A DNA stretch of 64,000 bases from Cymbidium sinense. Its lineage: Eukaryota; Streptophyta; Magnoliopsida; Asparagales; Orchidaceae. The stretch spans positions 76,371,817 through 76,435,816 of the forward strand of contig CM038220.1 in assembly GCA_021442155.1 (NCBI GenBank). The letters run 5' to 3'. Made by a program: the position numbers and the translations under genes. This document shows positions 1 to 64,000 of the stretch, piece by piece. A model generated the notes under the pieces. That model saw nothing but the letters and a program-made list of their open reading frames with translations, searched no databases and was not told where the DNA came from. Position 1 is the first letter of the stretch. Each line of letters begins with the position of its first letter.

Positions 1-2030
1 TTTTTGGGTTGACTAGAACACTATCGCATAGTGTAAATTCACCTCACCGATACTTCCTTTCTAGCCAATCTTTGAAGACATAACAATCTTTAATAGGATG
101 ACTGATCATCCGATGAAAGGGACAATAGTTTGGATTACTGACTTGATCAACTTCTTTATGCATTTTGATTTCTGGTACCTATAGACTAGCTTTGACTGCT
201 TGCCAAAATAATTTATCCACATTGTCTCTTCTAAAAGAATATTCTTTGTTCATCTTTTCTTTAAGAGATGGCTGCATTCTCTCATCATCTCTTGTTAGTT
301 ATTTTGGATGCTCCCCACCACTTGGAAAAGTTTGAGGTTTGTCATTGCCTCCTAATATCAATTTTAGCTGTGGATTAGAATAGACAAGCTTCTTTCCCTT
401 ATCGTCATTGTACATTGGCTGCTTTCCTTTATCCACATTATATATCACCCGCTTTTCACCATTTGAGATGGCAATTTCATTTCTTCTTGAGTCTGAAGGT
501 TTATTTCTCTTTGCTTTATAGATAGACGACTTAGGCAATTCAACTTTTCAAATTTAGCCACCCTATCGAGCAAGTCCTGGAATGTTGCAATCGATGCCAT
601 GCATAGAAATGATGTCATTTTATCATCCATATTGCCCATTAGCAATTGGATTGTATGTCTTCTTCCAATTATTGCTCACACTTCATACTTAGGTTGCGCC
701 AATGACTTATGAATTTTATTACTGACTTAGCTTTCCTTCTCTTCAGCAAGGCAAGGTCAGTGAATGTGATTTTCTCAGTTTCATTGACAAACCTCTTCAC
801 GAATATAGTCTCTAATTCAACAAAAAGTTTTAATTGAATCATTTGACAATTCTGCATACCACTCGAAAGCGGCTGAGGTCAGGCTACTAACGAATTGATA
901 GAAAAGTAGTGCATCATTCCCTCTTATGCTACCACAAGTAGCCTTAAATTGGGCTAGATGTTGCTTTGGATTACCAAAGTAATAAATTTCGTGACGAGTA
1001 ACCTTCGGCGACACTTGATCATATTCAACCTGGGTAAGGGTGACCCTTACTCACTAGCTTTTCAACCTCTCTGAGGCTGTGACTACCTTTATCTTTTCAT
1101 TGATTATTATTTCTAGCTGAGTAGTTATTACCGTTCCAAGTGTGCTAGCCAGATTTGAATTGTTGGCTGGAGAGGTAGTGAGTTAACTTCATTCCTCGCT
1201 TCATGCGTAGCATGTACTATAGGAGTTTGAGGTACCACAGTGGCTGCTGGTATAGAAGTTATATTGTTAGCTACTTATTGGTTAGTAGACAAAATAACTG
1301 ATGCACTTAATGTGATAGTCTTCTACAACATCTCCATCATGATGTTCATTTGTACCATCATATCATTCATTTTGGTATCAAGCTATGCAATCTCCTTATC
1401 TTTGATCTCCATTTGACGCTGCATTTCTCTTTGCTCTCTAGCTAGCATCATTGTGTCAATCAGTATAGGCTCTTCTTCTTCTTCTATTTTTTTGTTGTCG
1501 TTTCCTTGCTCATTTTAGGGGAGAACACTGTCCTTCTCATTGTGCATTTGAGACAAATGTTGTTGGGGCAATACGATGATCCGATTATTATAAGCACTAG
1601 TTAATCATTTTATGGTTTAACCACAATTCACACCCATGATCTCTTTCTCATTCTAGTCTTCTTCTTCTTTATCTTCAACAAAGATCGAATATCCATTCTC
1701 TATTTTCTTCTGTGAAAACTATTCTTCATAAGCCAAATTAAGATTCCCGATTTGCTTCATGGCGGGAGTTCATCTATATCTCTAACCATATAGACAACTT
1801 CCACTTCCATAGATTCTTCTTTATTATTTTCTCCTTGCACACTAATTTTTGATTGATGTTTCCAGTGGATCTCTGGTTCAATGTGCGGAACAACCACTTC
1901 TTCTATAAAAGGACCACGATCAACATCAACCTTCTCTTGTAGGGGTGAAACTGATCGATGATGGGATCCCCCAGAGGATTCTCCAGGGCGTCAACCATCA
2001 TATCTTTTATCAATGATATCCTTTCTTTTG
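1..2030 (-). pseudogene. Ty3/gypsy gag remnant, cut by window start
   Basis: Read on the minus strand from about 2030 downward. A weak acidic, coiled-coil-like N-terminal part (1500-1290) includes REQREMQRQMEIKDKEIA. Next comes the retrotransposon gag domain in two frames: 1014-817 has GNPKQHLAQFKATC and AFEWYAELSNDSIKTF, and 857-669 has FVELETIFVKRF and HWRNLSMKCE. After that come TFQDLLDRVAKFEK (645-445) and a Cys/His motif CPFHRMISHPIKDC near 135-60. The same order and motifs occur in the plus-strand element at 57.2-58.4 kb, where CPYHRMLGHLLEDC is the equivalent motif, so both belong to related Tat-like Ty3/gypsy elements. Several stops and frame changes show it is dead. Protease and polymerase would lie left of the window. 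Confidence 0.82.
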
Positions 2031-2590
2031 GGTATCTACTTATGATGAGTTAATTTTGAGGTAGATTTTTGAGTATATGTATCATATTTCACACCTCTTC
2101 TATTACTCAAAGTTCATGAATTGATTTTGAATTTTGAGTTTAGTTTGATTGGTTTGAATTTATATTTTATTTATATATGTGAATATAAATGAGAATATAA
2201 ATGAATTATGAGAAAATCTCATGAATTTGAATTGATTTGATCATGATTTTGGATAAGTCCTTAAAGGAAATTAATGGACTTAGGAAATTTTGGAGTTTGA
2301 AATTTCATTCATGGGTTTCAATCATGGATTTCAATCATATGGCATTGAGTTTGGAGAAAATCAAATAGGATTGATTTGGAACTTGACTTGAAGGAAGGTG
2401 AGGAGTGGTTCAAGCTAAGGTATGCAAGTTTTCCTAACACCCATAAGGCATGACATATTCCTAACTCTTCTAAGTCTCTGGCTAAGTTGAGTGTCCACCT
2501 AATCACTAGATTGGTCTTAAGACTAAGGAACTCTTAAAGCTAAGAGAAATCTTATGTCTAAGATGGAGGTTGAGATCTCATTCTAAAATA
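2031..2590. other. AT-rich DNA, nothing recognised
   Basis: No reading frame, repeat or motif could be assigned. The stretch 2130-2400 is rich in short TTTGAATTTGA-like words, which looks like simple drift in AT-rich DNA rather than a defined repeat. Confidence 0.4.
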
Positions 2591-2617
2591 AGGTCAACAC
2601 ATATGCTCTCTTCAACC

Positions 2618-2791
2618 AACGAATTTTCTTTCTCTCGACACCAACTCCTTCAGCCGCAAGGGACAACACATTGCTTCCTTCTTTGTTTTTTTTATTTGAT
2701 CGAATGATCCCACTCTTTCTCTCGGCTCCAACTCCTTCAACAGAAAGGAATTGTGCATTGCTTCCTTCTTCGTTCCTTTTCTCCAACCGAA
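2618..2791. repeat. 87-bp tandem duplication
   Basis: Two diverged copies offset by 87 bp: CCAACTCCTTCA occurs at 2641 and 2728, and ATTGCTTCCTTCTT at 2670 and 2757. The period is a multiple of three, so the minus-strand frame at 2852-2583 reads through both copies with a repeated EEGSN...EGVG pattern. There is no family match, and coding status is doubtful. Confidence 0.6.
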
Positions 2792-2949
2792 CTCTCACAA
2801 CAAGCGAGGGATGGACAATCAGCTTCTCCTTTCGATCATGTGAGCCGAGCATCTAGAGAGGCTCCTCCCTCCCTCTTTTCTCTCATTCAGATCATCCAAC
2901 CCGATGGAACAGAAAATAACTCCCATCCTTCCCCTCTCCTACGATAACT

Positions 2950-3600
2950 AGCCACCATTGTTTCTTTTGGATTGAAGTTTTGGGTTTCTTTATGGCATCT
3001 CTATCCATTGTTAATGTTTGATGCGAAATAAACAACTGTGTTCACATGTGGCTAAGGATTGTATCTTTTTGAGTGGAACCTTCTTCTGAAGATCTCTGAA
3101 AATCTTAGATTTATTTATTTTTTGATTTGATGGAAGGAAGAGGCTCTAAAGAGGATGAAAGGTGGAGTTCTAGATCCGTGATTCTTTCTATGGTTGTGGT
3201 AATGTCAAGAATAATATTTGACATCGAGGCATCTCTTGAATGTCTTAGATGAAGACATCTCGCTTGAAGTACGTGAAAGTGGAATGCCAAAGAAGATTTT
3301 CTTGGGATTAAAGAAGATAATAATGGCCATCCAACTATTTTGTTGATTCGGGTCATTCAATTAACAAAGAAGATGCAACAACAATACTATATGAATTTCT
3401 TCATAATCATCTTTCCAAAGATGTTTCCTCAAATGTAGGCTTCAAGATGCTTCTTTCCAAATATTTGTTCTGTGCATCATCAAGTCCCACCGATTTTACC
3501 AAGGAGCTTGTAGACATCCTACAATGTTAAGTTGATGGAGGTGTTTCTCTTATAGTTTCTATTTATAGACAAATAGTTGGAAGGCTAAGGGATTAAACAT
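2950..3600. other. Unassigned stretch upstream of LTR-like repeat
   Basis: An 81-codon minus-strand frame at 3356-3111 and short plus-strand frames show no recognisable domain. I regard them as chance. No repeat match to other parts of the window was found. Confidence 0.35.
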
Positions 3601-6177
3601 AAAATGAGGGGGGGGTTTGAAGGTGTGTAAAATTATCCATATATATATGCTTGTGTCTCTTTGTGCAAGTTTGAATGCCTCATTCATTTTCATTTAGAGA
3701 TGAAAATCGTATGGTGTTGCAAGCATTACACATCGAGTCTTGAGTAAGCCAAAACCATTAGATGTGGCTCCCCCTATGCCAAAATACTACCAAAATTTTG
3801 ACTAAATATGAGACTTTAAAAAAAGGAGAAGAATATTTGCATATATGTTTGCTTTTATGCAGGTGATTGAAGGCCTTGTTATGCTCATTAGGGCATAACA
3901 GGATTAAAATTCAGCCGAGGTGCTTCAAAACCACATGCTCATCATGCATGTGGGTAGGCCAAATAGTTGTGATCGACCCCTATACGGGGACGATGCTAGA
4001 GTATTGTTGAAACTCTGCCGGATTTTGGATTAAATTCTAGACTTAAAAGAATCAAAATTCATCTAAAATAAAATTTAAATCTATTAAATTGAAAATTCTA
4101 ATAGAATAAACATAGAGGTGAATATTAAATTGAAATAAAAAAGAGGAGATTATAATGAACTTAAAAAAGGGACTTTACAACTGAGGCTTGATGCTAACTC
4201 TAAATACATAAGAAATTTGCAATAAATTTGCAGTTTGGTTATGTATATTGATATCTTGTTGTGGAATTTAAAATAAAGTCAAATTCAATTTGAATGCTTT
4301 TATATGAAGACTGAATAACTCTTATAAGTGCAAGAATATTATTCGATAGTTTACTCACAAGTATAACTTGTTGGCTTGCTGATAGTCATGAATGCTATAT
4401 TCCAAGTCGACTTGAATTTGTATTTCAGTACAAAACTAAATCATCAGAAATTTGTTAAGTGTTATGTTTATATATATAAAAGAGGAGAAATCAAATGAAA
4501 TTTATAAGAGATCTATGAAGAAGTTAAATTACATGTTGGCAAGCATAGTTAAAGCTCTTTAATGAATGATTGAAAGATTCATACAGAGCATTAATAGTTT
4601 TTTAAGGTAATTGGAAGATAAATTCTCAAATATGAAAAAATTTGAATCTGATCATAAATGAATTTGAAAGCTTGGAGAATTGAAAAATTCAACAAGTAAA
4701 CTAAGTGCAAGTAATGTTTAAATTAGAACCTAAATCAACCATAGAATCAACTATTCAAAGCGGACATAAGGCGTTAAATTTTGAATATACTTCAAATATA
4801 TTAAGTTTGCATAAATTATGGAGCCAACTATCGCTCAATTCAAGTGCTTCAAACCTTGTGCAATCATTTGAAAGAAATAAATTCTTGTACAAAATATAAA
4901 GCAATCTTCAATTCTATTTGAGCTTTCCAAAAATTCATGCAAGTATTCTAAATACATTTGACTCTCTTTGAATGCTTAAACTTTGGGCACGAGGATGATG
5001 TAGTTACTTCTGGTTTGGTCTTATGGCGGTGCAGGTTAACAAAACCTTATAAAACCCAATTTTTATAAAAGTTCAACTTATTATAAAATATTGGAGAAAA
5101 CTTTTATGTAATGGCATAAGCGATCCTCCATTATTAAACTAATAGAGTTGATAGGGTCAAGCAAACTCTTAATCCCCGATGATGGCTATGTTGAATGGTG
5201 ATTTCAACTGAAAGGGATAATTACCATCAAAATATGCTCACAAGCTCAAATCAAATTAATCAAATTCAAATATCAATGCAAACAATAAATTATGCAAATC
5301 ACTAAGTTCTAAATGTCAAAGTGAAATTCAATATTCAATACTTAAAGTTAAAACCCAATCCACCTTCCGCAATAATTTGGAGGTGATAAATTAAGAAAAC
5401 TCTAGCTCACAAAGGAGTCAATGTCAAATTAAGTGTTCTACTATGTTCACTCTCAATCAATCTTGTCAATAAGGATGTTGCCCATATTCTCGTGGCTTGC
5501 CAGTAGGTTCACGTGTGATGCGATTCGACCGAGTCCTCACGATTGGGTGGTTGCCAAATGGAACCATTATATTAATCGATTCGTGGCATATGCTCCCCAT
5601 TGGCTCTACCCTTTGAGTTGTGAATCATATATGATGAATGGGTAAAATGCCCTCTGTCAGTTAAGGTAGACTTAAGGATGTCTTCTTAGACGAACACCAC
5701 CCTAGGTCTACAAGAATTTCTTAGATGACGTAACCCATGTATTACTGATAAGGATCCTTCAGTTAGGTTGGGCCTACCTCCTCCTAGTAGGGATCGCGGC
5801 AGGATGATGGAACCATGGTATCTAGATCGGGAGTGTCATCATTCTCCCAACCATCCGCTTTAAGTTAAAATGATGAATTTCATAATCTTAAACTCTAAAA
5901 CTCCACATTGCTGCTACTAAATGCTATACATTTAGTGATCTAACGACTAGCCTTAATCAAAAGTTCTCTCATACTTATTGGGAGGGGTAATTAACTATAA
6001 GTGCTTGCACTTATAGGAAATATGGAACCAGATTTAAAGTCCTCACCAAATGAGAATGAAATCTCTGGGTAGTGTCTTATCTACTATCTCATCTGCCTTT
6101 TTGAAAATTTCATCGATATTTTAAACCATATTCTCTTCATTTGTCGAGAGGTCGGTGGTGAATTTTTGAAGCCCACA
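3600..6177 (-). repeat. Long LTR-like dispersed repeat, reverse copy
   Basis: This 2.6-kb non-coding stretch matches 40925-43860 in inverted orientation along its length. Landmarks: 6068-6090 (TAGTGTCTTATCTACTATCT) against 41009; the block around 5800 (GGAACCATGGTATCTAGATC) against 41280; 5000-5230 against 41940-42170; 3780-3990 against 43390-43720. In the plus-oriented copy the outer edge begins TGTTATGGGCTCC. Here the corresponding edge is GGAATTTTTGAAGCCCACA-like and ends in CA at 6177, directly abutting terpene synthase sequence. A TG...CA terminus, kilobase length and lack of coding sequence suggest a solo LTR or LTR fragment. The outer boundary near 3600 is uncertain and no target duplication was found. 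Confidence 0.6.
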
Positions 6178-6345
6178 GAACTAAATCCATCTCCATGTTG
6201 GTACACGAAGCTCACCATTTTTGCAAGATTTATATAAGAATCAATGGATCGTTGAGGGAATTGTGAATTAAATGCAGCATAATATTCACTATTCATTTTG
6301 TTTCATATTTTTTTTAGACATTTGAGCGAATTTAATCTCAAATAC

Positions 6346-6371
6346 ACACACACACACACTATATATATATA
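6346..6371. repeat. (CA)n(TA)n microsatellite
   Basis: Uninterrupted CA then TA dinucleotides within the terpene synthase fragment, in a position that corresponds to an intron. Confidence 0.9.
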
Positions 6372-6513
6372 AAATTTGAAATAAAATATTTTAGTTTTAT
6401 ACTTCCTTTATCAATATTGATATATGCAGGCGAACCTTTCTCTTGTAGCATCAAGCGATGTCATTACATCACCTAAATTTTAATTTCTTATGATTAAAAC
6501 CAATAAACTTATG

Positions 6514-6538
6514 CAAGAGAGAGAGAGAGAGAGAGAGT
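6514..6538. repeat. (GA)n microsatellite
   Basis: About 12 GA units; an equivalent tract occurs at 28864-28888 in the second terpene synthase copy, so it predates the duplication. Confidence 0.9.
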
Positions 6539-6710
6539 ACATATAGTAAAGATAAAATACCACTCTTCTAATATAAGGCATGCCTCCAACGACATTTAGA
6601 GAAAGTTGACTTGTCACTTCATTAACTATTTTGAGGATAAAAAAATTAATCTTCATATAATTTGGAAGTTTTATGACATCTTGATGTCTCTCTAAGTAAT
6701 TCATAAAATA

Positions 6711-7260
6711 ATGAAATATAAAGCTTGAAAATTTATAATGATCAAATTAATTTTAAAATATAAAAAAAAATGAAGTGAGAGTGAGAGAGAGAGAGAGAGA
6801 GAGAGATTTGGAAACAAATGGATCAATATCATGAGTTAGTGATGATCATGATCAAATATCTTATTTACTAATAAAGGGGAGACCGGGATAACATGGATTT
6901 TTGACATCAATGGTTGATGAGCATCGCTCATTGGTAGACATTAGATAATGATTAATAAGAAATATAATAATTAGAACGACATTTAGCAGTTAACTTGGTT
7001 TTTTCTCTAATAGGAGGAGACCAAGCATTAAATTTCTTAAAAATATTTAAATATTTTATTAATTTTTATATCTATATTTTTAAGTAAAATACAAACTAAA
7101 AAGAAAGAATCGAATAAAGTAGATAAAAAATTAAAGTTTATATAATATCCATTTCAATGTAAACTTTATGCAAGTTTTTAAGGAAAAAGTGATTTTGTAG
7201 TTCTAGATTAAAAAATATAAATAGACTATTAATTAAAACTACATTATAGAGATATACTAC
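6711..7260. repeat. Intron/upstream part of duplicated terpene synthase block
   Basis: Matches 29075-29598 plus 34035-34080 in direct orientation, for example GATTTTGTAGTTCTAGATTA at 7192 and 29562, and TATAGAGATATACTAC against TATAGATATATACTAC at 34065. No exon could be read here. The match shows that the second copy was once continuous and was later split by the LTR element at 29599-34034. Confidence 0.75.
6776..6806. repeat. (GA)n microsatellite
   Basis: About 14 GA units with an upstream GTGAGAGT start; the counterpart is at 29146-29170 in the second copy. Confidence 0.9.
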
Positions 7261-7261
7261 G

Positions 7262-7835
7262 GTTGATCTCCACATAAATTACACAAGTTAAATAGAGCAA
7301 GCATGATGAATTCAACGGGCTTCAGATGCAATATCGCGCAAATCAAAATCGAAATACATTTGACATCGTTGAAATTGCTTGAAATAATCTCCAATCAATG
7401 AATGGACTTCGTGATCACATTCAAAACATCAAAATTGATTAGAATATACATATTACACAATATATCTAGATCAAGAGATCGAGCCTTGTCTACACACATA
7501 TAAAATTAGGAGGTTGCGATGATGCCCAAACAATCTCGTTCAAAATTGATCGCATCATTAAAGTCAAAATCTATCAAACAAGACTATTAGGTGCTTGATT
7601 TAGATAAGTCTATGTGAGTGTCAAGCGGGAAAGGGATGACGCATTCACGAAAAATTGACTTAATTTGTGACTTGAACCAACGATCTCCATCATGAAATAG
7701 AGCATCGTTGAATCTAGAACATCAAAATTACCTGAATAGACATCCAATTTTATTAAGGTTGTACACTTAAAATTTTATCAAAATATGCATTTCAAGATAA
7801 ATCTATCTAATTATCTCTTCATCCAATCGGATTTG
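7262..7835 (-). repeat. Dispersed repeat family R3, reverse copy
   Basis: In inverted orientation this matches 22660-23120 and, more weakly, 47430-47900. Shared features are the ATCTAATTxxAxAAA stretch, TCAAAATATGCATTTCAAG against its complement near 22700, and TTGCGATGATGC against GCATCATCGTAG near 22995. Non-coding and of unknown class; possibly LTR-derived. Confidence 0.5.
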
Positions 7836-7972
7836 GAACTTTGATCCCCATACCTCTATATCCCATTAATAAGGCGCCATGTCGTTCCCCATACCCACGT
7901 GAAGTATCTTCCTATTTCATAAAACTGCTTGTCGTTTGAAAAAAAAAAATTGAACGATGCCTCTCCTTCTGA

Positions 7973-8113
7973 GAGAAAATATTGCGTCGGTCATGCGTAA
8001 CTGCGATGACTCCAATCCATAAAGCGTGTTGCGATTTTTTTTCCCCATTTTAGCGGTTAAGTAGTAACACATAATGATTGTAAAGGGATGGTATTCGACA
8101 TTTACACTTCCCA
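7973..8113 (+). repeat. MULE left terminal inverted repeat, outer part
   Basis: Begins GAGAAAATATTGCG. It shares with the reverse complement of 19984-20130, in order: GAGAAAATATT, CGTGT followed by a T run, CCCATTTTAGC, AAAGGGATGG, and CATTTxCACTTCCCA. Outside 7973 the two flanks no longer match, which supports this as the terminus. Starting with G and being AT-rich just inside fits MULE ends. Confidence 0.75.
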
Positions 8114-8329
8114 CGGCGTGTCAAAAGTGGGAGAAGAAGAATGAGATGATACTGTCGATCGACATTCCTCGCCACAGAACAGTTTAGTACTTTCTTTCGA
8201 TGAAGGATTTTTTCTCAACTTAGCTCTCATTCTCGATATGATCCGACCTTTCGTGATATAGAAATCAAAATTGAGGTATTGTAGGTGACTACATGAGGTA
8301 TTTACATGCATTTTCGAACTTGAATGAAT

Positions 8330-10870
8330 TTAGAGTTTACTGTTCTTCAGTCGGTGAAAGATTGGTTGTTTTTTATATGTTATTTTGTGTACTCTCTGCC
8401 TCTCGGGTACATAGCATTTAGAGCTTTTTTTTCCAGTTTCTTTAGTTTGTTTCTTGAGATTATGTTCATTACATTCAAATGTAAGCAATTTGGAGGCTAT
8501 TTGGATGGTTTTGGGGTTTTTTTTTTGCATCTGTACTCTCTGTACCTCTCTTGAGGAGTCTGAGATCATTTAGACCTTTTTTTTAGTTTATCTTGCCTTC
8601 TTCTTGAGATTATATTTGGCATTCCAATGGAAGCAATTTGGAAAATTTGGATGGTTTATTTGGGGTATTTTGCATCTGTACTCTCTACCTCTTTGGAGAA
8701 TTCTGAGCTTTTAAACTTTTTTCATTTTATTTTTGCTTGTTTCTTGAGATAATGTTCATTACATTACAATGGAAGCAATTTGGAGGGATGGTTTGGGGTA
8801 TTTTGCATATGTACTCTCGTATCTCTTTGGAGGTACATTTCTTTTTCCAGTTTATTTTGCCTTGAGATAATGTTCATTACATTAAAATGGAAGTAATTTG
8901 AAAATTTTGGATGGTTTTAGGGGTATTTTTGCATCTGTACTCTCTGTACCTCTTTAGAGGGTACAGATCATTTATGTCCTTTTTTTCCAATTTATTTTGC
9001 CTATTTATTGAGATTATATTTAGGGCATTCCAATGGAAGCAATTTAATGGCTGCTTGGATGGTTTATTTGGGGTATTTTATCATCTCTCTGTGCCTCTTT
9101 GGAGGTACAGAGCATTTTACTTCTTTTTTTCAGTTTATTTGCTACTTCTTTTTGATTATATTCATTATATTCCAATGGAAGCAATTTGATATTTGGATGA
9201 TTTTTTGGGTGTTTTTTTTTGCATGTACTCTATACCTCTTTGGAGGTACAGACATTGACTTTTTTTTATTTTCTTTACTTCTTTTGATTATATTTAGGGC
9301 ATTCCAATGGAAGCATTTGGAAATTTGGATGGTTTTGGTGGTATTTTACATGTACTCTCTGTACCTCTTTGGAGATCTGAGATCATTTATGGCCTTTTTT
9401 TCAGTTTATTTTACCTGTTTCTTGAGATTATGTTTAGGGCATTCCAATGGAAGCAATTTGATGGCTGCTTGGATGATTTATTTGGAGTATTTTGCATCTG
9501 TACTCTCTGTACCTCTTTGGAGGGTACATTTGACTTTTTTATATTACTGTTTCTTGAGATTATATTTAGGGCATTCAATGGAAGTAATTTGATGGTCATT
9601 GGATGGTTTTATTTGGGGTATTTTGCATATATGTACTCTCGTATCTCTTTGGAGTATGAGCATTTGGTACTTCTTTTTCCAGTTTATTTGCCTATTTCTT
9701 GAGATATGTTCATTATATTATAATGGAAGCAAGAGGATTTGGATGGTTTGGGAGTATTTTATCTCTGTACCTCTTTGGAGTGCAGATCATTATGGCCTTT
9801 TTTTAGTTTATTTTGCCAAATTGTAGAGATAATGTTCATTACATTACAATGGAAATTTGAAAATTTGTTTGGATGGTTTTAGGGGGTATTTTGCATCTAC
9901 TCTGTACCTCTTTGGAAATTACAGATCATTTATTCATTTTTCCAATTTTATTTGTGAGATATATTTAGGGCATTCCAATGGAAGCATTTGAGGCGCTGGA
10001 TGGTTTATTTGGGATATTTTGTATCAGTACTCTCTGTGTGCCTCTTTGGAGGGTATGAGCATTTGACTCCTTTTCAGTTTATTTTGCTACTTCTTTTTGA
10101 TTATGTTCATTATATTCCAATGGATGTAAGCATTTGGGCTGCTTTGGATGATTTGGGTATTTTTTGCATCATACTCTCGTACCTCTTTGGAGGTAGCATT
10201 GACTTCTTTTTTTATTTATTTTGCACTTTTTTGATTATGTTTAGGGCATTCAATGGAAGTATTTGGAGGTGTTTGGATGATTTTTTTGGTGGGTATTTTG
10301 TATCTTGCTTTACTATTTTTGAGTAGATCATTTTTACCTTTTTCCATTTATTTTGTGCTTCTTGAGATTATATTTAGGGCATTCCAATGGAAGCAATTTG
10401 ATGGTTTTGGATGGTTTTTGGGGTATTTTGCATGTACTCTCTGTCTTTGGAGGATGAGCATTTAGGACTTTTTCCTTTATTTTGCCTACTGATTATATTT
10501 AGGCATTCCAATGGAAGCATTTGGAGGCTATTTGGATAGTTTAGTGGTATTTTGCATCACTCTCTGTACTCTTTGGAGTACAGAGCATTTGATTTTTTAT
10601 TTTGCTTTTTGAGATTATATTTAGGGCATTCCAATGGAAGTAATTTGATGGCTGCTTGGATAATTTTTGGGTATTTTTTGCATCTGTACTCTCTGTACCT
10701 CTTTGGAGGGTACAGAGTATTTAGGGACTTCTTTTTCAGTTTATTTTGCCTGTTTTTTGAGATAATGTTCATTACATTACAATGAAAGCAATGAGTTGCT
10801 TGGATGGTTTTATTTTGCATCTGTACTCTTTGTACTCTTAAGATTGAGCATTTAAAACAATTTGGAAGGC
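8330..10870 (+). repeat. Tandem array A (18 monomers, about 135 bp)
   Basis: Eighteen diverged monomers each contain ATTCCAATGGAAGCAATTTG or a variant, then GGATGGTTTxTTTGGGGTAT, then a hairpin (CTCTGTACCTC, loop TTTG, GAGGTACAGAG) and a T-rich part ending TTGAGATTAT. ATTCCAATGG-type starts lie near 8474, 8621, 8763, 8881, 9027, 9169, 9301, 9441, 9573, 9718, 9843, 9972, 10114, 10248, 10381, 10504, 10628 and 10775; spacing is 118-147 bp. Two monomer types (TTAGGGCATTCC and GTTCATTACATTAC) are arranged in a 7-monomer higher-order unit of about 945 bp. Long hydrophobic reading frames here are by-products of the T-rich strand. The array forms the inner left inverted repeat of the MULE. Confidence 0.92.
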
Positions 10871-10929
10871 TTTCTTGGTTTTGATGGGTGATTTGCACGT
10901 ACTCATTTATCCTTTCTTTTGAAGTTTCT

Positions 10930-11370
10930 TGTGGGAAAAGGATAACTTCAAGATGCAGGCCTACCACTGTAAGAACTATGTTTGATAATATTGCATCACA
11001 CTTTACTAATGAAGCTGCTGACATTTTAAAGGGGCTTCATCTCCATCAATTCATTAGACTCCATGAAATTAAGCAAGACTCGGTTGCCATTACATCAATC
11101 TGTCTTCTTTGGGACATAAACAAGCTTTCTTGTTGGGTGGGCATATTCCTTTCACCCAGGAAGTTGCGATGATAGGGATGCCAAACGAGGGAGAAGGTCT
11201 TATGGAAGAAATCCCGTTGCGATTCATTCATGACTACAAGAATCAACGAGAATTGATGGCTCGTTGCACAGAGATTTGTGCATTGTACATACATTTTCTG
11301 TCAAATCTATTTTTTTATATATCACAATTAGGTGGCATCGAATTGATTGCTTACGCGATGACATAGATAG
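10930..11370 (+). pseudogene. Mobile-domain-like N-terminus of MULE-borne Ulp1 gene
   Basis: Frames at 10888-11172 and 11109-11366 together read FDNIASHFTNEAADILKG, then a WDINK segment, then FLLGGHIPFTQE and VAMIGMPNEGEGL. In plant transposon-borne proteins of the plant-mobile-domain type, and in Ulp1-carrying MULE proteins, a WD...F.iGG..i.FT.eDVALIlGlP.rGe pattern is usual, and this looks like a damaged version: one frame shift lies between WDINK and FLLGG, and residues are missing around QEVAMI. It starts just inside array A, as the first gene of a MULE would. The family call is inference from motif similarity only. Confidence 0.5.
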
Positions 11371-11947
11371 ATTTCTTTGAATACAAGTAGGCCATTTGGG
11401 ACTTCTAGTTTCCAATTTGATGTTATTACATCAAGATTGAACTGATGGCGTTACATGAGTGGCTTTGTCACTCTTTTGATGGTATGTTCTATATCTCCAG
11501 GAATATTTTATTCTAATGTTGAAGTTCTTGTTTAAAATATTCATTGTAGATATGGGCATAAGCATCATAAGCATCATTTCTCAAAGCCACGTATCTTTGA
11601 TGGGCAAAATAGAGTTTCCAAATAATACTTTCACTGGTTTGGGAGGAAACTAGGTGACATATAATAATATCACTTAGTTCATATAAGAATGTCTTTATTT
11701 ATGTTGTATGTCTTCACATTTTCTTATCGGTTTAACAGTGCGCTTTCATTCGAGGACATATTAGAAGAGGAGGCGGCTCCTTTGATGTCCTGCCCAACAT
11801 CACATGTCGAGCAGATATAGTCCCATTTTAAGTCCAATTAGTGCAGCCCCATTGAGTCTCCTATGTGATATTCTCCGTGATGTCTCCCAGCACGCCCTCG
11901 CTACTACCCCCACAGGACTTTGGTGGAGAGGATACTTGGTTTAGGAC
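11371..11947. other. Intron or decayed linker in MULE plus-strand gene
   Basis: No sustained frame. 11740-11940 is relatively GC-rich (GAGGACATATTAGAAGAGG..., CCTCGCTACTACCCCCACAG) and may be exon remnant between the mobile-domain-like part and the segment at 11948. Confidence 0.35.
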
Positions 11948-12300
11948 TTGAAAGATACAGTATCATCTTTTCATGCAACAATGAAGGAGAGGATGGATGG
12001 GCTTGATTTGTGGGTTGCTGCTATCGAGGAAGTTCTTGTCAGGAAGCGGGGTCCTACCACCCCAAGTGTGGGGGAGGTTCCTGTGGGGTCATCACAGGGG
12101 AAACTCTTGAGGAGGCTACCACAGGAGCTTCCCACGTGGAGGTACCCCACGGGAGGCTACCACTTGGAAAGCCCACGAGGAGTGCAGGCAGAGGAAGCTC
12201 TTGTGGAGGCTACCAGAGCTTCCTATGGAGTTGGATACTTCCAACGGGGAAGCCCATGTGGAATTGACCGTAGGTGAAGTTCTTGTGGAGGCCGCCACTA
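11948..12300 (+). pseudogene. GC-rich middle segment of MULE plus-strand gene
   Basis: The frame opens with SSFHATMKERMDGLD, a short amphipathic helix typical of proteins with a central coiled segment, then passes into a GC-rich degenerate repeat. Units resembling GAAGCTCTTGTGGAGGCTACC recur at about 12025, 12100, 12195 and 12275, with inverted-looking CCCACGTGGAGG and CCACGGGAGG words. Base composition is far richer in G and C than the rest of the window. This is probably a low-complexity E/V/G-rich linker of the Ulp1-type protein. No known domain; role unknown. Confidence 0.45.
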
Positions 12301-12639
12301 CACATGATAATGCTCAAACTGTGTGGCATTGAGCATGGTGCTTCCAGATAAGGAAGAGGAAAAGTAGTTCCCCTTCACACACACTTAAGTCATGAGCAAG
12401 AATAAGTGATGTGGTGGCCTCCACTCAAGATGAGAAGCGGTAGTATTAAGTTACTTTCTTTTAAATTTGAGATAATAGAAATAGATTTCACTAAATTTTT
12501 GTATAGGTCTGCAAAGATGAGCCAGTAAAGGTTGATTACCCGCGCTATCGTTGTGGTGGAGGAGCATCAATGGTATGAAAATCTCTAGATCGATAATTAA
12601 TTCATAGTGAATCTAGCTCTTCATCACTAACTTTCATCA

Positions 12640-13540
12640 TCAGTAATTTCCTTGCAGCCATCAGAGCACTTCATGTTGTTGAGTTCTCATCGAAATTTAT
12701 TTTCCTAGTGCTCGATCTTATTGACACGTCATGCTCCCGTTGAGGACAAGTAAGTCAATCCTCAATCGATCCTCCTTCATACATAACCTATTCATTTAAT
12801 TAAGATCACTTTAAAATATTTATCACTTATAGGGGTGATACAGTATTCGCATTGGGAATATCATTATTGCACGAGGCGGTCGATGAGTTCTTGATCAATA
12901 TCTCGGATGGACACATTGATGCCTTGCTTCTTTGGCAGAAGTATTCGCTCTGAGGTATATGTCCCTATTTGTACATTTCATGCTTGCATTGGGTATGTTA
13001 CCCACGAATGTTGGGTATTATGATTCAATTCTTGTTTGTTTAGATAAAAACTAGTATAATCGTTCTCTTCTTTTCTTGAGTTATGCAGTGCACTAAAGAT
13101 GGAAAGCAAAATATTTATCCAACATGTCACTGCTGACAATGTGTCGAGGCCAGAGTTAATCTTATTGCAAGTTATAGATAATCACCTGGACACTCACAGT
13201 TGGGCATATTAAGTTAGGGGCCTGGTATTTTTACAACTCATTACCCAAACCAACCCATAAGAGCATTCTTCACGAGATTGTAAGAATTTTCAAATTTGGT
13301 TCCTCTTAACTATTTTTTTTTTTTTGGCCAACTTGTTGAGATTATGTTTTGCTATTGATCAAATTACTTGAAGATCTTGGCGTCTTTTCGGCGATCAATG
13401 GCCAATTAAATGGTGAGTGGGATACCAGTCAAGAAAATAGTGTCGCGGGAATGTTTGTCAAATACATGGAGGCGGACAAACCTCCAAATTGGAGGGTAGA
13501 CCACCATTGGCCAAAGAAGATGAATATATTTAGGGCGAGT
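12640..13540 (+). pseudogene. Ulp1-like cysteine protease (C48) domain, catalytically dead
   Basis: Fragments of the SUMO-protease-like fold lie in the expected order. 13187-13309 is open and reads WTLTVGHIKLGAWYFYNSLP followed by KPTHKSILHEIV, matching HWxLxVxD...W.xYDSL.x.xH. The catalytic His codon (13183-13185) is separated from the Trp by one extra base, and the catalytic Asp of the YDSL motif is Asn. 13349-13543 contains SQENSVAGMFVKYMEA against the family pattern QxNSxDCGxFVxKYME; the catalytic Cys codon is lost at 13441-13447. Upstream pieces at 12655-12950 (ALGISLLHEAVDEF) may belong to the same gene. All three catalytic positions are broken. Ulp1 genes are known passengers of plant MULEs, which fits its place between arrays A and B. 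Confidence 0.72.
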
Positions 13541-13544
13541 TAAA

Positions 13545-14390
13545 CTTACGCTATATTTTGTTTGGGACTTAAAATCCAAATTGAGAACAATAGGATTTAG
13601 TTTGATATAATTTTGTATAATGCATCGGTTTGGTGGCTTCAAAGACTTAGTATTTTGTTGAAGTGAATGGATCGTTTATATGGAGATGATATTTTACTGC
13701 TTTTGTAACTTCTTTTCTCTCATTTCATATAGTTTGATTTCAGATATTTTACTCGATGATATTTTACTCCAGAATCATATTTTTATCTTATGGATTTGGT
13801 TTTGGGGCTATATTCTCAATAATGTAATTAAAAAAAATGTTATCCACATGCATAAAATTAATGCAAAAATTAAATTGATTACTACCATTAGGGATTATCT
13901 TTTTTTTTAAGTTTCATTGTAAAATTATTGTGGTTGGTGTTAGTAAATTTTGATTGTAAAATCATGATATTTTAGTTTTAATTTTAACTCATATGTATTA
14001 AAATACGATTATGATTGTTGTTAGCTTTTTTTTTATGAAAATAAGTAGTTAAAAAAATTAACTCATATGTATTCTTAGTATGCTTTTCGAGTGAAATGAA
14101 GAATATTAACTTGAACCTTATCTCATTTATTTAGATGAAATAAAAACAAAATAAGTTAATCTATTATAAAAATAGTATTTTTTTTAGCATATTGCAATAT
14201 GAAAATTTAATTCTATAAAATGAAACTTGTCCAAAAGAGATAACTTTTAACATTTAATTATATAAATAATTACTTTCATAGTGTAAATATAATAGATTAA
14301 GAGGCTTTTTTAAATTTATCACCACATTAATTAAATTTATAACTAAATTTTTTGACTAGATGTATAAATGATGATCCGATGCAATCTGAA
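13545..14390. other. AT-rich spacer between Ulp1 pseudogene and array B
   Basis: Very AT-rich, with long T and A runs. A 76-codon frame at 13680-13910 shows only low-complexity hydrophobic residues and I do not call it a gene. Possibly the 3' flank of the Ulp1 transcript. Confidence 0.4.
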
Positions 14391-14394
14391 TACA

Positions 14395-15850
14395 AAAAAA
14401 TAAATAAACCATCTAAGAAGCCATCAAATTGCTTATTAATGACTAAACATAATCTCAAGAAATACAAAATAAACTTGAAGAGTCCTTAAATGCTCACCCT
14501 CCAAAGAGATAGTGATCTAAAAAACACCGAAATCATCCAAGCGAAATCAAATTGCTTTTGGAATGCTAAATATTTCAAATAAAAAATAAATAGAAAAAAG
14601 AAGTCTAAATGATCAGACCCTCAAAGAGGTATAGAGAGCTGATACAAAAAACATAAATAAACCATCCAAGCGACCATCAAATTGCTTCCATTGAATATAA
14701 ACATAACTTAAAGAAAAAAAAATAAAGTCCAAAATGCTCTTGCCCTCAAAATACAGTCTGATCAAAAAACCGAAATCATCCAAGCATCCATCAAATTGCT
14801 TCCATTGGAATGCCCTAAATATAATATCAATAATTAGGCAAAATAAAGGAAAGAAGTAAAATGATGTACCCTCGAGGTACAAAATATGTATCAAATAAAC
14901 CATCATCAAATTGCCAATGTTAAACATAATCTCAAGAACAAAAAAAATAAACTTGAGAGTATAATTCACCCTCCAAAGAAAATACAGAGGTACAAATGCA
15001 AAAATCATCAATAAATATCAAATTGCTTCCATTGGAATGCTAAAATAACCTCAAGAAGCAGGCAAAATAAACTTGAGTCAATAAAAACCCTCAAGAGGTA
15101 TAGACAAATGCAAAAAAAATACCAAATGATCAGCATCAATTGCTTCCATTGGAATGCTAAATATAATCTCAATAATTAGAGCAAAATAAATGGAAAAAGT
15201 CTAAATGATCTCCTCAAAGTATAGAAATGCAGAGCAAAATACCCCACAGAAACCATCCAAAACAACTTTCAAATTGCTTCCATTGGAATGCCTAAAATAT
15301 AATCAAAGCAGGCAAAATAAATTGGAAAAAAGAGTAAATGGTCTTTACCTCAAAGAGGTACAGAGAGTAGATAAAAAAATATCAGAAATCATCCAAAGCG
15401 AAATTGCTTCCATTGGAATGCCAAACATAATCTCTCAAAAAACAGGAAAAATAAAGCGAAAAAAAGTCCATAATGCTCCTAGAAAGTGAGATGCAAAATA
15501 AAACCATCTCAAGCGACTCAAATTGCTTTCATTGAATGTAATGAACATTATCTCAAGATAGCAAAATAAATTGGAAAAAAGTCATAATGATGTACCCTCC
15601 AAAGAGGAGTACTGATAAACAAAACACCCAAAATCATCCAAGCAAACATCAAATTGCTTCATTGGATGCCAAATATAATCTCAGAAAGCACAAAATAAAC
15701 TAAAATAATGATACCCTCAAAAGAGTGAGATGAAAAAGCACCAAATCATCAACTTTCAAATTGCTTTAAATGTAATGAACATTATTTCTAGAATCAGTAA
15801 AATAAACGAAAAAAAAGGTAATAAATGATCTGTACTCATTATGCAAAACA
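14395..15850 (-). repeat. Tandem array B (12 monomers, about 121 bp)
   Basis: The same monomer as array A in reverse orientation: CAAATTGCTTCCATTGGAAT recurs near 14425, 14548, 14678, 14791, 14906, 15019, 15136, 15270, 15400, 15519, 15650 and 15756, spacing 106-134 bp. Many monomers are shortened by small deletions, so the array is more eroded than A. It lies between the two convergent pseudogenes and is inverted relative to A but in the same orientation as C. No element-end sequence like 19984-20130 borders it, so it looks internal rather than terminal. Confidence 0.9.
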
Positions 15851-16039
15851 TATTTATTGCACATATTTGTTACTCTGATCCAATGATTACAAGGTCCTCG
15901 GTGGGATTAACTCAATCCTTTGCTTAAGAGCTACAAATAGTCGGTGAGAAAATCCTAACTAAATCTGATCTAAATATCTTGGTATGTCTGTTAAGTTAAG
16001 AGAGTCATCTTTGGGACTCTAAAACATTCTAAAAGATTA

Positions 16040-18308
16040 TGCATCAGAACACAAACGATAATGACATGCATCAAAATGTTTTCTGATAATATCCATCATC
16101 GACTTAGTGTATCCACCATTTGATTGATTGTGGGTTCGAGTTAAATTCGTATGTAGAACATCATTATTAGTTGATGATTTCTTATAGCATCGATGTGTGA
16201 GATTATGTACCTCGAAAACACTCAGCATGAGAAAGGTGATGCAACTTGTCACGAAACACGTTCATCAACACTATCAGACTGTACTTTGGTTTCTGCAACA
16301 AAAAAAGTAGAAGGGTTTGAAGATTAACATAATATTTAAAATACTAAAAACTAATACACAAATAAAAATTACTCTTGGCTTTCTTGGATCTCTCCCATAT
16401 CCTTAAGCCTTGAGTTGGAAACACCCCCGTTGCTTAACGGATCCTTTAAGATGTCTTTTCCACTTATTTATTGTGGTTGACTTCTTCTTCTTCTTGCTTT
16501 GTCGGAGGAGAATTCTCACTTATTATAGAGACATCATCATATAGTTTTTTAGGGATCCAAGCATATAGTCCTCTCTTATTGCCCGTGCCACGACACTTAT
16601 TTGATATGCATATCGACTTATGTGGTTCGAAAAATAATGCGGTAGCATTTCCATCTCTTGCCACATCTCTTAATTTTATGCACTATCAATGTAAATATCC
16701 TCTTTGCTCGGTAGACCATCATGAGAAGATACTTGTCCGGAATCGCACAATATCTTCGACTAAGAACTCGATACTGATGGGCACAAAGTAATCCCATCAT
16801 TTCAAATTTTTTGCAAGTACAAGTTACTTTTAGGGTAGTCCTATTGAAATACACAGTCCATGTTTTGGATGCATTTTTATTCTCTAAGTTTCTCACCAAA
16901 TACTCCATGATCATCCTCGACTTTATTCTTGATAGGCCTCCAACTCCATGCAAAAATTCCTCTTCAAACATAGTGTAAACCTTTCTTGTATAAAACATAG
17001 CGACTTATTTTAGAATTGAAGGTCTTAACAACAATCGATGACTACACTTGAAGTCTTCGTCATGTTCATTCGATGCCATATCTCCATAACCTTTTCCAAC
17101 CCCAAGAAACAATCGTGGCGAACTTGTTGGTTTAGATATTTGACACATTGTTCATGGACTCACTATGTTGCATTGACAAGATGCCCATAGAATGAGTCCT
17201 TGAATCGATGGACCACTTGGATCTAATCTTATAAAGCTCGCAGCATGATCATGCAAATTTCCTTCTTCTAGCATGGCGGACCAAGCTTCTTTAAACTCTT
17301 CCTCACGAGTCACACTTACTCATGCATTTATAAAATAGCCCTTATCTCTTATTACTATTAAAGCAATGAACCTTGGAAGGAGCTTTCTTTGAAATATGCC
17401 ATTGACAACACTATGATGAGTATCACGGCAATACAATTTATAGCTCTCGCCATAGCGATCTTGATCAGTGAATATTATTATAGGATGTCTGCCACTCATC
17501 AAATGAAGAAATGTTTGGAATAGCCATAAGAGTGACTCAATTGTCTCTTCTGATAAAAAGGCTACTCCAAATAATATATTTTGCCAGTGATGATTCACTC
17601 CAATAAGAGAACATAAGATTATATTTATTGAGTCGATAGCTTGTATCAAAAATTATCACATCCAAAATAATCATATTCTATCCTAGACATGCCATTGCTC
17701 AAAAAAAAACTTACTAAGCAATCGACTCATCAACTTGTACATCCATGCAAACATCCCATCCATTTGCTTGCCTTTCCTTAAATAACTATATTAATGCATT
17801 CTTGTCACCATTCATAATCCTTGATCTTTTTCTTTCGAATAAAATTGAAAGCATCTCTTTTATGAACCCAATATTCTCAACTTCCTCGGTTAGATATGAA
17901 TGCATCAGTTGCTCTAATTCACCTCTTTATTGTCTTTAACAGGCCTTCTCATCGTGCATCTGTGATCGAGAAGATGTAGGTCGGAGAATCGCCAAGAATG
18001 ATTATGACTTTCTATATATTTTTTAATCATCAATTCCCTCAAATCAAGAGAGAATCTAATCATGGACAACTTCTTGTATCAACTTTTAGAATTTTGTTAA
18101 GCCATTTAGAGACTTCTTCGACTTTTGAACATAGAAAATCTTTTGATTTCAATTTCTTTGAGTTTGGTAACTTATGATCCTTCACGAAGCCAATTTGATG
18201 TGTATAATCACGCGGTCTGATTGCATATGCCTGTTTCATTACGAGCAGTGGTGCCAAGGAGTTTCCCAAATTTGGGTCATTAGACATCGACTTCATCATC
18301 GCACTCAT
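16040..18308 (-). pseudogene. FAR1/FRS-type MULE transposase
   Basis: Minus strand, domains in family order. FAR1 DNA-binding part at 18308-17950: AYAIRPRDYTHQIGF, LKSKDFLCSK, then RFSLDLRE, KKYIESHNHSW. MULE catalytic core at about 17720-17300: SRIEYDYFG, then GVNHHWQNILFGVAFLSEET, LLWLFQTFLHLMSG and IIIFTDQD, in an open frame of 109 codons at 17649-17320. SWIM zinc finger at 16839-16788: CTCKKFEMMGLLCAH, in an open 126-codon frame at 16998-16618. Several stops and frame changes separate the pieces, and the first catalytic Asp region (FGDVVxFDT) is garbled to FGCDNF. The gene starts close to array C and runs toward the middle, so this is most likely the element's own dead transposase rather than a host FRS gene. 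Confidence 0.85.
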
Positions 18309-18339
18309 TGTTGCATTTCGCCAAGATACAAAAATATGT

Positions 18340-19710
18340 TACAAAATACATGCAAAAAAATCAGAAATCATCCAAGCGACCATCAAATTGCTTCCATTGG
18401 AATATAATGAACATAATCAAAAGAAATAGGCAAAATAAATTGAAAAAAGAAGTTTCTAAATGCTCTACTCTCAAAGAGAATGAGTACTGATGTAAATATA
18501 CCCAAAATCATCAAAGATCAAATTGCTTCCATTAGAAAGCCCTAAACATAATCTCAACAGTAAATAAACTTGAAAGTCTAAATGCTCAGCTCAAGAGTCA
18601 GAGAATGCAAAATACCTAAATCATCCAAACACCTCCAAATGCTTCATTGGAATGCCTAAACATAATCAAAGAAACAAAATAAACAAAAGAAGTCCCAAAT
18701 GCTGTACCTCAGAAGAGAGTACATATGCAAAAAAACACAGAAATCATCCAGCGACCATCAAATTGCTTCCATTGGAAAATGAACATAATCTCAAAAATAG
18801 GCAAAATAAACTTGAATCTAAATGCTGTACCCTCCAAAGAGTGCAGAGAGTACATATAAAATACCCAAAAACCATCAAAACGACCTCCAAATGCTTCCAT
18901 TGGAATGTAAACATAATCAAAGAAGGCAAAATAAATGAAAGTCCAATGACTTTGTACCCCTCAAAGTGAATGAGTGCAAAATACCCCAAATAAATCATCC
19001 AAGCAACCATCAAATTGCTTTGGAATACTAAAACATAATCTCAAGAAATAGACAAAATAAATTGGAAAAAGTAAATGATCGTACCCTCAAAGAGGAATGC
19101 AATATGATAAAAATACCCACCGAAACCATCCAAACAACCTCCAAATGCTTCCATTGGAATGCCTAAACATAATCAAAGAAGTAGACAAAATGAAAAAGTC
19201 CATAAATGCTGTACCCTCCAAAGTACAAAGTGAGATACAAAAATACCTAAATAAACCATCCAAGCAACCATCAAATTGCTTCCATTGAATGTAAACATAA
19301 TCTCAGAAACATGTAAAATAAAACTAGAAAAAAGCCATAAATGATCTATCCTCCAAAGAGGGTATAGAAATCTGATGCAAAATACCCACCAAAATCATCC
19401 AAGCCTCCAAATGCTTCCATTGGAATGCCAAACATAATCAAAAGAAGTAGGCAAAATAAACGAAAAAGTCCTTAATGCTTTATATCCTCCAAAAGGTATA
19501 GAGTATGATGCAAAAATCTACGAAATCATCTAGCGACCATCAAATTACTTCCATTGTAATATATAATGAACATTATCTCAAATAGGCAAAATATCAAAAA
19601 AAAAAGTCTAAAATCTATCCAAAGAGTCTGTATCTGATGCAAATTAACACTAAAAATAAAAATTCAACAAAAAGCTTCCAAATTTCTAATGGAATGTAAT
19701 GAACATATTC
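18340..19710 (-). repeat. Tandem array C (11 monomers, about 128 bp)
   Basis: Reverse-orientation monomers at about 18384, 18519, 18634, 18759, 18887, 19010, 19141, 19271, 19408, 19540 and 19672. From 18519 on, two variants alternate strictly: ACCATCAAATTGCTTCC and ACCTCCAAATGCTTCC, giving a dimeric unit of about 257 bp. Together with array A it makes up the inner part of the MULE inverted repeats; A and C are in opposite orientation. Confidence 0.92.
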
Positions 19711-19983
19711 TCTTGAGACTGAGAATATCACTAACAAATGTAGAAAAAATGCTGCGATAAACATTCTTGAATTTATTTAATACATCCTCATTAATTGGTG
19801 CTATTTCCTCAACGTTCTCCATCTTCATGGTTCTTTTGTAAAAAGAAAATGAAATTTTCTATTTCTCTTATGAGCTTGTTTTCCCTGAAAAAACTAATCC
19901 TAAACCCTAAATCTGTCTATATATTTCTTTTAAATTCCTCCCACGCATTCCAACGATGCTTGCATGGGTTAAATGGGTCAGAC

Positions 19984-20130
19984 TGGGAAGTGAAAATGGC
20001 ATCTTGAATACACCATCCCTTTCTGGCATGTCATATATTCTTGCTCACATTGCTAAAATGGGAAAAAAATATTGGACACGCGTTGGATGGATTTGTCATG
20101 CATAAAACTCGTGCTCGATAATATTTTCTC
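19984..20130 (-). repeat. MULE right terminal inverted repeat, outer part
   Basis: The reverse complement starts GAGAAAATATTATCG and continues through CGCGTGT, a T run, CCCATTTTAGC, AAAGGGATGG and CACTTCCCA, matching 7973-8113 in order. Between it and array C lies about 270 bp (19712-19983) without a clear counterpart at the left end. Confidence 0.75.
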
Positions 20131-20134
20131 CTCC

Positions 20135-20870
20135 GTAATTCTCGATTCATTTTTAGCATGATAGCAAGCCTCTCCTAGTTCATGTCTAAAAGTAATTCAC
20201 ACCCTCCAACTCTCTCATCCACCACTATTGTTGCATCTCTTCATGAAGAAAAGAGGCAACTAAAATCAGCGACTAAGCCAATACCACAACCATTTGAGAG
20301 ACATAAAGACTTCATTGAAGTAAATATCAATTCAAGATTCCCATCGAAGGGGATGGTCTATCGAGCTTCCACCTTCATTATAACCACTTGAAATCTGATG
20401 ACAACTACCTAGATCCTCTTCTTAGTTGTTTTCACTATTCGTTTCATGTGTGAGACTGATGGTGATTCATCCCTATAGAAACACCATGAAAGCCCATTTT
20501 CTCTCTTGGTTGTTTTTATTCTCATTGGAAATAGCCATTTGATCACAAAGGCTTGGCTCAAGAACACCTCTTAAACCTATTCTTATTTTATTTAAAGGAT
20601 TATTTAAAGTAATGGAGAAGATTCAAGACTTTAAAGATTCATTAATATTAGATGGCGTGAAGTATTTGCTACTTCCCAAAAGAAATGATTTTATTTGGAA
20701 GAAGACACTCGTGCATGCCATTCTCGGTGAAGGAAAATATCTGACTTTTACTTTGGATTGAACAAGATTTTAGGAAGTATTTCTTGGGGTGACCATCTTA
20801 ACTTCCTTTTGATTGTATTGGCTACCACTTAGTTACTTTCACCTATCATGCTCTTATAGTTTCACTAGTT
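20135..20870. other. Unassigned flank right of the MULE
   Basis: A 69-codon plus frame at 20182-20391 and broken frames to 20860 (for example SWGDHLNFLLIVLATT) hint at old coding sequence, but I recognise no family. It could be a decayed transposon or host gene. Confidence 0.3.
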
Positions 20871-20879
20871 GTACTATTT

Positions 20880-21420
20880 ATCTAGTCCAATGTAGCATCA
20901 TTGATGGGCGTGTTGAAGATCTAGTTATGCTCAGTTGAGCTAACGAGTTTGAAGACCTCATTAAGCTCATAGAGTTAATAAGAATATTATTATTAAGACA
21001 TTGGTCATTATGATAGAGGAAAATTGAATAGCCCCGTGATCTATAAGTAAAAATTTACATTGATAGAAGACTTAAATAAGATCAAATAAAAGTGTTGATG
21101 AGCATAAATTGAACTTATTTGAGAATGATAAATTAAAGAATAAACCTACATATATGCTCTTTTAATGCAGGTGTTTGAAGACCATGTTATGCTTATAAGA
21201 AGTAAAATACGACCATAGTGTTGCGACCATAATTATATGTAGATATGGAAGGTCAATAGATGCAACCTCAAATGCATGATCTAGGCTCAAATTTTATTGG
21301 CATGAGACTTAAACAAGAATAAAAAAAAAGTACTGATGAGCTTAAATTGTGTTTGTTTGATAATGATAAATTAAATAATAAATCTACATATAAAATTCAA
21401 AGTCTTTAAATAAGAATGAT
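20880..21420. repeat. Degenerate repeat related to LTR-like family
   Basis: Contains TTTTAATGCAGGTGTTTGAAG with nearby ATGCTCAT-like words, the signature of units in 3600-3990 and 43.4-45.9 kb. It also has an internal duplication: 21065-21160 and 21300-21400 share CTTAAATAAGA, GATGAGCxTAAATTG and GATAATGATAAATTAAA-like stretches. Confidence 0.4.
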
Positions 21421-21559
21421 GTTATAGGAACTCAATAGCTCATCAATGAGCATAAATCATATTACTTATTGACGATCAAATTATGTTACGATTCATCTGA
21501 AATAATTGCATATACCATTAAAATCATTAAGAGCAAAAGAATTTGAATGAGACTTGTGA

Positions 21560-22210
21560 TGAGCTTATAGCTTACCCATGTGTAAGGTGCTAGTCCAAAT
21601 CATACATATAATTATCTAGGTTGTATGGTGTGTTTAGCTAACACTTATTTTACAGGTGTAGTTAGATTTATTTTATTATTTTGATGTAACCATTAGAATT
21701 GATTAGTGTTATGGGGATGATGACAAGGCTAGAAGGACTTATCATGGGAGGCCCCATGATGCCTTTAGCAAACCCAAATGAAGAAATGAAAGAGATATCA
21801 AGAAAGAAGATAAGAAGACCCCATAATTATTTGTTTGTAATTATAATTATTTTTCATATCTTTGGGTTGTATAAGGGTAGAACTTTTATCCATTTTCTTT
21901 TCGTTGTCTACACCAACTGCACCTTTTATTATTTTACGATAGAAATAAAATGTTTGATGTTATGTTTAGCTTATGCATTAAAAATGGCTTGCCTTTTCAT
22001 AGTTTCTTTTATGATTGGTGTTTTGTATGGCTTGGATAATTATCTTAAAAATAAGTTTTCCACCCAACTACTCATAATTAAATTTTTTAAATAAATTATA
22101 ACACATAAAATCATTAAATCAAGATAATTAAAGTTTAGCAACCCCTTAGCTAAATGGTTGAATGCTTGAATATGCATCATATTATTTTCTCTCTTGAAAG
22201 TAAGGATTTC
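21560..22210 (+). repeat. Dispersed repeat matching Tat-element LTR region
   Basis: Matches 51065-51770 in direct orientation. Shared landmarks in order: CCCATGTGT, GGTGTGTTTAGC, ATTAGTGTTATGGGG against ATCAGTGTTATGGGG, CCCxxTGATGCCTTT, GGGTTGTAxAAGGGTAGA, and ACTCATAATTAAA. Because the second copy lies in the presumed 5' LTR of the Ty3/gypsy element at the right of the window, this is probably an old LTR fragment of the same family. The 131-codon frame at 21699 is incidental. Confidence 0.55.
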
Positions 22211-22659
22211 CATTTGTGCATGGGAATACTTGACTGTGAGGGCATCCAATAAATAAAGTGATATTTGTTGAATGGCGACATCATGTGAATGACCCATGAA
22301 AGATCAGTTGAGGCAGGAGGTTAAGGCATTTGGCTTTACATGTGGATGAGGTTGGGAGCTCATTGACAAGTCGAGTTATGGAATGGTTCGGAGCGTTGAT
22401 TGGGATGGAGGTAAGGAGTCCATTTGAAGTGCTCCCAGCCAAGGATGGGCGAAAGAGAGAGAGAGAGCTCTTTTTGTTCACGATAGGGATGGACAAACGA
22501 TGAGTTTCACTCATTCGGTTGGGGTTTTCCTATAGAGGATCACGAGAGCTAGAGAAAAGATAATTGTGGCTTTGTAATGGAATAGGGATTGTAGCCATTT
22601 TACATGGGGTAGTATGGGAGGGATGATGTGTTACTTTGGATGGGAGGTGGAGGTATGGA

Positions 22660-23120
22660 TGGGAGTTGTAAGTTCCAATATTGATTTGGTGCAATTTAGA
22701 TTTATCTCAAAATACATGCTAATTTTGACAAAATTTTTAAGCATGATATCTTTAGTCAAATTGGATATCTATTAGATAAATTTGACATTATGATGATACA
22801 ATCTTTTTTATCGAGATCATTTGATTCAAGTTCATAAATCGATCAATTTTGATTCAAAAAAGCACATTATCACTTCTGATTGCTCGATGTTTATGTAGCC
22901 TCGCCTGAATCGAGTGCAAATAATCTCGTTTGATGGATTTCATCATTTTGATGCTAATGATATGATTAATATCATGAATGGAGGTTATTTGAGCATCATC
23001 GTAGCCTCCACTCGATATGCGTGTTGGCACTTTGGGTCGATCTCTGATTGTTGCATCATATTGTGCATTATTTATATTTTAGTCAATTTCAATGTTACAA
23101 TGTAATGGTATAGTCTCATT
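22660..23120 (+). repeat. Dispersed repeat family R3, copy 2
   Basis: Direct match to 47430-47900 (CTCGATATGCxTGT, TTTATATTTT..CCAATTTC, AATGGTATAGTC) and inverted match to 7262-7835. Non-coding. It ends close to the truncated LTR element at 23145. Confidence 0.5.
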
Positions 23121-23144
23121 GAATGGAGATCCATTTGACTATTT

Positions 23145-25290
23145 TTGGACATCGTATATTTCAGATTTCTTATATTAAAATCCCATCAATTTTTTCATAA
23201 ATTCCATCCAACTCATGGATCTGTGTGGAGGTCAGCTTCTTCCTCATGGTGTTTAAAACTAACGTTTACCACAAATTCACTCCAGTGCTTTTGGGTTCCT
23301 CCAACTTTCTCCAAATCTTGGAATTCTCCGACTTGTATACAATGACCTCATTTGCTCAGTTTCTTTGATCTCGAGGTTTGAAACTAACCGGTTGGGCATT
23401 AACATTTTAAATTCAATATTATCTCTTATGTTATTTGCCCCATTAAATGTGAGTATTCATATATCCTTTTTCTTTTGACTTTAAAGGATTATGATTTATA
23501 TATATCTCATGACATTTTGGTTTACTTATCTTTTGATGTTTGCTTTTAAAGTTTTTATTATACATGTACATTAAGGCTTTTGGCTTCTATTTTTTAATCT
23601 ATGTATGCCTAAGGCTTTTGGCTTTTTAGGTTTTTGATGTATCTATACCTTCTAAGGCTTTTATCTTCTAAGGTTTCTGATATATATATACCTTCTGAGG
23701 CTTTTTTCTTCTGAGATTTTTAATGTACTTATACCTTCTGAGGCTTTTTTGAGATTTTAATGTACTATCCTTAAGACTTTTACCTTTTGAGGTTTTGATG
23801 AGTGAAGACAATGTCAACCACTTGCTCTCTTGAGTCTTTCTAGTGAGGACCTTGTCCACTCTTCCCATCAGCCTTCCTTGGATGTGCCTTTAGGAGGAAT
23901 CCATAAAGGATTTTGACCTATCCGAGATTGTTTATCGAGTGTTACTCTGACATTTAACCTAGAAGAAGTCAGCTTTAACTCTCATCGAGGTTATTTCAAA
24001 GTGTTACTCATGATGTTAACTTGTGTGGAAGAGGTTAAATATTTTGATTATTCCAAGATTATTTGTTAGAGTATTTTCGATACATTATCTTATGGAAGAG
24101 GTTAAATCAAAATATTTGAGGTGTAAAGTTGCTCATTGACCTTTGCCTTATTTTCCATGAGTATGATAGAAGAATCATAATTTGTAAAACCATATATTTT
24201 TTCAATTTTAAAATTGTCTCTTAATCTTGACTTGTTTCTCAACGATAATCAAGTAAATATCTAGAATATTAACATGGACGATCTTTTGAGATTAAGGGTT
24301 GCCCCAACCGATAAATCAAGGATGAGAATTTGATGTTTCTTCATTCATCATATATGCAGTAAGATTTTCTCCATCATATAAATGGTGTTGCTCTTAACTT
24401 GAAGTCATTGTCAACCATTATGAAAATGTAAAAGGAATATTTCCACATATGCCAAATTTGTTGTATGCAAGAAAACCAGTAGCAGTTGAATAAAACTTCA
24501 CACCTTAGCTTGTATAAAAATCCAGCACATGCATAGATAGATGAAAAGAAAATAAGAAGCTCCAGAATTTTTACATGAAAAAATCCCAGAAAGAGAGGAA
24601 AAAATCACGGGGCCTAGCCCAGTAAAAATGCTCTACTATATATCTGCTTTGGAGTACAAAGTTTAAGTCTTCATAATAACAAGATTACAGTATATGAAAT
24701 CTTGATAATTGGAATTTAAAAAGGTTACAACTATCAGATGGTAGTTAAAGCGGTAGTTGGTGACAGTCGAGGATGACAATAGGAAGAGATCGGTGATAAC
24801 GGTGGTGATGACAAACTTCGAACTTCTAATTCTCTTTCAGCTTTCTCCCAAGTTTTCTTCTAGCTACTCCCTTCATACAAGCATGAGTCCTATTTATACG
24901 ATTCACGAAAGGGCATTTTGGTCATTATAGCTAAAATCCTAAAACACTCCATCAGATAGTGTATTGATTCATTTGATCATATATAATTTTTTGGTGATTT
25001 GGTCATTCAAACAATCTTTGATTTGAGTGATCTTAGGTTCGTTGGATTCATCTTATCAAGCTGCTCGATTCGATTATAAGCATGTCAAATTTGGAAGTCA
25101 TTTGATCATGCAGTCAGTGTTTCGAAGTTTTCATATGTAGATTTTGGGCTTGATTTGAGCTCATTTTGCTCGATTTGACCTATATCTATCATTGTTGAAC
25201 TCGTCTCACTGAGTCGTTTAATTTGATTGTATACATACTTTAACTTCAGATCTGTGCATGATTTATAAATTTTAGAGGGATATATTAATG
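23145..25290 (-). mobile_element. Truncated non-autonomous LTR element, copy 1
   Basis: Minus-strand relative of 29599-34034. One LTR is at about 24455-25290: TTTTTACATGAAAAAATCCC, CTTTGGAGTACAAAGT, ACTTCGAACTTCT, CCTATTTATA and GGGCATTTTGGTCAT match complements in both LTRs of the complete copy. Internal parts follow: TTAACxTGTGTGGAAGAGG-type repeats (24000-24110), the 40-bp minisatellite in complement (23570-23800, AAGGCTTTTGGCTT units) and the GGTTTGAAACTAACCGG block near 23380. No second LTR is present on the left side. No polyprotein sequence was seen. Confidence 0.75.
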
Positions 25291-26152
25291 GTAATGGATG
25301 TATTTTAGATTTTTTTGTATCATCCCATGTAATTTATCTCGGTTTACTTGCTTTCAAATATTTTATCATTATAATTTTGATGATTTACAAAATATTAATG
25401 ATAATAAATTTAAATTGTCTTGCCTCAAAGTTAAAGTCCCAAGTTGAGGCGATCATCTTACTGTTGAGCATCTTATTGTTGAGCTTGAGTTGATGTTGTC
25501 AAGTCTCACACTTAAAATGTACTCCTAAGAGAACTTGCTATTGATTTCACAGGAGAATTTACTACTTAACTCACTAGGGAATTTGCTAAAGAGTTTATAA
25601 TGAGAATCACTTTCTTAAATGATCTCATGCTTAGCATAGAATTCATCAAGGATGCCCAAATGCTTGACAATAATTAGGATTATTTGAAATCACTTTTATT
25701 TATTTTTAAACTTTCTCTTATATTTTGATTTAAAACTTTGCTTAACATTTTAAATTTGTGTCATATAAAGGTGAAACTTCAAAACTATGCTTTGGATTCG
25801 ATGAATTAAAAATTTTATTTTAATTTTAATTAAAATATTCAAAATATGCCATGCATATTAGTGTTTAATTTAGTTTTATTTTATGAGGTCTATCAAAAGT
25901 TCAAAAGTTGATTAAATCAAAAAAGTTTTTTTGTTAAAGTCAATTGTGTCGCCAATCATTTTTTTTTTCATTCAATTTTAAGTAAGTCAAGACTACTCTA
26001 GATGTGCATCATTGAATATGTATATGTGATTAGAAATACAAGATAAATTTTAATTATTTTTGATTTATCATATTTATTTAAAATAATTTAGATAATTTTA
26101 AGGTTGTCTCTAACAAATGTTTAATCAAAATATTCTAAAAATATTTTTCATG

Positions 26153-26221
<69 letters not shown>

Positions 26222-27185
26222 GCAAGATACAAATTGAGTATGAATATTTCTAATCATTAAAGAGTTTTGTGAGTTGGCTTTTGTTACGTACATACAAGCA
26301 TATGTTGTGGAGGCACATTTTCATCTTGACTCTTCTCAAGAGCTATGTAAGTTAGCTTTTGTTTTTCCATTGTTGTTCACATTTTATTATAGCCACTTGA
26401 CAATTAATGCTGCTTGATGGATGATTCTGATTGTTCTTTGGCGCATTAAAGTCATTTGATGTAGATGAACTGATGTATGATATGCCTTAGAAGTTTTGTT
26501 GGAAAGGCAACTTCATATTTTTTTATTATTTTATTTTAATACTTTTATGGGAAAGGTTACAGCATATTTATACCAAGGTTAGAAAAGTAGGACTGTTTAG
26601 GAGTTTCAACAGTTTGCACACAATATGAATTTTTTTTAATGAAGTTTATTATAGCTATGTGAATGCATTTGATGCAATTAAGGTTGGTAAACCAAAAGCT
26701 TTAGCTGATTTGATTAGATTTTTAGTTGTTCTTTTCTTCTTAGTTTCATATGGACCTTTTTTTATACTTATTCAAGTAGAATTTGGATGCTTCAAAGTGT
26801 TTGATGTACACAACAAAGTGCTACCACCATAAATGTTCATGTCATGAATGCTGCGTTATTTTGTTTGCATGCGAATCAACTTTCAAGCATTATATGCATG
26901 TTGGTTATAAATAAATTGAGTGGGAATTAATGGGGCTAATTATGTCATTGATTTCATGTTGGCCAATTTCTTGAGTGGCCCATCTTCTCTACAAAGAAAG
27001 AAGGTGAAAATATGAATTTGATGAGTTGTAGAGACAAAATGATGTAAAAGATGAGAAATTGGAGAAAATTTGAACCATTACTATACACCAATATTTGTAA
27101 GTCGATTCTAAAGTCATATCATCATAGTGAATTGGGTTTAGCAAGTAATAATTGAATGCTTGAACCAATTCTATAAAAGCTTTAA
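25291..27185. other. AT-rich DNA, no gene recognised
   Basis: Apart from the (AT)n tract at 26155-26218 no repeat or coding sequence could be assigned. Short frames show no family motifs. Confidence 0.4.
26155..26218. repeat. (AT)32 microsatellite
   Basis: Uninterrupted AT dinucleotides over about 64 bp, self-complementary and able to extrude as a hairpin. Confidence 0.95.
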
Positions 27186-27189
27186 ATCT

Positions 27190-27720
27190 CTTAAAATATA
27201 TATTATATGAAAAGATTCTTTCTACTAATGGATAGAGTCACTAACTATGTTGATGAAACACTTATATGAGAAGATATAAAATGGGAAATATCTTTCATCT
27301 TTCTTGGGTGGGATGAGTGCTTGAACCTAATACATTGGGATTTTTCATTTTGTTTCCTCCCAATGCATTGCATATTTGAGGGCTATTGAGTTTCTTTTCT
27401 CTCCAAAGTTCATAAGGTGTTTTCTTGATGATACATCAAACATTTATTTGAGTTATCACATAGCATAAAATATTAATCACTTTTGCCCAAAGTTATTTGG
27501 GTAGGCTAAACTTTAAGTATAGTCCGAGCATACAAGTGTCTTATTCTAGCATTTTATTGTACAATTTTACTATGGTGTCCTATGAGCTAAAAAAAGCTAT
27601 ATCAAAGCACATAGTCATCACAAAATATTTCAAATTTTTTCATGTACAAATTCTCATCCATAATCATTTCCAATGCTAGAAATTATTGATCCATTTTCTA
27701 TGTAAGTTCATTTAATCAAT
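27190..27720 (-). pseudogene. Ty1/copia integrase remnant
   Basis: The minus strand reads in one frame with stops: KKFEIFCDDY (core region preceding the HNFSAPRTPQQNG motif, here LIGHHSKI), NARIRHLYARTILK against ERKNRTLxEMARTML, LPK.LWAKVINILCYVI against LPKxFWAEAVNTACYVLNR, then IIKKTPYELWREKKLN against the copia motif KTPYELWxGKKPN. The catalytic Glu neighbourhood is damaged. No reverse transcriptase could be read on the lower-coordinate side, so only an integrase segment survives. Confidence 0.7.
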
Positions 27721-28512
27721 TTTGTAAATTTTAATAGGGCATCAACTTATTTGAAACATAATTTCATATATTCTAAAGTCATTGTTTAGTGCATAGCTAG
27801 TTTTTCAAATTTTGTATACTAAGATGCATTCTTCATATAAGTGTCAGATATACTATCAATCATATTTTTATTTCTATAGAAGCTATACATCAAATATATT
27901 AAAAAAAATTAAATAAGAAATTATTGCTAGAATATGCACGCGTGCACGTGCGTATTTTATGCACTTTAGAAATTATGTATAATATTTAATTGAGGCAATA
28001 GCTTAAAGTAATATCTAAGATATTGATAGATTTATAGATTGAAATTATTATTATTATTTTAAAAAAAATTTGAATGTTACCAAGTAATATAAATAATAAT
28101 GAGTGAACTAAGTCAATTTTGAATAAAACTCAATCATAAACCCATTTATGTATACTAATTTAAGCATATATGTTTAAACTTTTAGGCATGAAATATATAA
28201 TAAGTTGGATTTAATTAAAGCTTAATTAGGGATCATGTTTGATCTCAATAAGAAAACTAACAAATAATGTTGCCTCAAGTTCAGCTCAAATTCAATAAAT
28301 ATATAAATATATAAATTGATCAGGATAGTACTCAACTCGATTTATGTTTAACGTAAACTACGGTTGTGGAGTTAACTCTAGAGATCAAGCTTTGCCATTA
28401 TGCAATTGGTTAATTAAATGATTCGATATAGGCTATAGATTTCTCTCCCTCAAATTAATAGAAATGCTTTTGAAGAGCAATCACATTATGGAAGCCTTAA
28501 TGTGATGTCCTG
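27721..28512. other. AT-rich DNA, nothing recognised
   Basis: No motif-bearing frame and no clear match elsewhere in the window. It contains a short GCACGCGTGCACGTGCG purine/pyrimidine-alternating tract at 27935, an isolated curiosity. Confidence 0.4.
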
Positions 28513-28863
28513 GAGAACTAAATCCATCTCCATGTTGGTACAGGAAGCTCGCCATTCTTGCAAGATTTATATAAGCATCAATGGATCGTTGAGGGAATTG
28601 TGAATTAAATGCAGCATAATATCACTGTTCATTTCGTTCCATGTTTTTTTTTTTTTTTGAGATATTTGAGGTAATTTAATCTCAAACTCATACATATAAT
28701 ATACATATAAAAACATGAACTAAATATCTCTTAATTTCATATTTCACCTATCAATATTGATATATGCAGGCGAACCTCTCTCTTGTAGCATTGAACTTAT
28801 GTTGTTACATCACCTCTCTCTTGCTCGGCCTGAATTTTTAATTTCTTATGATTAAAGCCAATT

Positions 28864-28888
<25 letters not shown>
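28864..28888. repeat. (GA)n microsatellite
   Basis: About 12 GA units, the counterpart of 6514-6538. Confidence 0.9.
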
Positions 28889-28895
<7 letters not shown>

Positions 28896-29145
28896 TACGT
28901 GAATATAGTAAAGATAAAATACCACTCTTCTAATATATGGCATGCCTCCAACCTAACATTTAGAGAAAGTTGACTTGTCTCCATTAACAGTATTATTGAG
29001 GGTAGAAAAATAAATCTTCATATAATCTGGAAGTTTTATGTCTTGATGTCTCACCTAAGTAATTCATAAAAATAATGAAATATAAAAGTGTGAAAATTTA
29101 TAGCGATCAAATTAATTTTAAAATGAAAATATAAAGAACTGAAGT

Positions 29146-29170
29146 CGAGAGAGAGAGAGAGGGAGAGAGA
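29146..29170. repeat. (GA)n microsatellite
   Basis: GA tract with one GG interruption, the counterpart of 6776-6806. Confidence 0.85.
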
Positions 29171-29593
29171 TTAGAGGAAACTCAATATCATGAGTTAGTG
29201 ATAATCATTATCAAATAACTTATTCTACTAATAAAAGGGAGACCAGACAACTGATAACATGGATTGTTGACATCAATAGTTGATGGGCATCACTCATTGG
29301 TAGACATTGGGTAATGAATAATAAGAAACAAAACAATCAGGATGATGTTTAGCAGTTAACTTGGATTTTCTCCTAAAAGGAGGAGTCCAAGCAATAAATT
29401 TCTTTAAAATATTTAAATATTTTAATTAATTTCATATTTATATTTTTTAAGTAAAAAACAAAAATGAAAAGAAAGAATAGAATAAAGTAGACAAAAAAAA
29501 ATTTAAAGCTTATAATATCCATCTCAATGTAAAATTTATGATATTTTTTAAGAAAAAAGTGATTTTGTAGTTCTAGATTAAAAATGTTAATAT

Positions 29594-29598
29594 ATTAT
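29594..29598. repeat. Target site duplication, left (ATTAT)
   Basis: Identical to 34035-34039 on the other side of the LTR element. Confidence 0.85.
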
Positions 29599-30390
29599 TG
29601 ATATATATCCATCTAAAATTTTATATCAAATATAGATTTCAAGTTAAAGCATATATTCAATCAAATTCAATGACTCAATGAGATGAGTTCAATAATACTT
29701 GGTCAATAGGTCAAATGAGCTCAAATCGCTCAAAAGTATATATGAAAACTTTGAAATCAATTGAATGATCAAATGACTTTCAAATTTGGCGTGCTTATAT
29801 AGTCGAATCGGCCGAGATGAATCGAGCCTAAGATCACTTAGATCGAAGGTCATTTGAATGGCCAAATTGTCAAAAATTTATCTATGATTAAATGAATCAA
29901 TACGGATCATCCGATGGAGTGTTTTGGGATTTTGGCTACAATGACCAAAATGCTCCCTCTCAAAATCTTATAAATAGGACTCCATTCTTGTCATGAAGGG
30001 GGAAGGATGAGCTAAAAGTGAACTTGGAAGAAAGCTGGGAAAGAACTAGAAGTTCGAAGTTCGTTATCACCACCATTTGTGATCGTCGTATTATCATCGT
30101 CGGCGCCACCAACACCATTATGGTCCCAACCACTATACTTACGATTCTAGAATTCTCATTATCGATTACTCACATACAATCTTGTGTAATCTTGTTGGGT
30201 GACTTAAACTCGTACTCCAAAGTAGATATATAGTGAAAATATTTTTTTTTCTTGTGTTACTCGTGATTTTTCTCCCTCATCACGGGTTTTCCGTAAAATT
30301 TTGGAGTCTTTTATTCTTTTTTATCTTCGTGCGTCTAGATTTTTTTAAGGCATAAAGTTTTATTACCGCTACAATATTTCAGCACTGACA
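29599..30390 (+). repeat. 5' LTR of non-autonomous element
   Basis: 792 bp from TG to CA. It shares with the 3' LTR: TCTAAAATTT, CTTGGTCAA, CGAxxGTCATTTGAATGG, CCGATGGxGTGTTTTG, ATGACCAAAATGCTC, TCTTATAAATA (a TATA-like promoter candidate at about 29970), TACTCCAAAGTxGATATATA, GTGATTTT and TTTTCACGTAAAATTTT-like stretches. By eye the LTRs differ by many substitutions and by deletions totalling over 100 bp in the 3' copy, so the insertion is not recent. Confidence 0.88.
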
Positions 30391-30405
30391 ATTTGACATC
30401 ATGTG
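30391..30405 (+). promoter_or_regulatory. Degenerate primer binding site
   Basis: ATTTGACATCATGTG directly follows the 5' LTR and resembles the initiator-methionine tRNA complement (TGGTATCAGAGC), with transitions consistent with old, methylated DNA. Confidence 0.5.
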
Positions 30406-30739
30406 AAAAATAGATTCTCATTACTTCATCATGTCGACAACCAAGTTTCTCAACAAGATTGAAAGTACCCAGTGGAGCACTTTGTACTTTTGAGGAGTGC
30501 ATGTGAAGAAGAAGATTCATCAAACTCGATTCTTCAAGCTTTTGTTGGAAACTTGGGCAACTCTTAATCTTAGAAGATGCTATGTTAATATGCTAAGCAT
30601 CTAATTGATTACACCTAAGTTACAAGTCAAAGTCGGAGGATATTTTAACATTGAGAAAAGATAGCTTGACAAACTGTTATCTTTATATTATAAGGCAAAG
30701 ATCAAGGAGCAACTTTGGCTACAACCTCAAGTGGGTGTT

Positions 30740-31140
30740 TTGATTTGACCTCTTTCCACAGTTAACGTCATCAGTAATACTCGACAAATAATTTTGGAAA
30801 AATCAAAATGTTTAACCTCTTTCACACAAATTAACATCATACTTTGACAAATCAACCTTTGATGAGAGTTAAAACTATTGACTTCTTCCATACGTTAAAT
30901 GTCACCGAATAACTCCAAACAACCCGGATATGTCATAATTTTCCTCCACAGTTAACGATGTAATACTCTAATAAATAATCTCAAAGAATCAAAATATTTA
31001 ACCTCTTCCACACAGGTTAACATCATACTTTGATAAAATAACATCAGATAAGAGTTAAAACTATTGACTTCTTCACACAGGTTAAATGTCGTTGAGTAAC
31101 ACTTTGACAAGCAACCTCAGATAGGTCAAAAATCATTTAA
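30740..31140 (+). repeat. Internal repeat with TTAACxTCAT / TTTGACAA words
   Basis: Three or more diverged units of roughly 100-190 bp share CCTCTTxCACA(CA)xTTAAC, ATCATACTTTGA and GAGTTAAAACTATTGACTTCTTCC. The same units occur in complement at 23930-24110 in copy 1, so they are an original part of the element. Confidence 0.6.
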
Positions 31141-31249
31141 GGATTCCTCCCTAGAAGGCACGCCCCTGAGGAAGTCTCGATGGGAAGTTAGTAGTGGACA
31201 AGGTCCTTATTAGAAATACTCTAAGAGAGGAAGTGGTTTAAAGGGTCTC

Positions 31250-31650
31250 CACTCATCAAAAACTTCAGAAGAAAAAAGCCTCAAAAGGTAAAAGTACATC
31301 AAAAATCTCAGAAGGCAAAAGCCTCATAAGGTATAGGTGCATCAAAGCCTCAGAAGGTACAAGTAGATTAAAAATCTCAGAGAAAAGCCTCATAAGGTAA
31401 AGGTACATCAAAAATCTCAATAGGTATAGGTACATCAAAAATTTTAGTAGGCAAAAGCCTCAGAAGGTACAGATACATCAAAATCTAGAAAATCTTAAGG
31501 TACAGTATATTAAAATCTCGATAGATTAAGCCTCATAAGTACAATCACAATCTTAGTAGTACATCAAAATCTTAGTAGGCAAAAGCCTCAAAAGGTAGAT
31601 GTACATCAAAAATCTAAGAAGTCGAAAGCCTTAGAAGGTACAGAGACCCT
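31250..31650 (+). repeat. Minisatellite of about 40 bp inside LTR element
   Basis: About ten degenerate units built on GTACATCAAAAATCTCAG followed by AAGGCAAAAGCCTCAGAAG. Starts of AAGCCTCA lie near 31276, 31319, 31345, 31385 and 31455. The core AAGGCxAAAGCCT is itself near-palindromic. Related arrays lie in complement at 23570-23800 and, much eroded, at 36000-36230. Confidence 0.8.
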
Positions 31651-31659
31651 GACGAAGGA

Positions 31660-32590
31660 GAGTAAACTCGTTGCAATATTTTATGAGGAATAATCATCAA
31701 ATCATTTGGAAAATGAAACTTCTTCTAAAATATTATCAAAGTATCACTTTTTATAGTTGGTGTTACATCGTCGAATATCGCCGTCCCTTGATGCTTCCGC
31801 AACCCATCATCTTGTGCAAGCTTTGCTTGGGAATCTTTAGACATTGTGATATCTGTGAGAAGATGCTCACCCATGAAAATATTCATCATTGGAGCACACT
31901 AGAGAAGGCAATCCAAAGGGTTAGAAATCACGGAGAGAACTGCGAGAGGGTCAACATATATAGGTTAGTGGAAGCTACCAAAGAAAGAAACTAGAAATTG
32001 AATTATGCTTCCAAGTCATTGGAAACTAGAGAGCACCATATTCTACAGGGAAATACAAGAAGCTGAAAGAAAGCCACCATATCAACAGCTCAAGAGAAAA
32101 GAAACTGGAAGTCGAGGATCTTGGCTGCTGGGATAGTTGGAAACCGAGGGGAGAAATTGGAGCTGTGAGGGTTGGCACCATTATCTGAGTTAGAGAAAAC
32201 CTACAAAAGAAAGCAACACTGCTGGAGCTGAAGGGGATGGGTGCCAACCAAGTAAGTTGGAAACCAGATCGAGGAGTGCAGAGGGCCGCGTTATAGTTAG
32301 TGGAGGCCAAAAGAAGAACACGAAGGCACTAGAGCACGAATTTGGGATCGTCGCTAACCGGGTTAGTTTCAAACTCGTGACCAGGATAGCTGTGAGTGGG
32401 GTATCATAAAAGTCGGTGGAGGAATTCAAGATTTTGGAAGAACACGAAGGCACTGAGCACAATTTTGGATCGTCTTTGCATAACCAGTCAATTCAAACCC
32501 GTGACGGGAGAACTAGCTGCAAGTGGGGTCGTCTACCTGACTTAGTGGAGGCCTAGGAGAAAGGAAGAGATGTGATTTTTCTCCATCCCA
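31660..32590 (+). repeat. GC-richer internal block with 124-bp repeat
   Basis: GAAGAACACGAAGGCACT occurs at 32313 and 32437 (124-bp period), and each copy is followed by GGATCGTC, a TTCAAAC-CGTGAC block and AGTGGxGGxxTC. A 107-codon plus frame at 31671-31994 has a CxxCLGIFRHCDICEK stretch, but I recognise no family and think it fortuitous. This segment is the element's least AT-rich part and occurs partly in copy 1 near 23300-23390. Confidence 0.55.
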
Positions 32591-32654
32591 CTTGGGATAT
32601 TTATACTTGAAAGAGACTCTTCAAATTATTTAAAGAATTTTAAATAAAATAAAA

Positions 32655-33045
32655 TAAAAAACTTTTCATCTTCTTTTAAAAATAATAATAATAAAGAGAA
32701 AAAAATATTCATATAAAAAAACTCTTCATATTCCTCATTAAAAAAATAATTTATATTCCTAAAAAAAATTATTCACATTCCTCATTAAAAAAAAACTCTT
32801 TATCTTTTTTTTTTCAAAAAGAAAAACTCTTCAGATTTCATTTAAAAAACTATTTATATTCTTAAAAAAAAAAAACTCTTCATATTTCTGATTAAAAACA
32901 AACTCTTCATATTCATCATTAAAAAAAATTTATTTATATTCCTTAAAAAACTCTTCACATTACTCATTTAAAAAAAAAATCTTCATATTCGTCATTAAAA
33001 AAAACTCTTTATCTTCTTCTTAAAAAGAAATCCATTTTTCTATCT
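32655..33045 (+). repeat. A-rich minisatellite of about 32 bp
   Basis: About twelve imperfect units of the form AAAAAACTCTTCATATTCCTCATT, alternating with TTTATATTCCTAAAA variants. Unit length varies mainly through A-run length. Confidence 0.8.
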
Positions 33046-33059
33046 CTTTCTTTCCTTCT

Positions 33060-33061
33060 CC

Positions 33062-33120
<59 letters not shown>

Positions 33121-33235
33121 ACAACAATAACATATATATATATATATAATATATATATAATATAATATATATATATAATATATATATATATATAATAATA
33201 ATATAATAATAATAATTTATAAATTATCACTTTAT
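33060..33235. repeat. Compound (CT)n(CA)n(TA)n microsatellite
   Basis: CT units at about 33063-33102 run directly into CA units (33103-33120), followed by interrupted TA/TAA tracts to 33235. Confidence 0.92.
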
Positions 33236-33337
33236 ATATATAAATATAATATAATAAAATAATTAAATATTAATAATTAATCCTAATAATTTTTTATTTA
33301 AAGTGATTTTATTTTGGATGAAATAAGTTTTATTATC

Positions 33338-33354
33338 CAAAAATAGGAGAAAAA
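33338..33354 (+). promoter_or_regulatory. Putative polypurine tract
   Basis: AAAATAGGAGAAAAA immediately precedes the TG of the 3' LTR, the position expected for plus-strand priming. Confidence 0.6.
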
Positions 33355-34034
33355 TGATATATCTAAAATTTATAAATAAATCATAAATCTCAAAATAAAA
33401 TATGTATCAAATTAAATATCAGAGATGAGTCCAACAATCTTGGTCAATTAAGTCAAATTAGCTAAATCGAGCTCAAATCTACATATGAAATTTGAAATAC
33501 TGCGAATGATCAATGACTTAAATTTGGCGTCTATAGTTGAATCGACGATGATCCAACTTAGATTTTCAGTTGAAGGTCATTTGAATGGTCAAATCACCAA
33601 AAATTATATGATCAATGAATCTGTCCGATGGGTGTTTTGAGATTTTGACTATGACCAAAATGCTCTCGGAATCTTATAAATAACCTCATTCTTGTCATGA
33701 AGAATAAGCTAGAAGTGAACTTGGAGAAAGGCGAGAAAGGCAGAAGTTCAAAAGTGTTTGTATTATTACTCACCACCACAATTCAAAATCTATCATTATA
33801 TTTTGTATAACGATTGAATTCTTATCGATTTATCACATACATTGTAATCTCGTTATCGAAAAGATTCAAACTTTGTACTCCAAAGTTGATATATAGTGAA
33901 ACATCTTTATTATTTTGGGCAGTGATTTTCTCCATCTTCCGGGGTTTTTCACGTAAAATTTTTTATTTCTTAACTTATCTCTGTGGATTTTCCAACAAGG
34001 CGTGAAGTTTTATTCTACCACTTTAAGGTTTCTG
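33355..34034 (+). repeat. 3' LTR of non-autonomous element
   Basis: 680 bp, TG to CA, shorter than the 5' LTR through scattered deletions, many of a few bases. It is flanked on the right by ATTAT, the same 5-mer that precedes the 5' LTR. CTTATAAATAA near 33676 is the counterpart of the TATA-like box. Confidence 0.88.
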
Positions 34035-34080
34035 GCATTCAACAATTATTAATTAGAACTATATTATAGATATATACTAC
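34035..34080. repeat. Right TSD and continuation of terpene synthase block
   Basis: ATTAT (34035-34039), then ATTAGAACTATATTATAG and ATATATACTAC, which align with 7231-7260 in copy 1. This shows where the interrupted target resumes. Confidence 0.75.
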
Positions 34081-34299
34081 ATACATGTAAGACATTGCAT
34101 ATAAAAATTTCATCTAAAATTATTATATAAGAAAGTATATTTGCTTTAGTTAAGTTATTAACATGGTATACTTTAGCTCAAATTATTTGCCCACAAGCAC
34201 AATTAAGGTAGTTGTGTGTTAGAAAATTATAAAAATAGAGATAAATTAAGTTTACCTTAGCAAGAATATCTAACACATAATGATAGAAATGATAAAAGG

Positions 34300-35152
34300 T
34301 AATAAGATTTTTATATTAAAAAAATCACAAGCTTGACCAAGTCAAAAGTATCTATTATATAATTAAAGTTACAAAGTTTCTCTCCCTTCTCCAACTTGTG
34401 AAGGTGGATTGGATTACAAAGTTATAAGTACTTATTTCTCCTTTGGTCATTACAAGAGGGTTGTTTGATAAAAACATCCACTAAGTCACAATGGTTAGAT
34501 AATAATATTTTAAAACTAATAATCGACCAACAGTTTTTGTATGAATATAATTTAGCTACAATAATCACTAGTGGTGATTTATGAAGATTATTGATGATCA
34601 TTAGCTTCAAGCTTTCTTCAAGTGTTTGAATTTAGCTCTTGGCTCTCTTCCCTCTTATGTTAAAAATGGAGCCATATTTACAAAATTATGGAGTCACTTT
34701 TTAATAAATTTAAACAAAATCCTAAAAAACTTTATTAGATGTTCCTTGTTGACTCCTTTGATCATAGATAATTATTTTAGCATTTAAGTGTCCTAATGAC
34801 TTCAAAATTAAGCGATCTTAGATTTATTAATTTTTTTATCAAGTTCTTTGATCATAAGCAATTAGAGATTGTTTGATCCTTTGATGTAAAGCCTTTAATT
34901 GCACTTCAAATGCTTGATTTGAGCTAATTTGAATTTAGAATAAATTATCAATAGATTGTCTCATCGAGACTTGCAATTTGACTTTAACTTTCTTAAAATT
35001 GGAATATCAATGGTCATAAAATTAATTATAGAATATATATATATAAATTTTGATTTGAACTAATTTGAATTTAGAATAAATTTTTGTTATCAATATTGTC
35101 TATAGATTTGCAATTTGACTTTAACTTTCTTAAAATTGGAATATAAATGATC

Positions 35153-35155
<3 letters not shown>
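34300..35155 (-). repeat. Old LTR remnant of the same non-autonomous family
   Basis: In complement it resembles the LTRs at 24455-25290 and 29599-30390: TCCTAAAAxACTxxATxAGATG, TTTGATCATAxATAATT, CTTAGATTxATT, TATCAAG.T..TTCGATCATAA-like order. Strongly eroded. Within it, 34916-35051 and 35052-35160 are a 136-bp tandem duplication (TGCAATTTGACTTTAACTTT in both). Confidence 0.5.

Positions 35156-35156
<1 letters not shown>

Positions 35157-35234
<78 letters not shown>
35157..35234. repeat. (TA)39 microsatellite
   Basis: About 78 bp of uninterrupted TA at the end of the 136-bp duplication. Confidence 0.95.
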
Positions 35235-35236
<2 letters not shown>

Positions 35237-35239
35237 ATA

Positions 35240-35995
35240 TATCATTTATTCTTTTATTTTCAGACATCAAAATTACATATATAAAAAATGTATTAATAAG
35301 AAATTTTAATTCTAAAATATTACAAACACAATTACTATTTGGACATCAATATGAACCTCCCTCGACCATGAATCAAATTTTTAATTATAATTTGAACCTA
35401 TGTTAAAAAGTTGATGAAGAGATTGGCTTCAAATTTAGCAAGATTTGTTTAAAACTAATTGTAGAGACTGTATTAAAAATAATGTTTGAAATATTTTAAA
35501 AAAATCAAACTGTTTGAAAAATTTAAAACAAAATTAAATTATAATAAAGCCATTGCATGTTGGTGTCGTTACTTACATGTCTAAAATGTGGCCCAATAAA
35601 ATTTTAATATATAAATAGTACACTCCATTAGTAGAAAAAAAATTAAATCATCTCTCTTCTTTCTTTATTAGTTTTAAATTATTTTTATTTAGAAATGTTC
35701 TCCATTATCATGTAATGGTGGTGTATAATTCCTTATTTATAGGCTCTAGTCTTCATTTATATGGTAATGTCCCGATAAATAAGATATCCCCTCTTTCATC
35801 TTTAAGATATTTTATGATGATTTATCCCATGTAGGATTGTATTTGGTTTGTTCAAATAGTTTTCATGAATTATGATAAAACATCTAAGTTTGCGTTAGAA
35901 GATATGATCTTCCACCCATCCCAAGAGCATTGATATTTTGGAAGTAGATCGCAAACATCTTATGCTTTCGAATGCTTACAATTTCAAGTGAGAGT
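35240..35995. other. AT-rich DNA, nothing recognised
   Basis: No coding motif and no clear match elsewhere in the window. Confidence 0.4.
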
Positions 35996-35999
35996 ATAA

Positions 36000-36230
36000 T
36001 ATTAATGATATTTTTGGATGTGAAGATTAATGTATATCTTCAAAGGCATATACCATACATCTTTTCTAAATTTTGTCTTTTAAAATTATTGTATGTATTT
36101 GTACTATTCAAATCTTTTAACTTTCTAATATTTTTAATGTATTTGTATTTTATGAGACTTTAAATTTTCTGAAGTTTTTGATATATTTGTACATTTTAAG
36201 ACTTCTATTTAATATTTTTTGATCCATCTC
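36000..36230 (-). repeat. Eroded minisatellite of the LTR element family
   Basis: Repeats of TTTTTxATGTATTTGTACxxTT with xxGACTTxTAxxTTxT resemble the complement of the 40-bp minisatellite at 31250-31650. With the LTR remnant at 34300-35155 it suggests a third, very old minus-strand copy. Confidence 0.45.
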
Positions 36231-36668
36231 ATAAAAAAATGCATTTGAAACTTATTGAATTTGCATTACTTTTCTATAGTAATTGATATACTAGTAAAAA
36301 TTTGAGGTCCAATATGAAGGTTAATTGTTGAAAATTTTTAACTCTTTAATATCACACCAAAAATATTACTATCAATATCTATTAAAATAAAATCACTATG
36401 TAAAAAAAATTATTATTTATGTAAATATAAAAAATTATGTGTTATATATATGAATGCATAAAATTGTATCTTTCTAAATAATATAAATCTCATTATTAAT
36501 ATGTCAAAGATAAGATTAATCATCATATGATCTGAAAAATGATATATGCCATTTAAAACTAACCATCTACTCTAATTCTAACAATAAAAGCTATTTAGTT
36601 TCCACAAATAAATCGGCACCAACAATATCTTTTGTTTTCTTATATTGAGAAATAATAAAAAATGCAAG

Positions 36669-36673
<5 letters not shown>

Positions 36674-36724
<51 letters not shown>

Positions 36725-36800
36725 CTAACTTGTTTGAAACTTTTCATTTGAGACCTTCCAAACAAATAAAATAATTGATTTATATATATATATATATATG
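36674..36800. repeat. (TA)n microsatellites
   Basis: TA tracts at 36674-36722 and 36779-36800. Confidence 0.92.
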
Positions 36801-36934
36801 AAATTAAAGGTTATTAGGATATATAGAAGATTAAATATGCACTCATAATAAATAAAGAAAACTGATGAAAGGACTTGCACAAAATTGAGTTAGCTTATCA
36901 TATAAGAGTCGGTAGAGTGAATTGAAAATGATCA

Positions 36935-36968
36935 AATAATAATAATATTAATAATAATAATAATAGTC

Positions 36969-37011
<43 letters not shown>

Positions 37012-37012
37012 T
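36935..37012. repeat. (AAT)n microsatellite
   Basis: About 25 AAT units with one GTC-containing interruption near 36966. Confidence 0.93.
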
Positions 37013-37240
37013 AAATTGGTAATAATATAAACTTATAATGAAGATTAGAAATATTGACGTGGGCCATTCATGCGAATTAAATCAAATTGTACTTATCTAA
37101 CATTGGTAAGGATATATGCATGGTACGCGCACATTGTATTTTTATTTTACAAGAAAAAAAATTTATAAAAACGGCATTCTTGTGGAGATTTCGGTTAAAT
37201 TATTTTTTAATCCCTAAAATTTGTCATGATTTTATTATTT

Positions 37241-37440
37241 TAGGGGCTGTTTGTAATAATTTTGCTATTTGTTTACTGTTTGCAAAAAAAATATTATATT
37301 TAAAAATATTTAATTTAGTTTTAGATATTTTGAATATTTTTAAAATTAAAAAGTATCATCAAATATATTTTATTTTAAAATAATATATAAAAAATAAAAT
37401 AAAAAATTTAAAAAAAAAAAATTGATCCAAACGGCCTCTT
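37241..37440. mobile_element. Probable hAT-type MITE
   Basis: About 200 bp bounded by AGGGGCTGTTTG on the left and CCAAACGGCCTCTT on the right, imperfect inverted repeats of the kind found on plant hAT-like MITEs. The interior is almost pure A and T with no coding potential. No clean 8-bp target duplication is visible, so the exact ends and superfamily are uncertain. Confidence 0.5.
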
Positions 37441-37891
37441 AGTCTAAGTTTAATCTAATTATTTTAATTCCAACTTTCAAATTGAATGACAATTGATGGG
37501 GAAGTTTGATTTCATCCAAACATAATGTCAAAATGTTGAATTATTGTTTTAATTATGAGTATAAAAAACTTTTAGCCATAGAAAATATGGCCTGCTCTGA
37601 ATTCTAACAGTGTTCTCTTGTCACAATATTAAATTGAGAGACCTGAAATAGAAATGAACATGCATGTAAAATAATACTAATTTTTTTTATATGAAATTTC
37701 AAACAACGAAGATTATTTATATTCAACTCATTTTATAATCAAGTTTAAAATATTTGTTCGTGTTCGACTCATTTGCTTAATGAACGAGCTGAACACAAAC
37801 TACTTAATGATCTGAACACGAACAAAGAGCTTTTTTGAGAGCCCTAAGTGAGAATTGGCATGATGAATGAGAAGCAAAATTAGTGGATCAC

Positions 37892-38010
<119 letters not shown>

Positions 38011-38440
38011 TTCATGGGTATGTGAAAGCATATTGTGAGTCTATTATATAGTAGAGACTATGTTTCATATATAAACAACATCTTAATAATTCTAAATATA
38101 AATGACCTTCACTTAGAAAGTCAAATAAAATACGTAATAGAGTTTGGATGTAATTCTATATTTGAATTGATCCTCAGTAATAGTTTCTCTATAGTATGAG
38201 ATCATGTATGAACTCTTTGATGTACATGGCAAATATGACTAGCCATGTATATATAGCCAACAAGGAGATAGATGGGAACATAAGCGAGAGATTAGAAAAT
38301 GATGGAAGAGTGCTAATTAATTAATGTTAAGATATGGTGCTCATCCTTTAAGTGCCCGACTTTGGTTGGAAAACATATTTCTCATAAAAAAAAGTAGTTA
38401 CGCACTATATGAATATAAATCAAATAGAAAGAATTAATGT

Positions 38441-38525
<85 letters not shown>
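38441..38525. repeat. Compound (GT)n(GA)n microsatellite
   Basis: GT units at 38441-38464 followed directly by about 30 GA units. Confidence 0.95.
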
Positions 38526-38527
<2 letters not shown>

Positions 38528-38529
38528 TT

Positions 38530-40924
38530 AAAATATTTCAAAGGAAGACATTATTTACTTCATCTAGAAGCACAATATTATAACTCAATCCTTGATTATT
38601 TTATATATTGAAAAAGCTAAGGTCGATGGTTTAGAATTTACTACATAGTTTATTAAATAAAAAAAGCATTTGATGTAGCCTCAATATAATTAGCTCTGTG
38701 GTGGGTGAGTTTGATTTTGTAGTTATTTATTAGGTGTGAACCTAAAATTAAATAAGTACTATCAGGGAATCCTCCTAATGAAAATTCTTATTCAACTAAT
38801 GCATGCAAAAGACAATTAAGTATCAAGTCCCTTGAACAAGTAGGTTTGTTGAGTGGAAAGCATATGACATTTCTTTATTGAGTAACTCAAGGATTTAGAT
38901 GAGTTCTAACTCTGTGAGCTTTGAGTTACAAGAAGTTTATTTTTGTTAATAATAAGCCACATGATGAACCTGGTGTGGCTATTATAAAGACTTGATCATT
39001 ATAATGCTGATAAATATGAGGGTACATCCCTTTCTCAATTATTTTGTTCCTCTTGAAAAGCTAGCAAGGTTAGGAAGAAAAAATTAATTTGACCTAAGTG
39101 ATATGAACTAGATTTGAAGCACTTTCGCAAATTACATGCTTAAATCTTATACATGTTGAAAATTCATTAACATTGATGCCTATAAATGTTAGGACCATAG
39201 GTCATTTTGAAGATCTTATTATTTTTTCTTCAAGTGTTATTAGTTGAAACTATATATGAACTTTTGAATAGTCTAAAACTTAAAAAGTTTGAAGGATTTT
39301 TTAGTTTTAGCTTATTGAGTTCAATAAAAATACATGGTTGTTATTAAGCATAAGTTTTAGTTGGTGACATAAGAAGGTGCATTCATAAAGATGACTCTTT
39401 TGAAGAAGGTAATTTCTGATGAAGTATTAATAGATAGGAAGGATATTACTCTGGAAACTTCTTTTGGTAGAGAGGTGTTTACTAAGAAAGCATGCAAGCC
39501 AAAGAAGGGTTTTATTGAGAAGACTCTTTGTAACACAACAATACCAATTGTGGTTTTATTAATGAAGTACCAAAAAATTGTTAAAGGTGTCATAAAGGGT
39601 TCTTACTAGTGGTGGATATCCTTTTGGAGATATTAAGGATAGAAAAAAAATTTGAATCTTTATATTAATGTCTAAATATGGGATCTGAAATTTTTAGATG
39701 AAATATTGAGGGTTTAGTTTGGTCTTCTAGTGAAACTTTCAAGACAAGTCCACTTGAATTAGTTGGGGTTGATTTGGAAGATTTAATTGAAAAATAAATT
39801 TTAGATTTGAGAAATGGGTGAAAATGATTATTAGTGGTTAGCTTAAGATGTGAACTAAGAAATTAAAATAAATGGTTTGGTTTGGTTGAGTATATGATGG
39901 TGTCGAGGGTAAAATAAAGTGACTAAGTCTTGGTCTTACCTAGTTTGGTTAAAAGTTCTACATGAAACTATGAGGTGGATGAGATATTTTAGATGGGTGA
40001 TGGCTAGTCATGGAGGATCTTAGGAATGTAAAAAAAGGTGTAAGATAGTTAAGAAAAAAGTATTAAGAGAGTAAAGTCAAATATAAAATAGAATAAGGGA
40101 AACTATCTTATCTCACCAAAAAGGTAAAATTTGACTCACCAAATTAATGTGAGAAGAGCAATACTTAACTCAAAATGATTTAATTAACAATTGAAGTTAC
40201 AAACATTTTAACTTATATTCATAGGCATTACAATACTTTAGGGATAAAGATTTTAGAGGGAAGAAGTTAATGGAAAAAAAAAAGGAATTCAAAAGAAAAA
40301 GAGGGATTGATGGCCATTTATAAAGGGATATTTTAATTACTCATTTTTAATGTATTTGTCATATCATGACCTACCGTACAACCTCCTAGATGAGAAATAA
40401 AAATATATAAAAAAAAATCAAAATACAAGATACATTTAAATTATTCTACATTATGTGGCCTTTATTTAGGCTTTAGTTTAGGCTTTTGTAATTGGATCAA
40501 TTCTTTATTCTTTTCCTTGGACTTTAACATTAGCTTTTATAATTTAATCTTTAATTTAATTATCTTCATGATGTGCTACGTTAATTCTTTAATAATGTTG
40601 ATTAGAGCTAGATTACCTTAGGAAGCATGACCAAGCAGAGTTCAACACTAATATATAAGCCTTAATTTTAATAAAATCAATAATTTCCTTAAAGGTTTAG
40701 GGTTTGATAAGCCTCAAATAAAATCCATGGTTCCTAAGCTAATTTTCAAAGTCCTAAACAAGATAAAGAAGATTCAGGCAATTTTAATCAAAAGTGGGGT
40801 AGAGTTTCCTTAAGTCTTCCAGCCCAAGGGTACATAAGCAAAGTTGTTGGAGAGTTGCCCATTGAAGAAGACTTTATTGAAGGAAAGTCATCGATGAGGT
40901 AAGAGTGGAGAGAAATGACATGCA
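38530..40924. other. AT-rich DNA, no gene recognised
   Basis: A 72-codon plus frame at 39391-39609 has no recognisable motif. The composition is like old retroelement DNA, but no family signature was found. Confidence 0.4.
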
Positions 40925-43860
40925 TGTTATGGGCTCCAAAAATTCACCACCGATCTCTCGATGAAGAGAGTATATTTTAAGTGTTGGTGAAATTTTTAGA
41001 AGGCATATGAGATAGTAGATAAGACACTACCCAGATATTTCACCCTCATTTTGTGAGGACTTTAGATCTAGTTCCAAGTTTCTTATAGGCGCAAGCAGTA
41101 TAGTTAATTACCCCTCTCAATGCTAAGAGAGAACTTTCGATTAAGGCTAGTCGTTAGATTGCTAAATGCATGGCGTATAGTAACAACATGTGGAGTTTAA
41201 AATTTGGGATTTAGAATTTATGAAATTCATCATTATTAGCTTAAAGCGATGGTTGGGGAATTATGACATGCCCGATCTAGATCCCATGGTTCCATCATCC
41301 CGGGCTATCGTGGTCCCTAATCTACTTAGTCAGAGGAGGTAGTCAACCCAACCTGACCAAAAGATCCTTATCAACCATGGGTTGTGCCGTCCAAGGAATC
41401 CTTGTAGACTTGGGGTAGTGTTTTCTAAGGAGATAGGCTTAAGTCTACCTTAGCAGACAGAGCTTTTTTCCTATCATATGTACCATATGATTTACCTCTC
41501 AAAAAAAGAATCATTGGGGAGTATATGGGCTACAGTCATGATCATAATATAATGGTGTTATTTGGCGACAACCACCCGATCAGAAGACTCTGGTCGTAAC
41601 TGCATCATATATGGAGCCTAGCGGCCAAACCAAGCAGACATAGGACACGAACTACATCCTTGCTGGCATGAGATTGATTGAGAGCGAATATAGAAATATA
41701 CTTGACTTGACATTAGCTTCTTTATGAGCTAGAGTTTTCTTAATTTATCACCTTTAACAAACAGTTGTGGAAGGTGGATTGAGTTAGATTTTGCTTTAAG
41801 TTTTTAAAGATTAAATTTCATTTAAGCATTTAACACTTAGTAATTTATCCGATTTTATATTTGTATTGATACTTGATTTTGATTAATTCAATTTGAGCTT
41901 GCAAGCATATTTTGATGGTAAGTATCTCCTCCGGTTGAAATCTCCATTCAACATAGTAATCATTTGGGGTGGATATATTATTTGATCTTTTAATTTAACA
42001 TTTTAGATCCTGTCAACTCTATCAGTTTAATAATATAGGATTGGATCTATTGACATATGACAGAATTAGCTTCTCAGATATTTTAATAAGTTAAAATTCT
42101 TATAATAATTGGATTTTTAAGTTTTGTTAACCTCGACCTGATCCTAAGACAAAACTAGGAACCCAGCGTAGCATCCTCAGACACTAAGTTTAAGCATTCA
42201 ACATAGTGTTGGGGTCCATGTGGGTATTTAATAATTCAGATAATTTTATTTATAAATCATGAGATTAATTTTATATTTTTAGTTAATTCCAACTTAACTT
42301 ACGCAACCTTTTCAAAAATTAAAATTTTCACTCTGAATTTCCATGTCTAAGCACATGCAGATATTTATAACTTAGATAATTTCATCTAGTTAATGAAATC
42401 ATTGACTTTAAAATCATAATTAGAATGAAATTCTTTAATTTTTGGATTGAAAGAAGCTCCATAATTCATGGAGACTTTAATTTAGCATCGCCTTCTCTTT
42501 GCTTGTACGAAGAATTACTGCACTGGTAGCATATTGTATCAGATTAGGTTTGTATTTGCACTTAAAAGTTGTATCTTTGCTTTCATTTTATTTATTCACA
42601 TAATTCCTAAACTTCAAATGAGTTCTTCTCATTAAAGACCATTAGATCTTTGTAAATTCAACATTCAAATTTGATATTCACTCATAAGCTATTATACTTT
42701 TAAGCAAGCTTATTTGATTTCAAGCTTCCTTTGAATACAAGTCATTATTCAGTAAGAAGTCTCAATTATGCTTTCTAATAGCCTATTTAGTTATAGTGAA
42801 AACCTCTTATGAATTTTATTTGGTTTTTACTTTAGTTTGAAAATAGCACTCAACAAATTTTATGTCCATTGAGAGCCTTCTTCAATCCCTTTTAAAATAG
42901 ACATTGCCATGTAAGAAGGCATGTTCTTTATGAACATTACTCTAGAGTTTGATTTGGGCTCTACCCCATTTGAGAATTAGCCTTTTAGCTTCATACAACC
43001 TTCCTATAAGTTTGACATGAATTCAAAATCATGTTTGAATTTGGCTTATCTCTTTCAACCATATTCATGCCTGATATAATGTAAGCTACAAAGTTCAATT
43101 AGTTCTTCTTAGCCAACTAACCATTGCTATAGTATGTAAGTGAGTTATTTAATCTTGTGTTCCTCAATTATTATCATATTTCAATCTCATATTTAGCATA
43201 TATAATTTTATTCATAATCATTCTCACTTAGCTCATTCTTGTTTAATATTAATATTCTTTAAGCTCGCTTAGACTCAATCTTCATGAATTTATTTTATTT
43301 TAAGACTTTATGTTTCACCATTAATTTAATATCCAATTAATTTCAAATTTAAGTCTCAAAATTTGATAAAATTTTAAAGATTTGAAAGATTCGACATCAT
43401 CCCCACGTAAGGGGGCTACATTGGAACTATTTTGGCTTACATGTCACACCCTGATGAGCATGATGATTGGTGTTTTGAAGCACCTTGGCCGAATTTCAAT
43501 CCATATGCATGAGCATAATAGGGCCTTCAATCACCTACATAAAAGAAAATATATATGCAACTTTTACACATTTAAAATATCGCTTTAGATAATTTATTTT
43601 TGATGTGATTGATTTCTTTTTAAGTAAATCTTAATTCTTCCCCCTTTTTTTAGTCCAAAATTTTTTCAAACTTTTGGCAGTATTTCAACATAAGAGTGCA
43701 ACATCTTATAGTTTTTGGGCCTACTCATTATGCCCTCGTGAGTGTAACAGTAAATGTCTTGAAATACCTCAGCCGATTTTCATCTCGTCATGCCCTGATG
43801 AGCGTGACGGGGTCTTTAAACCTACATAAAAATAAAAGGCAAATACATATAATGATAATT
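40925..43860 (+). repeat. Long LTR-like dispersed repeat, forward copy
   Basis: Begins TGTTATGGGCTCCAAAAATT and matches 3600-6177 in inverted orientation over its whole length, with many substitutions and indels. It is non-coding and lacks internal retrotransposon genes. Its 3' half carries 150-190-bp units with TGATGAGC, CCTCGGCCGAxTTTCATCTC and GGCCTTCAAxCCTxCATAAA, which recur at 45335-45930. A TG start and kilobase length suggest an LTR, probably solo; the 3' end is unclear. Confidence 0.6.
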
Positions 43861-43989
43861 TCCATGCATTCAAGCTTATCTCTATCTCATTGCACATTCA
43901 CCAATATCCATGAATCATTTATTTCAAAAATTAGCCCATTGACTCCCATAAGCCGCCTTCTTGCAATAAGTTTATCTTCTTAATAAGGC

Positions 43990-44460
43990 AAATACATATA
44001 CAGAAAATAAGAAATTGCCAGTCACAGAGAGGAACCCATCTGATGATGAAGTTTTTTCTCGAATGCTGTGAAGGGAAGGATCACATCTTAGGCTCGCAAT
44101 TTTGCTGAATGGAACAGAAGAAGGATCCAGATGAGGAAATAGGAAGGGAAATTAGAGAAGAAGGACTAGGAGTACAGTTTGAGGGAGATCGATGGGTTGA
44201 GGCTTCACTTGGTTGGTGGAGAATTCTTGTGGCTTGGTGAAAGACAAATAGAGTGGAAATGGGCTTTGAGATGAAAAATTTGTGAGGGGACATGCTGTTT
44301 ATGCTTGTGGGAATCGCCGCACACAGGTTTCTCATTGAGGGAGAGAAACCAAGAGAGGGAAGTGAGCCGTGAGGGAGAAATGAGGGAGTTCTTTACGGTT
44401 CCTTGTGGTTTTAGGTGTTGCAAGGTTGCATTTGGGTTCTACCTTACTTGGAAGTAGATA
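43990..44460. other. Purine-rich unassigned segment
   Basis: Plus strand rich in GAGGGAGA-type words. Minus frames at 44335-44081 and 44423-44205 are Ser/Pro-rich without family motifs. A compositionally similar segment lies at 46860-47200. Confidence 0.35.
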
Positions 44461-45334
44461 TTCGACATACAGATCCCATGCTACAACCTTTAAATTCAAT
44501 TGAAGCCTTCTTCAATTCATTTGAATCAAGATACTACAATATATGCATTCGATAAGATAGCTTATTGGCAAGCTTCCCAATTTGTTGTGAGTCTTATTTA
44601 TATTTCTCCAATTTAATTTCAAATTTATTCAACACAATTCACTTGTTATAAGTCATTTTGTGGATTTCATTTGGATTTCATTAATTTTGAAGATAAGCAA
44701 TAGATATATCACAAGTGCTTCAAATTCAGCTTTAAATGTAAGCTCCAAATTGTCTTTTAAAGGCTACATTCTTGGTTGCTCATGAGTTTCCTAATTGAAC
44801 TTGTGCATGTAAGAAAGTTATCAAATTGCTTACACACTTTTATTTTCAATTTGGAATTGAACATTTGAATTTACCACCAATCATTTGTCCTTTGGTATTA
44901 AATTGAAATCCTTACTTCACTTGATGTCGAATGTGATTATTTAAACATTGAATTGATTTTATTCATATTGATTATTTGTTAATGAATTTAACAATTCAAT
45001 TGTTCAAAGCTTACTTTTACTTACATGAAAAGACATACAATCTAATATGGATTTATCCTCAACTCCACATTAAATTTCATGCTTGTTAAATAATCAAACT
45101 TCAAACTTGCTATGAGTCTTATGTGAGTTTAGTATTGGCCTCCTCAAATTTTACTATTTTAAATAAGTGTTCTATTCTTCCAAAAATTTTCTTTAAGTGC
45201 TCTCACTCTATTTCTCTTTGCTTTAACATTTATCTTCATATTTATCATATATCTTTTTGTTTAACTTAAGTTTAGATGATTTTCATTTGAATTTGTTTAA
45301 GTTTTGAATTTTAGTCAATTTGTAGCATTTAGTA

Positions 45335-45930
45335 CTCAGCCTCATCCCGCATAAGGGCTACATCACAATTATTTTGGCCCTATCATACATGATGACGGTT
45401 GGTGTTTTGAAGCACCTCGACTGAATTTCAATCATCACCTGATGAGCATAAGGAGGCCTTCAATCACCTATATAAAAGCAAATATATATGCAAAATTCTT
45501 CTCCCCTTTTTTTAAGTCCCGGTTAGTCAATATTTTGGTAGCATTTTGGCATAGGTGTGCCACATCTAATAAATTTTAGGCCTATCCATCGCTACCTGAT
45601 GAGCATGATGGTTGGTGTTTTGAAACACCTCGGCCGATTTTCATCTCGTCATCGATGAGCATGATGAGGCCTTCAAACCTGCATAAAGACATGCACATGC
45701 ATATACAATATTTTTTTTTTGCATTCATCAAACACCTTCCTTGCCACTTCTACAACACCATTTTCAGCATATAACTTTATGAAACAGTAGAGTTACTCGG
45801 TACGCCATAACAAGCAGTGTCTTTCGACACTACAGCCGATTTTCATCTCATCACACCTTGATGAGCGTGATGAGATCTTCGAACCTGCATAAAGACAAGC
45901 ATATGCATATATAATTTCCACATTCACATC
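45335..45930 (+). repeat. Extra units of the LTR-like repeat
   Basis: Three units near 45345-45500, 45580-45710 and 45800-45910 share GATGAGCATxATG, GGTGTTTTGAAxCACCTCG, GATTTTCATCTC and TTCxAACCTGCATAAAGACA with the 3' part of 40925-43860. They may be the end of the same LTR after a 1.5-kb insertion, or a second fragment. Confidence 0.55.
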
Positions 45931-45950
45931 ACACATCCATAACTATTTCA

Positions 45951-46415
<465 letters not shown>

Positions 46416-46419
46416 CCTG

Positions 46420-47430
46420 CCCTGATGTTGGTGTAATTTTCAGATTTAGGTCCTCAGTGGAAAATGGTTTGACTTTAGATCTGTGGACATACCGCTTTAA
46501 TATCATCTTAGACCACAAGCAAATCATACATAAATTTCAGTATTGGAGATATTGAAGACAAGCATTTTAATATCCTCTTAGATCTATCATTTGAACACAA
46601 GCATTTTCAATATCTCTTTTATGTATGCCTAATGTTGGTAGACATCCTCTTAGATCGTGTTCAATATCTCTTTCATTGTATGCTCTTTTATTGTGTTAAA
46701 TAACTTGGCCAAGAACTAAAATCATCTTTAAATGGTATGCTCTTCAATATCTCCACCCTTCCTTCGCTGTGTTTGCTCCATCTTTGATATGTGTATGCCA
46801 ACTCATACTCTTCTAGTGTCATCGGCATCATGATTCAAAATTCTTTGATGAGAACCATTATTGGAGGTTTACGGAGAATGAGGGAGGCTAGAGGAGGAGA
46901 TGCTTATGGCTTGAGGGAAAATGAGAGATGAGAGAGAGAGAGTCGCTTATGGTTGTTGGCTTTTAGCAAAGACAAAGTGGGAGGAGGCTCTTCTTCGAGT
47001 TCTTGAAAATGAGTAGTCTTATCGTAACTAAAATAGGAGAAGGAATAGAAGAGCCGATGCTTCGGTTTGATTTCCTTTGGTTTTAGAAAACGAGAGAGAG
47101 TGGGAAAATGAAAAAAAGGGAGCAATTTCTTCTTTGGAGGAAATCAAATGTGGGCTTGCAATTCTTGAGAAAGGGAGGATCGAATGGGTATGGGAGAAAA
47201 TAAGGATTAAATACCTTAATTAATTAATTTCCCCTTTTTTATCCAAATTAAACTTAATTAACTTCATATTGTATTTTTGAAAATTTTTAATTAATTTTAG
47301 AATAAATCAATTATTAAAATTGTGTCTAATCGGGTTAAAATAAACACATTATTTTTTATTTTACTCGATTGCATTGAGATTTGTGAAATCTTTGCAAATC
47401 AAACCCATATAATATGGGTGTCATTTCTAT
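46420..47430. other. Unassigned segment with short internal repeats
   Basis: 46540-46770 has repeated AATATCTCTTTxATxGTATGC and CATCCTCTTAGAT words. 46860-47200 is purine-rich. The frame at 47125-46904 is low complexity. No family call. Confidence 0.35.
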
Positions 47431-47910
47431 TGACGTTCTACATTCAATGGTATAGTCCATTTTGTCGAGGTTTAGTTTGAGTCATTTAGATTAATTTCAA
47501 CTCAAAATTGCGCATTGTCGCTTCCAACCGCTCGACATTTGTATAGACTTATTTGAATTGAGCATGGATAGTTTTATTTGAAAGGTTTTGACATTTTGAG
47601 GCTAAAAGCACAATCAATTTCATGAAAAGAGATCATTTGAATATCATTGCGACTTCGACTCGATATGCATGTCGTTGATAGCTCGATCATTTGATTGGTT
47701 GATCGTTAGATTATGCAATATTTATATTTTTACCAATTTCAATGTTTTGAACATGATGACAAAGTCTGTTCATCAATCAGAGATCATTTTGGGCATCATC
47801 ATAGCCTCCCAACTCTGATATGTGTTGGCACATTGACAGCTCGATTGCTTAATCGATTGATAATTAGATTGTGCAATATTTATATTCCGACCAATTTTGA
47901 TTGGTGAAGT
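47430..47910 (+). repeat. Dispersed repeat family R3, copy 3, partly duplicated
   Basis: Matches 22830-23120 (CTCGATATGCATGTxGTTG, GCAATATTTATATTTTxACC) and repeats part of itself: 47640-47770 and 47800-47900 share AGCTCGAT, TTGATTGxTTGATxxTTAGA and TGCAATATTTATATT. Confidence 0.5.
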
Positions 47911-48249
47911 CGTTTATTGATCAAGTCATTTTAATGATTTTGATGATGTTTGGTGCATCTCACCGATTTATGGTTACATCAAAAGTTCTTTAGATTTTAC
48001 TTATAAGTTTAACTTCGACTCATTTATCATATATGGAGGTATAAATGCCCTCAATAATGATGCATGTGATGATCATGTTTGTTGAAAATTGGCTGAGCAT
48101 TTGAGTTGATCAAAGATCTTGAATCATTATTGCTTCAATTTTAATAGCTTATGGAGTTTTGATGGAATTTGTCATCAGCATGATGCCTTATGCTTAGATG
48201 AGCTAAACGGAAAAATTGCTCAATTTGTCCTGATTAACTTGTTGGATTA

Positions 48250-50600
48250 AGAGCTTCTTCTACCATCTACTCTCTACTTCAATGAAAAATATCACTCTTA
48301 GAGGAAATTAGATTAAATATGATTAAATCTATTTAAAGCAATAAAACTCAATTAAATGATTAAATCTTAAATCAAACTTAAAATTCAACAAATCTAAGAC
48401 ACTTTAACATGGGTTAAACTAGTATAACTAACTACGCCAAAGCATGGAGTCTTAATCATATGAAACTCCTTAATGGATATAAATAAAATAAAACTAATTA
48501 ATCATTAAATAAACTAAAATTCAATTTGATTAACAAACCAATTCAACATAATCATTTGATATTAATCAAATTAAACCAAATAAAGTTAAAGTAAACTTAA
48601 TTAACATATGATTAAATCACATCCATTTAGAATAAGATAATTAATTAACCATTAAATATTTCAACGTAATAACTAAATCAAACATGTTAATGAAATCAAA
48701 CAAACATAATAAATGAAACAGATCAAATAAAACTCTAATCATAAATAATCAAACTTAATTGAAATGAAATAAACAATTAATTCACTTAATGACAATGATT
48801 GTAATAATAATAATTCTTTAATCAAATCAAACTTAAGTAAAACACTTAACTAAATCAAATCACTCACATGTGGGAAATTAAGTCATTAATCTCTAATTAA
48901 ACAAAACCTTAATTAATTTAATGATTTAAAAATTTAATTACCCTTAATCAAACTTAATTAATCAAACATTTAATTAATGCAAAATTAATGAATTAATCCA
49001 TCATCTTAATGAATCAAATTAATTTAAATAAGTTACATTAAAGCTAACTCTAAAATTAACTTAAATCAAATTCCTAATTAAATTTAATAATTAATCACAC
49101 CACTCAAGTAAGCTAATTAAGTTAATCAAATTAATCATATTGAACCTAAGCTTAATCAAACATAATCAATATGAAATTAAATACTAATAAAAACCAAAAT
49201 TAAACCTAAATCATTAAGTCATTAATTACATCATTAAGAATTGAATAAATTTTTATTTAATTTAATAATTACTTAAACACACTCTTACTTAAACTAATTA
49301 CCCTTAAGCTAATCCAATTGAATAAATACAAGCAATGCAAACTTAAGTTAATCCACCATCTTAATAAACCATATTTACTTTATAAATTAGATTAAAATTA
49401 ATTCAAATTAATTAATTAATCTACTAATTAATTTGATCACACATCTTAAGTAAACTAATTAAAGTCAATCAAATTAATCATATTAAACTTAAACTTATTC
49501 AAACTTAAATGCAATTAAATACCAATAAATTCTTAATTTAAAGTTAAATCATTAAGTCATTACATCATTAACCCTAAATAAATATGAAATCAAATTTAAA
49601 AAAATTAAATAAATCTTTACTTAATTTAATAATTGATCACACCTCTTAAATAAGCTAATTAAGTTAATCAAATTAATCATATTAAACTTAAGCTTAATTA
49701 AACATAAATTTGAACATAATTAAAATGAAATTAAATGCCAATCAAATAATAAATAAGTTATTAATTACATTAACCTAAATAAATATGAAACCAAATTAAA
49801 AATTAAACAAACCCTTTAATAATTAACCTAAACACACTTCTTAATTCAACTAATAATCACATTAAACCTAAGCAAACCCATAGACTAATAAAGCTAATAA
49901 AATCAAATCAAATCAAATTAAATTAAATTAAGAAAGACTCTCATCAATTTAATATGCAATCAAATCAAATCTCATTCAAGCTACTTAAATAAGATAAACT
50001 AATTAACTATCCAATGTATGAAATCAAAATGCAAACCAAGCTTTGATAAACATGACAAATGGATGAGATCAAAAAATAAAATTGTAATTACAAGGAATCA
50101 AACTCAATTAAAATCAAAAGAAAAATCTCAATTAATCTAATCTGATCAAACTACAAATGAATGAACCATAATCAAATAAACAACATAAAGTTAAGTCACA
50201 TAACCATAATCAAAGAAAAGAATTAGATATTAATTTAAAGGATATTGAATTATCAAGATTTAATTAAACTAAAACATCTAATCTAAAATTAGTCATGAAT
50301 TTAAACAAACTTAAACTTCATTAGAGATCAAGGATATTAAATTATCAAGATTTGATTAAGTTAAAACATCTAATCTAAAATTAATTAATCAAAAGCACAT
50401 GAATTTAAACAAACTTAAACTTCATTAGATATTAAGGATATTGAATTATCAAGATGTAATTAAATCAACACATTTAATCCAAAATTAATCAATCAAATAC
50501 ATGAAGCTTAAACAAACTCAAATTCTAAATTCTAAATCAAATCAAATAAATAAATACACAAATGGGCTAATTAAGATACTTAAAGACCTTAGTCGACTCT
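48250..50600 (+). repeat. G-poor, AAT/CAA-rich tandem-repeat domain
   Basis: Over about 2.3 kb the plus strand is almost without G, for example about 2-3 per 60 bases at 49021-49080 and 49201-49320, while C stays common. Units with AAGCTAATTAAGTTAATCAA and ATTAATCATATTxAACTTAA recur near 49100, 49445 and 49640, at intervals near 190-345 bp. At 50237, 50330 and 50435 three 93-105-bp copies of AAGGATATTGAATTATCAAG appear. No coding sequence. It lies just before the presumed LTR of the Tat element and could be 3' non-coding DNA of an older copy. Confidence 0.7.
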
Positions 50601-50849
50601 TTTGGAGTTAGGATGTAGAATGAGTTTTGTCTACAAATGGAATTCATTCTACTCTTCATTCCTGAAAACTTAAACATCACTTTATCCAAATAAAAGTGAA
50701 ATAAAAATAAAAATAAATCATTAAATCATTTAAATTGAAATCGCCTAGAGTAAAATTTAAACAAAATTCAAACCCAAATTGAAACTTAAACTAAAGAAGC
50801 CTAGTAAAGTCTTGTCACATAAGCAATACACACATTACAATACTAAGTC

Positions 50850-52875
50850 ACCACTTCTAGTGCTAAGTCGTATGTTTGATGTTGTGTTTTATTTTGTGAT
50901 GTAATATTTTAGACTTGATGACAGGGTGTATGTTTCGTAGACTAGATGTTAGGCCATTATTAGATTAATCATATTTTCTACAGGGGCTTATGCTTAATGG
51001 GTTGCTGTAATAAAAATATAAATGTTTTTATTTTGCAAGTTGCTTAGCCCCTAAGCGTAACCCATGCTAGAGGGTGGGCTTGGCCCATGTGTGCTAAGTC
51101 CAAATTATTCATATAACTACTTGTGTTATATGGTGTGTTTAGCAAACATTTGTTTTGCAGGAGTAATTATATTTATTTCTTCTATTTTTAATGTAATTTT
51201 GCATTAGGAATTAGGATCAGTGTTATGGGGGATTAAGATGAGCAGTGGCCAAAAGGCTTAGTCCGTGGGGTGCCCTGTGATGCCTTTGGAGCAAATCAAA
51301 TCAAAAGAAAGAGAAGGAAGAAATGAAGAAAAGAAGACCCAGATAGCATGTATTATTTTATTTTATAATCCGGGTTGTACAAGGGTAGAGCTTAGCTACC
51401 CATCTTTTTTTTTCTCTTTTCAAGGTGTACAGCGGAAGCTAACCGCATTGGCCTTTTATTCTTTTACAGTAGTTTATAAAATTATTTGATGTTATATTTA
51501 GATTGTGCATTAGAACCACATGTTTTTCATAGTTTCTTTATAACTGATGTTTGAATGTGTGGCCTGGATGTGGTAGGCTTTTAGGAGGAAATTAATTTTT
51601 CTACCCCCAATTAAAAACTCATAATTAAAATTTTAAAATAACTCATAACCTCACCATAAAGCTTAGGAATTAAATCAAGATGATAAAATTTTAGCAACCC
51701 TTAGATGGATGAATGAATGTGTAATATCATGCATGTCATATTCTTCCACTCTTGTTAAGAGGAGGCTTCCATCTTTGCGAGAGAATGAAGGCTTAGCCTC
51801 TGAGAGCCTTTGATGGAAGAACACCCATTTCTCTCTTGATTTGGCCCATAATCAAGTGCTCTTGCATTTAGGCATACAAAATCCCATAGACTGTGTCAAA
51901 ATATAGAGTCCAAAAGAATCAAATAAATTTCATAAAATTTGCATTTGATTAAGTCATGGTTTCATTCCACTCATGCTCTAGTCTCTTAGGGAGCGAGTTT
52001 AAGGACTTAGTTTTCTCTCTAAATAAACAACAGGCTAGCCATCTTATAAGGCAAAAGACTTGCCTACATGAATTTAAAGCGTAGGAGGAGTTAGCTAGCT
52101 TCCACTCCAGATGGTAATAAGTCCAATAATCAGGTGGTTTATTCTTTATTGTGGAGATACACCATATACCCATTTTCGCCTTAGATTTTGGTCGTTCTTT
52201 GGTCCTTGCAAAATCTCCCTAGATTTAGGATATTAGTTTGTTGTTTCCCTTTATGGGCTACAAGCATAAATCCTCACCTCTTAGGCATTTTCATAATCTT
52301 ATGTCATGGAATTATAAGTCTTAGCAATCTAATAAAATGTCAACTCAAATAATTAACTCTCTTTAATTTCAAAAATATAAAGCCCAACTATAGGGTAGAT
52401 TGGAATGCTCACTAGGCTTCCTAGTATCATGAGCATTTCCTACTTTCTCCTTTTGAATTCCAAAATAATTCTTCTCCTTGATCTATCCCATTTGGTTTTC
52501 TAAAATAGCCATTCCTTTGATAGTCTTAACCTTAAAAATCTTTGGAGACCCTAATTGTGTACTTTAATCAAGTGTATTCTTAAGGAATTCTCATTACTTA
52601 CAATGTAATTAACTAAGGGCTTGCCTCCATAGGAACTTAATGAACTGCTTAAAATAAACCCTACTTTACTTTTCATGTAAAGTAGGGGAAAGATCTCGAT
52701 ATATTCAAAGACCCATCTTGCCTTAGGAGTCCTTATTAGGTGATTAGGTCCATTATAGGGTGGTGATTTCTATCTTTCGAGATAGTGCATCATTCCTTAA
52801 TGATGCACCCGATCACTTCAATAAGTACCTCCTAAGATCTATGTGGTGTTCCATATCTCAAAAATAAACACCTCA
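50850..52875 (+). repeat. Presumed 5' LTR of Tat element
   Basis: Non-coding. 51065-51770 also occurs at 21560-22210. The right edge is placed just before TCTGGTGACTTTGGTGGGGA at 52882, because plant Ty3/gypsy elements of this type carry a TGGCGACTCxxCTGGGGA motif right after the 5' LTR. CACCTCAAATTTT at 52870 is the probable LTR end. The left edge is a guess from where the match to 21560 begins. Confidence 0.5.
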
Positions 52876-52881
52876 AATTTT

Positions 52882-52903
52882 TCTGGTGACTTTGGTGGGG
52901 ATA
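52882..52903 (+). promoter_or_regulatory. Conserved leader motif after LTR
   Basis: TGGTGACTTTGGTGGGGA is a slightly decayed form of the TGGCGACTCxxCTGGGGA motif typical of the LTR/leader junction in plant Ty3/gypsy elements. It is used here to place the LTR end. Confidence 0.6.
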
Positions 52904-52909
52904 GTTCCT

Positions 52910-53480
52910 CTCTCCATCTTTAGTAGACAATTATTGTCTCCAAGCATTCATAGTGGACTTATATTTTATATAGGTCTAAGACTATCATTCTTTTTGTTGA
53001 AACTTAGCTTATTTCATCCTTAAGCAAAGCTCGCCAACATCATTTAGGTTTTAAGACCTCTCTCCATGTAGGTCCTAAAATCCCTATTGGATTCCCCCAA
53101 TAGGTGAAAATTAAAATTAATCAAATAAAGGAGATGACCAAAATTAAGAACCTCTTCACCATTCTGATGGTGAGGCAAGGTTCATCCCATGAACAATAAG
53201 AAAATAAAACCCTTCTACAAAATATCACATCTTTCAAAAAAGTGCTTTTTCAAAATCCACATAATAATAGATCTTTACACAAAATTTGTAAAAAAATTTC
53301 AAAAGGCACAAAACACATATAACCAAACCTCGTTCAACAAATCTTATGATTGTTACAAGGAGGTTCCTTTTTAAAATAAAAATCAACCATTTTTAATGTC
53401 TTTTTCAAAAGCACATTTTCTTTGGATATAGCTATCCCCATCCCACGCACTCAAATTTGTTGGATGGAGATTCTATTTTT
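52910..53480. other. Leader of Tat element, no gene
   Basis: Non-coding. A 61-codon frame at 53189 has no motif. CTCTCCATGTAGGTCC and similar words are not repeated elsewhere in the window. Confidence 0.4.
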
Positions 53481-55310
53481 GAATAAAATCATGATATAAA
53501 ATTGAAACTCCACTTAGCATACTTCACATGTGCTAGAGTTGAAGTTTCCTCTCTTTAGAAAAGCAATAAACCATACACACATAAAAGATAAGTCAAGACA
53601 TGTTCGAACCCCCCACCTAACATACCCAAATTTGTCAAATGGTAGTTCCCCTTCCCTTGGAAAAGGTAGAGCAAATTCAATTCTATTTGCATTTATTTGA
53701 TAAAACCCCTTCTTGCCAAAGCATTGGACTTCAAAACACATTGGAAGCTCATTTGACATGTCCAAGTATGCTAAATGAGAACCCACTTTTTGAAAATCAT
53801 AAGAACAAATTGAACACCATTTAACATACTTGTTTTTTAAATAAGTTCCTTTTCTTTCAATAACCATAAAGACATCTGACTTTCACTTAACATACCAAAT
53901 TTGTTAAGTGAGTATTTCATTTTCAAAATCATAAACACTCTTAACTTTCACTTAACATACCAAATTTGTTAAATGAGAGTTTTATTTTTTAAAAAAAAAT
54001 CATAAATACATTTAACTTTCACCTAACATACCAAATTTGTTAAGTGAGAGTTTCATTTTTCATAAACACATTTGACTTTCACTTAACATACCAAATTTGT
54101 TAGATGAGAGTTTCATTTTCAAAAATCATAAACACATTTAACTTTCACTTAACATACCAAATTTGTAAAGTGAGAGTTTCATTTTTAAAAATCATAAACA
54201 CATTCAACTTTAACTTAACATACCAAATTTGTTAAGTGAGAGTTTCATTTCAAAATCATAAACACATTTAACTTTCACTTAACATACCAAATTTGTTAAA
54301 TGAGAGTTTCATTTTCAAAATCATAAACACATTGGACTTTCACTTAGCATACCAAATTTATTATGTGAGAGTTTCATTTTCAAAAATCATAAGCACATTT
54401 GACTGTCACTTAACATACCAAATTTGTTAAATGAGAGTTTCATTTTCAAAATCATAAACACATTGGATTTTCACTTAGCATACCAAATTTGTTAAGTGAG
54501 AATTTCATTTTCAAAAATCATAAGCACATTTGACTTTCACTTAACATACCAAATTTGTTAAGCGTGAGTTTCATTGTCAAAATCATAAACACATTTGACT
54601 TTCACTTAACATAGAAAATTTGTTAAATGAGGGTCTCTTTTTCAACACACAATTGATCCCTATTTTAACATACCAAATTTGTTACATAAGGATCCAATTT
54701 TTCATGTCAAACCACACTTGAGCTTTCACTTAACATACCAAATTTATTAAGTGAGAGTCTCATTCTCAAACAAAAATAAATATAACTCAAACAAATTTGA
54801 GCTTTCACTTAGCATACCAAATTTATTAAATGGGACTCCCATCTTCAAAGAAAAGCCAATCTATCTCACAATCACATTTTACTTTTACTTAGCATGCCAA
54901 ATTTGTTAAGAAAAGTCTCATCATCAAGCACAAATGAAACACATGTGGCCTCCACTTATACCAAATTTGTTAAGTAAGAAGCCCCATTTTCAAATCAAAA
55001 TATCACACAATCAAATCTTAACAAGAAAAAAATATTTCAAATACACAATCACAACCTCTTCTTAACATATCCAAATTTGCTAAGTAAAGGTCTTTCAAAC
55101 TATCAATATTTTCAAACAAGATGCATAAAACACAAATAACTCCAAGAAAATCTCTTGTGAAATTTTAGAACCCCACCCAACCTACCTAAATTGTTTAGTA
55201 TGGTTTCAAAATTTAAATCAAATGGCAAAGACTCTCCTCAATATCCAAATCTCTCTAATGAACCCCACTTAACATATTATTGAGAGTGGGTTCAAAACTC
55301 CAAACTTCTA
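53480..55310 (+). repeat. 65-bp minisatellite in retroelement leader
   Basis: More than twenty units of CTTTCACTTAACATACCAAA, then TTTGTTAAGTGAGAGTTTCA and a TTTTCAAAATCATAAACACA spacer. CTTAACATACC starts lie near 53886, 53951, 54022, 54082, 54149, 54214, 54279, 54342, 54409, 54473, 54540, 54604, 54665, 54729 and 54807. The centre (53880-54610) is regular; both flanks are eroded, as expected if unequal exchange homogenises the middle. Lies between LTR and gag. Confidence 0.93.
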
Positions 55311-55345
55311 TTACTTGCATGGAATAAATATCAAAGCAAAAATCT

Positions 55346-58300
55346 GATGCAAGTTATATTTCCACAAATGCAGACATACAGCTCAGATCATCTAGTGCAG
55401 TTTTTGCAGTTTTTGCACATGGCAGCTCAGAAGTATGTATTTACTTTTCCTTTTAGGATGGATTTGGCCTTGGATCAGCCCAGCCTCCCACAGACTGACT
55501 TTTCCCACCTCATTCATTTTGGCCGAGGTTTCGAGAGGGCTAGGATCACTTGTGAGGGGACCACCCTCACAACCGTCAGCAGAAGTGTGGTGACCGGATA
55601 GAAGCCGGTCATCCAGGTTGAGATGTCATCTGACTTAGAGTTTCCCTCACTAAAGAGGAAGACTATGGCAGTTCCCGCAACAGTTGTAGTTCTAGTGTTA
55701 GTGCACTCAGTGGTTCCCCTTTCTTCCCTAGTACGGGCTAGCACCCACTCGTTGGCTCCTTCCAAGGGGAAGGCTACCTTATCTTCAAGGATAGTCTCCC
55801 CCATCTACGAGGTTAGGTCTAGTTCTCATGTTGCCTCTTATAGTAGGACTCAGTGCTGCAACTGGTGCCACAAGATCAAGCAGCATCATGACCGCATAGC
55901 CAAGGAGCTAGAGGCATCTTCCTAGTCTGTAGTAAAGGAGTCACTTAGGATAGTGTCTCATCTTATCATAGAAAATAAGTTTCACCCCCTCTCTAGTTTT
56001 GATGAAGAGGAATACATTAGGAGGATCTCAATTTCACCTCCTCTCGTAGTTCATTTTGAGGCTCCTATCAGTGACAGGAGAAGGTCGTATGCCATTAGAT
56101 TAGTTCTGCACCGAGTTGGTGGAGCTTATGGATGATTAGAGTCTAGGGCTCAATTTGATTTACATTCTGTTATCCCTCACGGTGGTAGATCACAGAGAGG
56201 GCTAGGGAGGCCTAGTTAGATATTACTAGTAGAGAGAGACATAGGTATGTCAGACAGTCGACGGCCTTAGCCCTCATGGACTTTCCCGATTGGCATGTTA
56301 CCCACAATGATCATACTGATAAAATTCTACTGACAGGTACTACCCACCATAGGAGAGGAGCTCATGCCCAGAGAAAGCCAGTGTTGCCTTCGCCACACCG
56401 ATCCACTCCTCGCCCACCATCACCTGTTGAAGTCCCACCATCTACCGTGCCTACAAAGGAACAAAAGACAACATCCGGGAGAAGAAAGACCCATTGGTGA
56501 TCCAGCTACGGCCAAAGGATCCCACTTCATCTACTCCATCGACTGAGGTGAGTGCGAGTTCCCCCACTTGACCTCCTACTTCAGTCTTGGTGAAGATGGA
56601 GTGGCGACCCTGTAGCATCGTGGTCGCACCACCTTAACTATCATTATCGAGGCGACAAAGAGCGGAAGGGGAAAGGGACAGCTTCTAGCCCCCCATGGCG
56701 GATCTCCCTAGGGACACTACTCCACCCATGAGCACATGAACATGTCTCTTCCAAGAGTCATGACCCTCGAGCTAGCATTCCAAAGGATAGATGGTGTTAA
56801 GTGTATCTGCTGGGGAGCATAGCCCTTCCATCACAATGATATTTGTATCAAGATAAGCAGATCATCCCATGAAGAGATTTGTAAATGCATTTATGCTGAA
56901 AAGAGCTTCTAGGGAGTGACGATCGCATTGTAAGGAGGGAAAGAGAGCTTTAACCCAGTAAATACGTAACTGGAACATCATGAGACCAAAGATAGTAATG
57001 GTATTATGGTTGAGGAAGATGACGCCCCAAAGACCTCCTCAGAGCTTAAACAAAAGGATGATTAGATCAATGATGGAGAAGAGGATGGAATACTTGTTAG
57101 TATCCTCCAATCACTTCAAAATTCACACAACATATAACAGAGATAGATCATCCGAGTTAGCGCATGTCCTAGATCACCAAAAGCACTTCTCCGAGTCGAT
57201 AGTGGTAGCTTGCATAGGAAGGTGGTGGATAGCACCTCCATGCAAGAAAAAGATATCAAGCAGTTGGTGGAACAACAAGTGAAGGATGCGTTAGTGCAAG
57301 CCCGAGGTGGCTCATCTATTCCAAAAGGTAGACCCTACCTAGATAAATTTGATGGTGTCCAATATCCTAAGGGCTTTGTGCCACATTCCTTCAGAAATTT
57401 TGATAGCAGTGGGAACCCTCGTCAGCATATAGCACACTTCATGGCGTGTGTGCAATATGGTAGTGATGCACTTCTATTCCCTCTTCGTCAAGAGATAGAA
57501 TCACATTTGATTGGTATGCTAAACTACCCAATGGTTCAATGAAGGCATTTGCTGAGTTGGAGCAGCTCTTTATTAAGAGATTTGTTGGAGCTCAGCAAAG
57601 GGTAATAGTGAGTGATCTCGTTGTAGCTCAACAACACCCTAGTGAGTCCCTTATTGATTACATTCTTAGATGGAGCAATTTAAGTATGAAATGTGAACCA
57701 CAACTGTCTGAAGAGCATGTCATTGAAATTCTACTTAAGAATATTCATGTCCTGGCCACCTTCATGCTTAAAGGGTTTACCATTAAGACATTTGAGAAAT
57801 TAATCAACAAGGAGGCTAGTCTATAAGGAGAGGTCAAACAGTTACCTTTTCAAGACTAGTCAGCCAAGCCCAAACTGCATAAAGCATTTGAGAAAAAGCT
57901 AGGGGTAGTCACAATAATTGACAAAGGTATGCAGCTAGCCAAGGTTCAGCACTCGAGAATAGAGCCTCTCTACCACCTCCTTTGCCACCACCTGGTCATC
58001 ATATTGGCCACCCCGGTTTCCACAATGGCTACCACCACATCTGCCAAAGTATCCCCATCCACAACATCGGTAGTATCCCAACCCACACATCATCAACATC
58101 ATCCACCACCAGGTAGCTACCATTTACCTAGTCTTTCTGATAAATTGAATAAACCTTATTCATTCAAGAGGGAGGTAGTCAAGATAATCTTTAAGAACCT
58201 CTTAAAGAAGCTGATGGACTGAGGCCAAAGGATGTGGGAAAGAGTCATGATCCAAACTTTTGCCCTTACCATCGCATGCTAGGTCATCTCTTAGAAGATT

Positions 58301-58450
58301 GCTTTTCCTTTAAGTGTTGGCTTAAGCGTTGCTATAAGTTGGGTGCCATTATTATCCCCAAGGAATATTTACTAGAACAACCCTCTAGTTCTGTTAGGGT
58401 AATCCTTGGGGATACAAGTGATCTTCTCAAGATAAAGGAAGGTTAGGATA
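55346..58450 (+). pseudogene. gag of Tat-like Ty3/gypsy element
   Basis: The N-terminal part (55346-56560) is in broken frames rich in Ser, Pro and basic residues. The core gag domain at 57240-57826 reads KDIKQLVEQQVKDALVQA, SSGNPRQHIAHFMACV, then after a frameshift near 57480 RDRITFDWYAKLPNGSMKAF, AELEQLFIKRFVGAQ and YILRWSNLSMKCEPQLSEEH. The C-terminal Cys/His motif CPYHRMLGHLLEDCFSFKCW is at 58258. It would form the capsid and bind RNA. It is the plus-strand counterpart of the remnant at 1-2030. Multiple stops. Confidence 0.85.
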
Positions 58451-58503
58451 TCTCCTTATCCCGAACCTCCAAGAAAATCATCTATAAGATCAAAAAGTTA
58501 CCC

Positions 58504-58960
58504 TTGCAGATGCCTAAAGCAGCCTTCAATAAGGAAGGTTTGCAAGTTGCTATGGACAACTTGAAGAAGGTAGATGCCCAACGAGAAGAAGTAGTCCACC
58601 TTGGAGAACATAGTAGCTCAACCACCCAAGTCCGACTCCATCCACCATTACGCTTACTTCTTCATCCATTAGCTCCTCTATTTCCCAGAGCATCAATGGA
58701 CAAGGGCACTAAACCCCTTAGCCCACTTACTTTATTATATTTCTATCATGAACCTCCATCTAATAAGAAATCAATGAAGAAAAGCTTTCACTTATATCTT
58801 GTCCACTTCTCATACTCTAGATTTTATTCCTCTCAAAAACTCTCAAAGTCTACAAAATAATAATGATAACTCTAGTTCTGATCATTCCTTTTTTGATTTG
58901 GAAATGGATTTTCCATTCTAATCATTTGGGTTTGCCCATTGAGATTGAAAGTCATCCAAC
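58504..58960 (+). pseudogene. gag-protease linker
   Basis: The open stretch 58504-58860 is Pro/Ser/Leu-rich without a domain. Its position between gag and protease is the only basis for the call. Confidence 0.45.
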
Positions 58961-59149
58961 GGTGATCCCATAGGAGAAGTAGGTGAACTGATAAGGGTAG
59001 AACTTTTACTAAATCATCTCACAAGTCGTTGAAGTCCCCATAAGTGGCAAAGTTCTACCTCCTTGATAGCACCTCGATAAGGGTAAACAAGTCATTGGTT
59101 CTAGCGATCAAGAAACCCCTCAAGATGCTCCACCCATGGATATGCTTGT

Positions 59150-59830
59150 GGAGGATCAGAAAGTTGACTACAATGTCCTCGCACCTAAGAAAGTTCTTAA
59201 ATTAAGCATATATGTTGCCCTTATCTTATCCAAAGAGATGAGGGAGTCATTGATCAAAGCTCTTCTTGATCCAGAAATATGCTTAGCTTAGCTGTCCGCT
59301 ATTGGAGAGGAGGAATGTTATTCAAGAGAAGTTCATAGAGTCACATTCACAGATGAAGACCTTCTTTTTGGGACAACTGAGCACAACCATCCCCTCTCCA
59401 TCACAGTGGACATGGGCGATTCAAGGTCTCCGTATTAGTCAATGCATCGGTGAACATTATGAGTCTAAATACCCTTGCCTATTTGAGGATCGATATCTCC
59501 AAACTTTGAGGAGATCGGATGATGTTGAGAGGATTCAACGAACAAGGCAAGAGGACTTTAGGCTCCATAGTGTTACCACTAGAGATAGATGATTGGAAGA
59601 TAGAAGCCAAGTTCTACATAATAGATTTAGATACATCTTTCACTGCTTTGCTCAGTAGGCCTTGGATACATGCAAATAACACGATTCCATCTTTTTTGCA
59701 CTAGTGCATCAAATTTAGAAAAAGTGGAATCGAGTATTGTGTCAAAGGATACTTGAAGCAATTCTTAATTAGGGAGGTCAAAATATATGAGGACGTAACC
59801 TACTATCTTCCTCCAAATAAAAAAAGTTTA
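59150..59830 (+). pseudogene. Retroviral-type aspartic protease of Tat element
   Basis: ITFTDEDLLFGTTEHNHPL and ITVDMGDS lead into VSVLVNASVNIMSLNTLAYL, where the family has VLVDxGSxxNxMxLxTL: the catalytic Asp is Asn and the Gly-Ser/Ala part is shortened. Then come MLRGFNEQGKRTLGSIVLPL and KFYIIDLDTSFTALLSRPWI, matching the conserved FxVIDxxTSYNxLLGRPWIH region. Frames change near 59400 and 59520. Inactive. Confidence 0.75.
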
Positions 59831-59849
59831 TTCTTGAGAGCTTGGTGAA

Positions 59850-59940
59850 TGTTCAAAAATAAAATAAAAAGAAATAAAAGAAGAAGAATAAAAAGAAAAA
59901 GAAAAAAAAAAAAAAAAAAAAGAAAAGAAAATGAAAATAC
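59850..59940 (+). repeat. A-rich tract between protease and RT
   Basis: AAAAGAAAAAGAAAA-type run with about 19 consecutive A; it encodes or once encoded a Lys-rich linker. Confidence 0.8.
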
Positions 59941-60099
59941 AAGTTAGCAAGAATCAAACACTGAGGAAGAGGTAGAGTCAGATGTTACATCCCACCCACA
60001 GTTTGTTCCTCCATATGAACAAATGGGTAGGATGACTTGACCCCCACCATATAGAGGAAGTGGTAAATTTAGAGGCGTTCTAGAGGTGGAAGACCTCCG

Positions 60100-61560
60100 G
60101 TGGCCAACCGTAGGAGCTATTTTAGCTCACAAGTACCCGCTATCCACATAGACTTAGAGTCCAGTTTGGAGGATGAGTCTCACGTGGTTAGCACACCAAC
60201 CAACCCCTCTCAGCGGGACCCTTTGAAGGTGACATTCAAGCTAGATAGTGATGAAGATCAGGCCTCCAAGCAAAGCATGAGTGTTTCTGAATCATTATTA
60301 TGTAGGACAATCAGTCAGCAGTTGGAAGCTTTAGCTCTAACTTTACTTTCTTCTCAAAAAGTTGAAGGTTTAGTAGTTAAGGAGGCCCCCAAGTCATCCA
60401 CAGATGTCAAGCCAAAGAGATTTTTGTTGGGACCATCATCCTCAAGTCATGAAGCCGATGTAGAACTTAAGGATGATTCATATAAAGATTTAATAGAATT
60501 ACCTTTTGATAGGTACTCCCCTTGTATTCATAATTTAGCAAAGAAAGGATTAATCCCACATACTTGGTCTAAACACAGGTAAGAGTACTTTGAAAGGCTA
60601 TGGGGCAATCAAAGTAGACATCCTCAATCAAGACCAGGACTAGGATTCACAGTGGGTCCAGTAGATGATGACAACCATTTCCTAGTCATCATAAATCATT
60701 TGGCATCTGATAGGTTCTTCTTAAATCATGCTAACTCTTATGGGGAAATATGCTTAGAAACTTTAGATGATCCAAATGAGTCTGAAATTAGAGATGCACC
60801 ACCAGAGTTTGAAGAAGAGATCAGATCAACCATTGATGAACTTAAAGAAATCAACTTAGGAACCGAAGACAATCCATGCCCGACATACATCAGTTCTCTA
60901 TTGAATGAAAAAGAAACCAATGATTTAGTGAAGCAATTGACTGAGTTTAAGGATTTATTTGCATGGTGTTACAAAGAAATGCCCGGTCTATCTCCTGACA
61001 TAGCAATCCATAAACTAGCTATAGAACCTAATGCTAACCCTATCAAGTAGGCTCCTAGACCCTTGCGATTATAAATTGAACATTAGGTCACTACTGAAAT
61101 CAAGAAATTGATCGATTCTAGATTTATTAGGGAAGAAAATATCCTACTTGGTTGGCCAGTGTCATCCTAGTTAAGAAAAAGAATGGTCAAATTCACATAT
61201 GCATCAATTTTAGGGATCTAAATAAGGCATGTCATAAGGATGAATTTCCACTTCCTATACCAGAATTAATGGTGGACATCACCTCATCTCATGCAGTATT
61301 CTTCTTTATGGATGGGTCATCTCGCTACAACCAAATTAAAATGGCCCTAGAGGATGAAAGAAACATTACCTTTCAAACCCCGATTAGAATATATTGTTAT
61401 AGGGTCATGGCCTTCAGCCTCAAAAATGCTAGTGCTACATACCAGCAGGCCATGACTCGAATCTTTGATGAACTCATTCATCATCAAGTTGAATGCTACA
61501 TCGATGATCTTATTATTAAAGAAAAAAAAGGAAGACCGTCTCTTTAACTTGAGAGTAGTT
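60100..61560 (+). pseudogene. Reverse transcriptase region of Tat element
   Basis: 60100-60582 is an acidic linker ending KKGLIPHTWSKH. 60652-61050 reads FKDLFAWCYKEMPGLSPDIA and HKLAIEPNANPIK, then a stop where the family has Gln. 61090-61547 covers EIKKLIDSRFIREEN, a frame change, VILVKKKNGQIHICINFRDL, FFMDGSSRYNQIKMAL, YCYRVMAFSLKNASATYQQA and the catalytic box CYIDDLIIK. The Asp pair is kept but Gly in the SGYNQI motif is Arg. Long open stretches survive, so this is the best preserved part of the element. Confidence 0.88.
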
Positions 61561-61599
61561 TTTGAATCGTTAAGATAGTACAACCTCAAAATGAACCCC

Positions 61600-62035
61600 C
61601 TGAAATGTGCATTTAGAGTAGCTTCAAAAAAATTCCATGGGTTTATTGTCCGACACCGAGGAATAGAAATTGATCTAAAAAGATCAAAGAGATATTAGAA
61701 ATGGCACCCCCTAAAAGCCTAACACAACTAAGATCATTCCAAGGGCGGTTATATTTAAGATGCTTCATATCCAACCTATCAGGAAGATGGGATGCCATGT
61801 TCAAATGGGATGACAAGTGCCAGCATGCCTTCAAAGACATCAAGCAATATCTAATGGCGCCGCCAATTCCAGCAGCCCCTATCCCGGGAAAGCCGCTCAT
61901 AATATATACTGCTACATTAGATGACTCCCTTGGCGCTTTGTTGGCTCAAACCAATGAAGAAGGGAAGGAGAATACTCTATTATCTCATCATCATCGCGAG
62001 AAAACTATCCACCTATTGAAAATCACGCGCTAGCT
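61600..62035 (+). pseudogene. RT connection and first RNase H domain
   Basis: 61600-61700 gives LGFIV/HRGIEID-like sequence in a shifted frame. 61701-62033 reads APPKSLTQLRSFQGRLYLRC, FIPNL-like FISNLSGR, FKWDDKCQHAFKDIKQYL and PLIIYTATLDDSLGALLAQT, the tether and RNase H start of Ty3/gypsy polymerases (YxAxxDxxxGAxLxQ). The tail has stops. Confidence 0.78.
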
Positions 62036-62279
62036 TTAATCTTTGCATCCCAAAAGTTACATTACATGCTTTCATAAGGTGAACTATATCTCTAGAGTCA
62101 ATCCACTATAATGTCTCATGACATGGCCAATCTTATCCGGATGGCGTTGGTCCATGACTTTGTCTCGTTTGATATAACATTCACCCCATCGTGCCATAAA
62201 AGGACAAGCACTTACATTTCTTAGTGCATCCACTCCCTATTGATTCTCTCCTTAATGATGATCTCCCTGATGAACAAAT

Positions 62280-62760
62280 CATGAACTTAGGGGGTACTAG
62301 TGCTCACAACTGGGAGATGTACTTTGATATTGTAGCTTCCTCTCAAAGAGGAGAAGAACCATAATTTACTATCCCAGAGAACACAGGGGTAGGAATAGTT
62401 CTCCTAACTCCCACAATGTGATGAGATTCTCATATCATCTGTCCAATCCATGCACCAACAATGAAGCTGAATATGAGGCTTTGATTATCGATTTAGAGTT
62501 AGTCATTACACTATGCATCTAGAGTATCAACATATTTGGGGATTCTCAATTAGTCATCAACCAAATTACTGGGTTCTAAAGCCTAAGCTCCATCTTTATC
62601 ATAAGTATACCATGGAATTGTTGTCCCAAATCCTAGATGTTATCATCTACAAGATTCTTTGAGGAGAGAATGTAGTAGTAGATGCATTAGCCAAGCTTGC
62701 CAAAGAGTTGGCATGTCCATAACATGAGTCCATTCCAATAAGGGTCCAAAATAGATAAGT
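62280..62760 (+). pseudogene. Second RNase H domain (Tat-lineage mark)
   Basis: WEMYFDIVASS and GVGIVLLTP, then in another frame PCTNNEAEYEALIIDLEL and FGDSQLVINQITGF, followed by VVVDALAKLAKEL-like sequence at 62670. These match the extra RNase H of Tat-type elements (YFDGAxxxxGxGxGIV..NNxAEYxALIxGL..GDSQLVIxQ), which also keeps Glu and the GDS Asp. The first catalytic Asp region FDG is FDI. Having two RNase H domains is the lineage marker. Confidence 0.75.
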
Positions 62761-62879
62761 CTTATCCTTTGATGTTGAATCATGAGAGATTCTCTCAAGG
62801 GGGGTTGCCATTGCCAAAAGGATGAGGAGTCAAGGGAAACCATTCATGGATTATACATAATAGCAAACTACCTCAAGAG

Positions 62880-64000
62880 AAATCAGCAGGTGAAGTAGAG
62901 CCCTTTCTATGCTCGTGGATGGCACCTTATACGGTCCTTCGATCATATATGGTTACGTTGTCTGACAAACATGAAGCTCATGGAGAAGGTACCGTTTATG
63001 TGGAGCACACCAATCTGGTCTGAAGATGAAAGCTAAGATCAAGAGACTAGGATACTATTGGCCTTCGATGATCACAGACTACATGGACGTAGCTGCGAGA
63101 TGTCACTAATGTCAGGTACACGGTGTGGTCCTACATGAACCACACAACATTCTACATCCTACATTAGCCTCATGGCCATTTGAATGTTGGGGTACTGACA
63201 TTATGGGTCTGATCGATCCTCCTTCTTCCAAAGGTCATCGATTCATTCTAGTTGCTACTGACTACTTTCCAAGTGAGTAGAGGCAATCCCACTTAGAGAG
63301 GTCATACCGATGTGCTCCATTTCGTGAACCATATCGTATATTGGTTTGGTGTGCCTCGATAAATTATATCTGTTAATGGTACTACATTCAAGAGCACTAA
63401 AATCAATAGCTTAGCTCGAAGACATATCATAGATTGAAGATACTCTACCATCTACTATCTAAGGGAATGGCTTAGTAAGCCTTCAACAAAACTCTCATCA
63501 AATATTAAAGAAGAAACTAGATGACAAACAATGATGGCATGGATAGTTAGAAGCCTTGTACCTACCAATACGTAACTCAAACTCAATCTACCCCTTTCTC
63601 CTTAGTGTATGGGTTCAAAGTTGTTCTACCATTAGAAGTCTAACTCCCATCACTAAGGATAGCCATGTGTAGAAACTCACAATGGAGAGCCAAGTTACGT
63701 TGGAAGAGCTCAAAGGTTTAGAGGAGAGACGCCTACAGGCATGCCAGAACCTTGAGGTATACAAAGCCAAGATGATTCAAACTCATAACAAGTTGGTCCA
63801 TCCTAGAGCTTTTCAAGTAGGAGAGCTTTTTAGTTCTAAGGAGACCAATTATTGCCCGTCAAAAGATAGAAGACAAGTTTGAACCCACTTGAGATAGCCC
63901 TTATGCCATAGAGAAGGCCTACCAAGGAGGATCTTATCAACTCATAAATTGTAAAGGTGAGCACTCGATGCTTCCAATCAATGGGCTCTACTTAAAGAAA
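62880..64000 (+). pseudogene. Integrase of Tat element, running to window end
   Basis: The zinc-binding part ends RCH-stop-CQVHG at 63096-63116, so the HHCC finger has a stop between its last Cys pair members. [20 protein letters not shown] precedes it. The core starts SWPFECWGTDIMGLIDPPSS and KGHRFILVATDYF (first catalytic Asp in GTDI). The C-terminal part reads LEELKGLEERRLQACQNLEV, PRAFQVGELF, then KFEPT, SPYAIEKAYQGGSYQLINCK and PINGLYLKK at the last bases, the GPY/F-type module and usual end of pol. Numerous frame changes. Confidence 0.82.

Follow-up and report, generated by a model that had tools for sequence, protein, structure and literature searches.

Layout of the element and identity of its genes

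Positions 7973 to 20130 of the window (the whole 64-kb stretch of DNA that was analysed) contain a pair of terminal inverted repeats (TIRs), three tandem arrays of one monomer and a broken transposase gene of the Mutator-like element (MULE) type. From the left, the order is TIR, a spacer of 245 bp, array A, a 3.5-kb stretch, array B, the transposase gene, array C, a spacer of 287 bp and TIR; the two spacers are mutually unrelated in sequence, and the 3.5-kb stretch between arrays A and B contains a possible broken second gene. The features, each with the evidence by which it was placed, are:

7973..8113, plus strand: left terminal inverted repeat, 141 bp, starting GAGAAAATATT (alignment to the right end)
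8359..10855, plus strand: array A, about 19 monomers of ~130 bp, 2.5 kb (profile matches)
to 10911, plus strand: weak tail of array A (profile E 0.03)
10912..13550, plus strand: possible broken second gene, reading inward (protein-like pieces seen by eye in several plus-strand frames)
14389..15837, minus strand: array B, about 12 monomers, 1.4 kb (profile matches)
about 16544..18281, minus strand: broken FAR1-type MULE transposase gene (Pfam; tblastn with relatives)
18347..19696, minus strand: array C, about 11 monomers, 1.35 kb (profile matches)
19984..20130, minus strand: right terminal inverted repeat, 147 bp (alignment to the left end)

First, we analyzed the two ends. Local alignment of the left end (7973-8113) with the right end (20130-19984) gave 112 identical bases out of 129 aligned (112 of 159 columns with gaps included) and a score of 62, compared with a mean of 21.2 and a maximum of 29 for Markov-simulated right ends (0/200 as high). 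When the left end was slid over the whole window minus its own place (400-base pieces, both strands), the score of 62 was obtained at the right end and the next best place reached 29. Inverted ends of ~140 bp had been proposed in the original prediction and are borne out by these scores; long terminal inverted repeats, a feature of MULEs, are thus present (141/147 bp). Target-site duplications were sought at the length of 8-11 bp used for MULEs, and none was found at the exact ends of the element. The best near-duplication (7/8 bases, shifts within 4 bases) overlaps the TIR and is equalled by 5.6% of 500 random site pairs. The absence of a clear duplication is compatible with an old copy, and leaves one MULE feature unproved.

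Second, the arrays were delimited by a scan with a 21-base core of the monomer (up to 5 errors) and by a monomer profile. The core matched 16 times in A (plus strand), 11 times in B (minus) and 11 times in C (minus), with four matches elsewhere in the window, each at the 5-error limit; the profile gave two matches outside 7973-20130 (E 8.3 and 9.3), neither of them a convincing monomer. The same monomer is therefore arrayed in opposite orientation at the two sides (A plus, C minus), as originally predicted, and inverted ends with internal tandem repeats, the foldback feature, are present in the form of A and C inside the TIR pair. The same prediction had placed the arrays just inside each end and had named only A and C, letters that imply a middle array: the mirrored arrays are indeed internal to the ends, but the spacers separate them from the TIRs, and both A and C are confirmed, but a middle array, B, has to be added to them. 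The original prediction also linked the element to the birth of a satellite; in the rest of the 64-kb window, no convincing array of the monomer independent of the element was seen. In a collection of viral contigs, which is not plant DNA and is little informative here, the exact core was found 0 times.

A third feature, the transposase gene, was recognised by its Pfam MULE (17320-17652, E 2.3e-9) and SWIM (16618-17004, E 3.3e-6) domains, both above the cut-offs. Database searches returned 23 related proteins, the best of which aligns at 34% identity with 54% of the query (E 1.3e-64); 22 of them carry a FAR1, MULE or SWIM Pfam domain. They come from Dendrobium (17), Phalaenopsis (2), Festuca, Rhynchospora and Juncus (one each), the remaining one being without a source name. 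All of the named genera are monocots, which points to a monocot host. In tblastn with the 23 relatives, all 62 matches fell within 15800-18400; among the matches listed (11, from four proteins), the aligned span runs from 18281 to 16544 in pieces that occupy all three minus frames. Since the pieces are scattered over three frames, this copy is unable to make transposase protein. The MULE transposase feature is hence present (Pfam MULE and SWIM domains, FAR1-type relatives) in a broken gene, and the inner edge of array C lies 66 bp upstream of its first aligned codon.

Finally, the original prediction had spoken of MULE-type genes in the plural. One transposase is recognisable; the stretch at 10.9-13.6 kb, on the other hand, matched nothing in Pfam, PDB or protein-database searches in the forms in which it was searched, with the Pfam search of its minus strand covering two ORFs only. 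The protein-like pieces in this stretch are short and lie in several frames, so that the lack of a match is weak evidence with regard to a gene for a VANC anti-silencing protein. An Ulp1/C48-type identity was suggested by eye, on the basis of the motif of that family, and was supported by no search. If real, the second gene would begin just inside array A and read inward; in MuDR, two genes read inward and have their promoters in the ends.

Composition and history of the arrays

To compare individual monomers, we used 39 units (18 from A, 11 from B and 10 from C; E <1e-6, model span >100), with partial edge units dropped. Units were on average 0.755 identical to one another in A, 0.713 in B and 0.714 in C, and mean identity was 0.713-0.726 when the units compared came from different arrays. 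In the tree built from these 39 units, the array label changes 15 times, compared with a mean of 17.6 for shuffled labels (15/200 shuffles as low), and three of the four well-supported forks mix arrays, in a tree that is weakly resolved (21/36 inner branches <80, bootstrap not settled) and has long end branches (median 0.14). Permutation showed that the units of A are slightly closer to one another than to those of B and C (p 0.0002 overall; A-B 0.001, A-C 0.007) and that the units of B and C are inseparable (p 0.44).

The arms of the element as simple inverted copies of each other were rejected, the order of units being neither collinear nor mirrored (8 tests, p 0.18-0.93). Periodicity within arrays was seen at two units in C (p 0.018), with p 0.074 at lag 7 in A and p 0.63 in B (three tests, one <0.05), and the longer periods reported by TRF measure about 406-414 bp (A) and 251-269 bp (C). 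Taken together, these observations lead us to infer that the arrays expanded ahead of the separation of A, B and C, or traded units with one another, and that a long decay with little local turnover followed.

This decay would have included heavy CpG loss. CpG counts are 5 observed vs 65 expected in A, 9 vs 32.5 in B and 8 vs 33.2 in C, and at the ends 19 vs 14.4 (7973-8358) and 8 vs 12.4 (19697-20130). The deficit in the arrays fits methylation and deamination; since TG+CA in the arrays (1.13-1.20) is not above that of the rest of the element and its flanks (1.02-1.22), a founder monomer poor in CpG would explain it equally well.

It had also been proposed that the inverted repeats themselves were enlarged into the arrays, a proposal that is not supported, as no clear similarity was seen between the monomer and the 140-bp ends. 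The sole weak match, at about 8174-8198, sits in the left spacer (left end and spacer vs monomer, score 28, 3/200 nulls as high). The right side scored 24 against the monomer (41/200 nulls as high) and the left side scored 15 against the reversed monomer (199/200), the reversed comparison covering the left side only. Given that the monomer is unlike the ends, nothing links the arrays to the places at which the transposase has to act. Similarity between the inner flanks of the arrays was rejected, since the three comparisons made gave scores that 123, 161 and 33 of 200 nulls reached. A separate observation concerns the outer flanks of B and C, which align over 26 bases with a score of 33 (null maximum 31).

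Comparison with known repeat-bearing transposons

The element resembles known foldback-type and anti-silencing transposons, including Galileo, Tetris, Tm1 and the VANDAL/VANC system. Tetris of Drosophila virilis is a foldback transposon whose TIRs contain internal tandem repeats of ~220 bp, and its authors suggest membership of the Mutator superfamily and amplification of the TIR repeats into satellite DNA (PMC4079207). It shares with the present element the combination of TIRs and internal, satellite-sized tandem repeats. Tetris is non-autonomous, whereas the present element has a transposase gene, and 37 bp of the Tetris repeat are common to it and the outermost domain of the TIR, whereas the monomer described here does not clearly match the ends. 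Tm1, a Mutator/Foldback family of root-knot nematodes, has a MULE-type transposase in one group and composite inverted ends with a variable number of repeat motifs; its motif is ~14 bp long and lies within the TIR itself, and 9-bp duplications are documented in Tm1 but not here (PMC3169594).

Two further systems are those in which protein binding to the repeats has been addressed. Galileo of Drosophila has long, internally repetitive inverted ends, and sites for the THAP domain of its transposase were additionally identified in the TIR tandem repeats (PMC3688188); it differs in its P-superfamily transposase and in that binding was shown for Galileo and is inferred for the present element. In the VANDAL MULEs of Arabidopsis, the motifs bound by the anti-silencing VANC proteins have accumulated in tandem repeats (PMC5735166, PMC10398659). 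The present element is likewise a plant MULE with tandem repeats in its noncoding parts (arrays A, B and C), while VANDALs have degenerated TIRs (PMC10398659) and a VANC gene; here the TIR pair is clear and no VANC was identified. The passages considered from the VANC papers (PMC5735166, PMC10398659) make no mention of a mirrored orientation of the repeats.

Plant MULEs with multiple (tandem) TIRs also carry repeated sequence at both ends, and the repetition has been proposed to improve recognition by the transposase; these elements repeat the TIR itself once or twice, whereas here a different monomer, present 11-19 times per array, lies inside a single TIR (PMC3310237). In the parts of the literature considered here, foldback-type MULEs with repeated inverted ends (Tm1, Tetris) and the birth of satellites from them (Tetris) are already published. 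Among the entries listed in our literature searches, which did not cover most subscription papers, no title or opening of an abstract concerned a plant FAR1-clade MULE with mirrored satellite-like subterminal arrays, and no claim of a first report is made. The FARE foldback transposons of Arabidopsis, the subject of work by Windsor and Waddell in 2000, reportedly have large inverted ends that contain repeats.

Putative function of the arrays and alternative explanations

Conservation along the monomer is clustered, with conserved blocks alternating with variable linkers. In 38 units, the best 12-base block reaches 0.90 and the poorest 0.52, the lag-1 autocorrelation of column conservation is 0.47 (0/2000 permutations as high) and the column variance is 0.031 vs 0.004 expected (108 few-gap columns), values to be read in the light of the units having been found and cut at the most conserved core, and of old monomer types being perhaps mixed. 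A hairpin or RNA structure of the monomer was rejected, as RNAalifold predicted 0 pairs in the 38 aligned units (excluding the weak outermost A unit at 8359 and partial edge units).

The most likely identity of the element is that of a dead MULE whose subterminal arrays are of foldback type. Taken as a whole, the explanation that we favor, and regard as somewhat probable, is that of a decayed FAR1-clade foldback MULE whose monomers are putative binding sites for an element-encoded protein; its ends, its arrays with their orientation, the identity of its transposase and its decay are observed directly. The interval would then be one decayed copy of a FAR1-clade Mutator-like element with foldback architecture, in what is probably a monocot. 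Each side, read inward, has a 141-147-bp TIR, a spacer of unique sequence and subterminally arrayed ~130-bp monomers, which face opposite ways on the two sides; the right-hand arrays are the blocks C and B, which flank the transposase gene. The monomers would offer many putative binding sites to the FAR1/SWIM transposase or to the product of the second-gene stretch, and such repeated sites would let a protein that recognises a short sequence distinguish the element that encodes it. Array C is located where the transposase promoter would be. In favor of this explanation are the inverted ends, the confinement of the arrays to the element, the transposase, the intermixing of units, the clustered conservation and the 66 bp that separate array C from the first aligned transposase codon; counting against it are the lack of a clear target-site duplication, the single copy, the dissimilarity of monomer and 140-bp ends, the slightly greater closeness of the units of A to one another, the weak resolution of the tree and the ways in which block conservation may partly be an artefact. 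It is by analogy with the repeats of Galileo and of VANC/VANDAL that the arrays are read as putative binding platforms for an element protein, the main rival being neutral foldback expansion.

According to this rival, which is possible though rather unlikely, the element is the same and its arrays are non-functional foldback expansions, produced by slippage and unequal exchange and tolerated by the transposon. The longer TRF periods in A and C and the two-unit periodicity in C are as unequal exchange would leave them, and both the unmirrored order of units between the arms and the lack of a conserved hairpin in the monomer agree with expansion free of function. The clustered conservation within the monomer argues against it.

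A more far-reaching version of the binding-platform reading, which we consider doubtful, is that a monocot FAR1-clade MULE evolved its mirrored subterminal arrays as a platform for self-recognition, in which a DNA-binding protein of the element would read blocks that recur ~40 times, in parallel to, but independently of, the VANC targets in Arabidopsis VANDALs, and that the arrays could seed satellites in the host genome. If further copies exist, the family would allow MULE subterminal arrays to be tested as selected binding platforms vs by-products of foldback exchange, in a plant lineage far from Arabidopsis, and would also allow one to ask whether plant satellites arise from arrays of this kind, as fly satellites do from Tetris. 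As a single dead copy, the element is at present of value mainly as a well-resolved anatomical example.

It is very unlikely that the arrays are an independent satellite, with the MULE ends and gene located there by chance or by nested insertion. The lack of a clear target-site duplication and the dissimilarity between monomer and 140-bp ends would agree with such an origin; yet the arrays lie inside both ends, in opposite orientation on each side and with no convincing monomer outside, and the units of all three arrays intermix. Least probable is that B and C were once one right-hand array, which a transposase cassette (about 15850-18346) entered later, so that the original foldback arms were A and B+C. 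In its favor, B and C together (2.8 kb) are similar in length to A (2.5 kb), the units of B and C are inseparable, and the monomer breaks off near position 60 in C and is taken up again at about 72-78 in B, both edges carrying TTTTGCAT. Against it, the coincidence of these edges is not rare (by a rough guess, 1 in 5) and the cassette, considered as an element in its own right, lacks inverted ends (score 16; at least 10/300 nulls reach 19 or more), and for these two reasons we give this reading little weight.

One further property of the monomer is a short dyad, TTCCAATGGAA, that is intact in 18/38 units. No palindromic function is claimed for it, since an excess of dyads over the simulated mean is clear in A only: 16 vs 3.8 (s.d. 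2.3) in A, 4 vs 3.4 in B and 5 vs 2.5 in C.

Ends and array flanks of the element

The left terminal inverted repeat region (7973-8358) of the decayed, probable FAR1-type MULE is rich in CpG, with 19 dinucleotides observed against 14.4 expected, whereas the adjoining array A of the ~130-bp monomer (8359-10855, plus strand) is nearly devoid of them (5 observed against 65 expected). Outside the two minus-strand arrays of the same monomer, B (14389-15837) and C (18347-19696), a short stretch is shared between positions 15951-15977 and 19896-19924, with 25 of the 26 aligned bases identical. This match scored 33, and the highest score among 200 simulated sequences was 31. The stretch carries a CCTAAACCCTAAATC-like motif, which we take to be of promoter type.

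Neighboring repeats

Other repeats were observed around the element (7973-20130):

7001-7233 and 29366-29602: direct repeat, 85% identical over 240 columns; its first copy stops 740 bp short of the element's left end
23622-25285 and 29603-31423: a second pair in opposite orientation, ~1.4-1.5 kb, 70-75% identical; a 43-bp repeat forms a short array close to the outer end of each arm
33362-33961 and 34647-34821: additional partial relatives of this inverted pair
53855-54770: array of 14 copies of a 65-bp repeat, matching at 82%; longer periods, at 131 and 196 bp, are present as well

A six-frame search of 23760-31254 found no Pfam domain at E-values up to 1. These two arms are possibly a further pair of the foldback-like or inverted repeat kind.

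Open frames near the right end of the window

Five plus-strand open frames of 131-169 amino acids each lie within 57147-61547, the last of which presumably resembles a Ty3/gypsy-type reverse transcriptase.
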